Below, in pieces: positions 1 through 64,000 of a stretch of 64,000 nucleotides of DNA. The translations under genes were made by a program, and so were the position numbers. Under the pieces are notes generated by a model. The model made no database searches and was not told the origin of the DNA. It saw nothing but the letters and a program-made list of their open reading frames with translations. This DNA is from Gautieria morchelliformis (taxonomy: Eukaryota; Basidiomycota; Agaricomycetes; Gomphales; Gomphaceae). The DNA lies in contig WHVA01000008.1 in NCBI GenBank assembly GCA_015179125.1, forward strand, positions 434,001-498,000, written 5' to 3'. Numbering within the stretch: the stretch's first letter is position 1; every line of letters begins with the position of its first letter.

Positions 1-2
1 TG

Positions 3-287
3 CTTGAGCCAGCAGTTCCGAATACAATTCCAAATCGAGAACAACCTCCGCCTCCGCCAGTCATCGTCGACGGAGAACCGGAATATGAGATCTCAGAAAT
101 TCTCAACTCAAAGCTCGACAGACGATACTGCTGCCAACTCCAGTACCTAGTCAAGTGGGCAGGCTATGAAAACACCGACGAAGAGACCTCGTGGATTTCC
201 ATCATGGAACTAGACCACACCTCTGACCTTGTCTCTGATTTCCACAAGTCATATCCTGATAAGCCTGGCCCCATTTCCGCGCCCTAG
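3..287 (+). CDS. Ty3/gypsy integrase C-terminus with chromodomain (partial)
   Basis: The frame is open from the window edge to a TAG at 285-287, giving about 94 residues. It has a proline-rich linker followed by a chromodomain. EYEISEILNSK opens the first strand, YLVKWAGYENTDEETSW is the classic core with its aromatic residues, and a C-terminal helix follows (ELDHTSDLVSDFHKS). In chromoviruses this domain binds modified histone tails and steers integration toward heterochromatin. The ending, with a short PISAP tail, is like that of other basidiomycete gypsy polyproteins. The upstream part of the polyprotein is outside the window. Confidence 0.9.
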   Translation, partial: LEPAVPNTIPNREQPPPPPVIVDGEPEYEISEILNSKLDRRYCCQLQYLVKWAGYENTDEETSWISIMELDHTSDLVSDFHKSYPDKPGPISAP

Positions 288-317
288 TCATTTCCGACCT
301 CATTTCCGATCCCCCAT

Positions 318-325
318 CGTTTTCT
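318..325. repeat. Left 8-bp target-site duplication of the KDZ transposon
   Basis: The sequence CGTTTTCT directly precedes the left inverted repeat and recurs exactly at 11,159-11,166 after the right one. An 8-bp duplication is characteristic of KDZ-type transposons. It fixes both ends of the element. Confidence 0.9.
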
Positions 326-1092
326 CACCTGTAGTGCCCGGTTAGTCATACCTTCTTAGCTAGGGTAACTGGCCTGGTTGCAGAGGCTAAGTAGGTATGT
401 TTTGCAGAGAGGACCAGTACTACGAATAATACTACGTATAATTCTTACTTAGCTACAAAATGTGACTGTGGGTGAGCTATGGACACCTGTCCTACCCGTC
501 GGAACCACATCCAGCGTCTCGGGCCACGTCTCAACTGTTCACGTGACCATCTCCAGCGACTGCCACGTCGCATCAACCACTGCCGCCGTCGTTGCACGCA
601 GCGAGCTCAACCGGAAACTCTCCACAGCTCCAATATTTCCGGATTTTTTAGTGAGTTATGCCTCCTTAAACCTCCAGTATCAAACCCTCTTCCATTGATG
701 CATTTGCTTCACCTGATGCTGCCAGTCTGTCTTCCCCCGTGCAACGTGCAACGACATCTTGCAATTCTTGAAAGATCTCACTGAAGGTTTGTGTGTAACT
801 CTATTGTCCATACCGACACTAACCAACCTGTAGGTATCATTCGCAAACACGCCATGTCAGCCCTTCTCATTTTTATCACAGAGAACGCCGCACTTCCGCA
901 TGGCGGGCCCCAGGACTGTGTGCTGGGGAAGCTCGATCTCGTATTATTTGGCATCACTGGCACACTTCATGGTTATTACAGTGACAATACGCAGGTATGT
1001 TTTCTATTGTGTATCACCATCGCTGTTCCGCTAGCTTACACATTTTGAAGACATTTGCGCTCGAGGTAATTTATATCCTCTCGGCCATTATC
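326..1092 (+). repeat. Left terminal inverted repeat of the KDZ transposon
   Basis: About 767 bp match the reverse complement of 10,392-11,158 with only scattered substitutions. The match ends inside the third intron of the TIR-borne gene, where left and right sequences diverge. TIRs this long are unusual for a cut-and-paste element; here they hold coding exons. Confidence 0.88.
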
Positions 1093-1232
1093 ACTTATTG
1101 ATGCTGTAGCATCACGATCTGGCAGGCGGCACATGGATATTTCGACTTTTGTGACATCCTAAAGGCGGGTCTTATCTACGATGAATATACCAAGTTGCCC
1201 ACAAATGATCGAGTTCGCGTGAAATGTGAATA
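449..1232 (+). CDS. Spliced gene fragment carried in the left TIR (unrecognised protein)
   Basis: Four exons can be chained in one frame. The first runs from ~449 to 651 (VGELWTPVLPVG... to ...STAPIFPDFL), the second from ~731 to 784 (SVFPRATCNDILQFLKDLTE), the third from ~833 to 993 (IIRKHAMSALLIFITENAAL... to ...GYYSDNTQ). A 15-nt exon (TFALE) follows, and the last exon runs from ~1,126 to 1,232, ending ...RVRVKCE and a stop. Introns start GTGAGT, GTTTGT, GTATGT and GTAATT, end in AG, and one has a clear CTAAC-like branch site, so this is real spliced coding sequence. No start codon is seen in frame; the first exon opens right after an AG, so the 5' end was probably cut when the fragment was captured. 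I do not recognise the family. The last exon lies outside the TIR and is absent from the right copy. Confidence 0.55.
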
Positions 1233-1250
1233 AAATCTTTCCGATGCATT

Positions 1251-1870
1251 TCACGTTGGGAGACAAACAATGCATCTAGTCCCAAGGCCATTGCGCTTAA
1301 ATACCGCTTCCCAGCTGAATTCTTCAATCACCAGATCATCAGAATCTGTCCATGCATAGAGGTCCCATGTATCGTCTGTGTCGCCATCATCCTCACTTGG
1401 GCTGGCCTCGCCCCGAACGTCTACCTCCTCCTCATCGCAATCCGCATCAGACTTTACCCAATCCAATACCTCGCTATTCTGCTCGATTTCAGCGGTAAAG
1501 AATCCATAGCAGCATGCGATGGCTACTCCCTGAATATCCTCCATCTCTTCGTAAAACCAGGCCTCACGAGCCAGGTCGTCAGAACGGCGCCGAGCAGCGA
1601 CTTTTATTACAAGGGATGGAAGAGTGTACTGGTTGTTGTCGTCAATCCTAAGTGGGTACACCGAACCCACTCTGCCATAGCCGAGTCGTTCCGGTTCCAA
1701 TGAAACGTGGAGACAGGGGTTACCTGGAGGCGGGAGGTTGGAGGGTGGACGAACAGGTAGAGAGTCCGTCCTCATCGTGCGCGGAACCTCAACGCAGGCG
1801 GGAGTGTGGTGCAGGCCCTGCGCCTTGGTACTCATGGTGAGCGATGCCATACACGAGCCAGGCTTGCGTG
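1251..1870 (-). pseudogene. Captured 5' part of a fungal kinase-like gene
   Basis: The minus strand reads about 200 codons from ATG codons near 1,850. Its core contains LGYGRVGSVY, a glycine-rich-loop-like segment, then LPSLVIKVAARRRSDDLAREAW with the VIK lysine expected of a kinase N-lobe, and FYEEMEDIQGVAIACCYGFF. An acidic stretch and DDLVIEEFSWEAVFKRN follow. This matches my recollection of a large Agaricomycete family of kinase-like proteins. The catalytic loop and C-lobe are missing: the similarity stops near 1,275, and the frame ends at 1,251 by chance sequence. It sits tail-to-tail with the TIR-borne gene and looks like a host gene start caught by the transposon. Confidence 0.6.
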
Positions 1871-2070
1871 GTGAGGAGACCCCGCTTTCCACTGTCTCTT
1901 AGCGGGCTCGGCCAAGTCATTACTGACATTGGAACAATGCTGGTAAGGTCGCTCCAGCGTCTCGAGCCACGGTTCAACTGTTCACGTGACTGTCTCCAGC
2001 AACTGCCACGTCGCATCAACCACTGTCGCCGTCGTTGCACGCAGTAAGCTCAACCAGATTTTTTTATGAG
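1750..2070. repeat. Scrambled internal duplication within the KDZ element
   Basis: Two blocks lie side by side. 1,750-1,945, read on the minus strand, matches 9,760-10,030: the 3' end of the HMG-box-like gene plus the start of the kinase-like gene. The copy here lacks about 100 bp present on the right. 1,946-2,070 repeats 505-660 of the left TIR (the ELNRKLSTAP exon region) in the same direction, with a short deletion. The arrangement suggests a second transposon end was once placed here, or gap repair copied end sequences inward. Confidence 0.7.
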
Positions 2071-2150
2071 CTATGCCTCCCTCTCGAACCTCCCGTATCA
2101 AACTTAACTCAACCATTCACAGTACCGTAAGTAAGCATGGGGGCCTATCC

Positions 2151-5100
2151 ATGAGTACACATAAAATCGGGACGCTACAACGTGCTCAGGAACAAGACGC
2201 TGCCATGGAACGACGCTTACAATATCTCAAAGGTACGTATTTACATATCTACATCATTGACATCTAACGGTTTTTTAGGCCTTACTCATGGGGAACGACG
2301 GCTTCTCCAGGACGTCGAGCCCTACACTCAGGAGCAGGGGCGGCATGTGCTCTCTGATGGGATGGGTGATGATGGTGATGAGGTTCAGTTGGATGATCCG
2401 GAGTGGGAGAATATCGACGCTAGTCATGCGGGAGGGGAGTATGAAGCCTTCCATGAGCTGAGCATGCAGATGAATAAAATTACCGGCAGGTGCATAAGAT
2501 ATATTGAACAACCAGCAAATCTAATGTTACATGTAATCAGGCATAGCACAGCTGACTACCGCACGCGCCGTGACCGCCTCCGCCGCATGGACGAGGCATG
2601 GAAGGAGCATTATGATGGGATATGTGACGCATTTCTTCGGTGAGAGGCTGAAGGGTCGCCTCCATGCTCTGAAGACAATGTCAAGCATACTGTGAGCATC
2701 CTGTGCTTCGATATTCTGAGTGAGTCACCGGGCCAGGAATCCACCTTCATATTAATGTTTACATTATCTTATTCTCTCAGGTCAGACCTTCCGGACTTTT
2801 CAGGCCAATGCTGCAAATGAAAGTGTGAATATCACACTTGCACGCCATGGTTATATCAGGTCCTCCCCCTTCCAACCTGCTCTTGCCTTCTCCTTCTCTG
2901 TCCTGGCCTTGTTCACGCGACTGAGTGCTCGCTGTCCCCAGCTAAGTGTCCAGGCATTTGTCCGGGCACTTTGTGATATCCATAATGTAAGTTAACTTGG
3001 CCTATTTGACTTCTACCTGTTGATCCACAACCTTAGGTTCCTTATCGTCCCTATTTGCGTAACCAGACCCAGGTAGCTATCGATGTCTACTATGAAACTC
3101 AGCAACATGTTAGTGCACGCCTTCAGCAGGCGCTGTCACGTGACACAGACAACTGGTGTGTTCAAAATGCATGCGTCGCTTGTACCTATGTTTTGGCAAA
3201 CGAGCAGCCCCTCAAGTACTCGACGCTCACTACGATGGATGCCAATAACTCCCCTGAAGCGTGTGGAGCGAGTACGCCATGAGCGCAACTCTGTGGATGC
3301 TGGCATCACAGTGGTCAATGTAGAACGAGAAGATGGCCGCTTTTTGTCCAACAGGCACTGCCTAAGTCCCATGGAAGTGGACAAGTACAAAGATGAGGTA
3401 AAAAAACGGCTTCCGCAATCAGATAGAGCTGTAAGTCTGATCTCCCTCTGTTTGTGAATTACACTAACTATATTTCTAGTTGAGCTCAGATGCGAAAGAC
3501 AGCCAGGATACCGCAACTGCTACCCCTGTAGATGGTGAAGACAGTGCCACTCCCTGTGTGGACCGATGGAAGGCTGCAGCAGAATATTCAAGCAAGTCTA
3601 TGTGGGGTGTGTTTGATGAAACTGGAGTTTTCGTTGCTCTATGCCGCCATGGCACCCTCCTCCTTATGTGTGACATGATAAAAAGTGGAGAGTTGTAAGT
3701 CATATACTTCTTTTCCCATATAACTACTTGATCTGCGACCAGGGCTAAGTATCCCCTTGCCATCATCAATCGGCTTATGGAGAACTTTGGGCCCCACCAG
3801 CTCACCGGCTATGACATAGGTTGCAGCTTTGCAAAGATGGCTAATAACACAGTGATTACAGGGCCCGAGATTCGCAAGTGCGGTCATGAATTTATATGTG
3901 GCTCTTTTCATGGCCATGCACACTGTCGGCTCTGCCAACTTGATTGGCACCTACTCTACCGGGAAGGGTGTGGTTTAGAAGATTTTGAAGGGTGTGAGCG
4001 TGCTTTTTATGAATCAAATGCACTTGCTCGAAGGACCCGATATGCTAGCAAATTTCATCGGCAGCAGGAAATTCAGCAGCATTTTGAACGATGGAATGCT
4101 GACAAACATGAGACTCTGAGTAAGTGCAAAGTTTATTTCATACAAATTCCCAGTTAACATTCATGTAAGGTCGGTTCTTCTATAACAATTGGACACAGGC
4201 ATTGCGTAACCTCCAGACTCTCCCAGACCAACTTGAAGAAGCTAAACACATGCTTGGTATCACATCTGACAGTGTGTTCACCGAGTGGAGACGTGAAGAG
4301 AAGGCATACCTTATCAGTTTGGAGAAGGAACCACCGGCCGACATTCTGAAGATCCAGTACTTGGAGACTCTGAAGAAACTACATGCTGCAGAGTAGGTGG
4401 ATGTTTTTTGGCACTTGTCAGCAACTCACCATAGCTGCAGGAAGGCTCTGGATGCAATATCCAGTCAGTGGCGCCACACACCAGCTACTAACCTTCGGCA
4501 GGTCACATTTTATCGTTCAGACTGGCAAAGTACAAGTTGGATCGAAAGTGCACGTATCTCTGGCCTTGACAGTGTCCTTCTCCTTCAAAAAGTGGTGGAT
4601 GACCTGGAGATCAAGCTTGATATTGACCGTCGATGGGAGCCAGGCAGTGAGGAGTGGAAGCATTGGGAGGACTACCTCGTGAAGCGTGAGTATCACCGAG
4701 CAGTCGATGTACTGGAAGGATTAGTGGTGTCTCGACTCTTTGAACTCACCAAGATGATTCAGTCTGAAACAGGTAGGTAGATTAGGTTGTTTGCATTCAG
4801 CCTGGGGTACTAAGCATGTATCAGGTTATAAATTGAGGGTAAAGATTGCAAATGCCCTTAAAACTCGGTCAGCAGCAATCCGGACAGTGATCATGCACTA
4901 TAATGAAGCAGCAATGAGGTTATCTACACCCCGGCCACCACTGGATACTAAAACAGTCTTAGAATATGTGTTCCTCACTGAATTTGACTTGCTTCGGGAC
5001 TCGCGGCATCAAGTTCAAGACAGACCATGGTCTCGGCCTGCGGAGCGCATAGCTATGACACACTGGTTCAAGATACAGCGGTCGCAGGAAGAGTTGGACC

Positions 5101-5519
5101 GAGTTGTTATTGAAACTTGCCGCCTCAAAACATGGATGCATGATGAGGAGGTAGCACTACAAAGGGCCATTGAGAATCTGGAGGGAAATGACCCCTCACT
5201 TGCCCATCAGCTGCAGAAGAAACTGACCTACGTTATGGCAGTAAATGAAGTCCATAGAGCTATGCTCAAACGCATCCAGAGATCACCCCTTTGGAGTGGT
5301 CCACAGGGTGTGGGTGTGCACCTCCACCCTGAAGCCCAGTCTGAGTCTCTGATGAGTCCTGACCAAGAGAATGAGGATGAGGTAGTGGAGCATGACCTCA
5401 GTTCTGAAAATGGGGAAAATGATGATGACCTAGGGGAAGATGACAGCCAGACAGGCCCTGGAGCAATGTATGTTGTCTGGAATGTATTGGCTGACAGCAC
5501 CCAGCCACACATGAATTAG
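2151..5519 (+). CDS. KDZ transposase
   Basis: This gene encodes the DDE-type enzyme that moves the element. Exons begin at ATG 2,151; clear introns are 2,233-2,278 and 2,490-2,540, with more near 2,640-2,780, 2,987-3,036, 3,430-3,480, 3,697-3,742, 4,121-4,170 and 4,772-4,830. Family landmarks in order: RRLQYLKGLTHGERRLL, a RRMDEAWKEHYDGICDAFLR helix, ITLARHGYIRSSPFQPALAFS, the first acidic motif MDANNSPKRV, then WGVFDETGVFVALCRHGTLL, CDMIKSGELAKYPLA and GYDIGCSF, and last FICGSFHGHAHCRLCQLDWH with GLEDFEGCERAF. The C-terminus is acidic (DQENEDEVVEHD). One in-frame TAG lies at 4,394-4,396 after LKKLHAAE, with the matching frame continuing; it is either a nonsense change or part of an intron I cannot place. 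The + strand position just inside the left end is typical. Confidence 0.88.
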
Positions 5520-6180
5520 TTGTATGATCTCAAATACACATGTTCTTCTCATTGTATGCATACACTGACATTGTGTGCATTGTGTATTAAGTGTGCCTAC
5601 AGTTCTCAAGTTTGAACATCAACCACAATATGTAGCCAGTAGGGATCTGAACTGATGATTTAGAATTGCCTCACCCCCAGAGGAATGAACACACCACAGA
5701 TTGATGGTTGCTACTCTGGTGAGGCAGACTTTGACGCCCTTTCAATCAGTACAACTGACATTTGATGTGGTAATTGAATTCCATACCTCTGATACCCAGT
5801 CAATATTTCATGTGCATGCTAAGCATGCAATTGAATAATGTACCGGAAGCAGTGCACTGGCTGATCAAATTAATAGAATGGAGAAACCATGTAAGTACAT
5901 GGCATATATGCAATGTGACACGGTCACTGTAGGACAGTCAACTAATACAAGTAGAGCCTTTGTGGTAGATTTGAGTATATACATGGATATAATAGTATGA
6001 CAATCGGCTAAACAAAAGTAGAGATCCTTACACACTCCATGCTCATGACGCTGTTAGTCACTAGTGGCACGTACACAGGTCGAGCCATTGCGCACAAGAG
6101 GCGCGTGAGAATCGAAAATAAATATGTCGGTCCCATTACAGTACAGTAAAGTAATATTGTAGACATAGTATGTCTTGGTG
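5520..6180. other. KDZ internal spacer, no gene seen
   Basis: This ~660-bp AT-rich stretch lies between the convergent 3' ends of the transposase and the minus-strand cargo gene. No ORF or repeat could be supported; it probably holds the two transcripts' 3' ends. Confidence 0.6.
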
Positions 6181-7978
6181 CTAGCAAATATCAGGCCGAC
6201 CCTTGGCAGGCTCTACTCTGCCTTGGACTTTGGTCTGTGATGCAGGCTTGGGCTTCGCAATGAGGAACTGATCCATTTTCCCTGTCTTCGTACACAACGT
6301 CTCCAGCACCGCATGGCGCTGGTATATAAGTCGCTTGTGCAGCCTGTTGATGGCCTCCTTCGTTTTGGTGCGATCCATGTGCGCCGCCCGATCATCCACT
6401 AATGACTCGGAGGACTAAGGATTTAGTGTTGAACTAACATAAAAAGTTTAATAGCATTAAGTACATACCAGTCTTCCCGTTCATCTGCTCGAGTGCTTCA
6501 TACACATTTCTAGTCAAGACACTGCCGCTGCCGTTGGCATGGCGTACGTACGCATCGACGTCCGTCATGGCCACTGAGAGTATGTTGATGAGGGCGCCAA
6601 GGTGTTGGTAGTCTGTGTTGGGCGTCACTCCGAGTTTCACGACGCCAGGAGCGGTCTTGGAAAATAAATCGAGCATCAATTGGATAGGCGGGACATCTGA
6701 ACAGGTGTGGAAGGTGTGCAGGTCACCTCCGAGCATCGCCCATGCGATCCAGCGCCGTACACGCCCTGAGCTAGCGCTACACCCAGGCAGGAGCGCAAGA
6801 AGGCGTAGCTGGAGATCAGGCGTGAATGCCATTTCTTTCGTGACGCGCAAGACGAATTTACAGGTATTGAGCTCGACGGTGCGGGTCACGGTTGGGCTTG
6901 CGAGAATGGCTTCGATTGCGGAGACGGCGTCTTGCTGGAGTTCGGGGACCGCAGACGGGTCTAGGGAGAGGAGAAGAAAAATAGATACAATGGAAGGTAT
7001 TGCCGTGGGGTCTATGCTTTGGGAGCTAGCTCAAACAAAGTGTCAGATGTAAACCGAGGCAGAGTAGTACAAACACATTACAGACCAACTGAGCACCTCA
7101 AGCATAGAAAAGAAACGGCACAACATCTCCGCTTTCAGTTCCAAACTCATACCCGTGGGAGACACCATGGCATCCGCCTCAGCTCCAAACGCTGCAGCGA
7201 CTTGCGTATTCATGCCGAGCTTGATGAGTGGTGTGAGGAGGCGCGTGGGGCTAAGGTATGGACGGGCCAATGCTGCCATGGAGCAAACCTCGCGATGCAA
7301 CAGCAACAAAGATCGATAAGCTGACAGCGAGAGATCTCGACATGCCGTGGACATGGCTGCATTCGCAAAAGTAAGCAACGGAAAGGCAATAACATAGAGG
7401 GCCTACCTGCGGCAAAGAGCCAGTCCAAAAGTGGAGCTGAAATTGGGGCAGATGCGAGAGCGCCAGAATCCAGCAGATGGGAGGCAACCTCATACTCTGA
7501 CATAGCAACCATGAACAATTGAAATATCAAACAAAATGTGTCCTATACCCTTGCGGTTCATCGCATCGTTCAAGGCAGTCAAAAGAGGGTGGCAGGAGTT
7601 TGGCGCCACCAAATCGGGAACGGTGTCATTATCACCCTGCTAATAAAACATTTTAACGCTAGTGTGAGAACTCATGAGGAAGGTGGTCACCTTGACGTCT
7701 TTACTCCAAAACAAAACATCACTTTGCTTCTCCTCTGTGTTGCTCTTCTTTTTGCGATCGCTGTTCAGAATCTTTCCTGCCGCTTTGGCCCCCTTCTTAC
7801 CAAGCCATTCTTTCTCATCATCATCCTGTCCAGTTGACAAGGTGGCCGACGGAGGCGTCGAGCTGGCTGTACGGCTGGCCCTGTCCGAACCATGGTGCGA
7901 CGGCTGCGGGAGAGAGTGTGTGTCAGTGCGGGGAGGAAGACTCGGAGGGCGGCGAGGCGCGTGCGTGCATATGGGCAT
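6181..7978 (-). CDS. Multi-exon cargo gene, unrecognised helical protein
   Basis: Read on the minus strand, at least six exons chain in frame. The first (7,978 to ~7,685) is low-complexity and basic, ending WLGKKGAKAAGKILNSDRKK...FWSKDVK. The next reads GDNDTVPDLVAPNSCHPLLTALND... to MNRK, then EYEVASHLLDSGALASAPIS... to LLDWLFAA, then AMSTACRDLSLSAYRSLLLL... to FFSMLEVL. The exon 6,960-6,469 (DPSAVPELQQDAVSAIEAIL... to EQMNGKT) and 6,414-6,181 (SLVDDRAAHMDRTKTKEAIN... to GRPDIC, stop) complete it. Introns are 48-60 nt with GT-AG ends. The product is rich in alternating leucine helices, like a helical-repeat protein. A distant likeness to the SMC5/6-linked CANIN/SLF2 type crossed my mind but is unverified. 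Nothing looks broken. The first ATG of the first exon was taken as the start. Confidence 0.6.
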
Positions 7979-8416
7979 GGGTGATCACGAATTGGCCTGC
8001 AGGCAGGTAGTTACAGGAGTTTAGTATCATACCTGAGGGTGGGCCATGTGCCTTGCCGCAAGGCAAGGACACCATCTCTGGCTATAAATGTGCTTCAGAA
8101 AGGCCGTCTGGCGGTGAAATATAGCTATCGGAATGTATAACATACCTTGTTCCTACTGAAGGGATGAGTGGGGCTAGTATCGATAGAGATTGAACGCACG
8201 AACAGCCGCAGGACTATAGCACTGAGCACCATCCGAGCCAGTGAGTGTCTATACAATAAATAGTCATAACCTACGTACCACTGTATATTCAGAGCCTGCA
8301 GACAGGCAAGGTTGATGGATGTCGCTGAACTACCGTAATAAAGGGCTTACAGTAAACGCAGTGAGAGTTTTTTCTGAGTCACATGACCCCAAACATTGTT
8401 TTTTCTTCTCTATCCA
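7979..8416. other. Divergent intergenic region inside the KDZ element
   Basis: About 440 bp lie between the divergent minus-strand cargo gene and the plus-strand HMG-box-like gene. No gene is seen; it is the natural place for a shared bidirectional promoter. A possible extra upstream exon for the minus gene (ATG near 8,047 followed by a GT-AG intron) is out of frame with a downstream stop and was not used. Confidence 0.5.
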
Positions 8417-9868
8417 ATGCTTACCACCCTCCAGCGGCTTGCTGTAAAATGCAAGACACTCCGTCAAGCTCATGTGCAGCGAAAGAAGCGTACCCAGATA
8501 TCCCGTGCCGAACGAAGGAAATGTGCCCTCCACAGAGCTGCCAAGAGGGCTGCCATAGAAGCCGACATTAAAGAAGCCTGGGATGCACAGGACAAATTGG
8601 CCAAACATTTGGCCATGAAGCATGGCATCAAGGTTGAGTCCATGCAAGCTAGGCTAACACGTCATGCTACGACTAAGTATGGTCGTCATACGCGAAAGGC
8701 TTCGTCCTGGAATGCATTTCTTCATTTTCACAGCAAGGAAGTCAATCAAGGTATTTACGTGTATGACATCAGACATGGGCAGCTACTTATGACCATTTCT
8801 CAGACCTGCCACCTGGCCAAAAGGCACGGCTTGTTGAGTTACAGAGCATGGGTAGTCGCGCAGCATGGCAGAAACTCACCAAAGCCGACAAAGAAGATCT
8901 GGTCAAGATACTAGAAAAGACAAGGGAGAGGTCAGCAAAGGGGATACGAGGACATGGGCTCGCAGAGATAAGCGATGTAAGACATGCGCTCAATCGAATG
9001 GAGGAAGAGGCAACGGTTTCATATATAATATACCTTTATCAATGCACTGACATCGTGTCTTGTAGCTAAAGGCTTTGCGTGCGCGATGCACAACATCGTC
9101 TTTAGCTGTGACTGTTCCCTCGAAGCCTGGGCTGGCCATTGGACCATCATATTATGCTGATGAGGTGTCAGAACGCTTCATGGAGATGGTGTATGGGGTG
9201 TCATGGATAGATTTTGTGACGAAGTTCAATGGTTTTGCAACTGCAGGGATCCGAGGTAAGCACATGATAGGTTTCAACCTAAAGCAATGGCGGCTTCCCA
9301 TGACTTGACAGGTGTGGGCAAGAACCAGAATGAAAGGGTCTGTATTTTGAAGACACACTGTGTCAGGGTAATCAGGAACGTACTCCGTAAGTCATGGCAC
9401 ATGTTTGTGACGCCGGCTCACATGCAAGGACCAGGGCAAATAACTGGGGATCCAGAAGCTGAGATGTCATATGCAAGGTATGAAAGTGGCATTGTAGACC
9501 GTTACCAGGTGGTCATGGAAGGATGGCCACTGGAAGGATATATCAGAAGTCCATGCAAGATTGGTACTATGAAGGCATTAGAGAGGCTGACCAATGCCCT
9601 TGAGGGCAGCAAAGATGTTGCACCAACATGCCGGTTCCGCAGACTTTCAGACAAGGAGTATGCTGCGCACAAGGTAGGCCGCGAAGCGAACAGCGGTGCA
9701 GGCAATGATCGCCCTCGCAAGGAGCATGCCGATAAAGGGTTAGCACGGAGACCTTGTGCCAATGTCAGCAATGACTTGGCCGAGCCCGCTAAGAGACAGC
9801 GGAAAGCGGGGTCTCATGTCAAGAGCAAACATATAGTTGACAGTAGCGAGAGCGAGCATGAGAATTGA
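8417..9868 (+). CDS. Basic, HMG-box-like KDZ-associated protein
   Basis: Exon one starts MLTTLQRLAVKCKTLRQAHV and is strongly basic and coiled (RRKCALHRAAKRAAIEADIK). It then reads SSWNAFLHFHSKEVNQ and, after an intron at 8,751-8,810, DLPPGQKARLVELQ, AAWQKLTKADKEDLVKIL and ISDVRHALNRMEEE. The WNAF...W.KLT..DK pattern resembles an HMG box. Later exons read LKALRARCTTSSLAVTVPSK... to FNGFATAGIR and, after an intron at ~9,255-9,311, VGKNQNERVCILKTHCVRVI and a tail ending ...DSSESEHEN and TGA. Intron calls are by eye. From memory, proteins of this build are common in Agaricomycete genomes and often sit near transposons. A DNA-binding role assisting the transposase is inference. The 3' end of this gene is duplicated, inverted, at ~1,880-1,945. 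Confidence 0.6.
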
Positions 9869-10391
9869 GCCAGAGTAATTACAAAGATTCTATAATTTTA
9901 AAATTCTAGCTGACTTACGACCACCATGCGAGCCTGGCTCGTGTATGGCATCGCTCACCATGAGTACCAACGCGCAGGGCCTGCACCGCATTACCGCCTG
10001 CGTCGAAGTTCCGCGCACGATGAGGATGGACTGGCCAACGATGGGGAGCACAACACAGGCGGCGGCGTCAGGCCCAGCCCACAAAGCACCGGTGGGATTT
10101 CCGGGCACGTCCTCGCAGAGACACTCGGTTGTTCGGAACACGGCTTTCTGTTCAGCGGCGGACAGGTTAGCGTGGAGGGGGAATGTTTCGGTCGGTCCGA
10201 GACAAGGCGAGCTCTTCTGAGAGTCAATACACTGTGCTGCCATATGCGGTGCTCCAGGTACATCAACTCCTGCGTTACGTTGCGTATGCATCCTCACGAC
10301 CCGCTAGTTAATTACTCACATGCCCACATGTCCAGATGTTCCGATGGAATACTTGATTCCTTGAGTGCGAAGGAAGGCTTAAGACAAATAA
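9869..10391. other. Right subterminal region: second copy of the kinase-like gene start, coding on either strand unresolved
   Basis: The plus strand from 9,945 reads MASLTMSTNAQGLHRITACV and on to EVPRTMR, matching the start of the captured kinase-like gene on the left, then diverges into unrelated sequence. The opposite strand is also open (10,297 to 9,890) and protein-like, with GPDAAACVVLPIVGQSILIV then RGTSTQA, and lies downstream of the minus-strand TIR gene. Sequence alone does not say which strand is the gene. Confidence 0.4.
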
Positions 10392-11158
10392 GCGATAATG
10401 GCTGAGAGGATATAATTACCTCGAGCGCAAATGTCTTCAAAATGTGTAAGCTAGCGGAACAGCGATGGTGATACGCAATAGAAAACATACCTGCGTATTG
10501 TCACTGTAATAACCATGAAGCGTGCCAGTGATGTCAAATAATACGAGATCGAGCTTCCCCAGCACACGGTCCTGGGCCCCGCCATGCGGAAGTGCGGCGT
10601 TCTCTGTGATAAAAATGAGAAGGGCTGACATGGCGTGTTTGCGAATGATACCTACAGGTTGGTTAGTGTCGGTATGGACAATAGAGTTACACACAAACCT
10701 TCAGTGAGATCTTTCAAGAATTGCAAGATGTCATTGCACGTGGCACGGGGGAAGACAGACTGGCAGCATCAGGTGAAGCAAATGCATCAATGGAAGAGGG
10801 TTTGATACTGGAGGTTTAAGGAGGCATAACTCACTAAAAATCTGGAAATATTGGAGCTGTGGAGAGTTTCCGGTTGAGCTCGCTGCATGCAACGACGGCG
10901 GCAGTGGTTGATGCGACGTGGCGGTCGCTGGAGACGGTCACGTGAACAGTTGAGACGTGGCCCGAGACGCTGGATATGGTTCCGACGGGTAGGACAGGTG
11001 TCCATAGCTCACCCACAGTCACATTTTGTAGCTAAGTAAGAATTATACATAGTATTATTCATAGTACTGGTCCTCTCTGCAAAACATACCTACTTAGCCT
11101 CTGCAACCCGGCCGGTTACCCTAGCTAAGAAGGTATGACTAACCGGGCACTACAGGTG
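10392..11158 (-). repeat. Right terminal inverted repeat of the KDZ transposon
   Basis: This is the reverse complement of 326-1,092, ending exactly CCGGGCACTACAGGTG. In the best-compared 230 bp I count about five differences from the left copy. Confidence 0.88.
10438..11033 (-). pseudogene. TIR-borne gene fragment, right copy
   Basis: The same exons as in the left TIR are present on the minus strand: VTVGELWTPVLPVG, PRATCNDILQFLKDLTE, IIRKHAMSALLIFITENAAL, then GYYSDNTQ and TFALE. Changes relative to the left copy include GPQDC to GAQDR and LFGIT to LFDIT. The final exon found on the left (AAHGYFDFCDILKAG) is missing, because the similarity ends within the preceding intron. Splice sites are kept, so the two copies were duplicated as DNA. 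Confidence 0.55.
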
Positions 11159-11166
11159 CGTTTTCT
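11159..11166. repeat. Right 8-bp target-site duplication of the KDZ transposon
   Basis: CGTTTTCT is identical to 318-325. Chromovirus spacer sequence resumes immediately after it. Confidence 0.9.
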
Positions 11167-11256
11167 TACAGTTCTCAAGTCATTGTCAAAATCCGATTAA
11201 TTTCCACTATACTATTCCCAACATTTCAAGAAATTATCTACAAGACCCCTCGACCC

Positions 11257-12504
11257 CTACTCCTCCCTCATCGTTTCCCCCTCGCCCTCGTTCTCCGCTT
11301 CCGGACCTTCTTCCGCATGGCCTATCTCCACGTTCGTCAACTCAGTCTCCACCCTCGCTTCCGCCCTTTGGCTCGTACCTGCTTCCGCCTCGTTCTCCTG
11401 CTCCTGCATGCGCACCTCCATGCGATCCCGGAGCATGTCGTTCCGCCACCGGAATTCCCGTTTGAATTGTTCCAAAACCGTCGACATGATGGTCATTTGG
11501 TTTTGGAATGACAGCAACTGCTGTTCCTGGACCACCGCCATCTCCGCAAGGAGGTTCCAGATCCGGTGTTGGGTTTTCTGGATGCCCCTCAACGAGTCGG
11601 CAATGTCAAACAGCGTCGACACCATGGAGAAGTGGTTGAGTACCGCTGTCTCTGAGTTTCCAGTCACCAGAAATCCTTCCGCGACCTTTTTTCCGCTCGG
11701 TCCCGGTTTTGACTTAGGGGTTTCAGGCCCCTTGGTCTCGACCCTGCGCCTTTTCCTTTCCACCCTCGCGGCACAACCATCCATGATGCAGCGCCTCTTC
11801 TTGTCCCGACACTGTTCGCAGGAGGTCTCCAGCAGATTCTTGGACCACACGCAATCCCACCCCTTGGTTTCGCATGGGTCGCACGGGGCTTTCTCTTCTT
11901 CATCATCGTCCCTCATTTTCCGTTTCTTTGTAGTGGGATTTTCTGGCCCCAACTCCCGCAACTCCAGTATCCGGGCCATCTTCTCCTTCCGAGCCTGCTG
12001 GAACCCGTCCGCCCTCCGTTTCCGCTCCGCAACGATGTTCGGCATGGAAGCAACTTCCTTCTGCTTCCCCTTGCTCTCTGGAGGCGGTGTGCTTTCCGCA
12101 GTGCTTTCCGCTTCCGACTCCCCCTCGGATTCTATGACCCTCTGGCAGTTTTTTCCGTGAGCTCCGGAACACCCCACACGACATTTCCGACTCACCTGGG
12201 ATTTCCCTGCCTTTTCCGCCGCGGCCTTGTCCTCTGCAGCTTTTTTGGCCGTGTCCCGTTTCGGCTGTTCCTCGCGGAGGCGCGACTCCTCCTTGCGGCG
12301 TTTACAGTCCCGTTCCACCTTCTCCTTCCACTCCTGTTCCTTGCGCTCCTTCTCCTTGCGCTCCTCCTCCAGACGCTCCCTCTCTTTCCGCGTGGCTTCC
12401 TCTGCCTCGCGCTTTTCGGCCAGCTCCTTCTGTGCAAGCATATCAGCAAAGTGCTGCTTCATCTCGGCACTGGTCATTTTGGAGAAATCGATTGGAGTGC
12501 TCAT
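11257..12504 (-). CDS. Antisense accessory ORF of the chromovirus, coiled coil plus cysteine cluster
   Basis: This uninterrupted 415-codon frame runs opposite to pol, between integrase and the 3' LTR. The N-terminal ~100 residues are a highly charged helix (repeated ER/EK/KER blocks, likely coiled coil) after MSTPIDFSKMTSAEMKQHFA. A Ser/Glu-rich linker and a basic stretch (TTKKRKMRDDDEEEK) follow. A cysteine cluster comes next, CDPCETKGWDC...CEQCRDKKRRC (residues ~205-240), spaced like a fungal Zn2Cys6 binuclear cluster, with a basic tail KRRR. The C-terminal third is helical and very acidic. Its role is unknown; binding DNA or the element's own particle is a guess. Related antisense ORFs occur, as I recall, in other basidiomycete gypsy elements. 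Confidence 0.75.
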   Translation of the reverse strand: MSTPIDFSKMTSAEMKQHFADMLAQKELAEKREAEEATRKERERLEEERKEKERKEQEWKEKVERDCKRRKEESRLREEQPKRDTAKKAAEDKAAAEKAGKSQVSRKCRVGCSGAHGKNCQRVIESEGESEAESTAESTPPPESKGKQKEVASMPNIVAERKRRADGFQQARKEKMARILELRELGPENPTTKKRKMRDDDEEEKAPCDPCETKGWDCVWSKNLLETSCEQCRDKKRRCIMDGCAARVERKRRRVETKGPETPKSKPGPSGKKVAEGFLVTGNSETAVLNHFSMVSTLFDIADSLRGIQKTQHRIWNLLAEMAVVQEQQLLSFQNQMTIMSTVLEQFKREFRWRNDMLRDRMEVRMQEQENEAEAGTSQRAEARVETELTNVEIGHAEEGPEAENEGEGETMREE

Positions 12505-12625
12505 GATGGATCAAAGCGAAGACACGTTTGTTTCCCGCCTATCTTTCGAACTCCGACCCATTTGTTCACAGGTCACGTGATTCCGACTTGTGGTCTCGCA
12601 GGGCTCAACCTTAGAAGGGAGATAC

Positions 12626-13273
12626 TGTTATGACCGTTCATTTCCGACTTCCGACCTTCAGTTCCACAACACTTTCCGCCCCTCCGATATTTCCGACATC
12701 CTGCCCCTTGTTCATTTCCCTTGTTCTTTCGACTCTATTACTTGGACCCACCGGACCCACCTCACCGTTCATCAAGACCATATGTCCAGCCCTCCTTGTG
12801 TTTCGTTGTCAAGACATGTTTTCCCGACCCCTTGTTCTTTGCCATTGTTCTACCTTACCCTGAACCCCCCTTGTAGTCCCATTGTTCCCAATTAGTTAGT
12901 TCCCACGCATTGTCTACTCGACTTCCGCTTCCCCCAGAATTTGCTTAGTACTACCCCATTACCTGTTGTCTCAGCTCTTTGTATAAAAGCCTGTCATGTA
13001 TGTCTGTTATTCTGCAATCAGATAATCACCTTCGATACTTGATTTCCTTCGCTCCATCTCCTGTTCTTAGCACAGTGAGTCTAGCAAGGCCTCAGTCTCT
13101 CCGCCTTCCGCCTCAGTTCCGACTCAAGTTCCTACCAACCTCTAGTTCAGTACATTCCAACTTCCGACTCATTTCCGAAATACTTAGGACGATAGTTCAT
13201 TGGGGGCGCAACCTACAAGTTGAAGCCGCTGTCCTTTCCAGTTCCGACTTAGCGGAAATCTCGATACGTAACA
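12626..13273 (+). repeat. 3' LTR of the chromovirus (~648 bp)
   Basis: The LTR begins TGTTATGACC just after a purine-rich tract (AGAAGGGAGA) and ends GATACGTAACA, i.e. TG...CA ends. A TATA box (TTGTATAAAAG) lies near 12,979. TTCCG/TTCCGAC motifs are dense in both halves. The 5' LTR is outside the window, so the ends are inferred from the TG/CA rule and the polypurine tract. Confidence 0.65.
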
Positions 13274-13815
13274 AATCTTGTACAAACAGAACAATTGGCA
13301 ATCACTGCATTTTACGGGTTAGTATTTGTAGTCCGAATATATGCAAATAGCTGAGTTACTGCGGGCATTCGGGGGTATTCTGAGTTCAACAACGGCAGGT
13401 AAACTGACGCCTCTAACGCGTGCAGTTTGGATTAGTCTGCGGATGCACAAAGAAATATGATTTTGATTGTCACTCCAAATTATATATATATTTTATGGCA
13501 TGAATTCATGAACTCCTCATCCTATGGGCCATACACCTATTCAGATCCAAGTTACAGCAAACCTATGCACACAAACATTTAACTCATAACCCATTTACCT
13601 TAGTACACATAGACACAGCCCTTTTTATCATAGTCAGAATGTGCTCATGCCATTGAAAGCTCATGTACTAATTAGAGTACAAATGTCACCAATTCCCCGC
13701 ATACATACACACGTGCAGCGTCATCATGTAATATAAATGCACTGCGTCATCGAAAAGAAAAATCCAAACGCGTCCACAAGAGACCATTCCTCTACCTGCA
13801 CCTGTACCACCACTA
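13274..13815. other. No gene seen
   Basis: About 540 bp of AT-rich sequence downstream of the chromovirus LTR. No ORF, repeat or RNA gene could be supported. Confidence 0.6.
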
Positions 13816-14237
13816 GAGCTCATGCAGGAGAGCAACCCCTTCCCACCTGACCCATACGGCAAGCCCCCGCCAACCCTGAAAAGTGCCGCACTGCGCCGCG
13901 ACTGGTGCAGGCTAACGGCCGATGCGCGTGAGGAATTCTGGAAGGAGCATCTTGCTGGAGAGGAATCTGTTCCAAGTATAAGCGCATCAAGAAGTCGGGT
14001 AGAAGCACTTGTGAACCTGCCTTAACTGCTCCGTACCCCTTCATGATCAATGAGCCATGGTGGTTTGAGATGAAGGAAGGTGAGCACGGAGAATACGTAC
14101 AGTCATGGTCTACGTTCGACAACCCTCCCAATTTCGACAACTTCGAAGAGATCAACATCCTGCAGGTTCTGAAACAAGTTGGTGATGGAGCTGATGACAG
14201 AGAAGAAGATCATGAGAGTGGGCATGTGGAGGATTAG
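13816..14237 (+). CDS. Two short unrecognised exons or ORFs
   Basis: 13,816-14,025 reads LELMQESNPFPPDPYGKPPP followed by TLKSAALRRDWCRLTADARE, and 14,043-14,237 reads MINEPWWFEMKEGEHGEYVQ followed by SWSTFDNPPNFDNFEEINIL, ending in an acidic tail. Both look protein-like (proline-rich and aromatic/acidic), and the gap between them could hide an intron or a break. The family is not recognised; a transposon-associated protein or the remains of a host gene are both possible. Confidence 0.35.
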
Positions 14238-14344
14238 AGGGACCAGGGATGTACGGAGAGGGATTATTCATATCGGGGAAACATAACTTATTCCTCAGCT
14301 GCATGTTGCGCATTGCGCACAATAGAGATGATACAATGTATTCT

Positions 14345-15234
14345 TGTCCCCATCCGTGAACATTCTGTCTCCTCTGCCCAATTTCTGCCGGGCGACGATC
14401 GTGTTGTGAGCGCAAGCAGGGACCAGACAGTCAGGATATGGAGCATAGCACCGACGTACGCATGATTTAGAAACTTGCGTCCCCACATGACCTCCTCTCG
14501 CAGACACTGCATCAAAATTTTATACTCCCATACAGATTGGATTCGTTGCGCCTTGTCGAGCTTAGATGGGAAATTGATTCTCACATGTTCTAATGATCAT
14601 GTAAGTCGCATATGGTCAATCGGATCAAGGTCTCAAGTTTCACAGACCGCACAGATATTAGACGTGGAGTCAGGCGCTACGAAGGCAGAAATGCATGGAC
14701 ACGAAAACGTAGTCGAGGTGGCTGTCTTTGCGCCTGTGGTCTCCCTTCCCTCTATCCGCGACTTGGTCGCCCGGGCGAGTAACCATTGATCCTGTCTAAA
14801 TCGTGTTTTAACGCTTCGCGCTGTTACGGTCATTGCAGCCAGCCAACCCACGTACTGATAAAATCGACACCATAGGTGTTGCGTTCGTAGCGATGGGCTC
14901 CCAAGACAAAACTATTAAAATTTGGGATGCATTGACGGGGCAGTGCTTGTGGACATTTGTGAGGGCATTTCTCTGATTGACTCTTTCTTCTTCTTCTCAT
15001 TACTAGCAGGTTGGCCACGATAATTGGGTGCGGGCCCTGACTTTCCATCCGTGTGGAAAATACCTTCTCTCTGCCGCCGATGACCACACTGTCCACATAT
15101 GGGATCTCAAGACAGGACGGTGCGTGAAGAAGATTGAAGCGCATGAGCAGTTTGTCGCATCGATCGTATGGGGAAGGCAGGTTGTCACGGGCGCAGACGG
15201 GCAGCAGGAGGCGCATATATTGTCAACAGGCTGA
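14345..15234 (+). pseudogene. pac1: PAC1/LIS1-type WD40 protein, central-to-C-terminal fragment
   Basis: PAC1/LIS1 is a seven-bladed WD40 protein that regulates dynein in nuclear migration. Visible repeats, in order: [20 protein letters not shown] then RDQTVRIW (14,355-14,440); HTDWIRCALSSLDGKLILTC then SNDHVSRIW (14,535-14,625); HGHENVVEVAVFAPVVSLPS (14,690-14,780, with the insert typical of fungal PAC1); VAFVAMGSQDKTIKIWDALT then GQCLW (14,880-14,955); and [35 protein letters not shown] and [13 protein letters not shown] (15,010-15,175). Exon joins at ~14,790-14,840 and ~14,960-15,010 look like introns. The LisH and coiled-coil N-terminus and the first blades are missing. The closing blade is not found after AHILSTG, and some joins are poor, so this is a decayed partial copy. 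Confidence 0.7.
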
Positions 15235-15800
15235 GACAGAGAAACATGCATACTTAATAACATGGCACTTACATGTACATTGTCACCATGGTCGTCATCT
15301 ACTTGCATCATCACGTCACCGTTGTGATCGAGCTGTGAGGTCCAGCCATTGCATTCTGTGGCCAGAACGTTGGTTCAACTTGATTGGATGGCTGGCGAGA
15401 GGAACCCGTGTGTATCTGCTGATTAATTGTCGATGCACCACCACGCGATTGGTTGCGACGCTTGCCCTTAACTGAGGCGGGAGAGAAGTTGGCGGCCCTG
15501 GTACGGGCTGCCTGGGCTTCATGCGTACGTCGTTGCCGCAAGGTGATCATTCGGCCAGGAGGTGCATGCTGTTCCGGGCTTTCTTCGCAGCTCAGGCATG
15601 TACACAGGACGAGTCATCGGTCAGCTTGCCTCTAACATGCATTTGCGAGTTAGAAGGCGAACCAGACTTAATACACATAAGAATTACTTACCGCTCTCTC
15701 CGAGGCTGCGGCCTTGCGAGCTTGGGACATATCACGCTGGTGGTCGAGGGTGAGAGAGGAAGGTGTACACGCCGGCGTACGTTGTACTCTTAATATTATG
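15235..15800 (-). other. Unrecognised minus-strand ORF remnants
   Basis: The minus strand carries MSQARKAAASERA followed by GTAAGT near 15,695-15,735 and a basic 79-codon frame (15,550-15,311; MITLRQRRTHEAQAARTRAA). An alternative frame ends in an acidic DDDMQVDDDHGDNVH-like stretch. It may be one spliced gene that has decayed. No family is recognised. Confidence 0.3.
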
Positions 15801-16440
15801 TAATGTCGGGGTCCGAAAGGACTTATGAATATTTTACCTCACTCGATCTCTAGTAATATTGGCGTGGTGTTACTTTTGGATGATTACACATGTTTGAAGC
15901 AATGGCCGGGTGCTCGAAGACCGATCGGTAATGAGTGCTGGGTTAATTTAGAGAGATTTAAACATATTTAGAGGACTGACCTCGTGGGGAATTCTCGATG
16001 CGATCCACTGGCCCAAGTACCGACGTTCTGTCGGATTCTGGTTCGGTCTGGGGTATTCAGACGTCCAACTGTGCCGAGATACTCGAACCAGAGATTATGT
16101 AAGAATAACTTCAATTACGTGTACATAACGCTACATTCTTATGGGTTCATGAGGACTTGATCTACAAATACTAACCCGTAAAACGCGGTGAATAGGAGCC
16201 AATATTTCACATCTTTGCTGTAATAATTTTAATGCTATCTACGGTGTCCACTTCGAAGCTTCATGCATCATGATCAACAAGAACATGACCGGTTCTGATA
16301 ATCAGAATTACAGTAAAAGCCTCATCCTAAATAGAGAGGCACAACATGGTGTTACAGTGGTGACTTCACACCGGATTGTAGTATCCACTTCAGTACCTCT
16401 GCAGCAGCTTTCAATACCGCACCATTCTCTGCACCTCCCA
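15801..16440. other. No gene seen
   Basis: About 640 bp between two decayed host-type genes. Only short chance ORFs were found. Confidence 0.55.
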
Positions 16441-17376
16441 CGTTTTATTTGATGGTTTGGACAAGAGTCCTCACAAGACCCCACGAGTCGGCTTCGAGAG
16501 ACATGGTGTTTCTGTTCTCTTTGGCATCGAGGTTTGCAAACAGATTGCGCACACATACCACCCCTCGATGTACCAGGCGCGGGTCTCCCCCACTCCCATT
16601 CAGTCGTTTCGTCTTCATCTTCAGGCCGCTCTTCTCTATATTCCCGTGCGATCTCTGGAGAGATGAGTTCCACGAGAATCGGGGGACACAATGGCGCTCC
16701 ATCTCGAGTTTCGCCAGGGTTTGACATGTATCGGGAGAAGCCGTTATGGTGGCGAGGGCACCGGATGCAGCCAATCTGGTTGGAAGATCGTCGACATCCG
16801 AGAGTGAAACGAGGATCTGAGGTCTAGCTGCCCCGTCCGCCCTAAGTAAGCAAATGACCCCTCAGCCCCCAACGAGGTTGCATATCAACTCTGTGGATAC
16901 ACGACGCAACATGATATTGCTGACAAGAGCATGTGTCTCCACGCGTTTGACAATGTCGCCTATTAGCGTTTCCTTGCCGTGACTGCGTCCAGAAATAAAA
17001 CAGAAAGCACTCACGCGCTCCGCAGCCTCGGGAGTAGCGGAAAAAATATTAGTAAGTGCCATCACAGCCTCGAATCGTTGAAGCAATGATGGTGAAGAAT
17101 GGAGATGAGAAGAATACCCAAAGGATGGATTGCGTCAACATATGAATCGCGTGCGGAACCAAACACTGCCGCAGGTGGGGAAGTGATCGACAGTTTGGCC
17201 AGGGCCTGCATGGCTAGGAGGTCGACAGAAACCAACCTATCGATTCCCCATTGGTCGCCGACGCTGAGAGAAAGGTCTCCCATAGATACACGGATGATGG
17301 CAAACAGAGCTTTCACCCCTCGCTGTAGTATAGTAGCAGTCTTCAGAGTCTTCGGGGATATAGAGATACAAACCAA
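16441..17376 (-). pseudogene. She4/Cro1/UNC-45-type myosin chaperone, C-terminal half, broken
   Basis: UNC-45/She4/Cro1 proteins fold and organise myosin heads through ARM-like helical repeats. The minus strand shows, in the correct order, GVKALFAIIRVSMGDLSLSV, then VDLLAMQALAKLSITSPPAA and VFGSARDSYVDAIHPLGILL (17,320-17,110). LLQRFEAVMALTNIFSATPE with IMLRRVSTELICNLVGG (17,086-16,862) follows, then MAASGALATITASPDTCQTL and AKLEMERH (16,774-16,700), and finally PILVELISPEIAREYREERP and LVHRGVVCVRNLFANLDAKE (16,690-16,445). At least three frame changes separate these pieces, and the N-terminal half is absent. It lies 1.2 kb from the PAC1 fragment on the other strand, so both may come from one duplicated host segment. 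Confidence 0.72.
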
Positions 17377-18415
17377 CCATCCGCGAAGACTGATGTAAAT
17401 GGCGTAAGACCTGGCCCAAAGTTAGGTAACCATCCCAGAGCCTCCAGTACATCGCAGAATCAAGAAAAGGGATGTTAGCCCTATTTGCCATACTCAACGC
17501 AATAATTTCGAGTCCTGGACTGCTAGACAGTTGTGTAAGGATCAACTCTTGTCAGAGCCCCCTTCCGGCTTTTGCGGGAATTCTATGAGATACAACCTCG
17601 GGCGTACTGGCTCCTCTGCCATCCAGCAAAGGGAACATCGGACTAGAGGCCATAGGACTCAGGTTCCTCCTTCGACGGGAGGAATGAGCGGACTTGAGCA
17701 ACGTCGATCCAAGGATTACTTAATTCAAGAGTTAGTATTGCTATATAAGGTAGTGCCAGACTGGCACTCGACAAGGATGAGGCGACGCTCAATGGAATGA
17801 TGAGGAGTTTTGTATTTCCACCGAATAGGGGCAGCCGATGGTCTGGACTGGTCAGCTGCTGAGTCGGTGACATCCTGATTAAGTATCCAACTCCCGCGAT
17901 GACTCGACCCCATTCAAACCCACTGCCGACTTCGCGGTGCGCGGCAGTTGTCCCCTCATACCATCTCTCAACAATCCTCACAACTCACTTCCCTCAGTTC
18001 GCCTGATCCGCTCCAAGTCAAGTAGGCTTATATTTCCCGACTGGATGATGATGCTGATGGTTTTGTGGCGCTTCATTACCATTTTGCGAGTGAGTTGTAT
18101 CCACCGATATAGTATGGCAGCTTTTGTGTTTTCCTTCCTTCTTGTAAGAGGCACCCCATCTCATATAGCTTACGTGGATGAGTCCAGTAGGCCTTTTTAA
18201 ATATATAATAAACAAACAAACAAAAGAGAAATGAAAAGTTGATGTATAAAGCTGAGAAGATCAAAACGACAACAGATGCCTCTAAGTTCTCTCTGGAACT
18301 TTAACCATTTCAAGTCATTTAGCCAAACTGAGACCGCTGTGTATACACAGCCTTTAGGTAATTTATCATTCCACTCCTATTAAAACCGAAACCGTCTCCA
18401 GGTCAATCATCACTT
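17377..18415. other. No convincing gene
   Basis: Minus-strand ORFs (17,981-17,643 and 17,545-17,237) may include more remnants of the UNC-45-like gene's middle part, but no motif is clear. The rest is AT-rich. Confidence 0.45.
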
Positions 18416-20640
18416 ATGCTTCTATTTGAAAATTTTCTCTCTATGCTCGCGGCAATTCCTGGGATTGCTGTGAGTCTACTCTTTGTCTCTGCTGCGACAT
18501 GTTCAAGCAGTAAGCATAATATTTTGGATGTTGCGCGGAGAACTTATGCCTCCGTTCAGTCAATGCGTTTAACATGGCATTGTCGTCCCCTCTTGCCACC
18601 CTTCCATTGTTGGCCCCTCTTCCCAATGGGACAATGAAGATACAGGTGAACTGTTCAGTCACTATGGAAGTTCAACTGAAAATAGGAGCTAGCACTGGCG
18701 AAGTGTCCGAGTCTGCCCGTTACTGAAGAACAGGCATGTTTAGGCGGTGGCTGCTGCTCAACCAATGGAATCCTGGATATTGCGATTGCGGACTTGTGCA
18801 GGGCTCCTTCTGAATCTGACTCCGGGAGGGCACTGACCCAGTATCAAATAAACTGTAACCTTGTCAGCTGGCTTTACCACTGCAAAAGCATCTGATATTT
18901 AATTGTACTAGACCAAATAGCCTTGTGCCATTTTGATGGCCACAGTGCTGACAACGTGCAACTCCTGCTCACAACCAATGCCTCGGCTCTCCTGGACGGT
19001 ATGAATCGACCAGATGAACGTTTGTGAAACTCATTAATTTCCTTGCTACCTCTTCATCTGCTTAGTCCGGCTCTTTTGCAGAGCTGAGGCAACATCAGGC
19101 CATATACCGTGCGCTGCAGATAATCGGCGGTCACGTTGGACTTCCCATCCTCCTCCTTTTCGCTATCTTTTCCAACACGCCTCAACGGGATCTTACATTT
19201 CTTAACTTTTGCTTCACGTGGATATTTTCCAGCACAGCCTTCTCTGTCGGGTGAGTCAAATTCTTGTCGTATTTCGGGTCACATCACTTCACTACGGGAT
19301 GCGGCAGACTATACCGTTTGGGACTAGCCAGTTTATTTTTTGGACTCCCTCTTCCATTCATCCACTCTGACCAGGAGTGCTTGAACCAGGCGGCACTTAT
19401 CTCCGGAGCTCAGGTGATGACAGATACAGCCATGTGTGCATTGATTGTTCAGGTAGCTGTGTTCTTCTATCGTCATGACGAGTACACAATTCAGACACAC
19501 GTAGCTTTGGTTTGACTTCAGAGCTGCTATTCATGGGCCTCATAGTCCCAGACAAATTCAGTGGACGAGAGCTACGGTAGATCTCATTCGTAATCACCTG
19601 CCATTGGTATTTATGAAAGGTTTCTTCACTACAACAGCTTCTGGCAGCGCCTTATCTGTCTCTGCTGGCGTTCTCGTTGCCGGCTCTCAACGCTACTAGT
19701 CCCACTAACGTCATCAGACCTCATTGCTTCTGTGGCTAAGCCTCCTCTGATTTTGAATCTAGTTTCAGTTATCTGGAAGATTAATTGCCTTTCAGACGAA
19801 TTTTTATTGTCTGTTAATTGATGAGAAGGTGACCTCGTGAGCACTTTCCATGCCTTCATCTAGACTTTGCAAACCGACTATGACCTCCACAGAGGCTTTC
19901 TCTCACAGGGCCACTTGTGAGTACTTCCCGCACCTTCATCTAGACTTTGCAAACCGACTACGACCTCCACAGCCTTATCTCTCAGTACACCGTATTGCTC
20001 TCCATCTTGACTGTCACTCTCATATTTGATGGTAAGTTGACCCTCACTGTGTTGCTTCACTAATCTGTTTCAAAGCCTACATAATCCACATTCTGTACCG
20101 CCGCTGGCGGTTTTTTCAACGGACTGGAGGGAAGGCACTTGGAATACCACTCTCTGTTGCCTTTCGTGTCGTCATCTTTTGCGCGTATCGCATTGTAGTC
20201 GCTGTGTATGTTCCCTTTCCCTATATGCTGTCTCTGTGTCCTGTGTCTGATCATTTGATTGGATATCCGCTCGGCTACATATGGACTTGCCAACATGAAA
20301 GAGCCTATGTGGCAACTATGCTTAACACCCAGGGAATCAATATCTTTGGTGACCCTAATGGACCTCACGGATTTGCTATTTTCATCCCTGTATGGGTTGA
20401 CATGCTGCAAGCTGGAAGTGCGTTTTGGCTGTCATCATGCTATACTGACGTACCAGTACTCACAAGCTCGAACTGTCATAGCCCCTCTCGTTGCTTTCCT
20501 TATATTTGGCATGAGCAAGGTGAGCATTGTTTGTTGTAGTAATTCTATAGCTGGAACTGCTATCTCAGGAATTTCTTGATGCCTTGATGTTTTGGAGATG
20601 GTTCAACTCACTCTCGCTACTTCGATGTGCCGTCACAGAA
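18416..20640 (+). pseudogene. Multi-pass (7TM-like) membrane protein, Agaricomycete type, decayed
   Basis: Plus-strand exon-like blocks encode hydrophobic helices in an order I associate with a common Agaricomycete seven-helix membrane family. They are MLAAIPGIAVSLLFVSAATC (18,443-18,510); IIGGHVGLPILLLFAIFSNT then DLTFLNFCFTWIFSSTAFSV (19,120-19,255, ending at a GTGAGT donor); CLNQAALISGAQVMTDTAMC (19,375-19,455, ending GTAGCT); and LLSILTVTLIFD (19,990-20,030, ending GTAAGT). Then come AYIIHILYRRWRFFQRTGGK with LGIPLSVAFRVVIFCAYRIV (20,075-20,200), and near the end ARTVIAPLVAFLIFGMSK and LDALMFWRW (20,460-20,600). Frames between 19,460 and 19,990 are poor and a late frame change is needed, so the gene looks damaged. 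A receptor role is possible but not shown. Confidence 0.5.
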
Positions 20641-20927
20641 GGTCTCCAGTTACACGAAGAGCATCCAGTGGGCATGGAGACGTCTTCGGTGATGAGAGTG
20701 TGGTCTCCGGCAATAGCATATTGGACATTAACCAAGAAACGAAGAATACCAATGAGTGTTTGCCCCTGTAGTTTGACTTTTCTGCTTTGATGCATTGTTA
20801 CGGTAACAACACATTCTATCAGTTTAGTCTCATGTTGTATTCTATGTTGCCACACATATCTGGAGTTCAGTGGAAACTTGGGTTGCCTTGTCATGGTTTT
20901 GTGGCCTATGCAAGTTCTGACCCACCG

Positions 20928-22705
20928 TTAGGCAGTGTCGGCTCCTAAGGCCTTAATTAAGGGCACCCTTTTGGTACGGCCGCTGCTGACGCCATCGTTG
21001 GAGAATGTGATAGATGATTGATTGTCAGTGAACACGGGAATGGGAGTAAAGTCGTGTTTGAAATCTCGTCTGAGCCTGATCAGCCATATGCCCTCCGCCG
21101 TCGCGAATGATCCCGCCACTACCTCTGATTCCATGGTCGATCTACTGACCATATTTTGTTTCTTCGAAGCCCAGGAGATGGGTGTGCCATTGAAGGTAAA
21201 CACCCAGCCCGTCGTGGACTTCCGGTTGTCTCGATCTCCTGCGAAGTCCGCATCTGTATAACCCACCAGATTGTGAGCGAAACCTATTGCCCCGTCACCT
21301 TGACGTATGTGATCCCATACTCCCTCGCATTCAGCAGATACCTCACGATTCTCTTTGCGGCCTCCCAGTGAGTCACATTGGGTTTGGATGAGTACTGTGC
21401 GCACTTATTAACAGCGTAGGATATGTCGGGTCGGGTGGCCACTGCACAATAACTGAGGCTGCCAATGATGGATGCATACGCGAAGTCGATGATTTCTGAG
21501 GGTGTTGTAGAGGTGCGTAACTCGATGTTAGGATCCATTGGTGAATTCATGGCGTGACCGGAAGTTATCTCGAATCGTTTGGCGATGGTATTGATGAATG
21601 TGTTCTGTGATATGTGTATGGTGCCGAGGCTTCGATTTCGAGTGATCTGAATGCCGAGTAAGCGCATTGGATCCTCCAGGTCCTGTAAGTCGAAGCTCCC
21701 CCTGATGTCCGTCACCATCTGCTCCATTGCTGACTTTGAGGTTGACGTGAGCAGTCCGTCGTCCACATACCACCCCGCTATCTCCATGCTGTCTCCTTCC
21801 CTGAACCTGAAGAAAATGATTTTGTCCGCCTCTCCCGCCCTGAACCCGATCCTCTCCATCTCCCTCTTCAACGTTCCGTGCCATACCCTCCCCGACTGTT
21901 TCAACCCATATATACCCTTGTTCAACCTGCATACCATCTTCTCTTTCCCTGGCTCTATGAACCCCTCCGGCTGTCGCATGTAGACGTCGTCTTCCAATTT
22001 CCCGTTGAGGTATGCTCCCTTCACGTTGACTTGTCGTAGTTCTAGATCGTATTTGCAGGCGAGTGCGAGGATGAGTCGGATTGACATTAGCCTGATTGTC
22101 GGTGAGTAGGTTTCCTGGTAGTCGACTCCTGAGACCTGTGAGTACCCTTGTGCGATGAAATGAGCTTTGAATCTGTCGACTTCTCCTGTGTTATCCCTCT
22201 TCACTCTAAACATCCACCTGCTTCCCACCATGTTCACCTCCTCTGGCTTCTCCACTAGATCCCACGTGCGGTATCCCATCAACATCTGGTATTCCTCCTC
22301 GCATGCCTTTCTCCATTTCTCTGCATTCCCTGACCTCATCGCTTCCTTATAGCCTCCCGGCGCGTCCTCTGCTAGTACGACAAATGCCCTCTCGCTTTCC
22401 TCCAGTTCCATCCTCCCATGTGCCATGGCAGCTATTTCCGTGAGTAATGCCACATTTCTCTTCCCTCTCCAATACTCTGTATTCGACGGATCCATCCATG
22501 GTCCCCTTGAAAATTCCTTCCGTGCCATTTCTGTGTTTTCTTCCGTACCGTCTTTCTCTTTCCTTTCGCCCTCAATTTCCTCCTTGCTTCTAGGTTCGGC
22601 TTCTGCGTCGATACTCTCTGACTGTGTCTCCACTCCTCTTAAACCTATCATCTCCTTGATAATTTCCTCCCTCTCCTGCAACTCCTCTTCGTCGTCCTCG
22701 AGCAC
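20928..22705 (-). pseudogene. Copia reverse transcriptase and RNase H
   Basis: The RT region starts in an acidic linker (EEELQEREEIIKEMIG) and passes through EYQMLMGYRTWDLVEKPEEV, GSRWMFRVKRD and QVNVKGAYLNGKLEDDVYM. PEGFIEPGKEKMVCRLNKGI then YGLKQSGRVWH follow, and the catalytic-box region GWYVDDGLL. The thumb and connection region reads LLGIQITRNRSLGTIHISQN. RNase H motifs include VGYTDADFAGDRDNRKSTTG and TMESEVVAGSFATAEGIWLI. The element ends shortly after. Related basidiomycete copia elements share this layout. Confidence 0.85.
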
Positions 22706-22794
22706 TACGAGCAGTGGGATTGTGTCGTCGTCGTCTGCCGTCTTGTCATGATCTGGTTCTGGCCGTTTGACACATCTCTGGGTTTCGCCGTTGA

Positions 22795-23898
22795 TTAATC
22801 AGAGAGAAGGGGTATCGCCGTCATCAATGAGTTGTATCGTGGTGCGTTCGATGTGTTTAACTCGTCGAATATCACGTCTCTAGCCTTGATCAGCGTCCTG
22901 GTGTGTGGTACCCACACCTTGTATGCCTTCGAGTCCTCGAAATACCCCGCAAAAATTCCCTCCACTGACTTAAAATCCCCTTTCTTGCTCGTCGCCTTCG
23001 GTAGCAGTGTCCAGCATCTTGACCCATATATGCGTAACCAGTCAAGTCTGGGTTTGCTTCCCCATAACGCCTCGTATGGTGACATGCCAAGTCTGTGGTG
23101 CAGTAATCGATTTTTGACAAAATTCACCATATCCACAGCTGATACCCAGAATTTATTTGATAGGTTCGCGTCGTGTTGTAGGGTAAGTGCACCCTCCTGT
23201 AGGGTTCGATTGTATTGCTCGGCTACTCCGTTATGCTCTGGAGTGTGAGGGCTCGTTGTCTCGTGGATAATTCCGAGCTCACTGCACAGGTGTTTGAACT
23301 CTCTTCCCATATATTCCCCTCCGTTGTCTGACCTTATATTCCTCACATCCGCTCCCCTCTGCTTCTTTAGCCGTGGGATATAGTTCTTGAATGACTTGGT
23401 AATGGTCTGACATTCCTTATTCTTCAGGAAATTGATGCGGGCGTATCGTGTGGTGTGGTCAATCCAGGTCACGCAGTACCTGTAACCCCCGATGGACGTT
23501 TCGAAAGGACGGCATAGGTCTGACGAGATGACATCCCCCATACTCTTCGGCAGTTCCTCGACTTGCTTGAACGGCGCTCTCCTGTGCTTCCCGTGTGGGC
23601 AGCTCGCGCATTGTCCGGTCTTCCGCTGAGGGTCGAGATCTGGTAGCCCCGTGCCAGTGTGTTTCTTTATCATCTTCTCGATAGTGGAAACGGCTGTGTG
23701 GGCTAATCTGTGATGCCATAGAGTCAGTTCGTCGGGCTCTTTGGTGCATGCCGCTATCTCGGACTCATCCTTTGGGGACGGTTGAGCCATGTAAGCGAAT
23801 AGGTTGTCAACCTTTGTTCCCCTGGCTATGATCTCCTCCCCCATCAGTAGCGACATGTCAGTTTTACTGAATATTATGTCAACGTTGGCCACCGTCAT
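22795..23898 (-). pseudogene. Copia integrase
   Basis: An HHCC zinc-binding N-terminus is visible (LTLWHHRLAHTAVSTIEKMI and CASCPHGKHRRAPF). The catalytic core follows, with DVISSDLCRPFETSIGGYRY, SDNGGEYMGREFKHLCSELG and the TTSPHTPEHNGVAEQYNRTL box that holds the acidic triad. The C-terminal GYFEDSKAYKVWVPHTRTLI segment is typical of copia integrases. Confidence 0.85.
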
Positions 23899-24967
23899 TC
23901 ATCCGACCGATAGTAGGTTCGCCTTGAGGGTCGGTATGTATATGACGTCCTGTAACGTCAGGGCTAGTGGCATTACCTGTGAGTTCCCGTCGCTCTGTAT
24001 GGTAATTCTGATGGTTCCCCTCTGATCAGCGTTGAATGATTCCCCGCTGGAGGTTCCGATGGATATCGTTGGTGTGGGGTGGCTTGTCGAAGAGACTTGC
24101 ATTTCCACACAGGTGACTCGACGCTCCAGAGTCGATCAGCCACATGTGGATGTCGTTCTGGATTGCCGAGAGTGCTGATGGGTCAGTTGATATCATCATA
24201 CTTTTGTCTGTGCCTTTGACATGTGACATCATGATGATATCCCTTTTAGGTATGTTGGAAAGTCGGGCTGAGTCAGTGGCACCCGGTTGTTGCCGTTGTG
24301 GGGTTGGGGCCGGCCTGTTGAGGCCGTTCCCTCTGCTCTGATCCTGTCCTCCTCCTTGTACGTTCCTCCCCCTTTTCCACGGTTCCTGTCCCATGAGCCC
24401 CCCTCCAGGTGCGTAACACCTTGCTGCTGAATGATTCGGCTTACCACAATTGTTGCAGTGGAAGCCTATCCCCTGGTTTTGGTATGACGTCTGTCGATTC
24501 TGTTGTGCATATGTATTGTTGTAAGCGTTGTTGTTGGGTGGTCTCTGAAAGGGGTTGTGTGGTCGTCTAGGTTGTCAGGATTGGGCGACGAATGCGGTGG
24601 CGGCTTGTGTTGACACCTCAACGGCCCCTAGATCTGCTTCATGCGCTTCCAAACACTCCTCGATGTCGTCCAGATCTTTACTGATCATTCGTATCGTTTG
24701 GGCGATAGGTCTCCACGATTCCGGGAGGTTTCTGAGGGTTGTAGCTGTGTGAGTGGAATCAGCTATATGTTCACCCATCTTTGCAAGCTGATTCCTGAAT
24801 TCCTTCATGACGGTGATGTATGTCGAGACTGTTTGCCTGTCGGTCATATGGTAGTTCTCGTATTGGGTTCTGATTATGCTGATCTTGCTCGGATTAGTAG
24901 ACTCGAACTTTCTTACGAGTATCTTCCAAGCTTCTTTGCATCTGTTGGTGGTGTCAATTGTTAGCAA
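23899..24967 (-). pseudogene. Copia gag C-terminus, zinc knuckle and protease
   Basis: Gag (24,967-24,575) has the helical UBN2-like pattern (CKEAWKILVRKFESTNPSKI and LRNLPESWRPIAQTIRMISK). A CCHC knuckle follows near 24,470-24,410 (NCGKPNHSAARC). The aspartic-protease core is near 24,160-24,110 (MWLIDSGASSHLCGN), followed by LTLQDVIYIPTLKANLLSVG. These are in the expected order just before integrase. Confidence 0.75.
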
Positions 24968-25445
24968 CTAGGGGCTATGGCAGGGAAGGTTCGGTAGAGT
25001 TCTTAGAAAGCTAGAATCAAATACACTCTCTCAGTGAATTTATTGTCACTAATGTATTAATACAGTACCTAGAATCAAATACACTACATGATTTTCAGTC
25101 AACATGCTATGTAAATATGAAAGATACTACTCGCCTCTCTCAGTGAATTTATTGTCACTGAGAGAGGAGTACAATCCTGTCTCAGAAGGCATATACGTGC
25201 ACCCGGCCCTTTAGCGCTCAAGAGCTCGCGTGTCGAAGTCATTTCAAACTCCGCTGGGTGCAGCCGCCTGTGAAAATAGAAATAACAGAATGAAATGGAG
25301 AGATAGGGAGTGACTGGAAAATTTCGAAAATAATCAGAGAAATGAATGCATGGTACAAGAACAATGTGAGAAATAATTGGAACACCATACAGTAAATCGA
25401 ACATATTATGCTTGATTTTGGTGCAGGAGCATAAATGCACCCAAC
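24968..25445 (-). repeat. Insertion in copia gag: SINE-like retroposon and a tiny tail copy
   Basis: About 480 bp separates the two gag segments. On the minus strand, 25,262-25,135 starts GCGGCTGCACCCAGCGGAG and has tRNA-like short motifs. It ends in a tail, TGACAATAAATTCACTGAG. A second, 41-bp copy of only the tail (25,028-25,068) is flanked by a perfect 17-bp direct repeat, CTAGAATCAAATACACT (25,011-25,027 and 25,069-25,085), the mark of target-primed retroposition. The exact outer limits and the SINE class are uncertain. Confidence 0.45.
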
Positions 25446-25469
25446 ATTGATTGCCATCTGGAGTTCGGG

Positions 25470-25781
25470 CAATATGCAGAGTAAGATTTGATTGTAAGCC
25501 ACGTTGTTCCTGTTGTCCCAATCGTCCTGAAGTTGTGATAGTATCGTTCCACTGGCCATGTTGGTCCCAGTGGTAACGGCTATCTGTTGGTTAGCTGCTG
25601 TGGGGTAAGGGTCTGCACTGGTGATAATTTTGTATAGCCCCCTATCCCTCGCAGTCGCTAATAGCTCCCTCTTCCAGGACATCCAATTGTCCTTACCCAA
25701 TTTGGGTTTGATATCCCTGAACTTGTGGATATCATGTTTCGGCGTGATGTGCGCTGGTGCCGCTGCCGTTGGTTGTGCCAT
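25470..25781 (-). pseudogene. Copia gag N-terminus
   Basis: The frame starts MAQPTAAAPAHITPKHDIHK and continues with KLGKDNWMSWKRELLATARD, the W-x-x-W pattern near the start of copia Gag proteins. It ends near LLCILPELQMAI where the retroposon insertion begins. The ATG at 25,781 is preceded by the untranslated leader that abuts the 5' LTR. Confidence 0.75.
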
Positions 25782-25848
25782 GGTGAGTAGGATGAGACTC
25801 TTAACCTGAGAAGAATAAGAGATACTGATGATAGAATGGATAGGGAGT

Positions 25849-26500
25849 TGGATTCAGACTTCTACTTGAAGTCGAATTGAGTGGAGTTATAGAAACGAAG
25901 ATATAGAGGAAACACAATGTGTGTATCCTCTCCAGCAATAACTACGCAATACTGTGTGTCGCAAAATACCAAGTTGGTTCAAAGTGAGTTCTGATTGACT
26001 GGGGAATTTGGATGTACAAGCTGAACTATTTATCTAGCTACGGGGTGTGCTGCAGTGTGAAGAGCGGAGGGGGGATATGTGGTTCGACTCTGATGTCTGG
26101 ACTCGGGGGTACGGTGGTCTGGAGGCAGCGGTAGCTAAGAGATTAGTCTATCGAATGCGGGGGGGATGTAGGTAGTCATGCGTATCAGAAACATGGATTG
26201 TGGTTAGAAGGAAAGAATGGAATATGGAAGATATGCAGACATGCGGCTCAACATCTAGCTCCTCTGTGGATCAATGTGCCTCAGGCTCGGGCTTCATCTC
26301 GGGTTGGGTGGATCCACGGGTACTGGGTCAGGGTCGAGTCAGTAGGGCTATGGAGGTGTTGTGGTGTGTCGTGCGGATGTGTGTGGGCTCATGCAGATGT
26401 GGGTGATGTGAGTGGAGATGTGTGTGAGACGTGGGGCAGTGTATATGTGGCATTTGGATGTGTTGATGGTGGTGATGAGCTTACTGATACTTTCATGACA
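25849..26500 (-). repeat. 5' LTR of the copia element (~652 bp)
   Basis: On the minus strand it begins TGTCATGAAAGTATCAG and ends CGACTTCAAGTAGAAGTCTG then AATCCA, next to the gag leader. It is homologous to LTRs at 26,995-27,628 and 58,691-59,385: all three start TGTCA, share a CAGTCAATCA-like middle block, and end in a short hairpin-like CTT...AAG motif before GAATCA. The 5' limit is set by the comparison. Confidence 0.6.
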
Positions 26501-26994
26501 AGTTCTAGGCATATTCCATGCCCAAGTGCAAGTCTTGATTGCTGGACAACTTTCTGTACCACAATGCATGGATTTTCTGTGGGTGCGGTGGCTTGGGTTG
26601 GGCCCTGGCTATCATAGTGGTTGGACTCCAAAATGTCTGGATCGAGTGGACTTTCTGCCTCATGATGATGCAGAGGAATTTGGTTTTTTTGATTCCGGAT
26701 TGTGTGTTACGTGCTTGCCACTTGATACCTGCTTTTGTGCAGGGTCATACAACTGAGCTATGTCCTCCATCTGTTGCACGAGGTGATGATGGGGATTGGA
26801 CTGGATTCTATATTAATAGGTAACTCAGCTGTCTGCACAAATGCAACTCGCTCACACATCCTGCTGATTGCACAACCTAGGTGTGTGGGACCATGACATG
26901 CTCATGCACTACCTCAGTGGGTGTGTAGGCCATTTCAGACATGCAATAACTGAGAAGAAGTCTAACTATTGTGTGGTGTGCTGAGATGAGTATA
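26501..26994. other. No gene seen between two copia LTRs
   Basis: About 490 bp of unassigned sequence between two related, same-orientation LTRs. It may be remnant internal sequence or host DNA. Confidence 0.45.
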
Positions 26995-27628
26995 TGATTC
27001 AAGCTTTCAAGTAAAGCCGAATTGAGTATATGTCTGGGGTATGCAAGCTTATAAGTTTTCTGAAGAGAGTGTATGAAGCTTGTGGAGAAATATGCAAGTA
27101 TATGCGTCGAGATAAACGGATTCTTGTGAGAAGGTGAGTTTGATTGACTAGCGTTCTAATGTACATGCTGTAGCTATTTAACCCTTGTGTAGGATGTGCT
27201 AGGACAAAAGGGGGGTTACCGGTGCCGGTAGATGCGTGTGAGAGGTATGTGCTATGGGGGTTGGAGTGCCGGTTGCTGCGGTGTGTACGTACTGTATCTA
27301 TCGAATGAGAGGGGAGGTATAGGACTGGGATATCAGAAGTGTGTGATGTGTAGAAGGAAAGGAAAGGAAAAGGGATAGTCCATGCACGGTGGCTCAGCCA
27401 CCATGCCACTCCACGGATCAATCGCTCTTGGGCTCAGGGATGGGTCTGCGGGTTTTGCATCCGACGTCGGTCTGTAGCGGCATGGGGTGTGCTATGAGGG
27501 CATGTGTGGGCTTGGGTAGACATGTGTGGGCTTGTGAATTATCAAGTGAGGATCGTAAGAATGTGCGCGTGGCGTAGACGAAGGAAAGGGGGGATCGTGT
27601 GTCGTGTGATACGATAGTATTTGTGACA
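26995..27628 (-). repeat. Copia LTR, solo or remnant (~634 bp)
   Basis: On the minus strand it runs from TGTCACAAATACTATCG to GCTTTACTTGAAAGCTTGAA and TCA, and is of the same family and orientation as the LTR at 25,849-26,500. No copia coding sequence flanks it. Clear target duplications were not found, so it is either a solo LTR or one end of a deleted element. Confidence 0.55.
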
Positions 27629-27960
27629 ATAACTGATACCCATGCACCTCATTCAAATCTCAAGGATGAGGTGGATGATTCTGAAAGTACATCAGTAGCC
27701 TCCCCCTCCTCCCAGGACCTGATCCAGTGATATGTCTGACATATCTGACAACCACACCAGAGAGGGATCAGCTTTTGATGTCAAACCTGAGCCAGAGTCA
27801 ACTTTGGAAGGCAGGGTTAGAAGAGGTTGTGGGTCCTAGTGGACATCAAAGGACACGCATGGGCACATCATCTTGAGACTCCGCACTTTGTATCTATCAT
27901 CACCACTATCTACACCAGTCTTCATATCGATCTATTCTCAGTACACTAGAGATCACGGCC
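27629..27960. other. No gene seen
   Basis: About 330 bp between the copia LTR and the first gag-like sequence of the old gypsy element. It may include untranslated leader of that element, but no primer-binding site or LTR end could be fixed. Confidence 0.4.
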
Positions 27961-28119
27961 AGGAGCTTCCATCCAAGTGGTGACACCGATGCAACCCGAT
28001 CCATTAATACCTAGCAAGACAAGAGGCGGGCCCCAGGTGAGACCCTAGCAGTAATAGGGGAGCTGAGGAACAGACACCCAAGATGGTACAAGTTGCGATA
28101 GAGAGCAGGAGATGACAGA

Positions 28120-29290
28120 GGGGGAATAGTCCCGCAGAGCCAAAACGAAGCCATGAACGAGTCGGAAGAAGACACATCGTTTGGGAGCATGATGACCACC
28201 ACACCTTCAACACCAAGCACACTGATGACAAATATTAGCAACGAAGCCAAGATGACCCCCATCACAGACAGCCTAGTGTACATGCTACACAGAGGGGACA
28301 TGACCAAACAGCCAACATGAAGCAGCAGACCAGCTGCAAAGCAGGACATGACAAAGGCACCAGATGTACTGCTGTTCTATGGAGACTACACTGCAGGCAT
28401 ATAAATGTTTCCTTGTCTGAAAAACTGTTCAAAAAACCATAAAGATTTTCCAAATATTTTTAGTGTTTTTTATGTAAAAAAAATATAATAAAATTTTGCG
28501 TTTTTACCAGAATCTGTTGAGCAAGAAAATTGTAAAAAAATTCAAAGTTTTTTTCAGGGTTTTTCATGGGTTTCTTTGTGTTTTCACAAAGAAACTTATA
28601 AAAACACATAAAAAACCCTGCAAAAAACTTTAAACTTTTTTACAATTTTCTTGCTCAACAAATTCTAACAAAAACACAAAATTTTGTTCAAGTTTTTTTA
28701 CATTCAAAATACTAAAGAAATTTGGAATATCTTTACAGTTTTTTAAACAGTTTTTCAGACCAGAAATTTTTTATATGCCTCCAGTGTATAGGGATGGCAA
28801 GTCACCAGGCACATGGTTATGGATGTTTGAGAGGAATGTGGTATCCCAGGACTGGGACGAAGCCAGCAAGATAGAGTACTTTGGACTGAGCCTAGCTGAA
28901 GACCAGAAGGCAGGGGAGTGGTGGGAAGGTGTAGAGGGCAAAATCAACACAATGAAGTGGTGAGTGGTAAAAGCAGCATTTCTAGAGAGATTTCCCAGAC
29001 CCAAGAAGTTACCAAATGAGAAGGACACCATCAAATACAAGTTAGCGGCACTAAAGCTAGAAGATGGAGAGATAGGGAGAACAGTACAGTCACACATCAC
29101 ATTCGCAAGCAAAGCTCTGACCCTGGTGAATGAAATCCAAGGACCCATAAGGACTGGTGATCGACAGCATACAGAGGAACTTACCACAGGCCATAGGCAG
29201 GCTCATAGCCAATGAGGTGTACAACATCTGGCAAGAGTTCCATGATGGTTTAGTTGGAATCTGCATGCCGGCCCTTGAGATCGCAAAGAG
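28120..29290 (+). pseudogene. Gypsy Gag (capsid region)
   Basis: The capsid-type stretch GKSPGTWLWMFERNVVSQDW, EYFGLSLAEDQKAGEWWEGV and FLERFPRPKKLPNEKDTIKY is the gag pattern usual in basidiomycete Ty3/gypsy elements (W-x-x-x-F, EWW). It is split by a palindromic element at 28,389-28,786. An upstream segment, NEAKMTPITDSLVYMLHRGD, resembles the usual region before the capsid. Confidence 0.7.
28389..28786. mobile_element. Palindromic MITE-like element, copy 1 (398 bp)
   Basis: The whole element is one long inverted repeat. The left half from CACTGCAGGCATATAAA pairs with the right half ending TTTATATGCCTCCAGTG; the centre is GTTTCTTTGTG...CACAAAGAAAC near 28,570-28,600. It is very AT-rich and non-coding. 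TA flanks both ends. It lies inside the gypsy gag region. A second copy is at 29,801-30,201 and a degraded relative at ~61,905-62,262. Confidence 0.8.
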
Positions 29291-29800
29291 GGATGCGGAC
29301 ACAATGTTTTTTTTTTTGAACAGATGCAGAGCATGCACTAGAGCATGCACCAGAGCATGACACAGACAACCACTGGAAGCTTCACACCAACCTACAACTG
29401 CATGTGGAAGACATCTATGCCAAGACCTCCCAACCAAACACCCACACCCCAGCCAGTCCCCAAGTGGACACCCATGACAATGAAAGCAGCGGCCAACACC
29501 TTGAACACACCGATGATGCCACAGAGGCCACCCCAGCAGAACACAGGGCAAGGATCGACCAACCTGTTCTGGATACTGAGGGCACCACAGCAAAGCCCAG
29601 GAACACTGTCCCCAGCATATAGACAACCATGAAAGTATGATATATGGAGACCATACCCACAGGATGCAGCAGGAACAGCAGCATACCAGTGGGACATAAC
29701 AGAATGGTGATGGAAGTACCCAAATATGCCAGCGACAGCAGAGAGGCCATTCCCACTATGACCGGGAGGAGTGTACCTAGACAATCGAGAATGCTTCTCA

Positions 29801-30201
29801 CACTGCAGGCATATAAAAGTTTTCTTGCCTGAAAAACTGTTCAAAACACTGTAAAGATATTCCAAATATTTTTAGTGTTTTTTATGTAAAAAAAAACTAT
29901 AATAAAATTTAGTGTTTATATTAGAATTTGTTGAGCAAGAAAATTGTAAAAAAATTCAAAGTTTTTTTCAGGGTTTTTTATGGGTTTCTTTGTGTTTTCA
30001 CAAAGAAACTTATAAAAAGACATAAAAAACCCTGCAAAAAACTTTAAACTTTTTTACAATTTTCTTGCTCAACAAATTCTAACAAAAACAGAAAATTATG
30101 TTAAAGTTTTTTTTACATTAAAAATACTAAAAAAAATTGGAATATCTTTACAGTTTTTTTAATAGTTTTTCAGACCAGAAAATTTTTATATGCCTCTAGT
30201 G
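29801..30201. mobile_element. Palindromic MITE-like element, copy 2 (401 bp)
   Basis: Close to copy 1 along its full length, with the same ends (CACTGCAGGCATATAAAA... to ...TTTTATATGCCTCTAGTG) and the same central hairpin. It is flanked by TCA on both sides (29,798-29,800 and 30,202-30,204), a 3-bp target duplication as in PIF/Harbinger-type elements. It is also inside the gag region of the same old gypsy element. Confidence 0.8.
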
Positions 30202-30204
30202 TCA

Positions 30205-30785
30205 TGCGGCATAAAGGGAGGCCTCTCCAGGGACTGCTCAGAGCCACTGGAAAATAGGCCCCCGGAGGAAGAATGGGAGTGAAGGGCAGACTACACCACA
30301 TTCATGACCCAGCAACGCCTCAAGAAGAGACAGAACCAGGGAAATGGACAGGAGTCGCATGCTTGACAGACACTGTGGGAAGTAAACTGATTGAAAACTT
30401 GTGGTTCAGCCCACTGAAATTCCAGTGGCCAAAGCACTGCATCCAGTGGGTCAAACATCAAGTTTCCATGATATACTCACAGGACATGTTTCGGTAGTAT
30501 AGCGCCCGTACCTGTGGGTTCGTTTCAGTGCCCATATCATCAAATTTCAGTGAGTTATTACAGTATTTCCATGTTTAAATCATTAAATTCAGGTAGTAAT
30601 ATCATACAAATTCAGTATATATATCACAGAGACATACTGAGTTGTGACCAAGGTTTCATGGGGTACTCACGGAATGTCAAGCTAAAAGGCCATTTTTCTG
30701 TGACTTGGGCACCCAAAGTCAGCAGAAGATCCAATTAAATATGGTGAACATAGCAGTCTATTTCAGGATCATATTATAGTATTAC
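30205..30785. other. Gypsy remnant and unassigned sequence
   Basis: The first ~280 bp continue the gypsy element (GRMGVKGRLHHIHDPATPQE). The rest, to the solo LTR, is AT-rich with no identifiable coding sequence. Confidence 0.4.
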
Positions 30786-31268
30786 TGTCAGGGGACACCC
30801 TGTTTTCCAGTTCCAACAGCACCCTAAGTTCCGACTCCATTTCCGACTCCACTTCCGGTTCCATCTCCGACTCCGCTTTGGGAAATGGTTCCGCTTCTGA
30901 TAGAACTTCCACCCGTTCCATTTGCTTCACCAATTCTGTTCCATTCTCCGACTTCCGCTCTCAGAACAGTGTCAGAAGTCAAGGGACTCGTGTAGTACAC
31001 AACATCAAGGGTCGGTCAAGGGTCAGGGAGGTCAGGGGGATGCAGGGTTGATGGCAAGTGCCGCATGTTGTCCCTGACTGTGGACTAGCATAGTATAATA
31101 CAGGCTCGCTGACATTGGGGGTCCTTAGACTTTTCTCTTCAGATTTCCCCTTGTCAGGTGAGAATCCCCTCTCTTGTATATTCTGTTCATTTATATATAT
31201 ACTTCGTATTTCCCCTTGTCAGTTGTGTGGTAGTGTGACCTCCACAGCCAGCTAGGGTTACCCTTACA
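30786..31268 (+). repeat. Solo Ty3/gypsy-type LTR with perfect 5-bp target duplication
   Basis: The repeat runs from TGTCAGGGGACACCC to GGTTACCCTTACA (483 bp) and is flanked by ATTAC at 30,781-30,785 and again at 31,269-31,273. No internal sequence adjoins it, so it is a solo LTR left by recombination. The first half has many TTCCGAC-type motifs. A longer member of the same family lies at 52,406-53,237. Confidence 0.8.
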
Positions 31269-31273
31269 ATTAC

Positions 31274-32620
31274 CAGGTGTATGAGTTGTGAAATACCTGA
31301 TAAATCTTTGCATATCTATGGACACACCACCATATTCCAGTGTCCGGCAGCTGGGGGAAAGGGGCCATGAGTGTGGTGTGCGAGTAGCCCACTGTGGGGG
31401 TCATGTCTGGGGCACATGGCATCATGGTGCGGAGTGGGGGACACAGACCGGGTGCAGTGTCAAGATTGGTTTTTAGGCGTTAATATCGTGTATTAGTGAA
31501 CACAGCGAATGCCCGAATAACTTGTGCGAATAGGTATGCCGTTCGGCGAATAAGTGAACTGATGAATGTTTACGAAACAAGAGGGTTGCCCGAACGGGGC
31601 TCACCCTATCTACAGTCGTAGCGAAATAGCTCGCAGCACTTGACGATGTAACGTGCAAGATATCGCGGAAGGGCTGTCTAAGTTTCAACGGTCCCTTCGC
31701 TGGCGAAGGTGCCCCTTCAGAGCCCTTTGCCAACAGCACAGAAAGTAGTTCGAAGGCTAAGGTAACGAAGATGAAGTATGAGAACTCACCAGTGATGCCT
31801 AAGTCCTTGGCTGGTTGAAGATAGAAATCTTCAAGGGGAGGCTCAAGACGATAATCACAGCGAGGTCAAGTTTGCACAAGATGGACGATGTATGATAATT
31901 GAACTGGGGAATATACATGTGAATGTAAACTACTTATATCGAATGCTCGTAAGGTATCAGCGAATAGGAAAGAGGCCGTTGTGAGTCAGGGTTGGATAGG
32001 GGTGTGCGGTCATGATACTAGGTAGATGGAATAAACATACAATAGAGTGAGGGGAGAATGAGAACATGAAACGACGGAGAATAAAGGGAGTGAAGGCATT
32101 TATGGACAAAACCATGTCTTGGGACCCGCATACATGCTACCCTGCACGGACTCTCCGTTTACTGGGTTGATCCCGCACCACCTATGGAAGAGACGTCCTG
32201 CGATCACACCTTGGCCATACGAACACCCAATGGGGTTGGATTAAGAAGATGATGGGGTTTATGATGAGCCATCATGCCGGGTGAATGGTATCGATCATAT
32301 TCGATGGCGTGCCTGCTGACGAAATGCGCGAGCAGCGAATAGCGGTTCGGAGAATGGGGCGAACAGTGGGTAGGGTGGACGTAGAGGGGAAGTGGTCAGT
32401 AGATGCGGTGAACTCTGGCGAGGATGCTAGGTCGTGACGAGGGGGAACGTAGAGGTAGCGCGGTAGGAGAAATAAACCGGTCGTGACATGCAGGTGCAGT
32501 GGTGGACTGTTGTTGGGGAACAGCTACTGAGACATACTGCTGCTGCCAGTGTAGGAACTTCACATACAGCTTCGGGGTGTGCGTCTCATTGACTGAGGCC
32601 ATGGGTGAATAGGAGCACCT
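31274..32620. other. Non-coding, LTR-like sequence
   Basis: No gene is seen. On the minus strand, ~32,260-31,770 has LTR-like features (a GATATAAGTAG TATA-type motif, then a CTTGAAGATTTCTATCTTC inverted motif), like the ends of the copia LTRs elsewhere in the window. It may be a diverged copia LTR, but its ends could not be fixed. Confidence 0.35.
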
Positions 32621-32622
32621 AG

Positions 32623-33037
32623 ATGAAGTACTTTATGAGCACCACAATGCGTGTGTGCTGCTCCATGTTGAACAGTGCCATGAACTTGGGGTGCAGCATC
32701 TACAACAACTTCATTCAGAACATCCACAAAAACAAAATGGCTGCCAGTGCACCTGAGCAGAAACATGGTGCAGAACTCAATAACAAAGAAGCAGTCAAGC
32801 ACATATCACAGGATCCCCAGCAGCGCATCCACATTGATCAAATGCTTCACGACTGTGGTTGCAGCTTGCAGACACTAACAAGAGAGAAAGATGTGCATCA
32901 GTCCAACCAACCCATCCAGTCCGCCCCTTGCACCTTTGCGAATAACATATCACCTGGCTTGACACCCCAGTGCTTCCATGCTGCCTCAAGGCCAAGCAAG
33001 TACAGCACAATATGCATATAGTAAGTTTACAGTGCTG

Positions 33038-33072
<35 letters not shown>
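32623..33072 (+). other. Unrecognised ORF followed by a 30+ nt poly(A) run
   Basis: A 132-codon frame (MKYFMSTTMRVCCSMLNSAM...) ends at 33,021 and is followed at 33,039-33,071 by an uninterrupted run of about 33 A residues. The run could be the tail of a retroposed copy. The 32,806-32,930 part is repeated at 35,041-35,170, so this is likely repeat DNA. No family is recognised. Confidence 0.4.
32806..32930 (+). repeat. Diverged direct repeat, copy 1
   Basis: The block around CAGGATCCCCAG...CGTGGCTTGCAGACACTA is shared, at very roughly two-thirds identity by eye, with 35,041-35,170 in the same direction. It suggests an old dispersed repeat family in this interval. Confidence 0.45.
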
Positions 33073-34295
33073 ACGACAAAGCACTGACAGTGAACAAAAA
33101 AGGACACCACTCATACACACTCGATACCCTTATGCAGCACCGACATGAATGGTAAAGATTCACTAATAGGAATAACTCCTACTAGCCTGCACGTAACGGT
33201 GGACAGTCTATAATGCAGTTGTTCAAGGCGATGAGACTGAACAACCAGTGACTGGATACCTGTACTTAGCGTAACTGGACTTCTTGATATGAAACATGTG
33301 GGTCGTAACATGTGACTGTGACGTGTGACAGTGGCAGTGTCCTGTGACAAAGCCTCGACTTGGTGCCCTAAGAGGTGGGACTTGACTTAGACTTGAGAGG
33401 GAACTGACTTGAGCGATAGACTAAAACTTGACTTGACTTGTACAGACAGACTGAACCTTTATATACACAACCCCAAGCTACAACGATGTCATAACGATGC
33501 AAGACGATGTGATAGAGTAGGTAGGGGGCTGACTGAGCAGTCTGAGTCAGTACGAGAGCACAAAGTACAAAAGGGGAAACAATGGAGAAATGACAACAGT
33601 GAAAGTAAGTGAGTATGTGTCAAATAGGGGTAATGAGTCAGTAAAGTATAGAGAATGAGTAATAAAAGATCCAAAGATAGAATGATGGTGAGTAATGATG
33701 GGAATTAACTAGCAAGAAAGGAAACTGAGTGAGTCATACAATAAAGAATTGAGTCATATAAAAGAACACAGGAATAGTCCACCAATCCAAAGTCATACAC
33801 TTATCCATCTTCTCCAAGGTGAGTCAGAGAGTGAATCAAATGGATGGAGTCATGAGGGGGAGGATGACAAATCACCAACACAAATAGCTCCTAAGTTTCT
33901 CCTTGATCCACTCCCATGATAAGATATGAGGGGGAGGGAGTTGAATATGGTCTTTTGATGCCATTTGATGAAGATTAAGAAGGCTCAACATAGGGGGACT
34001 TGTGGGGTATGGAGCCCTAAATTCTTCCTCGTATTCCTCTTTTCCTTCATCATCATAAGAAACCTTTCCCATATATCCAAGAAATATAAATGGTTCAGGT
34101 GAATCTTGGAAAAGTACTGAATCTTCCATGGCAAAGGACGTTGGAAAATATGGGTGGGGATGCTTCATTGAAAGCTGAGCTGAGCTGCTCAGCGCCTCTG
34201 GGGATGAAAAATATTATGAAGCTCTGCATGACGTCAAATATCTTCTGAGTTGAGTGACCATCGTGATGCCATATTAGACATAGGCGGATGCTCAC
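33073..34295. other. No gene seen; short TTGACTTGA-type and TGAGT repeats
   Basis: The sequence is purine-rich with simple repeats (CTTGACTTGACTTG near 33,427; many GAGTCA/GTGAGT motifs at 33,600-33,860). No protein or RNA gene was supported. Confidence 0.5.
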
Positions 34296-34832
34296 AACTT
34301 TTTATTACCTGTAGATTCACCCATTTTATTCTCAGATTATAGAAAAGAAGAGGATGAAAGTACATGCCAATCTTATTGTTGGGATATAAATAAATTTACG
34401 TTTGTCCCTCCCCGAGCGGTGGCTCCGCCGATGAGAACGCCTCTTCTTATTTTTACGCCTCTTCTTATTTTTACACCTCTTCTTATTTTTACGCCTCTTC
34501 TTATTTTTACGCCTCTTCTTATTTTTTCTACCCACTTTTAATATACACTATATCATTATAACTATTCATACTAATACTCCTACTCATATCTATTAGAAGT
34601 ATCTAGCCAAGTATCTGTTATTCTATCTTGTAGTCAGATACTCTCTCATATGTATATATATCTTCGAGATGTTTAAATATATACAGAATCATCTAATAAC
34701 ATCTATTATTCTCCTTATAAATACTACTGTATATTCCTATATGTTGTTATTAATACTCTTATAGTATATATTATATACTCATATATGCTGTATTACATAA
34801 CCATTATGATTATCCTCCATAGGGGATTCCAG
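34296..34832 (-). repeat. AT-rich dispersed repeat with GC hairpin, copy 1
   Basis: This block is the reverse complement of ~61,067-61,612. On the minus strand it begins CTATGGAGGATAATC, passes through an AT-rich stretch with a TATATTAAAAG motif, then five ~19-nt units (AAAAATAAGAAGAGGCGT), a GC-rich palindrome (GGCGGAGCCACCGCTC) and the end GGGTGAATCTACAGGTAATA. The repeat units keep a frame coding KNKKRR repeats, followed by KFIYIPTIRLACTFILFFSI. The family is not recognised. Confidence 0.7.
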
Positions 34833-36050
34833 AGACTGAAGAGGAATAGAATTTGAAGATGATCTGATGGATGGCATGGTGAAACTGATAATGAACTGAT
34901 ACGGGCTTTGATGGAAAGGTGATGTGTCTGTGTGAACTGAGCTGAGGTGCTGGCTAAGGCTGAGATGAATTAGACACGTGCAGAGTTTTGTGCAATTTTG
35001 CTGCGTATTGTTTATTGTTCCTTCAACAGCTGTGTGATGTCATCCATACCACAGAATCCCCAGGAGACCCTGGGGCCACATGCACGTCGATCAGATGTTC
35101 CATGAGCGCCGTCGTGGCTTGCAGACACTAGCGAGCCATGCATCAGGCCAGCCATCATCCCATGCATGCACAGGCACAAAAAAATAAAAAATAAAAGCAA
35201 TGTTGGCATGGTGGGGGAAACAGCATGGGAATGCAGCCAGCAACTTACATCTGCCACAATGGGCCAAGTCAGTATGGACCTGGAAACCAGAGACAGGCTG
35301 CCAGCGTGTACCATTGGGTGGTTGTGGTGGGAGTAAGAAGTGTTAAAATGAACCGTCATGTGATTACATGATCACATTTTTGTTACAACAACACAGTGAA
35401 CCTACACCAATGATGATGCTATGTAAGATTCTCCCATCCATCTCATAGATAAAACTGCCCACTGTAGAATGCACCTCATGGGATATGTCGCTCACATTCC
35501 AATAGGCAGCTTGACTTCATTGCTGTTTGCACTCTGCCTGCATTGCATGCGATTGGACTGGAGCAGCCTGCTACATACATCCTCAGACTTGTACAAACAT
35601 CAAGAGTGAGTCTTGCCATTTGACAGAGATGTTGCTCAGGAGGTGGTGTCGAACAGAGCCATTTAGTATTGTGAGTTATCTGTTGATTTTCATTTCCTTA
35701 TCCTGGGATTTTCAGTGACTTTATCACATCCTCTCTCTGTGAAGCATTGACCATATTCCATTCCCAGTCATGGAATTTCAGGTACCAACTCATGACAGCC
35801 AACATCCCTCACCCATAACTTTCCTGGTTGGCCACAAGGACTTTCAGTGAGTTTTATATGGACTTTTCACTGAAATTTTCTTCTTTTCCGTTCAAAATTT
35901 TACATGGCTATACTTTTGAGTTCCTGTGCATTGTTCACTGAAATATCGTTAAAATATCATGTAAATATCCAATGCCACAATCACTTAAAATTATTCAATG
36001 AATATTTCTGTGAGACCGTTTCCCTTTTTTTTTTTTTTCGTGATATTTTC
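34833..36050. other. No gene seen; contains repeat copy 35,041-35,170
   Basis: Only short ORFs are found. 35,041-35,170 is the second copy of the diverged repeat at 32,806-32,930. The rest is unassigned, probably old repeat DNA inside the scattered gypsy element. Confidence 0.45.
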
Positions 36051-36329
36051 AGTGGGCTCTGTTTCAGTGTGTGAAACACTGAGAACAGGAACCCCATGGG
36101 TTTTCAGTGGGTTCCCTTCCCACAGCCTGCACAACTCAGAGACATGAGACCTCAGTAAAGCCCAGAGGAATGCATGATGTGGAGAACAGATGGCAGGACA
36201 AAGGGTGACCTGCAAAGCCAGTGGACAGAGTCTTGCTGAGAAGGAATGAAAGGGATACAATGGAAGTAAACATGAGTACAAGAGGCACAGACACAATAAG
36301 CCCTTTCCTTACAGCCTGAATACTAAGAG

Positions 36330-36620
36330 CCGAATATGCAGTCATTGAACCATACTCCAGCTCAATTCCTGACATCCTAGCAGCCATGGGAGTACAATAC
36401 CAGGTGGAAGCCACGAACCTAGCAGGCACAATGTACAGACAATGGATCCACCTATATGGACCGAGAGGAGAAGTTGTGAGAGCAAGAGTGATGGTAGATG
36501 ATGGCACCATGAGGAACACAATATGCAGCAAGCAGTAAGTGGGGAGAGTGGCAATGGTGGCTATCAGAACCGGTAGGGTCGAATGTCACACTGCGAGTTG
36601 CGGACAACCACCAAATCAAG
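36330..36620 (+). pseudogene. Gypsy aspartic protease region
   Basis: The plus strand reads AAMGVQYQVEATNLAGTMYR, then IHLYGPRGEVVRARVMVDDG and TMRNTICS. The RARVMVDDG box corresponds to the protease active-site region in basidiomycete gypsy polyproteins. It lies between the gag remains and the RT remains, as expected. The long hydrophobic frame on the opposite strand (37,280-36,621) is an antisense artefact. Confidence 0.6.
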
Positions 36621-37059
36621 TCAGAGGGAGGGCCAATGGATAGGACAAGTATAAATTGCAGGGGTCAAAGAAGAACAGAGCTTTGAAATCTTCCAGTCAC
36701 ATGGAGCATTTGAGATCAGGATTGAAGCCAACAGACAGATGGCCACAGTTACCAATGATAAGAAGACAGATGACAGTGAGAAGGGATAGATGACAATAGG
36801 GAAAGAGGACAGAGGGGACCGGAGGGAGAAAGAGGGAAGAAGGAGAGATAGCAGAGAAAGACAGAAAGGAAGACACTGGAATTGGACATGAAGAAAGGGG
36901 AAGAGAGGATCATGAGCATGGATGAGAGGGATTTCAGGGAGACACACTACACGAGGTACCTGGAAGTAGAACCAGAGACTGAAAGTGAGGACAAGAGACG
37001 ACACAACAACAACACAGACAGGACAAATGGACAACACTCGTGAACAGGAATGACTCAAT

Positions 37060-38115
37060 GAGATGGATATGCCAAGGAATGGACATTCAGCAGAAGCTAG
37101 AGAGAAGAGTAAAGGAAATCCAATGGTAAGAGGAACAGATTGTGTCAGTAGGATTGGACACGAACACAATATGCTGGGAAACAAACTGGCGACCTGGATT
37201 GACAACATTTGCATAGCCAGCAACAAGTTCAAGGAAGCACAAGCGGAGATAGATAACAAAAGGGCAGTACAGAAACACATGTCGACCGGGTAATTGTAGA
37301 ATCCTTCTTACATAGGGCTCGGCCCCAAAGACAATAAATTGGATATAAAAAATAAAAATAAAATAAAAATAAAATAAAAAAAGTTCAAGGAAAAAATGAC
37401 AAGGATGTGCAAGTTCTTCACCAGATGCCGTGAAATATGGCTTTCCCTTGCTCCATCAAAGTGTCAACTGTTTCTTTCAAACGTGCTTTTTGCAGGAGTC
37501 ACAATCACACCAGAAGGTATCAAATTGAACTGGGACAAGGTAGCCATGGTCCTGGACTGGGCAGAACCAGAGACAACCCTCAAACTCATCGGCTTCCTAG
37601 GGCTGGCCAGCTACTTCAGAAGGATGATTAAGGACTAGGCTAAGATTGCACAACCTCTTACAGACCTAACAAGAGACGCACATCCAGGTATACTGAAAAC
37701 TGGAATGAAACCCAAAAAAGGAGCATACAAGAGAATGCTACAAGCCATGTCATTAAAAGATAAGTGGGAGAGGAACAGCGAGAAGCCTTCTTCAAGATAA
37801 AGGCCCTCCTGACAGAAGACCCAATCCTAAAACCACCCACATACGATGGAAGAGTATTCTGAGTCACAACAGATGGGTTGAAAATTGGGTTCAGCAGGAT
37901 GCTATCACAATGCCATGAGACAACAGACCTGAGACAACAGACAGACAGAATGGGAGACATGACGAAGTGCTGGCACCCAGTAGCATACTGCTCAAAATGC
38001 ACATCACCTAGTGAAGAACAATATGAACCATTCCTCCTCAACTTCACCGCATTGAAATATGCATTAGATGAGTTCAAGGACTACATATATGGGTCACCCA
38101 TAGGAGGATGTTCAG
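37060..38115 (+). pseudogene. Gypsy reverse transcriptase / RNase H region
   Basis: Family landmarks on the plus strand are WIDNICIASNKFK, REIWLSLAPSKCQLFLSNVL, AGVTITPEGIKLNWDKVAMV, IGFLGLASYFRRMIKD and AYCSKCTSPSEEQYEPFLLN followed by FTALKYALDEFKDYIYGSP. These are the RT thumb/connection and RNase H segments of Ty3/gypsy. The order is intact but interrupted by a LINE tail at 37,237-37,380. It is broken, with several breaks. Confidence 0.75.
37237..37380 (+). mobile_element. 5'-truncated LINE tail (144 bp) with 12-bp target duplication
   Basis: The segment is flanked by AAGTTCAAGGAA at 37,225-37,236 and 37,381-37,392. It carries the last codons of a LINE ORF2 (AEIDNKRAVQKHMSTG, stop), a short 3' UTR with GGCCCCAAAGACAATAAATT, then GGATAT and an (AAAAT)n tail. 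The same 3' UTR motif ends the longer LINE fragment at 54,266-55,600. It inserted into the RT region of the old gypsy element. Confidence 0.85.
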
Positions 38116-38117
38116 AT

Positions 38118-38755
38118 TGACAATAATGTACATTCTTCTAGGATATATTAGATATCTTTTTAAAATATCAACCATAACCGAATTCATAGTCCATCATTTT
38201 GAGAAATTTGTATATTGTGGATCTCCTAAATTTTTTTGAATGTTCTGATATTTTAAAAATATGTTTGTATGTGCTAAAGCATGGTGTGTATTGAGATAAC
38301 AGAGCAATTTCAGATAGGATTTGGATGACTATATGTTAAACGTATATAGCAAATTTTTTAGATGTATGATGATAGAATGTAGAGGCAAGTATGGACCATA
38401 TGAGTACATGTTAGAAGTATATATGAAGCTTGTTAGATGTATGATGATAGAATGTAGAAGCAACTATGGACAATAACTGTACTATATTATTATATATGGT
38501 TGATAGATTTGATTGAAAGGTATGTTTAAAATAATATGCATCTATAGTACAAAGATATATAACTCTTGATGTTTAGACAATAGGGTATGCACCCTTTCCT
38601 GGGGGAGCTGCAGACTATGAGAAAGAACTTTAGGGCTAGGATTAAGCATGCCTTATAGGTTCTGGCAACTGTCTCAATTGTAATATATTTTATGAAATAT
38701 AGATTAGCTAATCTATATATACATATATATGACAGTTATAAACATCTGCCCTAGA
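38118..38755. repeat. AT-rich ~640-bp insertion in the gypsy RNase H region, with an internal tandem repeat
   Basis: Gypsy coding similarity stops near 38,115 and resumes near 38,765, so this segment is an insertion. It is non-coding and AT-rich. A ~75-bp unit containing TTAGATGTATGATGATAGAA then TGTAGA recurs at ~38,357 and ~38,433, with a third partial match just upstream. It starts TGACAATAATG and may be a solo LTR, but no clean target duplication was found. Confidence 0.5.
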
Positions 38756-39124
38756 GATAGAGACCAACTGTCAGGCACTCAAGGGTGTTCTGGTCAAAGA
38801 CAAACAGAGCTTGACCCATGCGAGATGGGAAGCGTCAATCATAGCAAGGAACATCATTCGAAGTACAGCACAGACCAGGAAGGGACAACCCAGTAGCAGA
38901 CGGGCTTAGCAGAAATTGGCAGGAAGCACAGGGCACAAACGAGAAGGATGGATCAACATGGTTGGTACTGCTGGACTGGGAAGCGAACAAGGGAATAGTG
39001 AACGACATACACATGGTATGAGACAGTGACAAACATGCAGAGCTAAAGAGGAAGTTTGCAGGTGACGACTGGTTTATGGAAGTCATCAAACACAGGGAAA
39101 CGCAGGAGACACAATCCAAGCAAG

Positions 39125-39530
39125 AAGAAGAGCCCACCATGGTGCACAAGGTTTCATGATAACAGAAAATAAACTATGGAAACAAAGCACGAAAGTGACA
39201 GACCACTCGAACAAGACAGAGTGCATACCGTGAGCCAAAGGCATAGCCATAGCAAGGAAGATGCATGAAGAGAACTGTCATTTCACATGGAGCACACCAA
39301 GCTAAAGCTCAGAGACTCGTTCTTCTGGCCCCAAATGGATGCGGCAGCGACTACTTGTCCCTCCCCAAAGGTAAAGAGGATGGAAAACCATCCTCCTGAG
39401 TATCTACACATTTTCTAACTTCATATGGGCACACAAACTTAAGACAGCTGGTACAGGTAAATCCATGGTAGATGGCCTGAACGACCTGATCAATAAATAC
39501 GTGACACCCACATCGTGCTTCCTTTACCTC
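39125..39530 (+). pseudogene. Gypsy integrase region
   Basis: The plus strand shows RDSFFWPQMDAAATTCPSPK (39,310-39,370) and then FSNFIWAHKLKTAGTGKSMV and DGLNDLINKYVTPTSC (39,410-39,515). These match the integrase core usual in basidiomycete gypsy elements, where the T-Y-S-N-F-V-W-A motif follows the first catalytic acidic residue. It is heavily broken. Confidence 0.65.
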
Positions 39531-41400
39531 CACCATCACTCACCACAGCATGCCCTCTCCCACATATTCTCACCAGCCCTCACAATCATGTCACCCTAGG
39601 AGTAGTCACACATCGACCACTTCTGACTCATCCCTAAGTACAGATGACCATGCTCACCACTGCACCCAAGAATATGAACCATGTATCAACCATAATGACA
39701 TGCATGGTTCATATTCTCAGAACAAGAGCTCATCCCTGGTTCTCCTCACGATATATAGGCGATCACACTCATCCTCAAGTCCACACCAGAACATTAGCCA
39801 CATAGCAAAGCCAAATCCAAAGATGCAGAGGAAAATGCCAGGAAACGCCAATGCACTCAAGGAGGTTCACGCAAGAACCTGTGAGCATGTGTAAAGTACC
39901 AGGACTTCGTGCTGACATCTGTCCCCACCAGTCAACCCCATAATGAGCTTTCAAGTGCCGCACAACACTTTGGTTGTGTTTCTGAAATGTGGACCTGCTA
40001 TGCCCAGACCTTACATGATGGTCAAGCATATGAACCCAGTGCACCCCACAGTGAATATGATGATGAGTACATGTCTTGATTGCCCATTGATCTCTGACTA
40101 TACTGCAGATACCCCACAGCCAATGGTTTCACATCCAATTATACTGAGAACTTCAGAAGCAAGTTCCCTCACTCATCCTGCTCTAGGGGTGTCACTTGGA
40201 TGACATTGCCGATGAGGTTAGTGATTACCAGTGTACACATGTGTGACTCATGGCACTATCTAGCTTGATCGCCGCAAGACTGCTCAGGGTGAAGACATCA
40301 AGTGTGTCAAAGATCATGCACAATTTCTCCAGCCTGCTGACAAACCATTCACTCCAATGATAGGCCTGAATGACAAAGTTACCTGAGGCTTCAAGCATAC
40401 CCAGATCACCTGGCTGATTTGCCCTGTAAGTTGGCTTGAGGAATTTGATCAAGACCCCGAGTAAGTGCTTAGATTCCTCTCTCTACCAAAATTGCAGATG
40501 GCAAACATGTCCCTCATCCACATGATTGGCTGCTTCCATTCTCTGATGAAGTTCTCCTAGAAGATGACAGTAAAGAAATGAGAGTTTGGACCTTAGAGGG
40601 GGGATTGCTGAGTACAGCTGTTGAGAGGAAAGACCAGGCAAATTCAAGAGCTGCCCTAATTTCATTCAACAAAGGCTATAGAAGAGGAAATTGCTGGAGT
40701 GTGTTTCCCGTGTCTTGTCTGCAGGTCCCCTCACTCGTCGGACAAACGATATTGATAATTTCGTACAGTGACCAAGGCGAGGACGTCCCTGAGGAGACAC
40801 AGCTCATCATATGAGCAATGGAGGAATTGTCCCTAGCTTTGGTGGGACAGACAAGACATTATTTAGACCACGAGAGAAAGAATGGCATGCACCATACTGT
40901 ACTGTGTACGTGTCCGGAAGCTGACTGCAGTACATACACGGGAACAATGAATCTGCAGTGGTCCGATCTGCAGCGAGCCCCATGCCGTGGACAGCTTAAT
41001 GTCGATCTAAGTACCTACCCAACAACTTGAAATTCTACGTCAATTCCGACACCACCATCATGTGCTCACCGGAGTCATCTCCGCCGTTGCGTGCACCGTA
41101 CGCAGTATGATGGACTACTTATACATGATGCATTCCAGGCTGTGAGCCAAATCTACAACGAGCAGCGTTGTGTCCACGTACGCCAGAAAAATACCATCAA
41201 GGCACTCTACACGCAGTGGTGCTGACGTGAATTGCGGGATTTGCGATGATGAGTTTCCAGCACGTGTCCCGGTGCCGCGATCCCCATAACAGCGCCACGT
41301 GCGTCGTGCGTATTACATACATACATGCATACGTACAATGATCCGGGAACACGTCCACGACTGCTAGTTACCAAACACGTACGTCGTACGTAACGTGCGA
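39531..41400. other. No recognised gene; a few protein-like exons near 40.5-40.8 kb
   Basis: 39,550-40,200 has Ser/Thr/His-rich frames that may be the end of the gypsy polyprotein. 40,496-40,735 reads DGKHVPHPHDWLLPFSDEVL, then MRVWTLEGGLLSTAVERKDQ and ALISFNKGYRRGNCWSVFPV after a possible 3' splice site; it looks protein-like but unrecognised. Base composition shifts toward GC after 41,000. Confidence 0.35.
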
Positions 41401-43127
41401 GTTATCGGCCGAGTGCCGACTCGGATGTGTCGTGCGGCACAGGGACAGGGACCGTGACGGGGACGGTTGCGGGATGGGGTGAGCGGAGAAATGCGGGAGG
41501 GCGAGGTGTGGAGGGCGTGGGTGGCGGGTGGGGTAAGATGCAGCGCAGGTGTGGAGGGGTCCCGCGTGTACTGGCCAGTGGCACAGGAGCGTGGAGGCCT
41601 TGATCAGAGGTGCGTGTATGTGTGCCGTGGACGCGGAGAGGTCCGGACATACTATGGTGGACGGGGCCAGAGGCGCATGGGGTGTCAGGGCTTGGACAGG
41701 TACGTGTCGAGGTTAGTGTCGAGGTTAAGAGCAGGCTGCGATTGGAGGGCAGCAGGGAGAGGTGGGTGGTACCACTGGGAGGAGAGCGGAACTGTGCGGA
41801 ATACGTGGGAAGAGGCGCTGAGTGGCAAACGTGAAGACAGAAACTGCCAGCGGAAAACGTGAAGAAAGAAACTGGGCGGAAAGCTTGACGACAGAACCAC
41901 TATCGATGTATGTGAACAGGAAGCTGCACATTCGATTCGACCGCGGACACTCACCCTCGCTATGAGTCCCACGTCCCCCCATGTCCACCTCGTCTCTAAA
42001 AATGTATAGGCATTCACTCTTATCCCAGCACACAAAATCTTCCCCCACCTCCACGCTCGCCCTTCTCCACAACTCGACGCCCCACTTAACCATGGTCACG
42101 AACGCTTCACGTCACACGCTGCGCATCGCCAGCTTCGCACGATAATCGATAAGTTCGCACAAAACTCCGCGTTGTAAGCACGTACTTCAAATGCAAAGGT
42201 ATTCCGCATCATGCATCTTACGGCATTCCAACAGATCTCCCACTTTTATTGTACTCCGCCCTTCGTCCACCTCCAGCTGAGACTTAAAGCAGTACGCCGC
42301 GACCTCCACCCCCACCTCCACCCCACGTCATAGTATGCTTCTTAGCCTTATTTTGGGAGCGGCACCCACGCATGGCAAACGCGTTTTGCGCGTTTTGAGA
42401 GTTCGAAGAGCAGTGCGCGTCCGCGACAAGGTCGCACTTTGCCGTACCGCCCGTCCACGCCCACACCTCGTCACACCCAGCACACTTCCCACTTCGCCCA
42501 TCGCCCATCGCCCATCGCACTTCCCACTTCGCACACCTCCTGATCCCCACTGTCCGCGGCACCCTCCGCCTTCCTGTTCAAAAGTAAGTAAGTACAAACC
42601 TCCATGCAGTCCACAACCACCCCCAAGTCCGACTCGCCGAGGTCCCACGTCACGGTCCCACGCTCCGTCCAGGTCCGCGTCCGAGGGCATTCGTTCATAA
42701 TCACTCTGGGAATGAATGCTGCATTGCAGTAGGCAAGCGGCATTGCCCGCACCACGTTAAAGTTAAAGTTAAAAAAGTTAACTGTATACTGCGCGTCCAC
42801 GACTCCACGGTCCTTCGCCCCTCGCGCGCGGCCTTCGTACACCTCCAGTGGACCAGAGCTGTGCACGTGGTACCTGTCACCACTTGTTTTGCACAGGGCG
42901 TTTGTGGGTTTGTATTGTGAATGGGGTGTGGGTTTCCCATTGAATGGGGGTGGGTTGAATCGAGACTCGAGAGCTGGTTGTATTGAGCTGGTGTGATTGT
43001 GGTTTCCATTGAGCTGGTGTAATTGTGGTTTCGATTATTGAGTCTGTGTAATTTGGCTTTCCATTGCATTTTACTCGGTGGATGAGCTTACATTGAGTTT
43101 ACATTTGCTAGTACTTATTTAGCCGCA
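41401..43127. other. GC-rich intergenic DNA, no convincing gene
   Basis: Overlapping frames are open on several strands because of high GC, and none shows a conserved motif. Short tandem motifs occur: GCCCATC x3 near 42,495, GTTAAA repeats near 42,760, and a TTTCCATTGA-like motif repeated through 42,990-43,080. Confidence 0.5.
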
Positions 43128-43660
43128 CATGGCCACATCATCGACTAAAACACGAAAAGCACGCCCCCACCGCCCCACCGCAGAGCGATCCCCCAACATA
43201 CGCAGGCACTCCATCGACGTCCAGGCGAGACTTCCCGTCCTCCCGCGTCCACTGGCGGTGCACGCGACGATCCGAGGTTCCCCCGCCCCGCCGCCGCCCT
43301 GCCGAGACGCCCAGTTACGACACTCGAGTCTAATTAGGTTTGCCATTGTAATTAGGTCTGCATTGACTTGGTCGGGTCGATGCGCCTAGCCATTGAGTCT
43401 ATATATAGCCCCGGGCGCGTGGCCACATCATGATCAGCGACCAGAGCCAAATATGGACGCACGCCCTGGCGCACGGCCCCACTGCACACCCGCTCTACCG
43501 TGACAGCGATGCCAGCTACGGATGGATGCCAACATACGCAGGGAACAAGGCCCTTCCCCAGACGTCCCGTTCTCCCGTGTCCAGTGCACCACCCTCCGGG
43601 AATGCCCCGCGTCGCCGCACACCCGACGGGTAGCGCCATGAGTCCATCCAGCAACAACTA
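43128..43660 (+). repeat. Diverged direct duplication of ~200 bp
   Basis: 43,128-43,330 and 43,425-43,650 share, in order, GTGGCCACATCAT-like starts, an AACATACGCAGG block, and a CCGTCCTCCCGCGTCCA-like block (the second copy reads CCGTTCTCCCGTGTCCA). The two copies are separated by ATTAGGT-type sequence. The duplication is old; function is unknown. Confidence 0.5.
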
Positions 43661-44994
43661 CACCCGCGCACAGCCACGCGCAACTGCTCCCGACCCAACT
43701 GCTCCCGCTACCGGCTACCCATACCCCCGCCCCCCGGTGCCGACACCGCCCGGGTAGCACCCGCCCACGCACCCGCACCCGCGACAAACCCACCCGCCAG
43801 CCGCGCCGCCGTCGGGCCCCGCGCCGTCGCAGCCCCGCAGGCACGAACAACCCCCGGGTCCGTGCCCGTGCGTCGGTCGCGGAGCGGTCCCGCGGCCCGG
43901 GCGCCGGGCGCCGCCGGCGCATCATTGGCACCCGCATCCGCACAGCACGTGCGCATAGGCGGAACGCTGTAGCCATTAGCCGTCGCTACTGAGTTATCCA
44001 GTGTTCTTGTGTTGGTTCAATAGAGTTACCGTTAGTCGACGCTTGGCGGTGGGCGCGGTGCGTCGATCGGGCCTCGCGCGCGTGTGGGGTTAATTAGGCG
44101 GTATTGTGGTAAGTGCAGATCAGTGATGGGGACTGTGCCGGGGCGGTGCCACGTGTGTGCCTGTGATGCGGCGCGTACGGTAGGCTGAATGGTCATCCGG
44201 GGGCCCGTGGCCGGGCGACAGGCGGGTGGGCGGGAAGACAGACAGGCAGGAAGACAGACAGACAGGTGGGCGGGCGGGCAGACAGGCGGACGGGGGACGG
44301 GGACGCGCGCGGCACGCACGGCGCCCGTGCAGGGCTCGACGTGCGGGTCGTCTGTCTGGTCGTGCGATCGCGCGCGCACCTCCCGCAGGGGCCGTTGGAG
44401 GTCCGCGCCATACGTTGGGACGCGCGTCGCTGTGTGTTGCGTGTCCGTATGCGGGGCGCGTCGCGACCCCGGTGGGTCGCCCCGGGGTTGCGCTTGGCCA
44501 AGGGCCGGGGTGTTGCGACGCACCGTTGGGGCTGTTCATGTGCGTCTGGCACGGCGCGCGATGACCAGGCGACGGGCAGGCACGGCGTGAGGGTGCGCGG
44601 GACGGGCTTGGACGTGGGCGTGGGTGTGGACGTGGGCGTGGGCGTATACTGGCGTCGAGCGGCACCTTCGAGTTATGCGGGCGCCTGCACACTACACCAC
44701 GCACGCTGCACGCTGCTACGTTGGACCTTGTCGGATAACCATGCGCCTGGGACGTGTACTTGGCACGCACGCACGCACGTCGTGTAGTGCGTACTCAGGA
44801 GTCAGGACGGGGTGACATGTCGACATCCTGGCACGACGTGCTGAATGTCATCCGACGCATTTGAGGACTAATAGCTAACTATAGCTGTAAATACAACTAT
44901 TAAGCCACGGCACATGGCACATGGCACGCGACACGCGACACGACCCTCGCCATGGTCCCTACCTTACCCCTGCCCCGCACCCCTGCCCATCGGG
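43661..44994. other. GC-rich DNA with simple repeats, no gene supported
   Basis: 44,219-44,300 is a GACAGACAGG/GGCGGGCG simple repeat and 44,610-44,645 a GTGGGCGTGGGTGTGGAC-type repeat. Multiple overlapping long frames on both strands lack motifs. Confidence 0.5.
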
Positions 44995-45605
44995 CGCACC
45001 CCACGCTTGGCTCTAAGGCATCGGGCATCATCCCAACTTGGATGTGACGCGCCGCAGATCCACGCCGTGCCCGGAGCGCATCTCACCCAACGCTTGGCTG
45101 TAACGCATCCGAGGCGCGGAGTGGTACGCGCACGTGCCCACGCCGGCCGGGCATGATCCCAACTGGGATGCGACGCGGCGGAGAGCCACTCCGTGCCCCG
45201 GAGCGCATCTCACCCACCGCTTGGCTCTAACGCATCGGGCACGACGCCAGCTCGCTGGAGTGGCACGCGCACGTGACGCCGGACGGGCATCTGGCCCAGT
45301 AGCCCAACTTGGATGTGGCGCGCCGCAGATCCTCCGTGCCCCGGAACGCATCTCGGAGATCGGGCGCACCCAACGCTTGGCTCTGACGCACCGGGCAGGA
45401 CGCCAGCTGGCTGGAGGTGTGCGCGCACGTGACGCCGCGCGGGCTGGCCCAGCCCAACTACTCTTGGATGTGACGCGCCGCAGATCCTCCGTGCCCCGCA
45501 GCGCATCGACTCGATCGGGCCCCCGACGCTCCCTCGGATCTCCCGCGCGGGCTGGTTGGAGTGGTACGCGCGCACGTGGCACGCCTGGCGGGCAGGTGAC
45601 GTCTC
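44995..45605. repeat. Tandem repeat of ~130-155-bp units (about four copies)
   Basis: A block containing AACTTGGATGTGACGCGCCG and CAGATCC, then GCGCATCTC and CGCTTGGCTCT recurs at ~45,037, ~45,165, ~45,307 and ~45,461. Unit lengths grow from ~128 to ~154 bp through small indels. The long frames across it (e.g. minus 45,582-45,028) are a by-product of the repeat. No coding function is supported. Confidence 0.7.
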
Positions 45606-46679
45606 GCGATCGGGCTGCGCGAGCCAGGCGTTGGGGCGCCGCGGTGTCGCCTGTCGGCAGGGCAGCGGGAAGGGCAGCGAGGCAGATTGCTCGCCTGTTT
45701 TGGAAAGGGCGTGCCGATGGTGCTGCCAGGCGCGCACGATGTTTTGTTCTGCCCCGCCGTGAGCACGGGGGCTGCGTACATTCATGTTGCTAGTAACAAC
45801 GACATTCTGACTGCGGACTCGATATGATACATGATGGGCCCCTCCTCGCCGCCTCCCCAACGGGACTAGCCAGAGCTATACTTGTAGCTATAGGTTGCGG
45901 CGCACGACTTCCCTACCCACGTGCCCGAGGTGTACATGGGGGCCCATGACGGAACGGGCACGTGGCACGCCGGGCATGTGTGGCAGCTCCGCGACCATTG
46001 CGACGGAGGCTGATGGAGAGGCGGTGAGTCGGTAGGACGACGCAGCAGGACGGAGCCTTGTATTATGGGATGACTAATGCGAGATTATGAGAGCAGCTAC
46101 GCGAGAGCCCGAGGCTAGAGGGGGGATGCGCCCACGTCATGCAGGCACTGATCAGAGCATCGCCAGGACTGCGGCTCCTGCAGAACGTCGCCTCGTGCAC
46201 TGGAGGTAGAGATGGAATCGGGGCGTGGGGCACGCGCCCGATCGACAGGGGTGGATCCGTGCCGCGGGTGGGGAGAGTGGTGGGCAGACTTCGCCCGATC
46301 GCGGAGCCGCGGCGCACGCTTCTGGCGCGGGATCAGACCCCGATTCTCAGCATCAATGCCCGATGCATCGGGGACTGATGCCCCGATGCGCAGCGTCTTC
46401 TCTTCTTGCCGCGCATCCGACGGGGGGCGCCCGCCGCCCGGCTCCCGCTTGGCGGGCGATAGCCGAGCGCGAAAATAAATATTTAAATAAAGGGCGTGTG
46501 ACACCCCGTCACAGCGGCCCCATAAGTAAGCACCCTCGATACCCGTCCAGCGCCGCACAAGACTCGCAGACTCAGACACGAGCTGCTGCGTTGCTCTCTC
46601 CTCTCAGTCCATCCGCTGTCTCGACGCCGTCTCCAACCGTCTCCACACCGTCTCCACACCTGCGTCCGCATCGACATCC
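45606..46679. other. GC-rich region and putative promoter of the zinc-finger gene
   Basis: No gene is seen. Close to its end, 46,472-46,493 is an abrupt AT-rich patch (AAATAAATATTTAAATAAA) in otherwise GC-rich DNA, about 190 bp before the start codon. It is a reasonable core-promoter candidate for the downstream gene. Confidence 0.4.
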
Positions 46680-49185
46680 ATGGCCCACCCAGTCCCCATC
46701 GCCCAGCCCACACACGACCGTCTCCACATCGCGGGCAGCCCGCGCTCCCTCACAGCCCGCTCCTGGCAGGACCGCTTCTACCCCGGCGGCAGCCCCGCCA
46801 ACCTGGGGCCCATCGCGTGAGTCTCCCGTCCGTCCCGCACGCCCCGTCTCACCCCGCCCAGCATCCCCAACCTCAAGCGCCGCACCACCTCGCGCGACCC
46901 CTACTCCGTGCCCCGCGACGCCGAGTACACCTGCTGCGACCAGCTCCTCCCCGACCTCCACGCCCTCGTCGACCACTACGAGACCGTCCACGGCGACCTC
47001 GACCACCCGCCCGCCGCCGCCTTCTCCAGGAGCTTCGCCCTCGCGAGCACCCAGTACCCGCCGTACCAGCACCGCCCCACCCGGACCCCCACCCGGACCT
47101 CGACATGGCCCTCGACGGCGACTTTGACCTCGAGTTCGACATCCCCGCCACACAGCACGCAGCGCACCCCGCGCCCCCCGCAGCGCCCCCGAACACCCCC
47201 ACCGTCGCCTCCGCGCCCTCCCCGAGCACGTCCGCCCCGTCGCCCGCCTCCACACAGCCCTCCGAGGACGGCACGTCCACCGACGTGTCCGTTCCCGCGA
47301 CCCCCGTCGACACCACCGCGGGCGCCACCGCACCCGCACCCGCGCCAGCCCCAGCCCCAGCCCCCGTGCGCTGGAGCTCGTACTCGAGCCTCGCGGGCGC
47401 GAACGGCAGCGCCGTCCCCAGTGCCGCGCTAGCGCCCGCCCCGTGCGCTCCGCCCCCACGCCGCGCGTTCAACCCCTACGCCGCCTACGCGGACTTCTCG
47501 AGCGGCCTCCCGGGCTCGGAGCCCGCCCCGACGTACGTCTACGAGGAGTATAGCGGCGCGGGCGCGGAGCCCGGCGCGTCGTACGCCGCGGAGGAAGAGA
47601 CGCTGGGGGGTGAGGGCGGGGAAGGCGGCGAGGAGGAAGTGGCGGACGCAGCGGCGTGGGCGCAGGCGTATGCGTACGACGCGGACGCGGACACGGACGC
47701 GATGGAGCTCGAGCCGCTCGGCGGCATCATGGCGCCCGAGGCCGCGTACGACGACGACAACGACGGGTACGCAGACGCCGGCGACACGCGCAGCGCGAAG
47801 CGCCGCCGCATCCACGGCTTCCACAGCGGGCCCAGTCCGCCGGGCGGGCTCGGGCTCGGCCTGGGGCTGGGCCTGGGGGGCTCGGGCTCGGCGGCGGCGG
47901 GGGCTACGCGGCGTACGGGACGCCCGCGTCGCAGCCGCGCTGCATCCCGCCCGCGCTGCTGCAGGGCAGCGCGCCGAGCGCGGCGCCCTCGCCGCTCGTG
48001 ACGCCGCGCAGCAGCCCGTTCACGTCGCCCGAGCCCGGCGCCGCGTGGGACGAGGCGCCGCCCGCGGCCGTGCGGCGCGGGGTGAAACATGCGCGGGACG
48101 GGGGCGCGGTGGGGCGGGAGGGGCGGAGGGCGACGTTGACGCTGCACCCCGGGCGGGGCGCAGGGAAGAGCGTCGTGAACGGCCGCGGGCGCGCGCGGCA
48201 TGGCGCCGCCGCCAACGGTAACGCCTTATCCTTATCGACCTCCCCACGCCGCCCAGCACCGCCGCCCCCTCTCCCACCAGCGCCGCACTCGCACTCGCAC
48301 TCGCCGGGCCCGCCGCGGCGCACCCGCCGAAAGCGCACCCGGCCTCGAAGCCCTTCCCGTGCCCGCTCCCCTTGTGCACCAAGTCGTACAAGCAGCAGAA
48401 CGGGCTCAAGTACCACCTCGCGCACGGCGCGTGCTGCTTCGCGCCGCGCGACCCCGCGGTGGAGGCGCTGAGCGAGGGCGAGCGGGAGCGCGTGGAACGG
48501 CCGTGGGTGTGTGCGGTGGAGGACGTGCCGGTGGACGGCGAGAGCAGGGCCACGGGCGCGGGGAGAGGCGAGGGAGAGGGGGAGAAGAAGGGCTGCGGGC
48601 GGCGGTATAAGAATATGAACGGGCTGCGTGAGTGCTTTCTTCCCCCACCCCTCTTCCGGTTGCTGATAAGCGTGTTTTGTTTGGGCAGGATACCACTACG
48701 CGCATACGGGCGCGCATGGCGCGGTCGGGCTCGAGATGCTCGCGCAGGGACGGCACCCGGTGCCGGAGGTGCCCGCGGCGAAGGGGAAGGGGGGCGCGGC
48801 GGGGCGGACTTCGCAGACGCAGCAGGGGCACGCGCAGCACCGCGGCTACTTCCCGCACGTGTCCGCCACGCTGCCCGCGCGCGCGCGCGCCCCCATGACG
48901 AACGGGACTGCACACGCACACGCACACGTACCTGCGCCTGCGCACCCCGCGCCCGCCGCACCCGGTTGGAGTGCGCTCGCAGGGTACGGCGACGCCGCCG
49001 TCGCCGCGGCCCCGCACGCGCACGCGCAGACGCACATGCAGACGCAGACACAGGCGCAGACACAGACACAGACACAGACACCGATGCCGATGCAAGTGCC
49101 GCAGCTCCCCGCGCACGCCGCGCCGTCCCCCGCGCCATCGCCGCTCTCGCCGTTCCGCGCGCCCTGGTTCGTGGACGACGTCTGA
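46680..49185 (+). CDS. Sfp1/JAZF1-like C2H2 zinc-finger transcription factor
   Basis: Fungal Sfp1-type factors drive ribosome-biogenesis genes and cell-size control. Exon one (46,680-46,816) reads MAHPVPIAQPTHDRLHIAGS... to NLGPIA. After a 45-nt intron comes IPNLKRRTTSRDPYSVPRDA then EYTCCDQLLPDLHALVDHYE, an N-terminal finger (C..C...H...H). A long Ala/Pro-rich and acidic region follows. Two C-terminal fingers come next: CPLPLCTKSYKQQNGLKYHL (near 48,350-48,420) and, across a 61-nt intron (48,628-48,688), a second with CGRRYKNMNGLRYHYAHTGA and HGAVGLEML. The C-terminus is His/Thr/Gln-rich and ends FRAPWFVDDV at 49,185. Codon use is strongly GC-biased. The frame shifts near 47,050-47,090, 47,870-47,900 and 48,220; small introns explain at least the last only in part, so sequence errors or changes in GC runs are possible. 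No transposon interrupts it. Confidence 0.75.
48525..48590 (+). other. In-frame 66-nt GT-AG segment inside zinc finger 2
   Basis: Between the two zinc-binding cysteines of the second C-terminal finger lie 27 residues instead of the usual four or so. The segment starts GTGCCGG and ends GAGAAGAAG, fits GT...AG, is a multiple of three and lies between whole codons. Removing it leaves WVCAVEDGCGRRYKNMNGL, a normal finger. It may be an intron or an optional exon segment. Confidence 0.6.
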
Positions 49186-50661
49186 CGCTGAACATCCCGC
49201 CCTTGCCCGCTGGTACCTCCAAACCCATATTAGACACCGCGCCTGCCGCCGCTGCCGCTCCCCTTCTTCTTCTCACTCGGCTCCAAAATAGACTTTGTTT
49301 CGCCCACCGCATGGAATTGGAACCCCACCCACACCGCACGCCAACAGCACAAAACCAGCCTCCGCGGGTACCTCGCTCCGCCGGACCTCCATAAAAGAAA
49401 ACCTCCTCCAGACGCCACGCAGGCGGCGGGGAGGGTACATAGACTGTAGGCGCCGAAAAAAAGAAAAGTATCATACAACGGGTTTCATTCGTATTGGGTC
49501 TTGCGTTTTGGGTGCGGGGTGTTATATGTTTTTCTGTTTAGTATTCCTGGTTCGTGATTCGTGAATTCGTGAAATTCGTGGTTCTGGCTCTCCTCATTCC
49601 CCGTCTCCCATTCCCGGTTTCGTCTTCCATTTCTCTTTCCTGTCTCGCGTCTCGTGTCCCGTGTTCCATATCCCATGTCCCCTGTCCCCTGTCCCCTGTC
49701 CTCTGTCCTCTCCAAATCTGCCAGTGCTCCCCATACTAACTACAACTAATACCTGCTACGCATCGCCCCCCCATGTTGTCCGCTACTACCGAACGAACAG
49801 TACTATATTTCTACAAATCTTTGTCATTTTTGTCGCTATACTCCTAACGCTTGTGTTTTTTTACCTCGGCGTGTGACGTTTGACTTGGCGTGCTTGAGTT
49901 TCCTGGGCGGCGCGTGTTTACGTTACAAGACTTAAGTCTTAGCAGTCGGCGGTGTGCCTGGGGCCTGGACCGTCACGTTGGCGGGGGGTGTTGGATACGT
50001 ACTAGTGGGAAGCTAAGTACACAATATCCCAAGTTCCAATACGTCTCGATATACTGTATGGCACGTACCTCAGTGAATTGTCCTGGCAACTAACTAAGTA
50101 CTGTGCCTTGTCCGATGGATATATATACCGTACCTGTCTCGGACATATATGACCGGGACTCCAAACACGCTATTAATTACCGTAATTATGCGGTCCCAGG
50201 CCTCCCATCCCCACAGGCCCAGGGGTATTTAATATTAGCGGTCGGTGCGCTGAGAGATACTGATACTCACCTACGCGTAGCCATTCCACGCTGTGTCCAC
50301 CAGCTCCTCACGGACATGCAAGACGAAGAAAGTCTACAAGGTGGAATAGCAAAGTACAACGAACCCTTGTAATTTGTAATTACCGGGCTCACGTCTGTTT
50401 AAGAATATTTCTGCGTATTTAAGACAACTACCTGAGGACCTTAGGACTATACCGCTTGTGTTGTCTTCGACATATAGCTAGAGCGTTTGGTTTGGTTTTG
50501 GGCGAAGGGCGGGGCGAAGAGACCAGGTGCTCTGCCTCCCTTCCTTGCATGTTTCACCACGCCCCACGGCCCCAGCTGTGAGGGGAATTCACCACATTCA
50601 CCACCCTATTCACCATTCACCTCCATTCCTGCAAACCACACTGTTCTGATAAATATCCCAC
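49186..50661. other. 3' flank of the zinc-finger gene, no second gene supported
   Basis: 49,555-49,735 is made of short CCCTGTCC/TCTGTCC and CCGT-type tandem motifs. A 89-codon frame at 50,103-50,372 (MPCPMDIYTVPVSDIYDRDS) is unrecognised. Composition returns to AT-rich near 50,650. Confidence 0.45.
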
Positions 50662-50862
50662 GGTTGGACTCCCTTTATGTAAGTCCAACGTTCACATTCC
50701 TTAAAGCGAGAATATATTGAAAATACTATCTAAAGTTTTTAGAAAGAATTGCTTAATAGTTAACCAGTGTGATCACTGGTTAAAGGGACCATGTATGTGC
50801 TGATGACATCATGGCATCATGGGCATCAGTTGGAGGCTTCCCATCAGCCAACAGATTGGGAA
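50662..50862 (+). repeat. Left inverted repeat of the 11-kb interval
   Basis: Shared landmarks with the right copy, in order: GGTTGGAC(T/C)CC, GTCCAA, GTTCACATTCCTTAA, TTTTAGAA.GAATTG, TTAACCAGTG..ATCACT.GTT and GGCTTCCCATCAGC. The match is roughly 75-80% by eye. Confidence 0.65.
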
Positions 50863-52405
50863 GATGGCTCAAGCAAAAGAAAAAGAAATAATTCTATGGC
50901 ACTACAAATGCTGTATGGAGGCATCAGAACTCATGGGTTGTGAGTAGAATAATGTGTCAAAGTTATTTGACTGTCTTTTGGAAGGGACACAGAGATCAAG
51001 AATATATGCAGGCACATATACATTGATGTCAAGGAAAAAGCTGATCATGCTGACTGTCTGCAGGGGAAAGACAGTCGATCATGGGGCCATTACATGTTGA
51101 AAGGGGCATTATGTATGTCTCCATAATCCCCATCATATTTCTTGTTTTTTTTTTTATTTTTTTATTTTTTTTCCATGATTTGTAACTATCCCCTACCCTG
51201 TCCGAATGCGATCACAGACTCTTCCACTTAGAAGTAATAGATAGAAAATCATTTTCTTTTCTCTATAAATACAGCGACTTCACTGTATATTACTCTAGCC
51301 AGAAAAATTCCTTTGCGCTCACCTTGCATACACTCGAGTCAGCCTAGAAGCTGATTTCAAGTCATACATGCTGTTTCAAACAGCCTCAAAGCTCGTATAA
51401 ACTAGTTGCTTGTTTTATTATCTGGTTTTACAAATTTACAAACCCTATGGATAACTAACTGTGTCCATTTAACAATCACTTCCATCACTGAGCCAAGTAC
51501 TCAGATCAGTGTCAGTTACACATCACTGATTAGGTACTTGACGATAGCCGCCAGACCATCTTATCATATCTAGGCGCCCAGGGCTGCCGCACTCATCAGA
51601 AGGACATTTCCAATACTTTTGAGTGTTCTTTCATCTATCAATAAAACAGATAAAATATACAGATATTTCAAGACATACTGTTTGCATGCCATGTCTTTCT
51701 CCCTTGTGCATTGCCAGTCTCCCCATCTCTCCACTCAGTCCAAGTCTACACTGGGCCTATTGGCTCATTTCATTTGGTGATCTGGGCATGTTAGAATAGT
51801 TGCCTGACACATGCCCTTGCTCTCAAACTCAAGCTCTCACCCTCATGCTCAAGCTCTCATACTTGGCCACTCTAACCCTTGCAATTGTAACCCCTCCTTG
51901 CACTTGTAACCCCTGCATTTGCATTGTCCTTTGGTCGGCTTTGCAATAGCTGTATTTCCAAGCTAAATTTCTGCAATGCAGTACCCAGAATTTTAAGTGC
52001 TCTATGACTGCAATTATAAGTGACTTGAAAGTCAAATATCAGTGTTGTAGGCTTCTGAATTGGACATTTTGGCTACTAGATTTTGGTGTTGGCCTATTCA
52101 AGCCAAACTACCAAAAATCTGCTCCTGCAGTACTTCATATCAATAACTTGAGTGCTGAAAAATAGGTGCCTAATGTACTTAGTCTAAGTTTCCCTGGTTG
52201 CTGTAGCGTGTAGTGACTCAGAACTGCTTGCAAACCCAGAAATATCAACAGTGGAGCCAAAGCCAAAGCTTTTGAGCTGGGCCAGGCTTTGCAGACCATT
52301 ACCTAGAGCTTTGTATGATATTCCATGAGCTGGTATGGTTGCCCTTCCAAGTTTGAGAGCAAGAGCTTGAGAGCAAGAGGGCAAGCAAGAGAGCAAGAGG
52401 GAGAG
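50863..52405. other. AT-rich DNA, no gene seen
   Basis: 51,806-51,850 carries CTCAAGCTCTCA-type motifs that are the reverse complement of GAGAGCAAGAGCTTGAGAGC motifs at 52,345-52,405 and 53,240-53,410. 51,140-51,170 is a T-rich run. Otherwise unassigned. Confidence 0.45.
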
Positions 52406-53237
52406 TGTCAGGGGAAGCCCAATCACACACTGCTTTATCTCCACATGCATTATCACTGTGTGCATTATCACCACATGCATTATCAGTGTGTGCAGTATTG
52501 CTGTGTGCACTTTATCGCCATGTCCACTTTATTGCCGTTTGCTTTATCACCACACACATTATTGCCACATGCAATGTGTGATAGGAGGCCCCCAAGCCTC
52601 TCCTAGCCTTCTGCCTCCTTCTTGTTATTGGATTCTAGAGGGACATTTCCTAGGGGCATACATCATCATCAATGGATTATCCATCTAGGGGCACACAGCA
52701 TCATCATTGACATCATTGGTTGACATCATTGGTGATGTATGCACTCCTAATCCAATGTTCCATAGGGTTTTACCCCTGTTCACCACTGTATAAGTAGCTA
52801 GGACTTTAGCTACAACAAATCATTGGTTTCAGCCCATTCACTCACATTGTTGAGTCTGGTTGAGTGAGTGAACAGTGTCCTCACTATCATTCTCAAGTTC
52901 TTTTCACTACATCTCCTGCACTCGAGTTAATGTGCAGACTCCTCCGAGTCCTTCCCATTTTGGCAAGGCAATGAAATAATGAAATAACACTTCTGTCTTG
53001 TGTTCTGTTTATTTCCCTTCCTGTTCTGACCACTTCCAACATCATTCCTTTCTTACCTATCAGGTCCCTCTTATCGCCAGTGTGATTATTTATGTAATTC
53101 AGGCATTTGGTGATCGGCATGCCTGCAGCTTATAGTCCTAGCTAGCTGGCAAAGGAGTTCCTTAGACTTTTCTCTTTGGTTCCCCCTTTGCCAGTTAGCC
53201 ACTTGAGTGTAGAGTTTCTGCCTAGGTTGCCCTTACA
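52406..53237 (+). repeat. Gypsy-type LTR, same family as 30,786-31,268
   Basis: It starts TGTCAGGGGAAGCCC and ends GGTTGCCCTTACA, and shares the CTTAGACTTTTCTCTT...CCCC...TTGCCAGTT block near its end with the other solo LTR. A TATA-type motif (CTGTATAAGTAGC) lies at ~52,786. Flanks GAGAG and GAGAA (4 of 5 alike) may be the target duplication. It inserted into GAGAGCAAGAG-type repeat DNA. At ~832 bp it is longer than its relative. Confidence 0.6.
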
Positions 53238-54249
53238 GAGAACTTGAGAGCAAGAGTGAGAGCAGCTGAAAGGACATATTGTGAGAGCACGAGCTTGAGT
53301 GCAAGAGCAGGAGTGGAAACAGTCTATTGTAAGAATGAGCACCCAAGGGGACATATTGTGAGAGTGAGAGCTTGAGTGGAAGAGTGAGGGTTTGAGTGTG
53401 AGAGCAAGGGTGAGGTGAGGGTGAGAGTGGTCTATTATGAGAGCAGGAGCAGCAGAGGGGAGGGGACATGTAGCAATAATATATAATGAGTATATGCAGG
53501 TTATTTTCAATCAAAGAGTAACTTACCAGTATGCATCCTCTGAATCATTGTGTTTGAATCCAATCTCACCATATCATTTGTAAGAAGAGCTTTTTGATGC
53601 ATGCAGGTAAGGGTGTTGAGTGGGGATCATGTGATAACATCACCATTATCACACACTCTGCATTTTCTTCCCAGAACACTCCATCATAACCTTATTACCT
53701 GTGGAAGCGATCGAAAATTTGATGAAGGGCAGGTATTACAGTTTGTTTTCCATTGGCCATGATCATGGTGGGAGGAACGGAGTTGGGATTCAATTGGGTC
53801 AGAGATTCAAATCAGTTGCAAAAATTCAGACATGCATACCATAATGCAAACAAGGAGCCACCTATGTTGCACAATGTTTCCAGACTTACATGCTCCGGAC
53901 CACAAACCCCAGTAGGTGTAGGTACCATGGGACCTGACAGCTCATGCTCGTGTTTGTCCCACCACCCTCATCACATGCATGACCACTCGGCTTATGCACC
54001 ACTAAAATGCTTGTCCTTGGATGTATGAATAGGGTTAGGTCAGTGAGGTGAAGAGGGCGCTTGCAATTCAATTTATTTTTCATGTACCTCCATGTTTTTT
54101 GGTACCAAAATCAGTGCTCAAAGTTACTGATTAATGCTATTTGTGTAAAAGGTATCAAAATCTAATGTAGGATTTTTTATACAGTACACATTGCCAAATA
54201 TATGAGTCTGGGTCATTGGGTAGCTTATATTTCCCACATAGTAGTGTAG
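53238..54249. other. No gene seen; GAGAG/GAGCTTGAG-type repeats at 53,240-53,460
   Basis: The first ~220 bp continue the purine-rich repeat interrupted by the LTR. The rest is AT-rich without supported features. Confidence 0.5.
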
Positions 54250-55600
54250 TTTTTTTTTTTTTTTTCATATATCCAATTTATTGTCTTTTGGGGCAAGGCC
54301 CTATGTAAGACAAAGCAAACAAAGCACTGGTTGCAAGTTTGTCTCTACATAGCCTTTATTTTTTGGTATCTACTTGTGCTCTTTGGGAAAAGCCCTGGGC
54401 ATCGCTATGCCTCAGTGTGTGGGGTGCATTGTCTCTGCATCTCATCTGCACTGCTCTTTCTTCACTCTCCTGGCCCTCACCTCCATCTCTTCCCTCTGTT
54501 AGCAATAGGTTGCCATACAATTTCTTGAATCTCCTTGTGCCCTGTAGGTACCCGAATAGGGGCTTCATTGCCTTAGGTCTGGCCAATAGTACCATCACTG
54601 AGTCTTCCCCCTGCACAGCTCTTTGGCTACCTCTCTTCTCTGTGTTGTGTAGTTTGGGCACCTAAATAAATAGTGGTGTACCATTTCGGCGATTAATTTG
54701 CACACTGGGCATGTTGAAGATGCTTCCTTGCCAATCATTACCAAGTGCTTGTTGAGCACTATGTTCCCAGTTCTAAGCTGAACAACTAAGGTGGCATGCC
54801 AGCAAGGCATTTCTGCACTGAGCTTGGCAAATGCTTGAGGGGTCAATCTTATGGGCAATGCCAGCACATGGGGACTTAGCAAAGATAGCTTTCACTTCTC
54901 ACCTGAGTTCTCTCTGGTGCCTCTGTAGTCCACTGACTTGCTGACTGGCATCTCTCTTCTACATTCTTTGGGTATAAGGATCTCTTGACTAGAGTTGCGT
55001 CCCTGGCTGCTTTCTTAGCTTCCTCATCCACTTGTTCATTTCCTCGCACACCTTCGTGGCTGGGCACCCCTCTCATAACCACTTTAGCATCTGGTTGCTA
55101 AGTGGATATGCCTTTGACCTGTCTGTGTGGTGCATTGACAAGGTACTGGCCCAATATTGGCCTTTCCCTTCTGGTTGTCTGCAAGGCAGCCTGATTGTTG
55201 GTGGCAATCATGTATCGTGCTCATCTTTCTGTGTTTAGGAGCTCTGCCCTCAATGTTGCTCCAACCAGTTCAGCTTTGAACATGATGCACTCTTCCTTTC
55301 ACCCAAGGTATAGACCTTTGCTTAAACACCTCTGTTGTATAGTACTTTCACTGCCCCCATGCCTCCATCGATGCAGGATCCATCTGAAAATACCAAATTA
55401 TTTTTCCAATGTCCTAGAATGATTTCCTGCAATTTTGGTTTTTGGACCAACATAATTTGGAAGTCACATGATAGATCATGTGACCTATTTGTCAGCCTTT
55501 CGAATCTTTGGATGACGCACAAAAAAAGCTTCAAACCGCTCTGGGGCCCTTGCTACACATTTCTACTGCTTAAATCAGGGTTTAGATAGATACAACCTTA
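54250..55600 (-). pseudogene. 5'-truncated LINE with RNase H and ORF2 C-terminus
   Basis: On the minus strand, LVFSDGSCIDGGMGAVKVLY (55,430-55,370) begins an RNase H domain and GVPSHEGVRGNEQVDEEAKK (55,070-55,010) is its H-x-G-x-x-GNE-x-x-D motif. A cysteine-containing C-terminal region follows (LRTGNIVLNKHLVMIGKEAS, CPVCKLIAEMVHHYLFRCPN) with ARPKAMKPLFGYLQGTRRFK (54,580-54,520). The element ends ...CCCAAAAGACAATAAATTGG, ATATATG and a run of 16 A residues (54,265-54,250). This fits a fungal LINE whose ORF2 has an RNase H domain. Frame changes separate the blocks, and everything upstream (RT, endonuclease, ORF1) is missing. Confidence 0.75.
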
Positions 55601-56242
55601 CACTAGGTGAATTATACTGCGGGCCACTTGCTTAGTCGTCGCTTTGACTGCTTGGCAGGTTGTGCTTGACCCCGTTCACACATTCAGGCCTCAGGCGTCA
55701 CGCTCCTATTTTTCTTGCCATCTGCTTCACTAGTTGCTTGTCTCTCATGCATACCCTTTGTCTCAGACCACATTCTTCTAAAGATGCTGACACTCACAGG
55801 CTGTAGTCCCATTAAGACTTGTCAGGGTTCATATCATAGAAACATCACACGTGTCTCAGCGGAGCAGCCTATTTAGTGTCCCCTTCATTGCCTGTTTGAG
55901 TCCGCCACACCCACACTCTGCACAGGTAATGCTTAATGTTTGGCTGTTTCGCTTGCTGTCTCACTCCTGCTGGCTTCACACATTTCAGTTTATAGCATTT
56001 TGAGCCTGGCCTTGCTAGATGCTGGCATCCCCCTGTAATCTTGCTCTAACCTGCTTCACCGGCACAAGGAATTCATCAGTGTTTAACATTGCTTTTTGTG
56101 CTTGCTCATGCATCATGCTGCATCACACAGGTAAAGTTACTTTTTTGCCTTTCTTGCTCTAACACAGTCTTGTTGTAGTTTTTTACTCTCCTGGCTCGGG
56201 CCTAAGGATAGTAAGTTCATAGACTCACTCTGATCCACAGCC
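55601..56242. other. No gene seen
   Basis: About 640 bp between the truncated LINE (minus) and the DDE transposase (plus), presumably the upstream region of the latter. Confidence 0.5.
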
Positions 56243-58100
56243 ATGGGACGACAATCTAAACACAAAACTTCTTGGCTCCATAATCTCAAATCCACACATC
56301 CGAGGCCACAGGAGGGAGGCTACAGTTGTGGATGATACTGATGATCACTTACTTTCTAGTGAGGAACATGCCTCACTTGAAGCTGAAGGAGAAGATGTGG
56401 CTTCTGTATGGGTTTCAATGCTTGGAGATGATGCATCTATTGTATGGCATTCAGATGATGAAGCTTCAGAGTTGGAAGATGACACGGCAGGAGGTGAAGA
56501 TGCAGAAGGTGAAATCTGCACTGATGAGGCTCTATTGATATTTGCAGAAACACTGAAGAGAGCCTATGACACTGCTGCTGCTGAAAGAGAGAGGGAGAAG
56601 GGGAGAAAGCGGCCAAAATAACACACCGGGAATTCAGTGAGGTCGAAATAATGGTGGCCAATGCAGGGAGTAAATTTATCACAAGTTTCTTCTCAAAAGC
56701 AGATAAAAGGGTCACAGCATCAGCAGACATTGTAGAAATGTTGTCAGATCCTTCAGACAATGAAGAGCATTCAGCTGAGAGTTGGGTATGTTTTCAAGTT
56801 CACTCTTGGTTTCAATTTCTCACCTGAGCGCCTGCCTATCCTCCTGTTACTGCTACAACCTCTAAGAAAGGTGCCCCCCAGCCAAGTGAGACTGTGTACG
56901 ACTCTGAGTCCCCAGACAACTCTGAGGCTGAAACAATAATAAATAGTGCAGATGCTGCACAAAATATACAGGAACTGCTTTGGAACCTACAAGACAAAAG
57001 CCAGCCGAATGCCACAGACACAGCACTGGGTGGGCTTAACTGGTGTAATTTCCCTGCACTGCATGAAGCACAATCAAAGCTTGCTGTAGCCAGTAAAGAT
57101 AAGAAACAGGATGTGTTCTTGTGGAGCCAACTCATGGCAATGGTTGGTACTTTGAACCTTTACCTTGACAAACCTTTCATTTTCATGGCACGAAGCATCC
57201 CTACTCACTGCCAGAGCAGCAGGCAAGGGCATTCGACATGCACAGACTCTGCATTTATGGATTCACCAGTTTCTGGCCAGTGGCAAACTGCCAGTGCATC
57301 AATGTGATCAGTGTGCTTCTTCATTTCTAAAGGATGAAGACTTGTCTAAGGCAATTCAGCTGCATCTGCAGTCAATTGCCAAGGAAGGTTACATACGAGC
57401 ACAAGATGTCATTGATTATATGGCCACCCTGGAGATGCAGGACCCACTTGGCAATGAAAAAAAAACTAAAATCAGCCTCTCTACAGCACAGTGGTGGTTG
57501 CATAAGCATGACTGGCAGTTTCCACAGAAACAAAATGGGATGTACATTTATAGTCATGAATGTGAAGATGTTGTGGCATATAATACTGGGTTTCTGGCAC
57601 ACTGGGATGAGTACACAAGGTGAATGGTCACATATGACCATTCAGGAAATGTGCTCACCACTCCCAATGTATTCTATGTTCCTGGAGTCAGTTCCAGCTC
57701 ATTTTGGTCACCCATGATGAGTTAACATTTTATGCAAATGACTGTTGGAAAACAAAATGGATACACTCAAGTGAGAAGGCATTGCCAGAGCAGAAAGGGG
57801 AAGAACAGTCTCTCATGGTGTCAGACTGTCTTACATCTGAATGGGGACATTTAAAGGATGATAATAAGCAAGTATCTTTACCTTGAACTATTTTTTTGAG
57901 ACTAAACTGTGTCTAGTGAAGCTAGAATTGTCTTCAAAGCTGGCAAGAATCGAGATGGTTATTTTTCCACTGAGGATTTACTCAAACAAGTTGAGAATAC
58001 ACTGGATATATTTGAATCAAAAACAAATGGCACAGCTACAGGACTGTTTATGTTTGACAATGCTCCACACTGGGCCTCATGATCCCCATCAGGAATTGTT
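56243..58100 (+). pseudogene. DDE-superfamily transposase, Agaricomycete type, broken
   Basis: The gene starts MGRQSKHKTSWLHNLKSTHP; an acidic segment (DDHLLSSEEHASLEAEGEDV) and a helical one (SKFITSFFSKADKRVTASAD) follow. Next are LSTAQWWLHKHDWQFPQKQN and GMYIYSHECEDVVAYNTGF, the helix-turn-helix and linker typical of these proteins. The catalytic region has VTHDELTFYANDCWKTKW, EEQSLMVSDCLTSEWGHL, RIVFKAGKNRDGYFSTEDLL and GLFMFDNAPHWAS. The usual last block with the third acidic residue (C-x-LNFIE-like) is not found after 58,100. Frame changes occur near 56,330, 57,175, 57,620-57,705 and 57,885, and at least one stretch at 56,790-56,850 may be an intron. It cannot make an active enzyme as it stands. 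Confidence 0.8.
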
Positions 58101-58690
58101 AACTAGTTCATCATTAGTAAGTCTTTGTTAACATATGCTACAGTCACATTGAAAAAAAGAGAACTCATGCTGAAACCATCAACTATCAGCCTCACCAAGC
58201 AAAGATTGATCTGCTTTTCGACCTTATCCCCCCATGATCCTCTCTTCTTACTTTGTTTGTTTTTCTGTTGAAGGCAAGTCAATTACCTGCCAACCATTGA
58301 TGTGCCTGACCATAGATACAGTCAATACCAATGTTTTAGTCTGCTTGACTCCTTTTCAGGCCACTTAAGGCCTCATTCATGCCCTCAGCCTTGGTCACCT
58401 TGGCCTTCGGGAGTCATTCCCACTCCGGTTGACACCTTTTCATTATATCCTCAACAATCAGGTCAATTTCAGTGTCCTCACCATCTGATCTGTTGTGCCA
58501 ACTCTTGTGGTGGCTACAGTCCCTGCATCTAATGGCCATGTTAGGTTCCTGAGCAGGCTGAGTGGTATATTTTACACAGTCGCATTTGATGGATTCACAT
58601 CCAAGCAAGTCCTCTTGATCTGTCTCAATCTATCTCAATGAAATCACTGTTACTCTCTTTGCTGTGTTTTGCCTTACTCTCTCCATGTTT
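58101..58690. other. Unassigned; short minus-strand cysteine-rich coding remnant at 58,608-58,414
   Basis: The minus strand reads MAIRCRDCSHHKSWHNRSDG and then EDTEIDLIVEDIMKRCQPEW, a cysteine/histidine pair followed by an acidic helix. It looks protein-like but the family is not recognised. Confidence 0.35.
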
Positions 58691-59385
58691 TGTCACAAAC
58701 CTAATCCAAAAACATTACTCTCACTTCACTTCACCTCATCCAACCCTTTCTACCTGCAACACGTCCGTGCCACTAATCCTTAGCTTTCCCCTCGATCACA
58801 TACACACCCACATGATCCACCACAACATCCCGTCAACCCGCGGACACGCAGCCGACCCAGCAATCTGCAGATCCACCCCTTATCCGAGACAGAGCCCGAC
58901 CCTGAAACGTGTTGATCCATGGAACAAATCAATGGCTAACCCATCACGCACATCCTTCCCTTTCTGCTTCTTTTGTTCTCCATTTTCTTTCAAACAAATA
59001 TATCTCAGTTCTGATGTCTTTAATCACACACACCCCCTTTCCAATCATTTCACATCTGATGCTTTTAATCAAACCACACTCCTTTCCAATCCGCATAACA
59101 CGTACCCACCGCAGCACCCGGCACACCGACCCCCGAGCCGCATACACACGTTCACCTATGTACCCATTCCCTTTATATCATAGTTCATTCCACACGACAG
59201 ATAAATAGCTGCGCATGTATCGTACCCACCAGTCAATCAAACTCACCCGTTACACATATACATTTTCACTTCGAGAGACATTTACCTGTGCTACACCTGT
59301 CTCACTGCATATAAATCTTGCGCAATCTATTTTCATCAAAAACAAACCATACACTCGATTCGACTTCACTTTGAAGTCTGAATCA
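58691..59385 (+). repeat. Copia LTR, plus orientation (~695 bp)
   Basis: It starts TGTCACAAACCTAATCC and ends CGACTTCACTTTGAAGTCTG then AATCA, and matches the two minus-strand LTRs at 25,849-26,500 and 26,995-27,628 in block order. No copia coding sequence lies beside it. The open frame across it (58,638-59,183) is not a gene. Confidence 0.55.
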
Positions 59386-59606
59386 TACTTCTATTCAACA
59401 ACACTCCTAGAGACTCTTATTCTTTACATGTTTCAGTCTTATTTGCTAAACAATATATATATATATATAGTGCAATATTTATTAATCTTCAAGCTGAAAC
59501 AACAAAAAGTTTAAGATATATAGGGTCTGCCCCAGGAGTATTGCCTGCAGTAACCAAATCTCAACTGGGAGATGAACAGTAACCTTCTTTGAGTTTCATC
59601 CAAAGG
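59386..59606. other. No gene seen; (TA)n at ~59,450-59,470
   Basis: AT-rich sequence just downstream of the copia LTR, with a short TA dinucleotide run. Confidence 0.5.
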
Positions 59607-60277
59607 CTAGCTCAACACAAGTGGGGTATACATCCTCTGCCAGCTCATCACCATGTGCTGGGGGATGAAGCTTTGTTCTTGAAGCTCATCAAGGGTTTTT
59701 TTGAATAAGTGATAGAAGCAAATGAACTTGAATGGATTGGCTGTGCAGGGAACTTTCACAAGGTGATGATTGATATTGTCCTGCACTCCCTGAGCTAGGC
59801 TCATCAGAGGGGTGGCCATCCTCTGCTTGCCTTGACAAACACTGTACAGGATGCCCTGATACACTAAGGTATTGAGGGTGCATGTCAGGGTGCAGGCCTC
59901 ACAGGGTTCCATTCTAGAATGGCCATGTGCCTAGTTTTACCTAGAAATTGCAGATCCTATGATGAGTTGTAAGTACACACGTGCATATATTTTATAGTTG
60001 ATATTTCTGACCAATGGGATTTTACCATGAATTTTCTTCCCCACAAGAGGGTGGTGATTCCACTCCTCCTGGAACACTGCACAGTCATTGTTAATCAATG
60101 ACATGAAAAACTCATGTAAGAGCCATAAGTGTCATGGTTTCCACACATCCAGACCGTGCAACCATTCAAGCTGGGTGAAAAACACCTGCCACCGGTTAGC
60201 AAACTGTGTTCCAACCTCTCTACCCACAGTCTTTCATTTCGGGCTTTTCTTGTAGCTATGAAAAGTATGTTAGACAT
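59607..60277 (-). pseudogene. Integrase-core-type transposase fragment (C-terminal part)
   Basis: On the minus strand, ARNERLWVERLEHSLL (60,240-60,195) resembles the N-x-R-x-ERLW motif near the end of integrase-core transposases. CAVFQEEWNHHPLVGKKIHG (60,085-60,030) resembles the following EWN-x-HP motif. A downstream frame (59,912-59,607) reads MEPCEACTLTCTLNTLVYQG and LDELQEQSFIPQHMV. Basidiomycete genomes hold many proteins with this arrangement. The catalytic acidic residues are not seen in the flanking sequence. Confidence 0.45.
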
Positions 60278-61066
60278 GATAGTACTGTACTTGCTTTATG
60301 ACCTACAATCCCCAACAATGATCACCCAGGACCTTGTGTCCTTAGCATCCAAACAGCAAATTGGATATTTTCATCCCCAAGGTCACCACAGACTCTCAAG
60401 GGCACTCTGTATGCATCAATGGCTTGCATGAATAAGTCAAAAACTGGCCTTGCTCAATTATTCATACTGGCATGTAGTCCAGTTACCTGATTATTGAGGT
60501 CAGTTTGTCATGTGCACTGAATACTCTGCACTCTCACTGTGTGGCAGTAGCCATCAAAAAGAAACCATTAAATGATAATATAATTGGCCATGTATGACAA
60601 TACCTCACTGTATCAATTTATGATTGCCATCACAATGTCAGAAAAAATTTGGGTCTCAAAATCCTCTCATTATGATGTAATACTCGACCCAACATGTTAA
60701 CACACACTTGTAGGATTCCCGACTGCCTGTTCCCTGCACTCATACACCATGTCAGTGTAGGAAACCACTAATATAGAAAAACCCTGACTCAGGTCAACAT
60801 GCCTTGAACATTTTGAGTAACATATTCAGGCCCCTGTCCGAAATAGCTGTAAATCATTGGTACATGCCGGCCTACTTAAGCTTCCTTTGCAAAATATTCT
60901 GATGGATCCCTAGAGAGTCTCAGCAAGGAGTTTCATGCCAAGCAATCAGTTCAGCTTAGTCACTTCCTAGAGCCAAGTGGTGTCTATGACCTTACAAGGC
61001 CACCCTGGTGAACTTGTGTGGATCAAATGGACAAGTTCAATTTTCAATTTTCTCCAGGTGTTTCTG
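60278..61066. other. No gene seen
   Basis: About 790 bp of AT-rich DNA without a supported frame; it may hide upstream remnants of the integrase-like fragment. Confidence 0.45.
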
Positions 61067-61612
61067 ATCACTATGGAGGATAATCAAAATGGTCATGTGA
61101 TACAGCATATATGAGTATATAATATATATTATAAGAGTATTAATAACAACATATAGGAATATATAGTAGTATTTATAAGGAGAATAATAGATGTTATTAG
61201 AATATTCTGTATATATTTAAACATCTCAGAGATATATATACATATGAGAGAGTATCAGACTACAAGATAGAATAACAGATACTTGGATAGATACTTCTAA
61301 TAGATATGAGTAGGAGTATTAGTATGAATAGTTATAATGAGAGAGTATTAGAGTACAATATGAAGTAACAGTACTTGTCTAGATATTTGTAATATATATG
61401 AGAAGGAGTATTAATATGAATAGTTATAATGATATAGTGTATATTAAAAGTGGCTAGAAAAAATAAGAAGAGGTGTTCTCGTCGGCGGAGCCGCCGCTCA
61501 GGGAGGGACAAAAGTAAATTTATTTATATCCCAACAATAAGATTGCCATGTACTTTCACCCTCTTCTTTTCTATAATCTGAGAATAAAATGGGTGAATCT
61601 ACATATAATAAA
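61067..61612 (+). repeat. AT-rich dispersed repeat with GC hairpin, copy 2 (inverted relative to copy 1)
   Basis: It is homologous to the reverse complement of 34,296-34,832, from CTATGGAGGATAATC to GGGTGAATCTACA. This copy has only one AAAAATAAGAAGAGG unit where copy 1 has five. It carries an extra ~107-bp tandem duplication in the AT-rich part (61,225-61,440). The GC palindrome GGCGGAGCCGCC (61,480-61,491) is intact, and the frame KFIYIPTIRLPCTFTLFFSI is kept. It abuts the right inverted repeat of the 11-kb interval. Confidence 0.7.
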
Positions 61613-61638
61613 AAGCGCTTTGTTCAGTTTGATCTATC

Positions 61639-61799
61639 AGCTGATGGGAAGCCACCGACTGATGCATATGCGTACTCATAGTTCCTTTAACTAGTGATTG
61701 CACTGGTTAAATCATTAGACAATTCCTTCTAAAATTTTGTAACAGTATTTTCATTGTTAAGGAATGTGAACATTGATTGGACTTAAAAGGGGTCCAACC
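61639..61799 (-). repeat. Right inverted repeat of the 11-kb interval
   Basis: Imperfect reverse complement of 50,662-50,862, ending TTAAAAGGGGTCCAACC, whose tip folds on itself with ATTGGACT. Confidence 0.65.
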
Positions 61800-61904
61800 A
61801 TGGAGCATTTATCACAACATGCAGACCACACCTCACGGGACCAATCGATACCAGTGGGGAGATCAGGTATGGACTGGGCCATTTGCAACTGTGATAAGTT
61901 GCTA

Positions 61905-62262
61905 ACCCTGGAGTTATAGAAAATTTCTGTTCAAATGTAAAAGAATTTCCATAATTTTTAGTGCTTTGTATGTAAAAAAAAACTTGAACAAAATTTAGCG
62001 TTTTTAAAAACTTTCTCAATCCAAAAAGTTGTAAAAAATAAAAATAAAAAAGGATGCAGAAAACTGTAAGAAAACACAAAGCTTTTTCCCAAATTTTTTT
62101 TTTTTTTTGCAATTTTATCACACTTTTTTTGGATTCAGAAAAAAAAACCACTGATTTTTGTTAAAGTTCTTTTTATATAAAAACCCTGAAATTTTTTGGA
62201 AAATCTTTACAGTGTCTTGAACAGTTTTTAAGACCATAAAATTCTTCTCCACTGTAATTTAA
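61905..62262. mobile_element. Degraded relative of the palindromic MITE-like element
   Basis: Shared blocks with the 400-bp palindromes: CTGTTCAAA, TTTTTAGTG.TTTGTATGTAAA, GAACAAAATTTAGCGTTTTT, and near the other end AAAATCTTTACAGT and AACAGTTTTTAAGACCA. The halves still pair partly. The ends and centre are altered and no target duplication is visible. Confidence 0.55.
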
Positions 62263-64000
62263 TATTGGAATATTTGTATGAGTACAACAAATAATAAAAT
62301 AGCCAATTCCTGAAGTCCTACTATACAGGACCCCAAGTTAATATAGCTGCCAACTGGATATCCACCTATTCATAGCTAACTGAGGCCTTGATGTCTGAAC
62401 TAATCCCTAGTGTTATCATCAAGACTCCCAATTCCCCTTTACTTTGCAGAAAGAGACTCAGGTTGCAACAAAGGACATGCATCTGTAAATAAATGTGATC
62501 CTGCCCAATTTATTCACAGGTTATTTATATATTTAGTCTGATCAGCCCACTCAACAACCTGCTCAACATGAAAAATATTATCTTAGGGATGGATCTGTGG
62601 TCTTTTTGTTAAGTGTACTGTATTACTGCAAGCACAACTTATTCTAAGTCAAACAGAGACCATCAGGTTGAAGATGAGCCTTTGCCATCACCGAACTTTG
62701 CCATTGCCACTTGACACCAACTGCCAGGCTGCTTGGCACAGTACCATCATATATCCAGTTGGGTACCAGCAGCAGTTCACACCTTGATCATGAGGCCTCC
62801 ATCCCTTTTCACCCTGGATGAGTTGAGGGACCTGGCCCCTGGGATGTTTACAACCTAGAGAGAGCATGATCCCAGATCCAACACCATCATTTGTGTGTCG
62901 CCTTCCACTCTCCCAACATTATCCACAAAGAAACTCTCTGCTTTCAGGAGGATGCATGTGATGAAGCATGGGATGCTTCATGGTGGGGTGGATTTGTGAA
63001 ACACTATCTGCTCTGGCGGACCTATTAAATGTTGACATTCTGGGAGTCACACAGCAGTGTCATATGAACAGGGTAGTGTTTGTGGACTCAAAAGGAGTTC
63101 CCAGAAAGGAACATGAATTTATTGCATCAGCTGTCAGAGAATCAATGACTTAGTAATAGTGTTCTCGGTTTCCTACAGGAATAATAGTGTCATGCAAAGA
63201 GTAAAAGCTAAGAGAGCAGGGAGTTGTCACAGTGCCTGGCATCATGAGCCCAGAGGCTGGGGCCAAGAATTACTTGAGGTCTACTCCTTTGAGGCTCAAG
63301 CCAAGTTATAGTTATACATTTGTGTAATTATTTATAATGCATTTATATACTAATATAAATACATTTTTTCAGCTTTCTCCTCAACACCCCCAGTCTCACA
63401 GATAGTGCACCTGAAGGGACCTGCTGCTCAGTGGCTGAGAAGCCATATGGATGCATCCATTGCTCTGGGCACCACTCAAGGCACTCACAGCAAATTTGCA
63501 AAATTAAAGGCCACCAAGTTTATCGCACATTTCAATCTTGCCCCAAAGACCCACAAAGACAGTATGAAAAATATCTCTCCATAAAGTACTGGCCACAGTT
63601 GGGCAGATAACTGATGTAAGTTGGCACATTGTGTCCACATCCATGTCCTTTTTCTCACTGCACTGATAGCATGTGAAGCCATGGTTTTTCAATCATGCGC
63701 AGCCCCTCATGAAGGGAAGGCATTTTAATAAAGGTAAAGGCATGGTTGGAGAGGGCCCCCTGGATGCCGATGAAGGTGGATTGGATGATGTTGTAGGTGA
63801 ATCGGATGACAATGTGGACAAATTGGATTATGTGGATGATGAATTGGGCGCTTCACAGTCCAAGGCAGCCACAGCCCCTTTGCAGTCCAAGATGGCCACT
63901 GTCACAAAACATGCCATTGAGGCCAAGGACAGGTGAGTTGCACTCCTGATGAGACACAATTCCATTTCTGATATAAACCTCAAGTAGCACTGATAAAAAT
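62263..64000. other. No recognised gene; protein-like pieces at 62.97-63.15 and 63.67-63.94 kb
   Basis: 62,968-63,153 reads LADLLNVDILGVTQQCHMNR then VVFVDSKGVPRKEHEFI. 63,395-63,560 has KGPAAQWLRSHMDASIALGT, and 63,673-63,936 has an acidic stretch (GLDDVVGESDDNVDKLDYVD) ending at a GTGAGT donor. These look like exons of one or two decayed plus-strand genes, possibly running past the window edge. I do not recognise the family. Confidence 0.35.

Follow-up and report, generated by a model that had tools for sequence, protein, structure and literature searches.

Fungal KDZ elements are abundant, yet the literature covered here deals with them mainly through their transposases and TET/JBP genes. 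KDZ1 of Cryptococcus neoformans is about 11 kb long and has terminal inverted repeats (TIRs) of 241 bp, 8-bp target duplications and a CxC1 cluster with a KDZ transposase (PMC12810828). KDZ transposons of Agaricomycetes carry TET/JBP genes, Zisupton makes 8-bp duplications, and the Kyakuja families from Laccaria have 7-bp duplications and CA..TG ends with no TIRs (PMC12730594). In Pleurotus ostreatus 36 KDZ copies were counted, the intact ones preceded by a CxC2 cysteine cluster (PMC7641404). In fish, F-box domains are joined to KDZ/Zisupton domains, and no evidence of F-box capture by the transposon is reported there (PMC12062965). Pack-MULEs carry host gene fragments, and acquired sequence can enter their extended TIRs (PMC3310237); Pack-TYPE transposons of plants carry host gene fragments (PMC8903248). 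No report of a KDZ element with captured host gene fragments, TET/JBP genes aside, was found in the passages covered, which is weak evidence of novelty.

A window of 64,000 nucleotides from Gautieria morchelliformis (contig WHVA01000008.1) was analysed. The transposon proper occupies 326-11158 of the window (10,833 bp; outermost letters CACCTGTAG...CTACAGGTG), and an exact 8-bp target-site duplication, CGTTTTCT, lies on either side (318-325 and 11159-11166), as the initial annotation had placed it. The left TIR (326-1099, + strand) and the right TIR (10387-11158, - strand) were identical in 754 of 774 aligned columns, with 18 mismatches and two gap columns, in keeping with the annotated repeats of ~770 bp about 97% alike. 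The perfect terminal match, given there as 16 bp, extends over the outermost 44 bases. A repeat search of the window recovered the arms as pieces 98%, 97% and 93% complementary. Nothing was found inside the element by a tandem repeat search, and ARAGORN found no tRNA gene.

Both flanks belong to one LTR retrotransposon. The left flank (1-317, + strand) holds its chromodomain end (PF00385, E 4.4e-7), and the right flank (11167-12510), with a reverse-strand open reading frame at 11257-12510, continues it. The joined flanks were searched against this genome as a 600-base query, and all 40 places scored, out of 474 candidates, matched in one piece, so that in each the left flank runs straight into 11167-11466; 24 of these matches covered query bases 1-600 and the other 16 covered 558-599 of the 600 bases. 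Five empty-site junctions were read. The target site was single and lacked the insert in all five, the junction being TGTTTTCT in three and a small variant in two. The KDZ transposon thus sits in a resident chromodomain LTR retrotransposon, close to its 3' end, and the annotated nesting in a chromovirus, together with the empty site proposed as its check, held in this genome.

The annotated recent date of the insertion was not supported. Dating by TIR identity was rejected: insertion of a DNA transposon does not generate its two arms from a single template, and their 97% identity therefore gives no date; 13 of the 18 mismatches are CpG transitions (13 of the 15 transitions are at CpG sites). 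The nearest relative of the transposase region is 96.5% identical, and the transposase frame is broken by a shift, whereas a different KDZ family in the same genome has two 8.0-kb copies that are 99.55% identical.

The transposase gene (2151-5519, + strand, several exons, limits set by eye) carries the KDZ domain PF18758 on two exons (E 3.2e-18 and 2.8e-41; 66.6 and 142 bits, cut-off 26.6) and an N-terminal CxC1 cysteine cluster, PF18802 (E 2.2e-6; 28.2 bits, cut-off 26.9). The annotated KDZ transposase is thereby supported by Pfam. These domains, the TIRs and the 8-bp target duplication are those of the KDZ superfamily, and on its sequence the element is assigned to it as a cut-and-paste DNA transposon. 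The frame shifts near 3253-3256, where tblastn with the C223 relative as query split the match into frames 1 and 2, and this copy may therefore be incapable of transposing by itself. Such a shift could equally come from a single-base assembly error in a run of C. Just upstream of the gene, at 1953-2058 (+ strand), a 106-bp module of the TIR recurs; it is 91% identical to 510-615 and is also present in C582. Internal inverted copies of 9754-9815 and 9922-10032, which take in the 3' end of gene 2 and extend past it, lie at 1763-1937 (- strand) and are likewise common to the C582 copy.

Gene 2 (8417-9868, + strand) is an open frame of four exons and 430 aa by the exon model, with a possible further intron near 9387-9428. 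At 21 of 39 KDZ loci a homologue of its last exon follows KDZ in the same orientation within 16 kb; at the other 18 none was found. Within 8 kb it was present at 18 of the 39, against ~0.04 expected by chance. The same two genes, transposase and gene 2, also occur together in a compact KDZ element of 8.0 kb at C223 and C698. From this association gene 2 is likely a KDZ partner gene. Its constraint between close copies was weak (dN/dS ~0.50, 0.69 and 0.67), and under this exon model those three copies each had one in-frame stop plus indels. It gave no Pfam match, and PDB matches only at E 1.5; an HMG-like look drew no support from these searches.

The TIR search of the same genome gave at least 44 matching places on at least 25 contigs, a lower bound since 40 of 82 candidates were scored; with so many matches the element is not a chance arrangement. 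The family was recovered at about two dozen loci. Both ends were read for 11 independent insertions, and of these 10 had perfect (8/8) target duplications, the exception being C654 (7/8). C1004 and C1054 were counted as a single insertion because their duplications are reverse complements. Left out of this count were C330 (left end unrecognised), C582 (left end not found in the first 2,000 bases of the locus), C611 (left TIR truncated), C682 (weak end-like match, five mismatches) and those with one end read (C196, C302, C113, C274, C190, C243, C176, C415, C215 and the second C139 end). The failure to recognise a left end in C582 and C330 counts against the explanation preferred below. The ends of short relatives were 2.8-5.5 kb apart in 10 of 12 end pairs, with C1004/C1054 as one, and judged by this spacing these relatives probably lack the transposase gene. 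The transposase region is closest to the KDZ-bearing C582 (96.5% identical). Among the matches listed for this genome, no other copy had both TIRs and all of the cargo, and the full-length copies for which the initial annotation had suggested a search did not appear.

The outer 340-370 bp of the left TIR is the portion present in most family matches; members without the inner part gave matches only ~340-370 bp long. Within the left TIR, 830-1099 (+ strand) is 97.4% identical over 270 bp to C203, a locus where exons of an M24 peptidase adjoin a Syf1-type gene. A longer stretch of the same fragment, in and just inside the right TIR (10324-10655, - strand), is 97.9% identical to C203 over 333 bp. 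The fragment holds exon sequence and, by eye from the splice sites, intron sequence, and the TIR open reading frame 785-1048 matched PF00557 (25.4 bits, cut-off 23). Judged by these matches, the inner part of the left TIR derives from a host gene. The annotated coding TIRs are explained by this captured M24 peptidase fragment, which has its donor at C203. Compared with C203, two changes were common to both arms, all three differed at one further site, and each arm had private changes, a pattern that fits a single capture followed by copying onto the other arm.

The captured piece next to the M24 fragment (1100-1763, - strand) comes from a multigene family whose members lie in tandem; its bases 1100-1260 are 98% identical to C1048. 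Residues 46-204 of the frame 1251-1898 are 94% identical to 380-aa frames of C13 and C1048. The frame looks kinase-like by eye and gave no Pfam match. The junction between the two pieces (1099/1100) is common to eight other elements (C302, C437, C1015, C611, C482, C359, C231 and C196); the remaining matches of a query spanning it begin at or beyond 1100.

A further captured segment (5755-7812, - strand, sharp borders) holds most of a multicopy gene. C580, C365, C389 and C1089 align to exactly these bases at 91-94% and continue past both borders into shared neighbouring sequence, so that the borders mark where the captured piece was cut out and are not the ends of a mobile unit. The segment, whole or in part, was present on at least seven other contigs, none of them among the at least 25 TIR-matching contigs listed. 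Its multicopy source could be a repeat instead of an ordinary host gene. Built on it is an open chimeric gene of six exons and 503 aa (6181-7978, - strand; exons 7978-7691, 7636-7549, 7496-7407, 7356-7086, 7025-6469 and 6398-6181; GT/AG introns). It is shortened relative to a sister copy, its difference from C781 being 252 bases, which keeps the frame, and it is 5'-truncated, as the captured segment is relative to C580. Several genes besides the transposase do lie between the TIRs, as first annotated. The one described as an intact multi-exon gene has an open six-exon frame, but it is chimeric, truncated and shortened. Pfam and PDB sequence searches gave no convincing match for the chimeric gene or the cargo, and a single-exon fold of 198 aa had a mean pLDDT of 34.6. 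A CANIN/Nse6-type likeness of the captured gene found no support in PF14816, for which the control was also silent, and a search for TET/JBP gave no match with its control equally silent.

A chitinase-like GH18 gene fragment (7830-8020, - strand, 93% identical to C582) contributes to exon 1 of the chimeric gene, where it is read out of frame. It is 81% identical to C793, which encodes DGIDVDYE, and gave no Pfam match. The longer piece in C582 matched four PDB chains named chitinase, GH18 or endo-N-acetylglucosaminidase (E 0.01-0.14).

Very probably, the locus is a KDZ element with a two-gene core and captured pieces of host genes, its TIR lengthened by the captured M24 fragment, inside an LTR retrotransposon. 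The core unit would be the CxC1 and KDZ transposase with its conserved downstream partner, gene 2. The transposase would cut at the inverted repeats, join the element to 8-bp staggered sites and move the short relatives in trans. Pieces of host genes would have been copied in at the DNA level during repair, introns included, and at least one of them, the M24 peptidase, copied from one arm to the other, extending the TIR from ~340-370 to 774 bp. Amplification of the family would then have spread the captured pieces, and in this copy the captured gene segment and the GH18-like fragment would form the open chimeric gene.

The cargo might instead be functional passengers under selection, a working accessory set like that proposed for the TET/JBP-bearing fungal transposons. 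The chimeric gene is open over six exons with GT/AG introns and keeps its frame against C781, and gene 2 is open in this copy and tied to KDZ across divergent loci. This reading is nevertheless considered improbable, given that the closest KDZ copy, C582, lacks the 5755-7812 segment, that this segment is 5'-truncated relative to C580, that the M24 and multigene-family pieces are fragments, that no domain was recognised, and that dN/dS of gene 2 is ~0.5-0.7. A similarly long shot is a larger proposal, that gene 2 is a standing second KDZ protein working with the transposase and that the family is a gene-shuffling engine, writing host exons into its own ends by arm copying and spreading chimeric genes, at least one of which would be expressed and would benefit the element.

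Less probable still is a composite in which unrelated insertions are nested, the gene segments being mobile elements in their own right that inserted into a KDZ transposon. The four copies that run on past both borders of 5755-7812 argue against it, as does the M24 source, which is one gene adjoining a Syf1-type gene, and by eye no target duplication was seen around the segment; the sharp borders, the several copies elsewhere and the same other repeat that cuts both C582 and C781 would suit it. Helitrons are not known to have TIRs or a target duplication. The element has both, and its exact 8-bp duplications, long inverted repeats and KDZ transposase contradict an origin from a gene-capturing Helitron or other rolling-circle element. 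Gene capture by Helitrons in fungi is known from the part of the literature covered (PMC4289320), and this origin is given almost no credence here.

Compared by description with the captured-gene KDZ element favoured above, KDZ1 of Cryptococcus neoformans is alike in its ~11 kb size, TIRs, 8-bp duplications and CxC1 and KDZ domains; its TIR is 241 bp against 774 bp here, and the part of its account covered mentions neither host-gene fragments nor a second partner gene (PMC12810828). The TET/JBP-carrying KDZ transposons are alike in bearing an extra gene and Zisupton in its 8-bp duplication, and the Laccaria Kyakuja families differ in duplication length and in having no TIRs (PMC12730594). At the Pleurotus ostreatus KDZ loci the cysteine cluster is CxC2 rather than CxC1, and captured host genes are not mentioned in the portion covered (PMC7641404). 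The fish F-box genes also tie KDZ to other domains, but as animal protein fusions (PMC12062965). Of the plant elements, Pack-MULEs and Pack-TYPE transposons share the host fragments, and Pack-MULEs also the extended TIRs (PMC3310237). They belong to plant superfamilies and, in the passages covered, are described as non-autonomous, without a transposase gene, whereas this element is a KDZ transposon that carries its transposase gene with the frame interrupted. The 2.8-5.5 kb relatives may themselves be non-autonomous in the Pack-type sense. The host fragments here have donors elsewhere in the genome (M24 at C203; the multigene family at C1048/C13). The locus supplies the complete ends and target duplications of a KDZ element along with its empty sites and its family, and in gene 2 a concrete candidate for a second KDZ transposition protein. 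The element behaves like plant Pack-type transposons and shows that pieces of several host genes can accumulate in a KDZ transposon, one of them lengthening the TIRs, as has been described for Mutator-like elements of plants.

A KDZ DNA transposon of 10,833 bp was delimited at window positions 326-11158, bounded by two copies of CGTTTTCT. Its terminal inverted repeats (TIRs, or arms; 326-1099 and 10387-11158) were aligned over 774 columns, yielding 754 identities, 18 mismatches and 2 gap columns, with the outermost 44 bases free of mismatch. The transposase is encoded on the plus strand, and its CxC1 cysteine cluster and KDZ domain each scored over the Pfam cut-off. The element is placed in the KDZ superfamily, at superfamily level, as a new variant with Pack-type-like behaviour. 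A 106-bp module of the TIR occurs a second time directly upstream of the transposase gene (1953-2058), likewise in contig C582 of the same genome (contigs carry C-numbers), and may act as promoter or transposase-binding site.

The left flank encodes a chromodomain (PF00385). The empty-site check proposed by the initial annotation was run in the window's own 122-Mb genome, using a 600-base query with both flanks joined at a single duplication. Of 474 candidates, 40 places were scored, and every one matched without a break (87-94% identity), 24 across query positions 1-600 and the remaining 16 across 558-599 of the 600 bases. Five empty junctions were inspected, each with a single target site and no insert, the site reading TGTTTTCT in three (C559, C138 and C249) and small variants in C218 and C36. 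Both flanks therefore come from a single retrotransposon family, into which the 10.8 kb was inserted, and the annotated nesting in a chromovirus was borne out. Past the chromodomain end, the retrotransposon contains a reverse-strand ORF of 417 aa (11257-12510) with a cysteine-rich stretch and no match in a Pfam search. Elsewhere in the window, two long reverse-strand ORFs (21287-23898) appeared copia-like by eye, a block of 60-72% GC (42001-50000; 37-52% in the rest) contained long overlapping ORFs, and a zinc-finger-like motif was seen by eye at 48222-49391.

TIR matches were found at no fewer than 44 places on 25 contigs of the same genome (40 scored of 82 candidates). One of these contigs, C203, was rejected as a family element, being the donor gene described below. 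Perfect 8-bp duplications were present in 10 of 11 independent insertions with both ends read (window, C231, C545, C737, C1004/C1054, C482, C437, C1015, C359 and C139); at C654, 7 of 8 bases were alike. C330 and C582 were left out of this count because the left end was unrecognised in each, and one-sided ends were also left out. The elements at C1004:223513-228120 and C1054:14468-19074 are probably a single insertion present in two contigs, as duplicate or haplotype, since they are of equal length and their duplications are mutual reverse complements. The 8 bases beyond the single end read in C113 (stretch L019) and C190 (L020) are also mutual reverse complements, so that a single insertion may again be represented on two contigs. 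By TIR-match coordinates, end-to-end spacing was 2.8-5.5 kb in 10 of 12 end pairs, the exceptions being C330 (6.6 kb) and the window. C582 is the second copy with KDZ, 96.5% identical across 3.9 kb of the transposase region. A further repeat, ending GGTTATTTACA, cuts both C582 and C781 on the left (stretches L065 near 1200 and L076 near 190).

Window 830-1099 and 10324-10655 matched a stretch of C203 at 97.4% and 97.9% identity, respectively. This stretch contains a gene for an M24 peptidase (PF00557; E 1.9e-8, 2.1e-21), with a splicing gene of Syf1 type (PF23233, E 5.8e-11) next to it. Judged from its splice sites by eye, the captured piece includes intron sequence, and it was therefore captured from DNA. 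Two differences from C203 are common to both arms, a third site differs between all three sequences, and each arm has private differences; this pattern is consistent with a single capture followed by arm-to-arm copying. In family members without the M24 piece, the TIR match is ~340-370 bp long.

Further captured pieces were traced between the arms. Window 1100-1763 matched a tandem multigene family (C1048, C13, C615, C602 and others), with 94% protein identity to 380-aa frames and 98% DNA identity for 1100-1260; the 1099/1100 junction is common to eight other elements. The segment 5755-7812 has sharp borders and is present at 91-94% in C580, C365, C389 and C1089, where the sequence runs on past both borders. 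C781 holds it at 96%; among the matches listed, C142, C261 and a further site in C365 have parts of it. C582 lacks the segment. A piece with resemblance to GH18 enzymes lies at window 7830-8020. Its longer counterpart in C582 matched four PDB chains (E 0.01-0.14) named chitinase, GH18 or endo-N-acetylglucosaminidase, and no Pfam model matched the GH18-like piece. C793, 81% identical to this piece, encodes DGIDVDYE, which we take to be the GH18 catalytic motif.

These last two regions meet in a minus-strand gene (6181-7978) of six exons with GT/AG introns and an open 503-aa frame, which gave no convincing match to Pfam or solved structures. Its first 55 residues are mostly the GH18-like stretch in another frame. 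C781 has the same fusion plus 252 bases (84 codons, in frame), and the 5' part in C580 is longer. The window gene is thus chimeric and shortened, so that of the "intact-looking" multi-exon gene annotated initially the open frame stands and the intactness does not.

A second gene (gene 2; 8417-9868) has an open four-exon frame of 430 aa and no Pfam match. Of 39 KDZ loci, 21 have a relative of the last exon of gene 2 on the same strand within the 16 kb downstream of KDZ, and 18 have one within 8 kb, against ~0.04 expected by chance. At the search sensitivity used, the other 18 loci had no same-strand downstream relative; one of them, C204, has a match on the opposite strand. Gene 2 was found without a KDZ match on ten contigs, five of which are also in the TIR list. 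A different exon of gene 2, searched with the C223 version, matched 10 places, all on contigs already in the gene-2 list. Comparison of gene 2 in the window element with three close copies gave dN/dS of 0.50, 0.69 and 0.67; under our exon model, every one of the three carries a single in-frame stop as well as indels. Together these indicate weak constraint among close copies. The pair of transposase and gene 2 also occurs in another KDZ family of 8.0 kb (C223:74271-82301, stretches L059/L060; C698:21593 on, L061/L062), whose two elements are 99.55% identical, with TIRs of ~300 bp and further ORFs of no assigned identity between the two genes. The target duplication is perfect at C223 (8/8) and has 7 of 8 bases alike at C698, and this family looks to have moved more recently.

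Recent insertion of the window element, as initially annotated, does not follow from arm similarity, because the arms of a DNA transposon may already differ before insertion. Between the arms, 13 of 15 transitions fall at CpG; counting CpG in one arm or the other, such columns make up 90 of 774 (binomial 6e-11, and 4e-7 when G/C columns alone are the background). This pattern looks like decay of methylated cytosines. With C223 as reference, the transposase has a frame shift near 3253-3256, which may instead be a one-base assembly error; additional small indels separate this copy from C582.

The steps proposed for its formation were drawn from the KDZ family, and in the element itself the end products alone were observed. 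By analogy with that family, movement would be of the cut-and-paste type, driven by the transposase with joins staggered by 8 bp, and short copies would be mobilised in trans. Gene pieces may have been taken up in repair following excision, and sequence may have been copied from one arm to the other. In plant MULEs, acquired gene pieces are able to join extended TIRs (PMC3310237), and TET/JBP-bearing KDZ transposons are evidence of gene carriage by KDZ elements (PMC12730594). Among the literature compared, the nearest element, by its description in PMC12810828, is Cryptococcus KDZ1, of ~11 kb with 241-bp TIRs, 8-bp duplications and CxC1 + KDZ.
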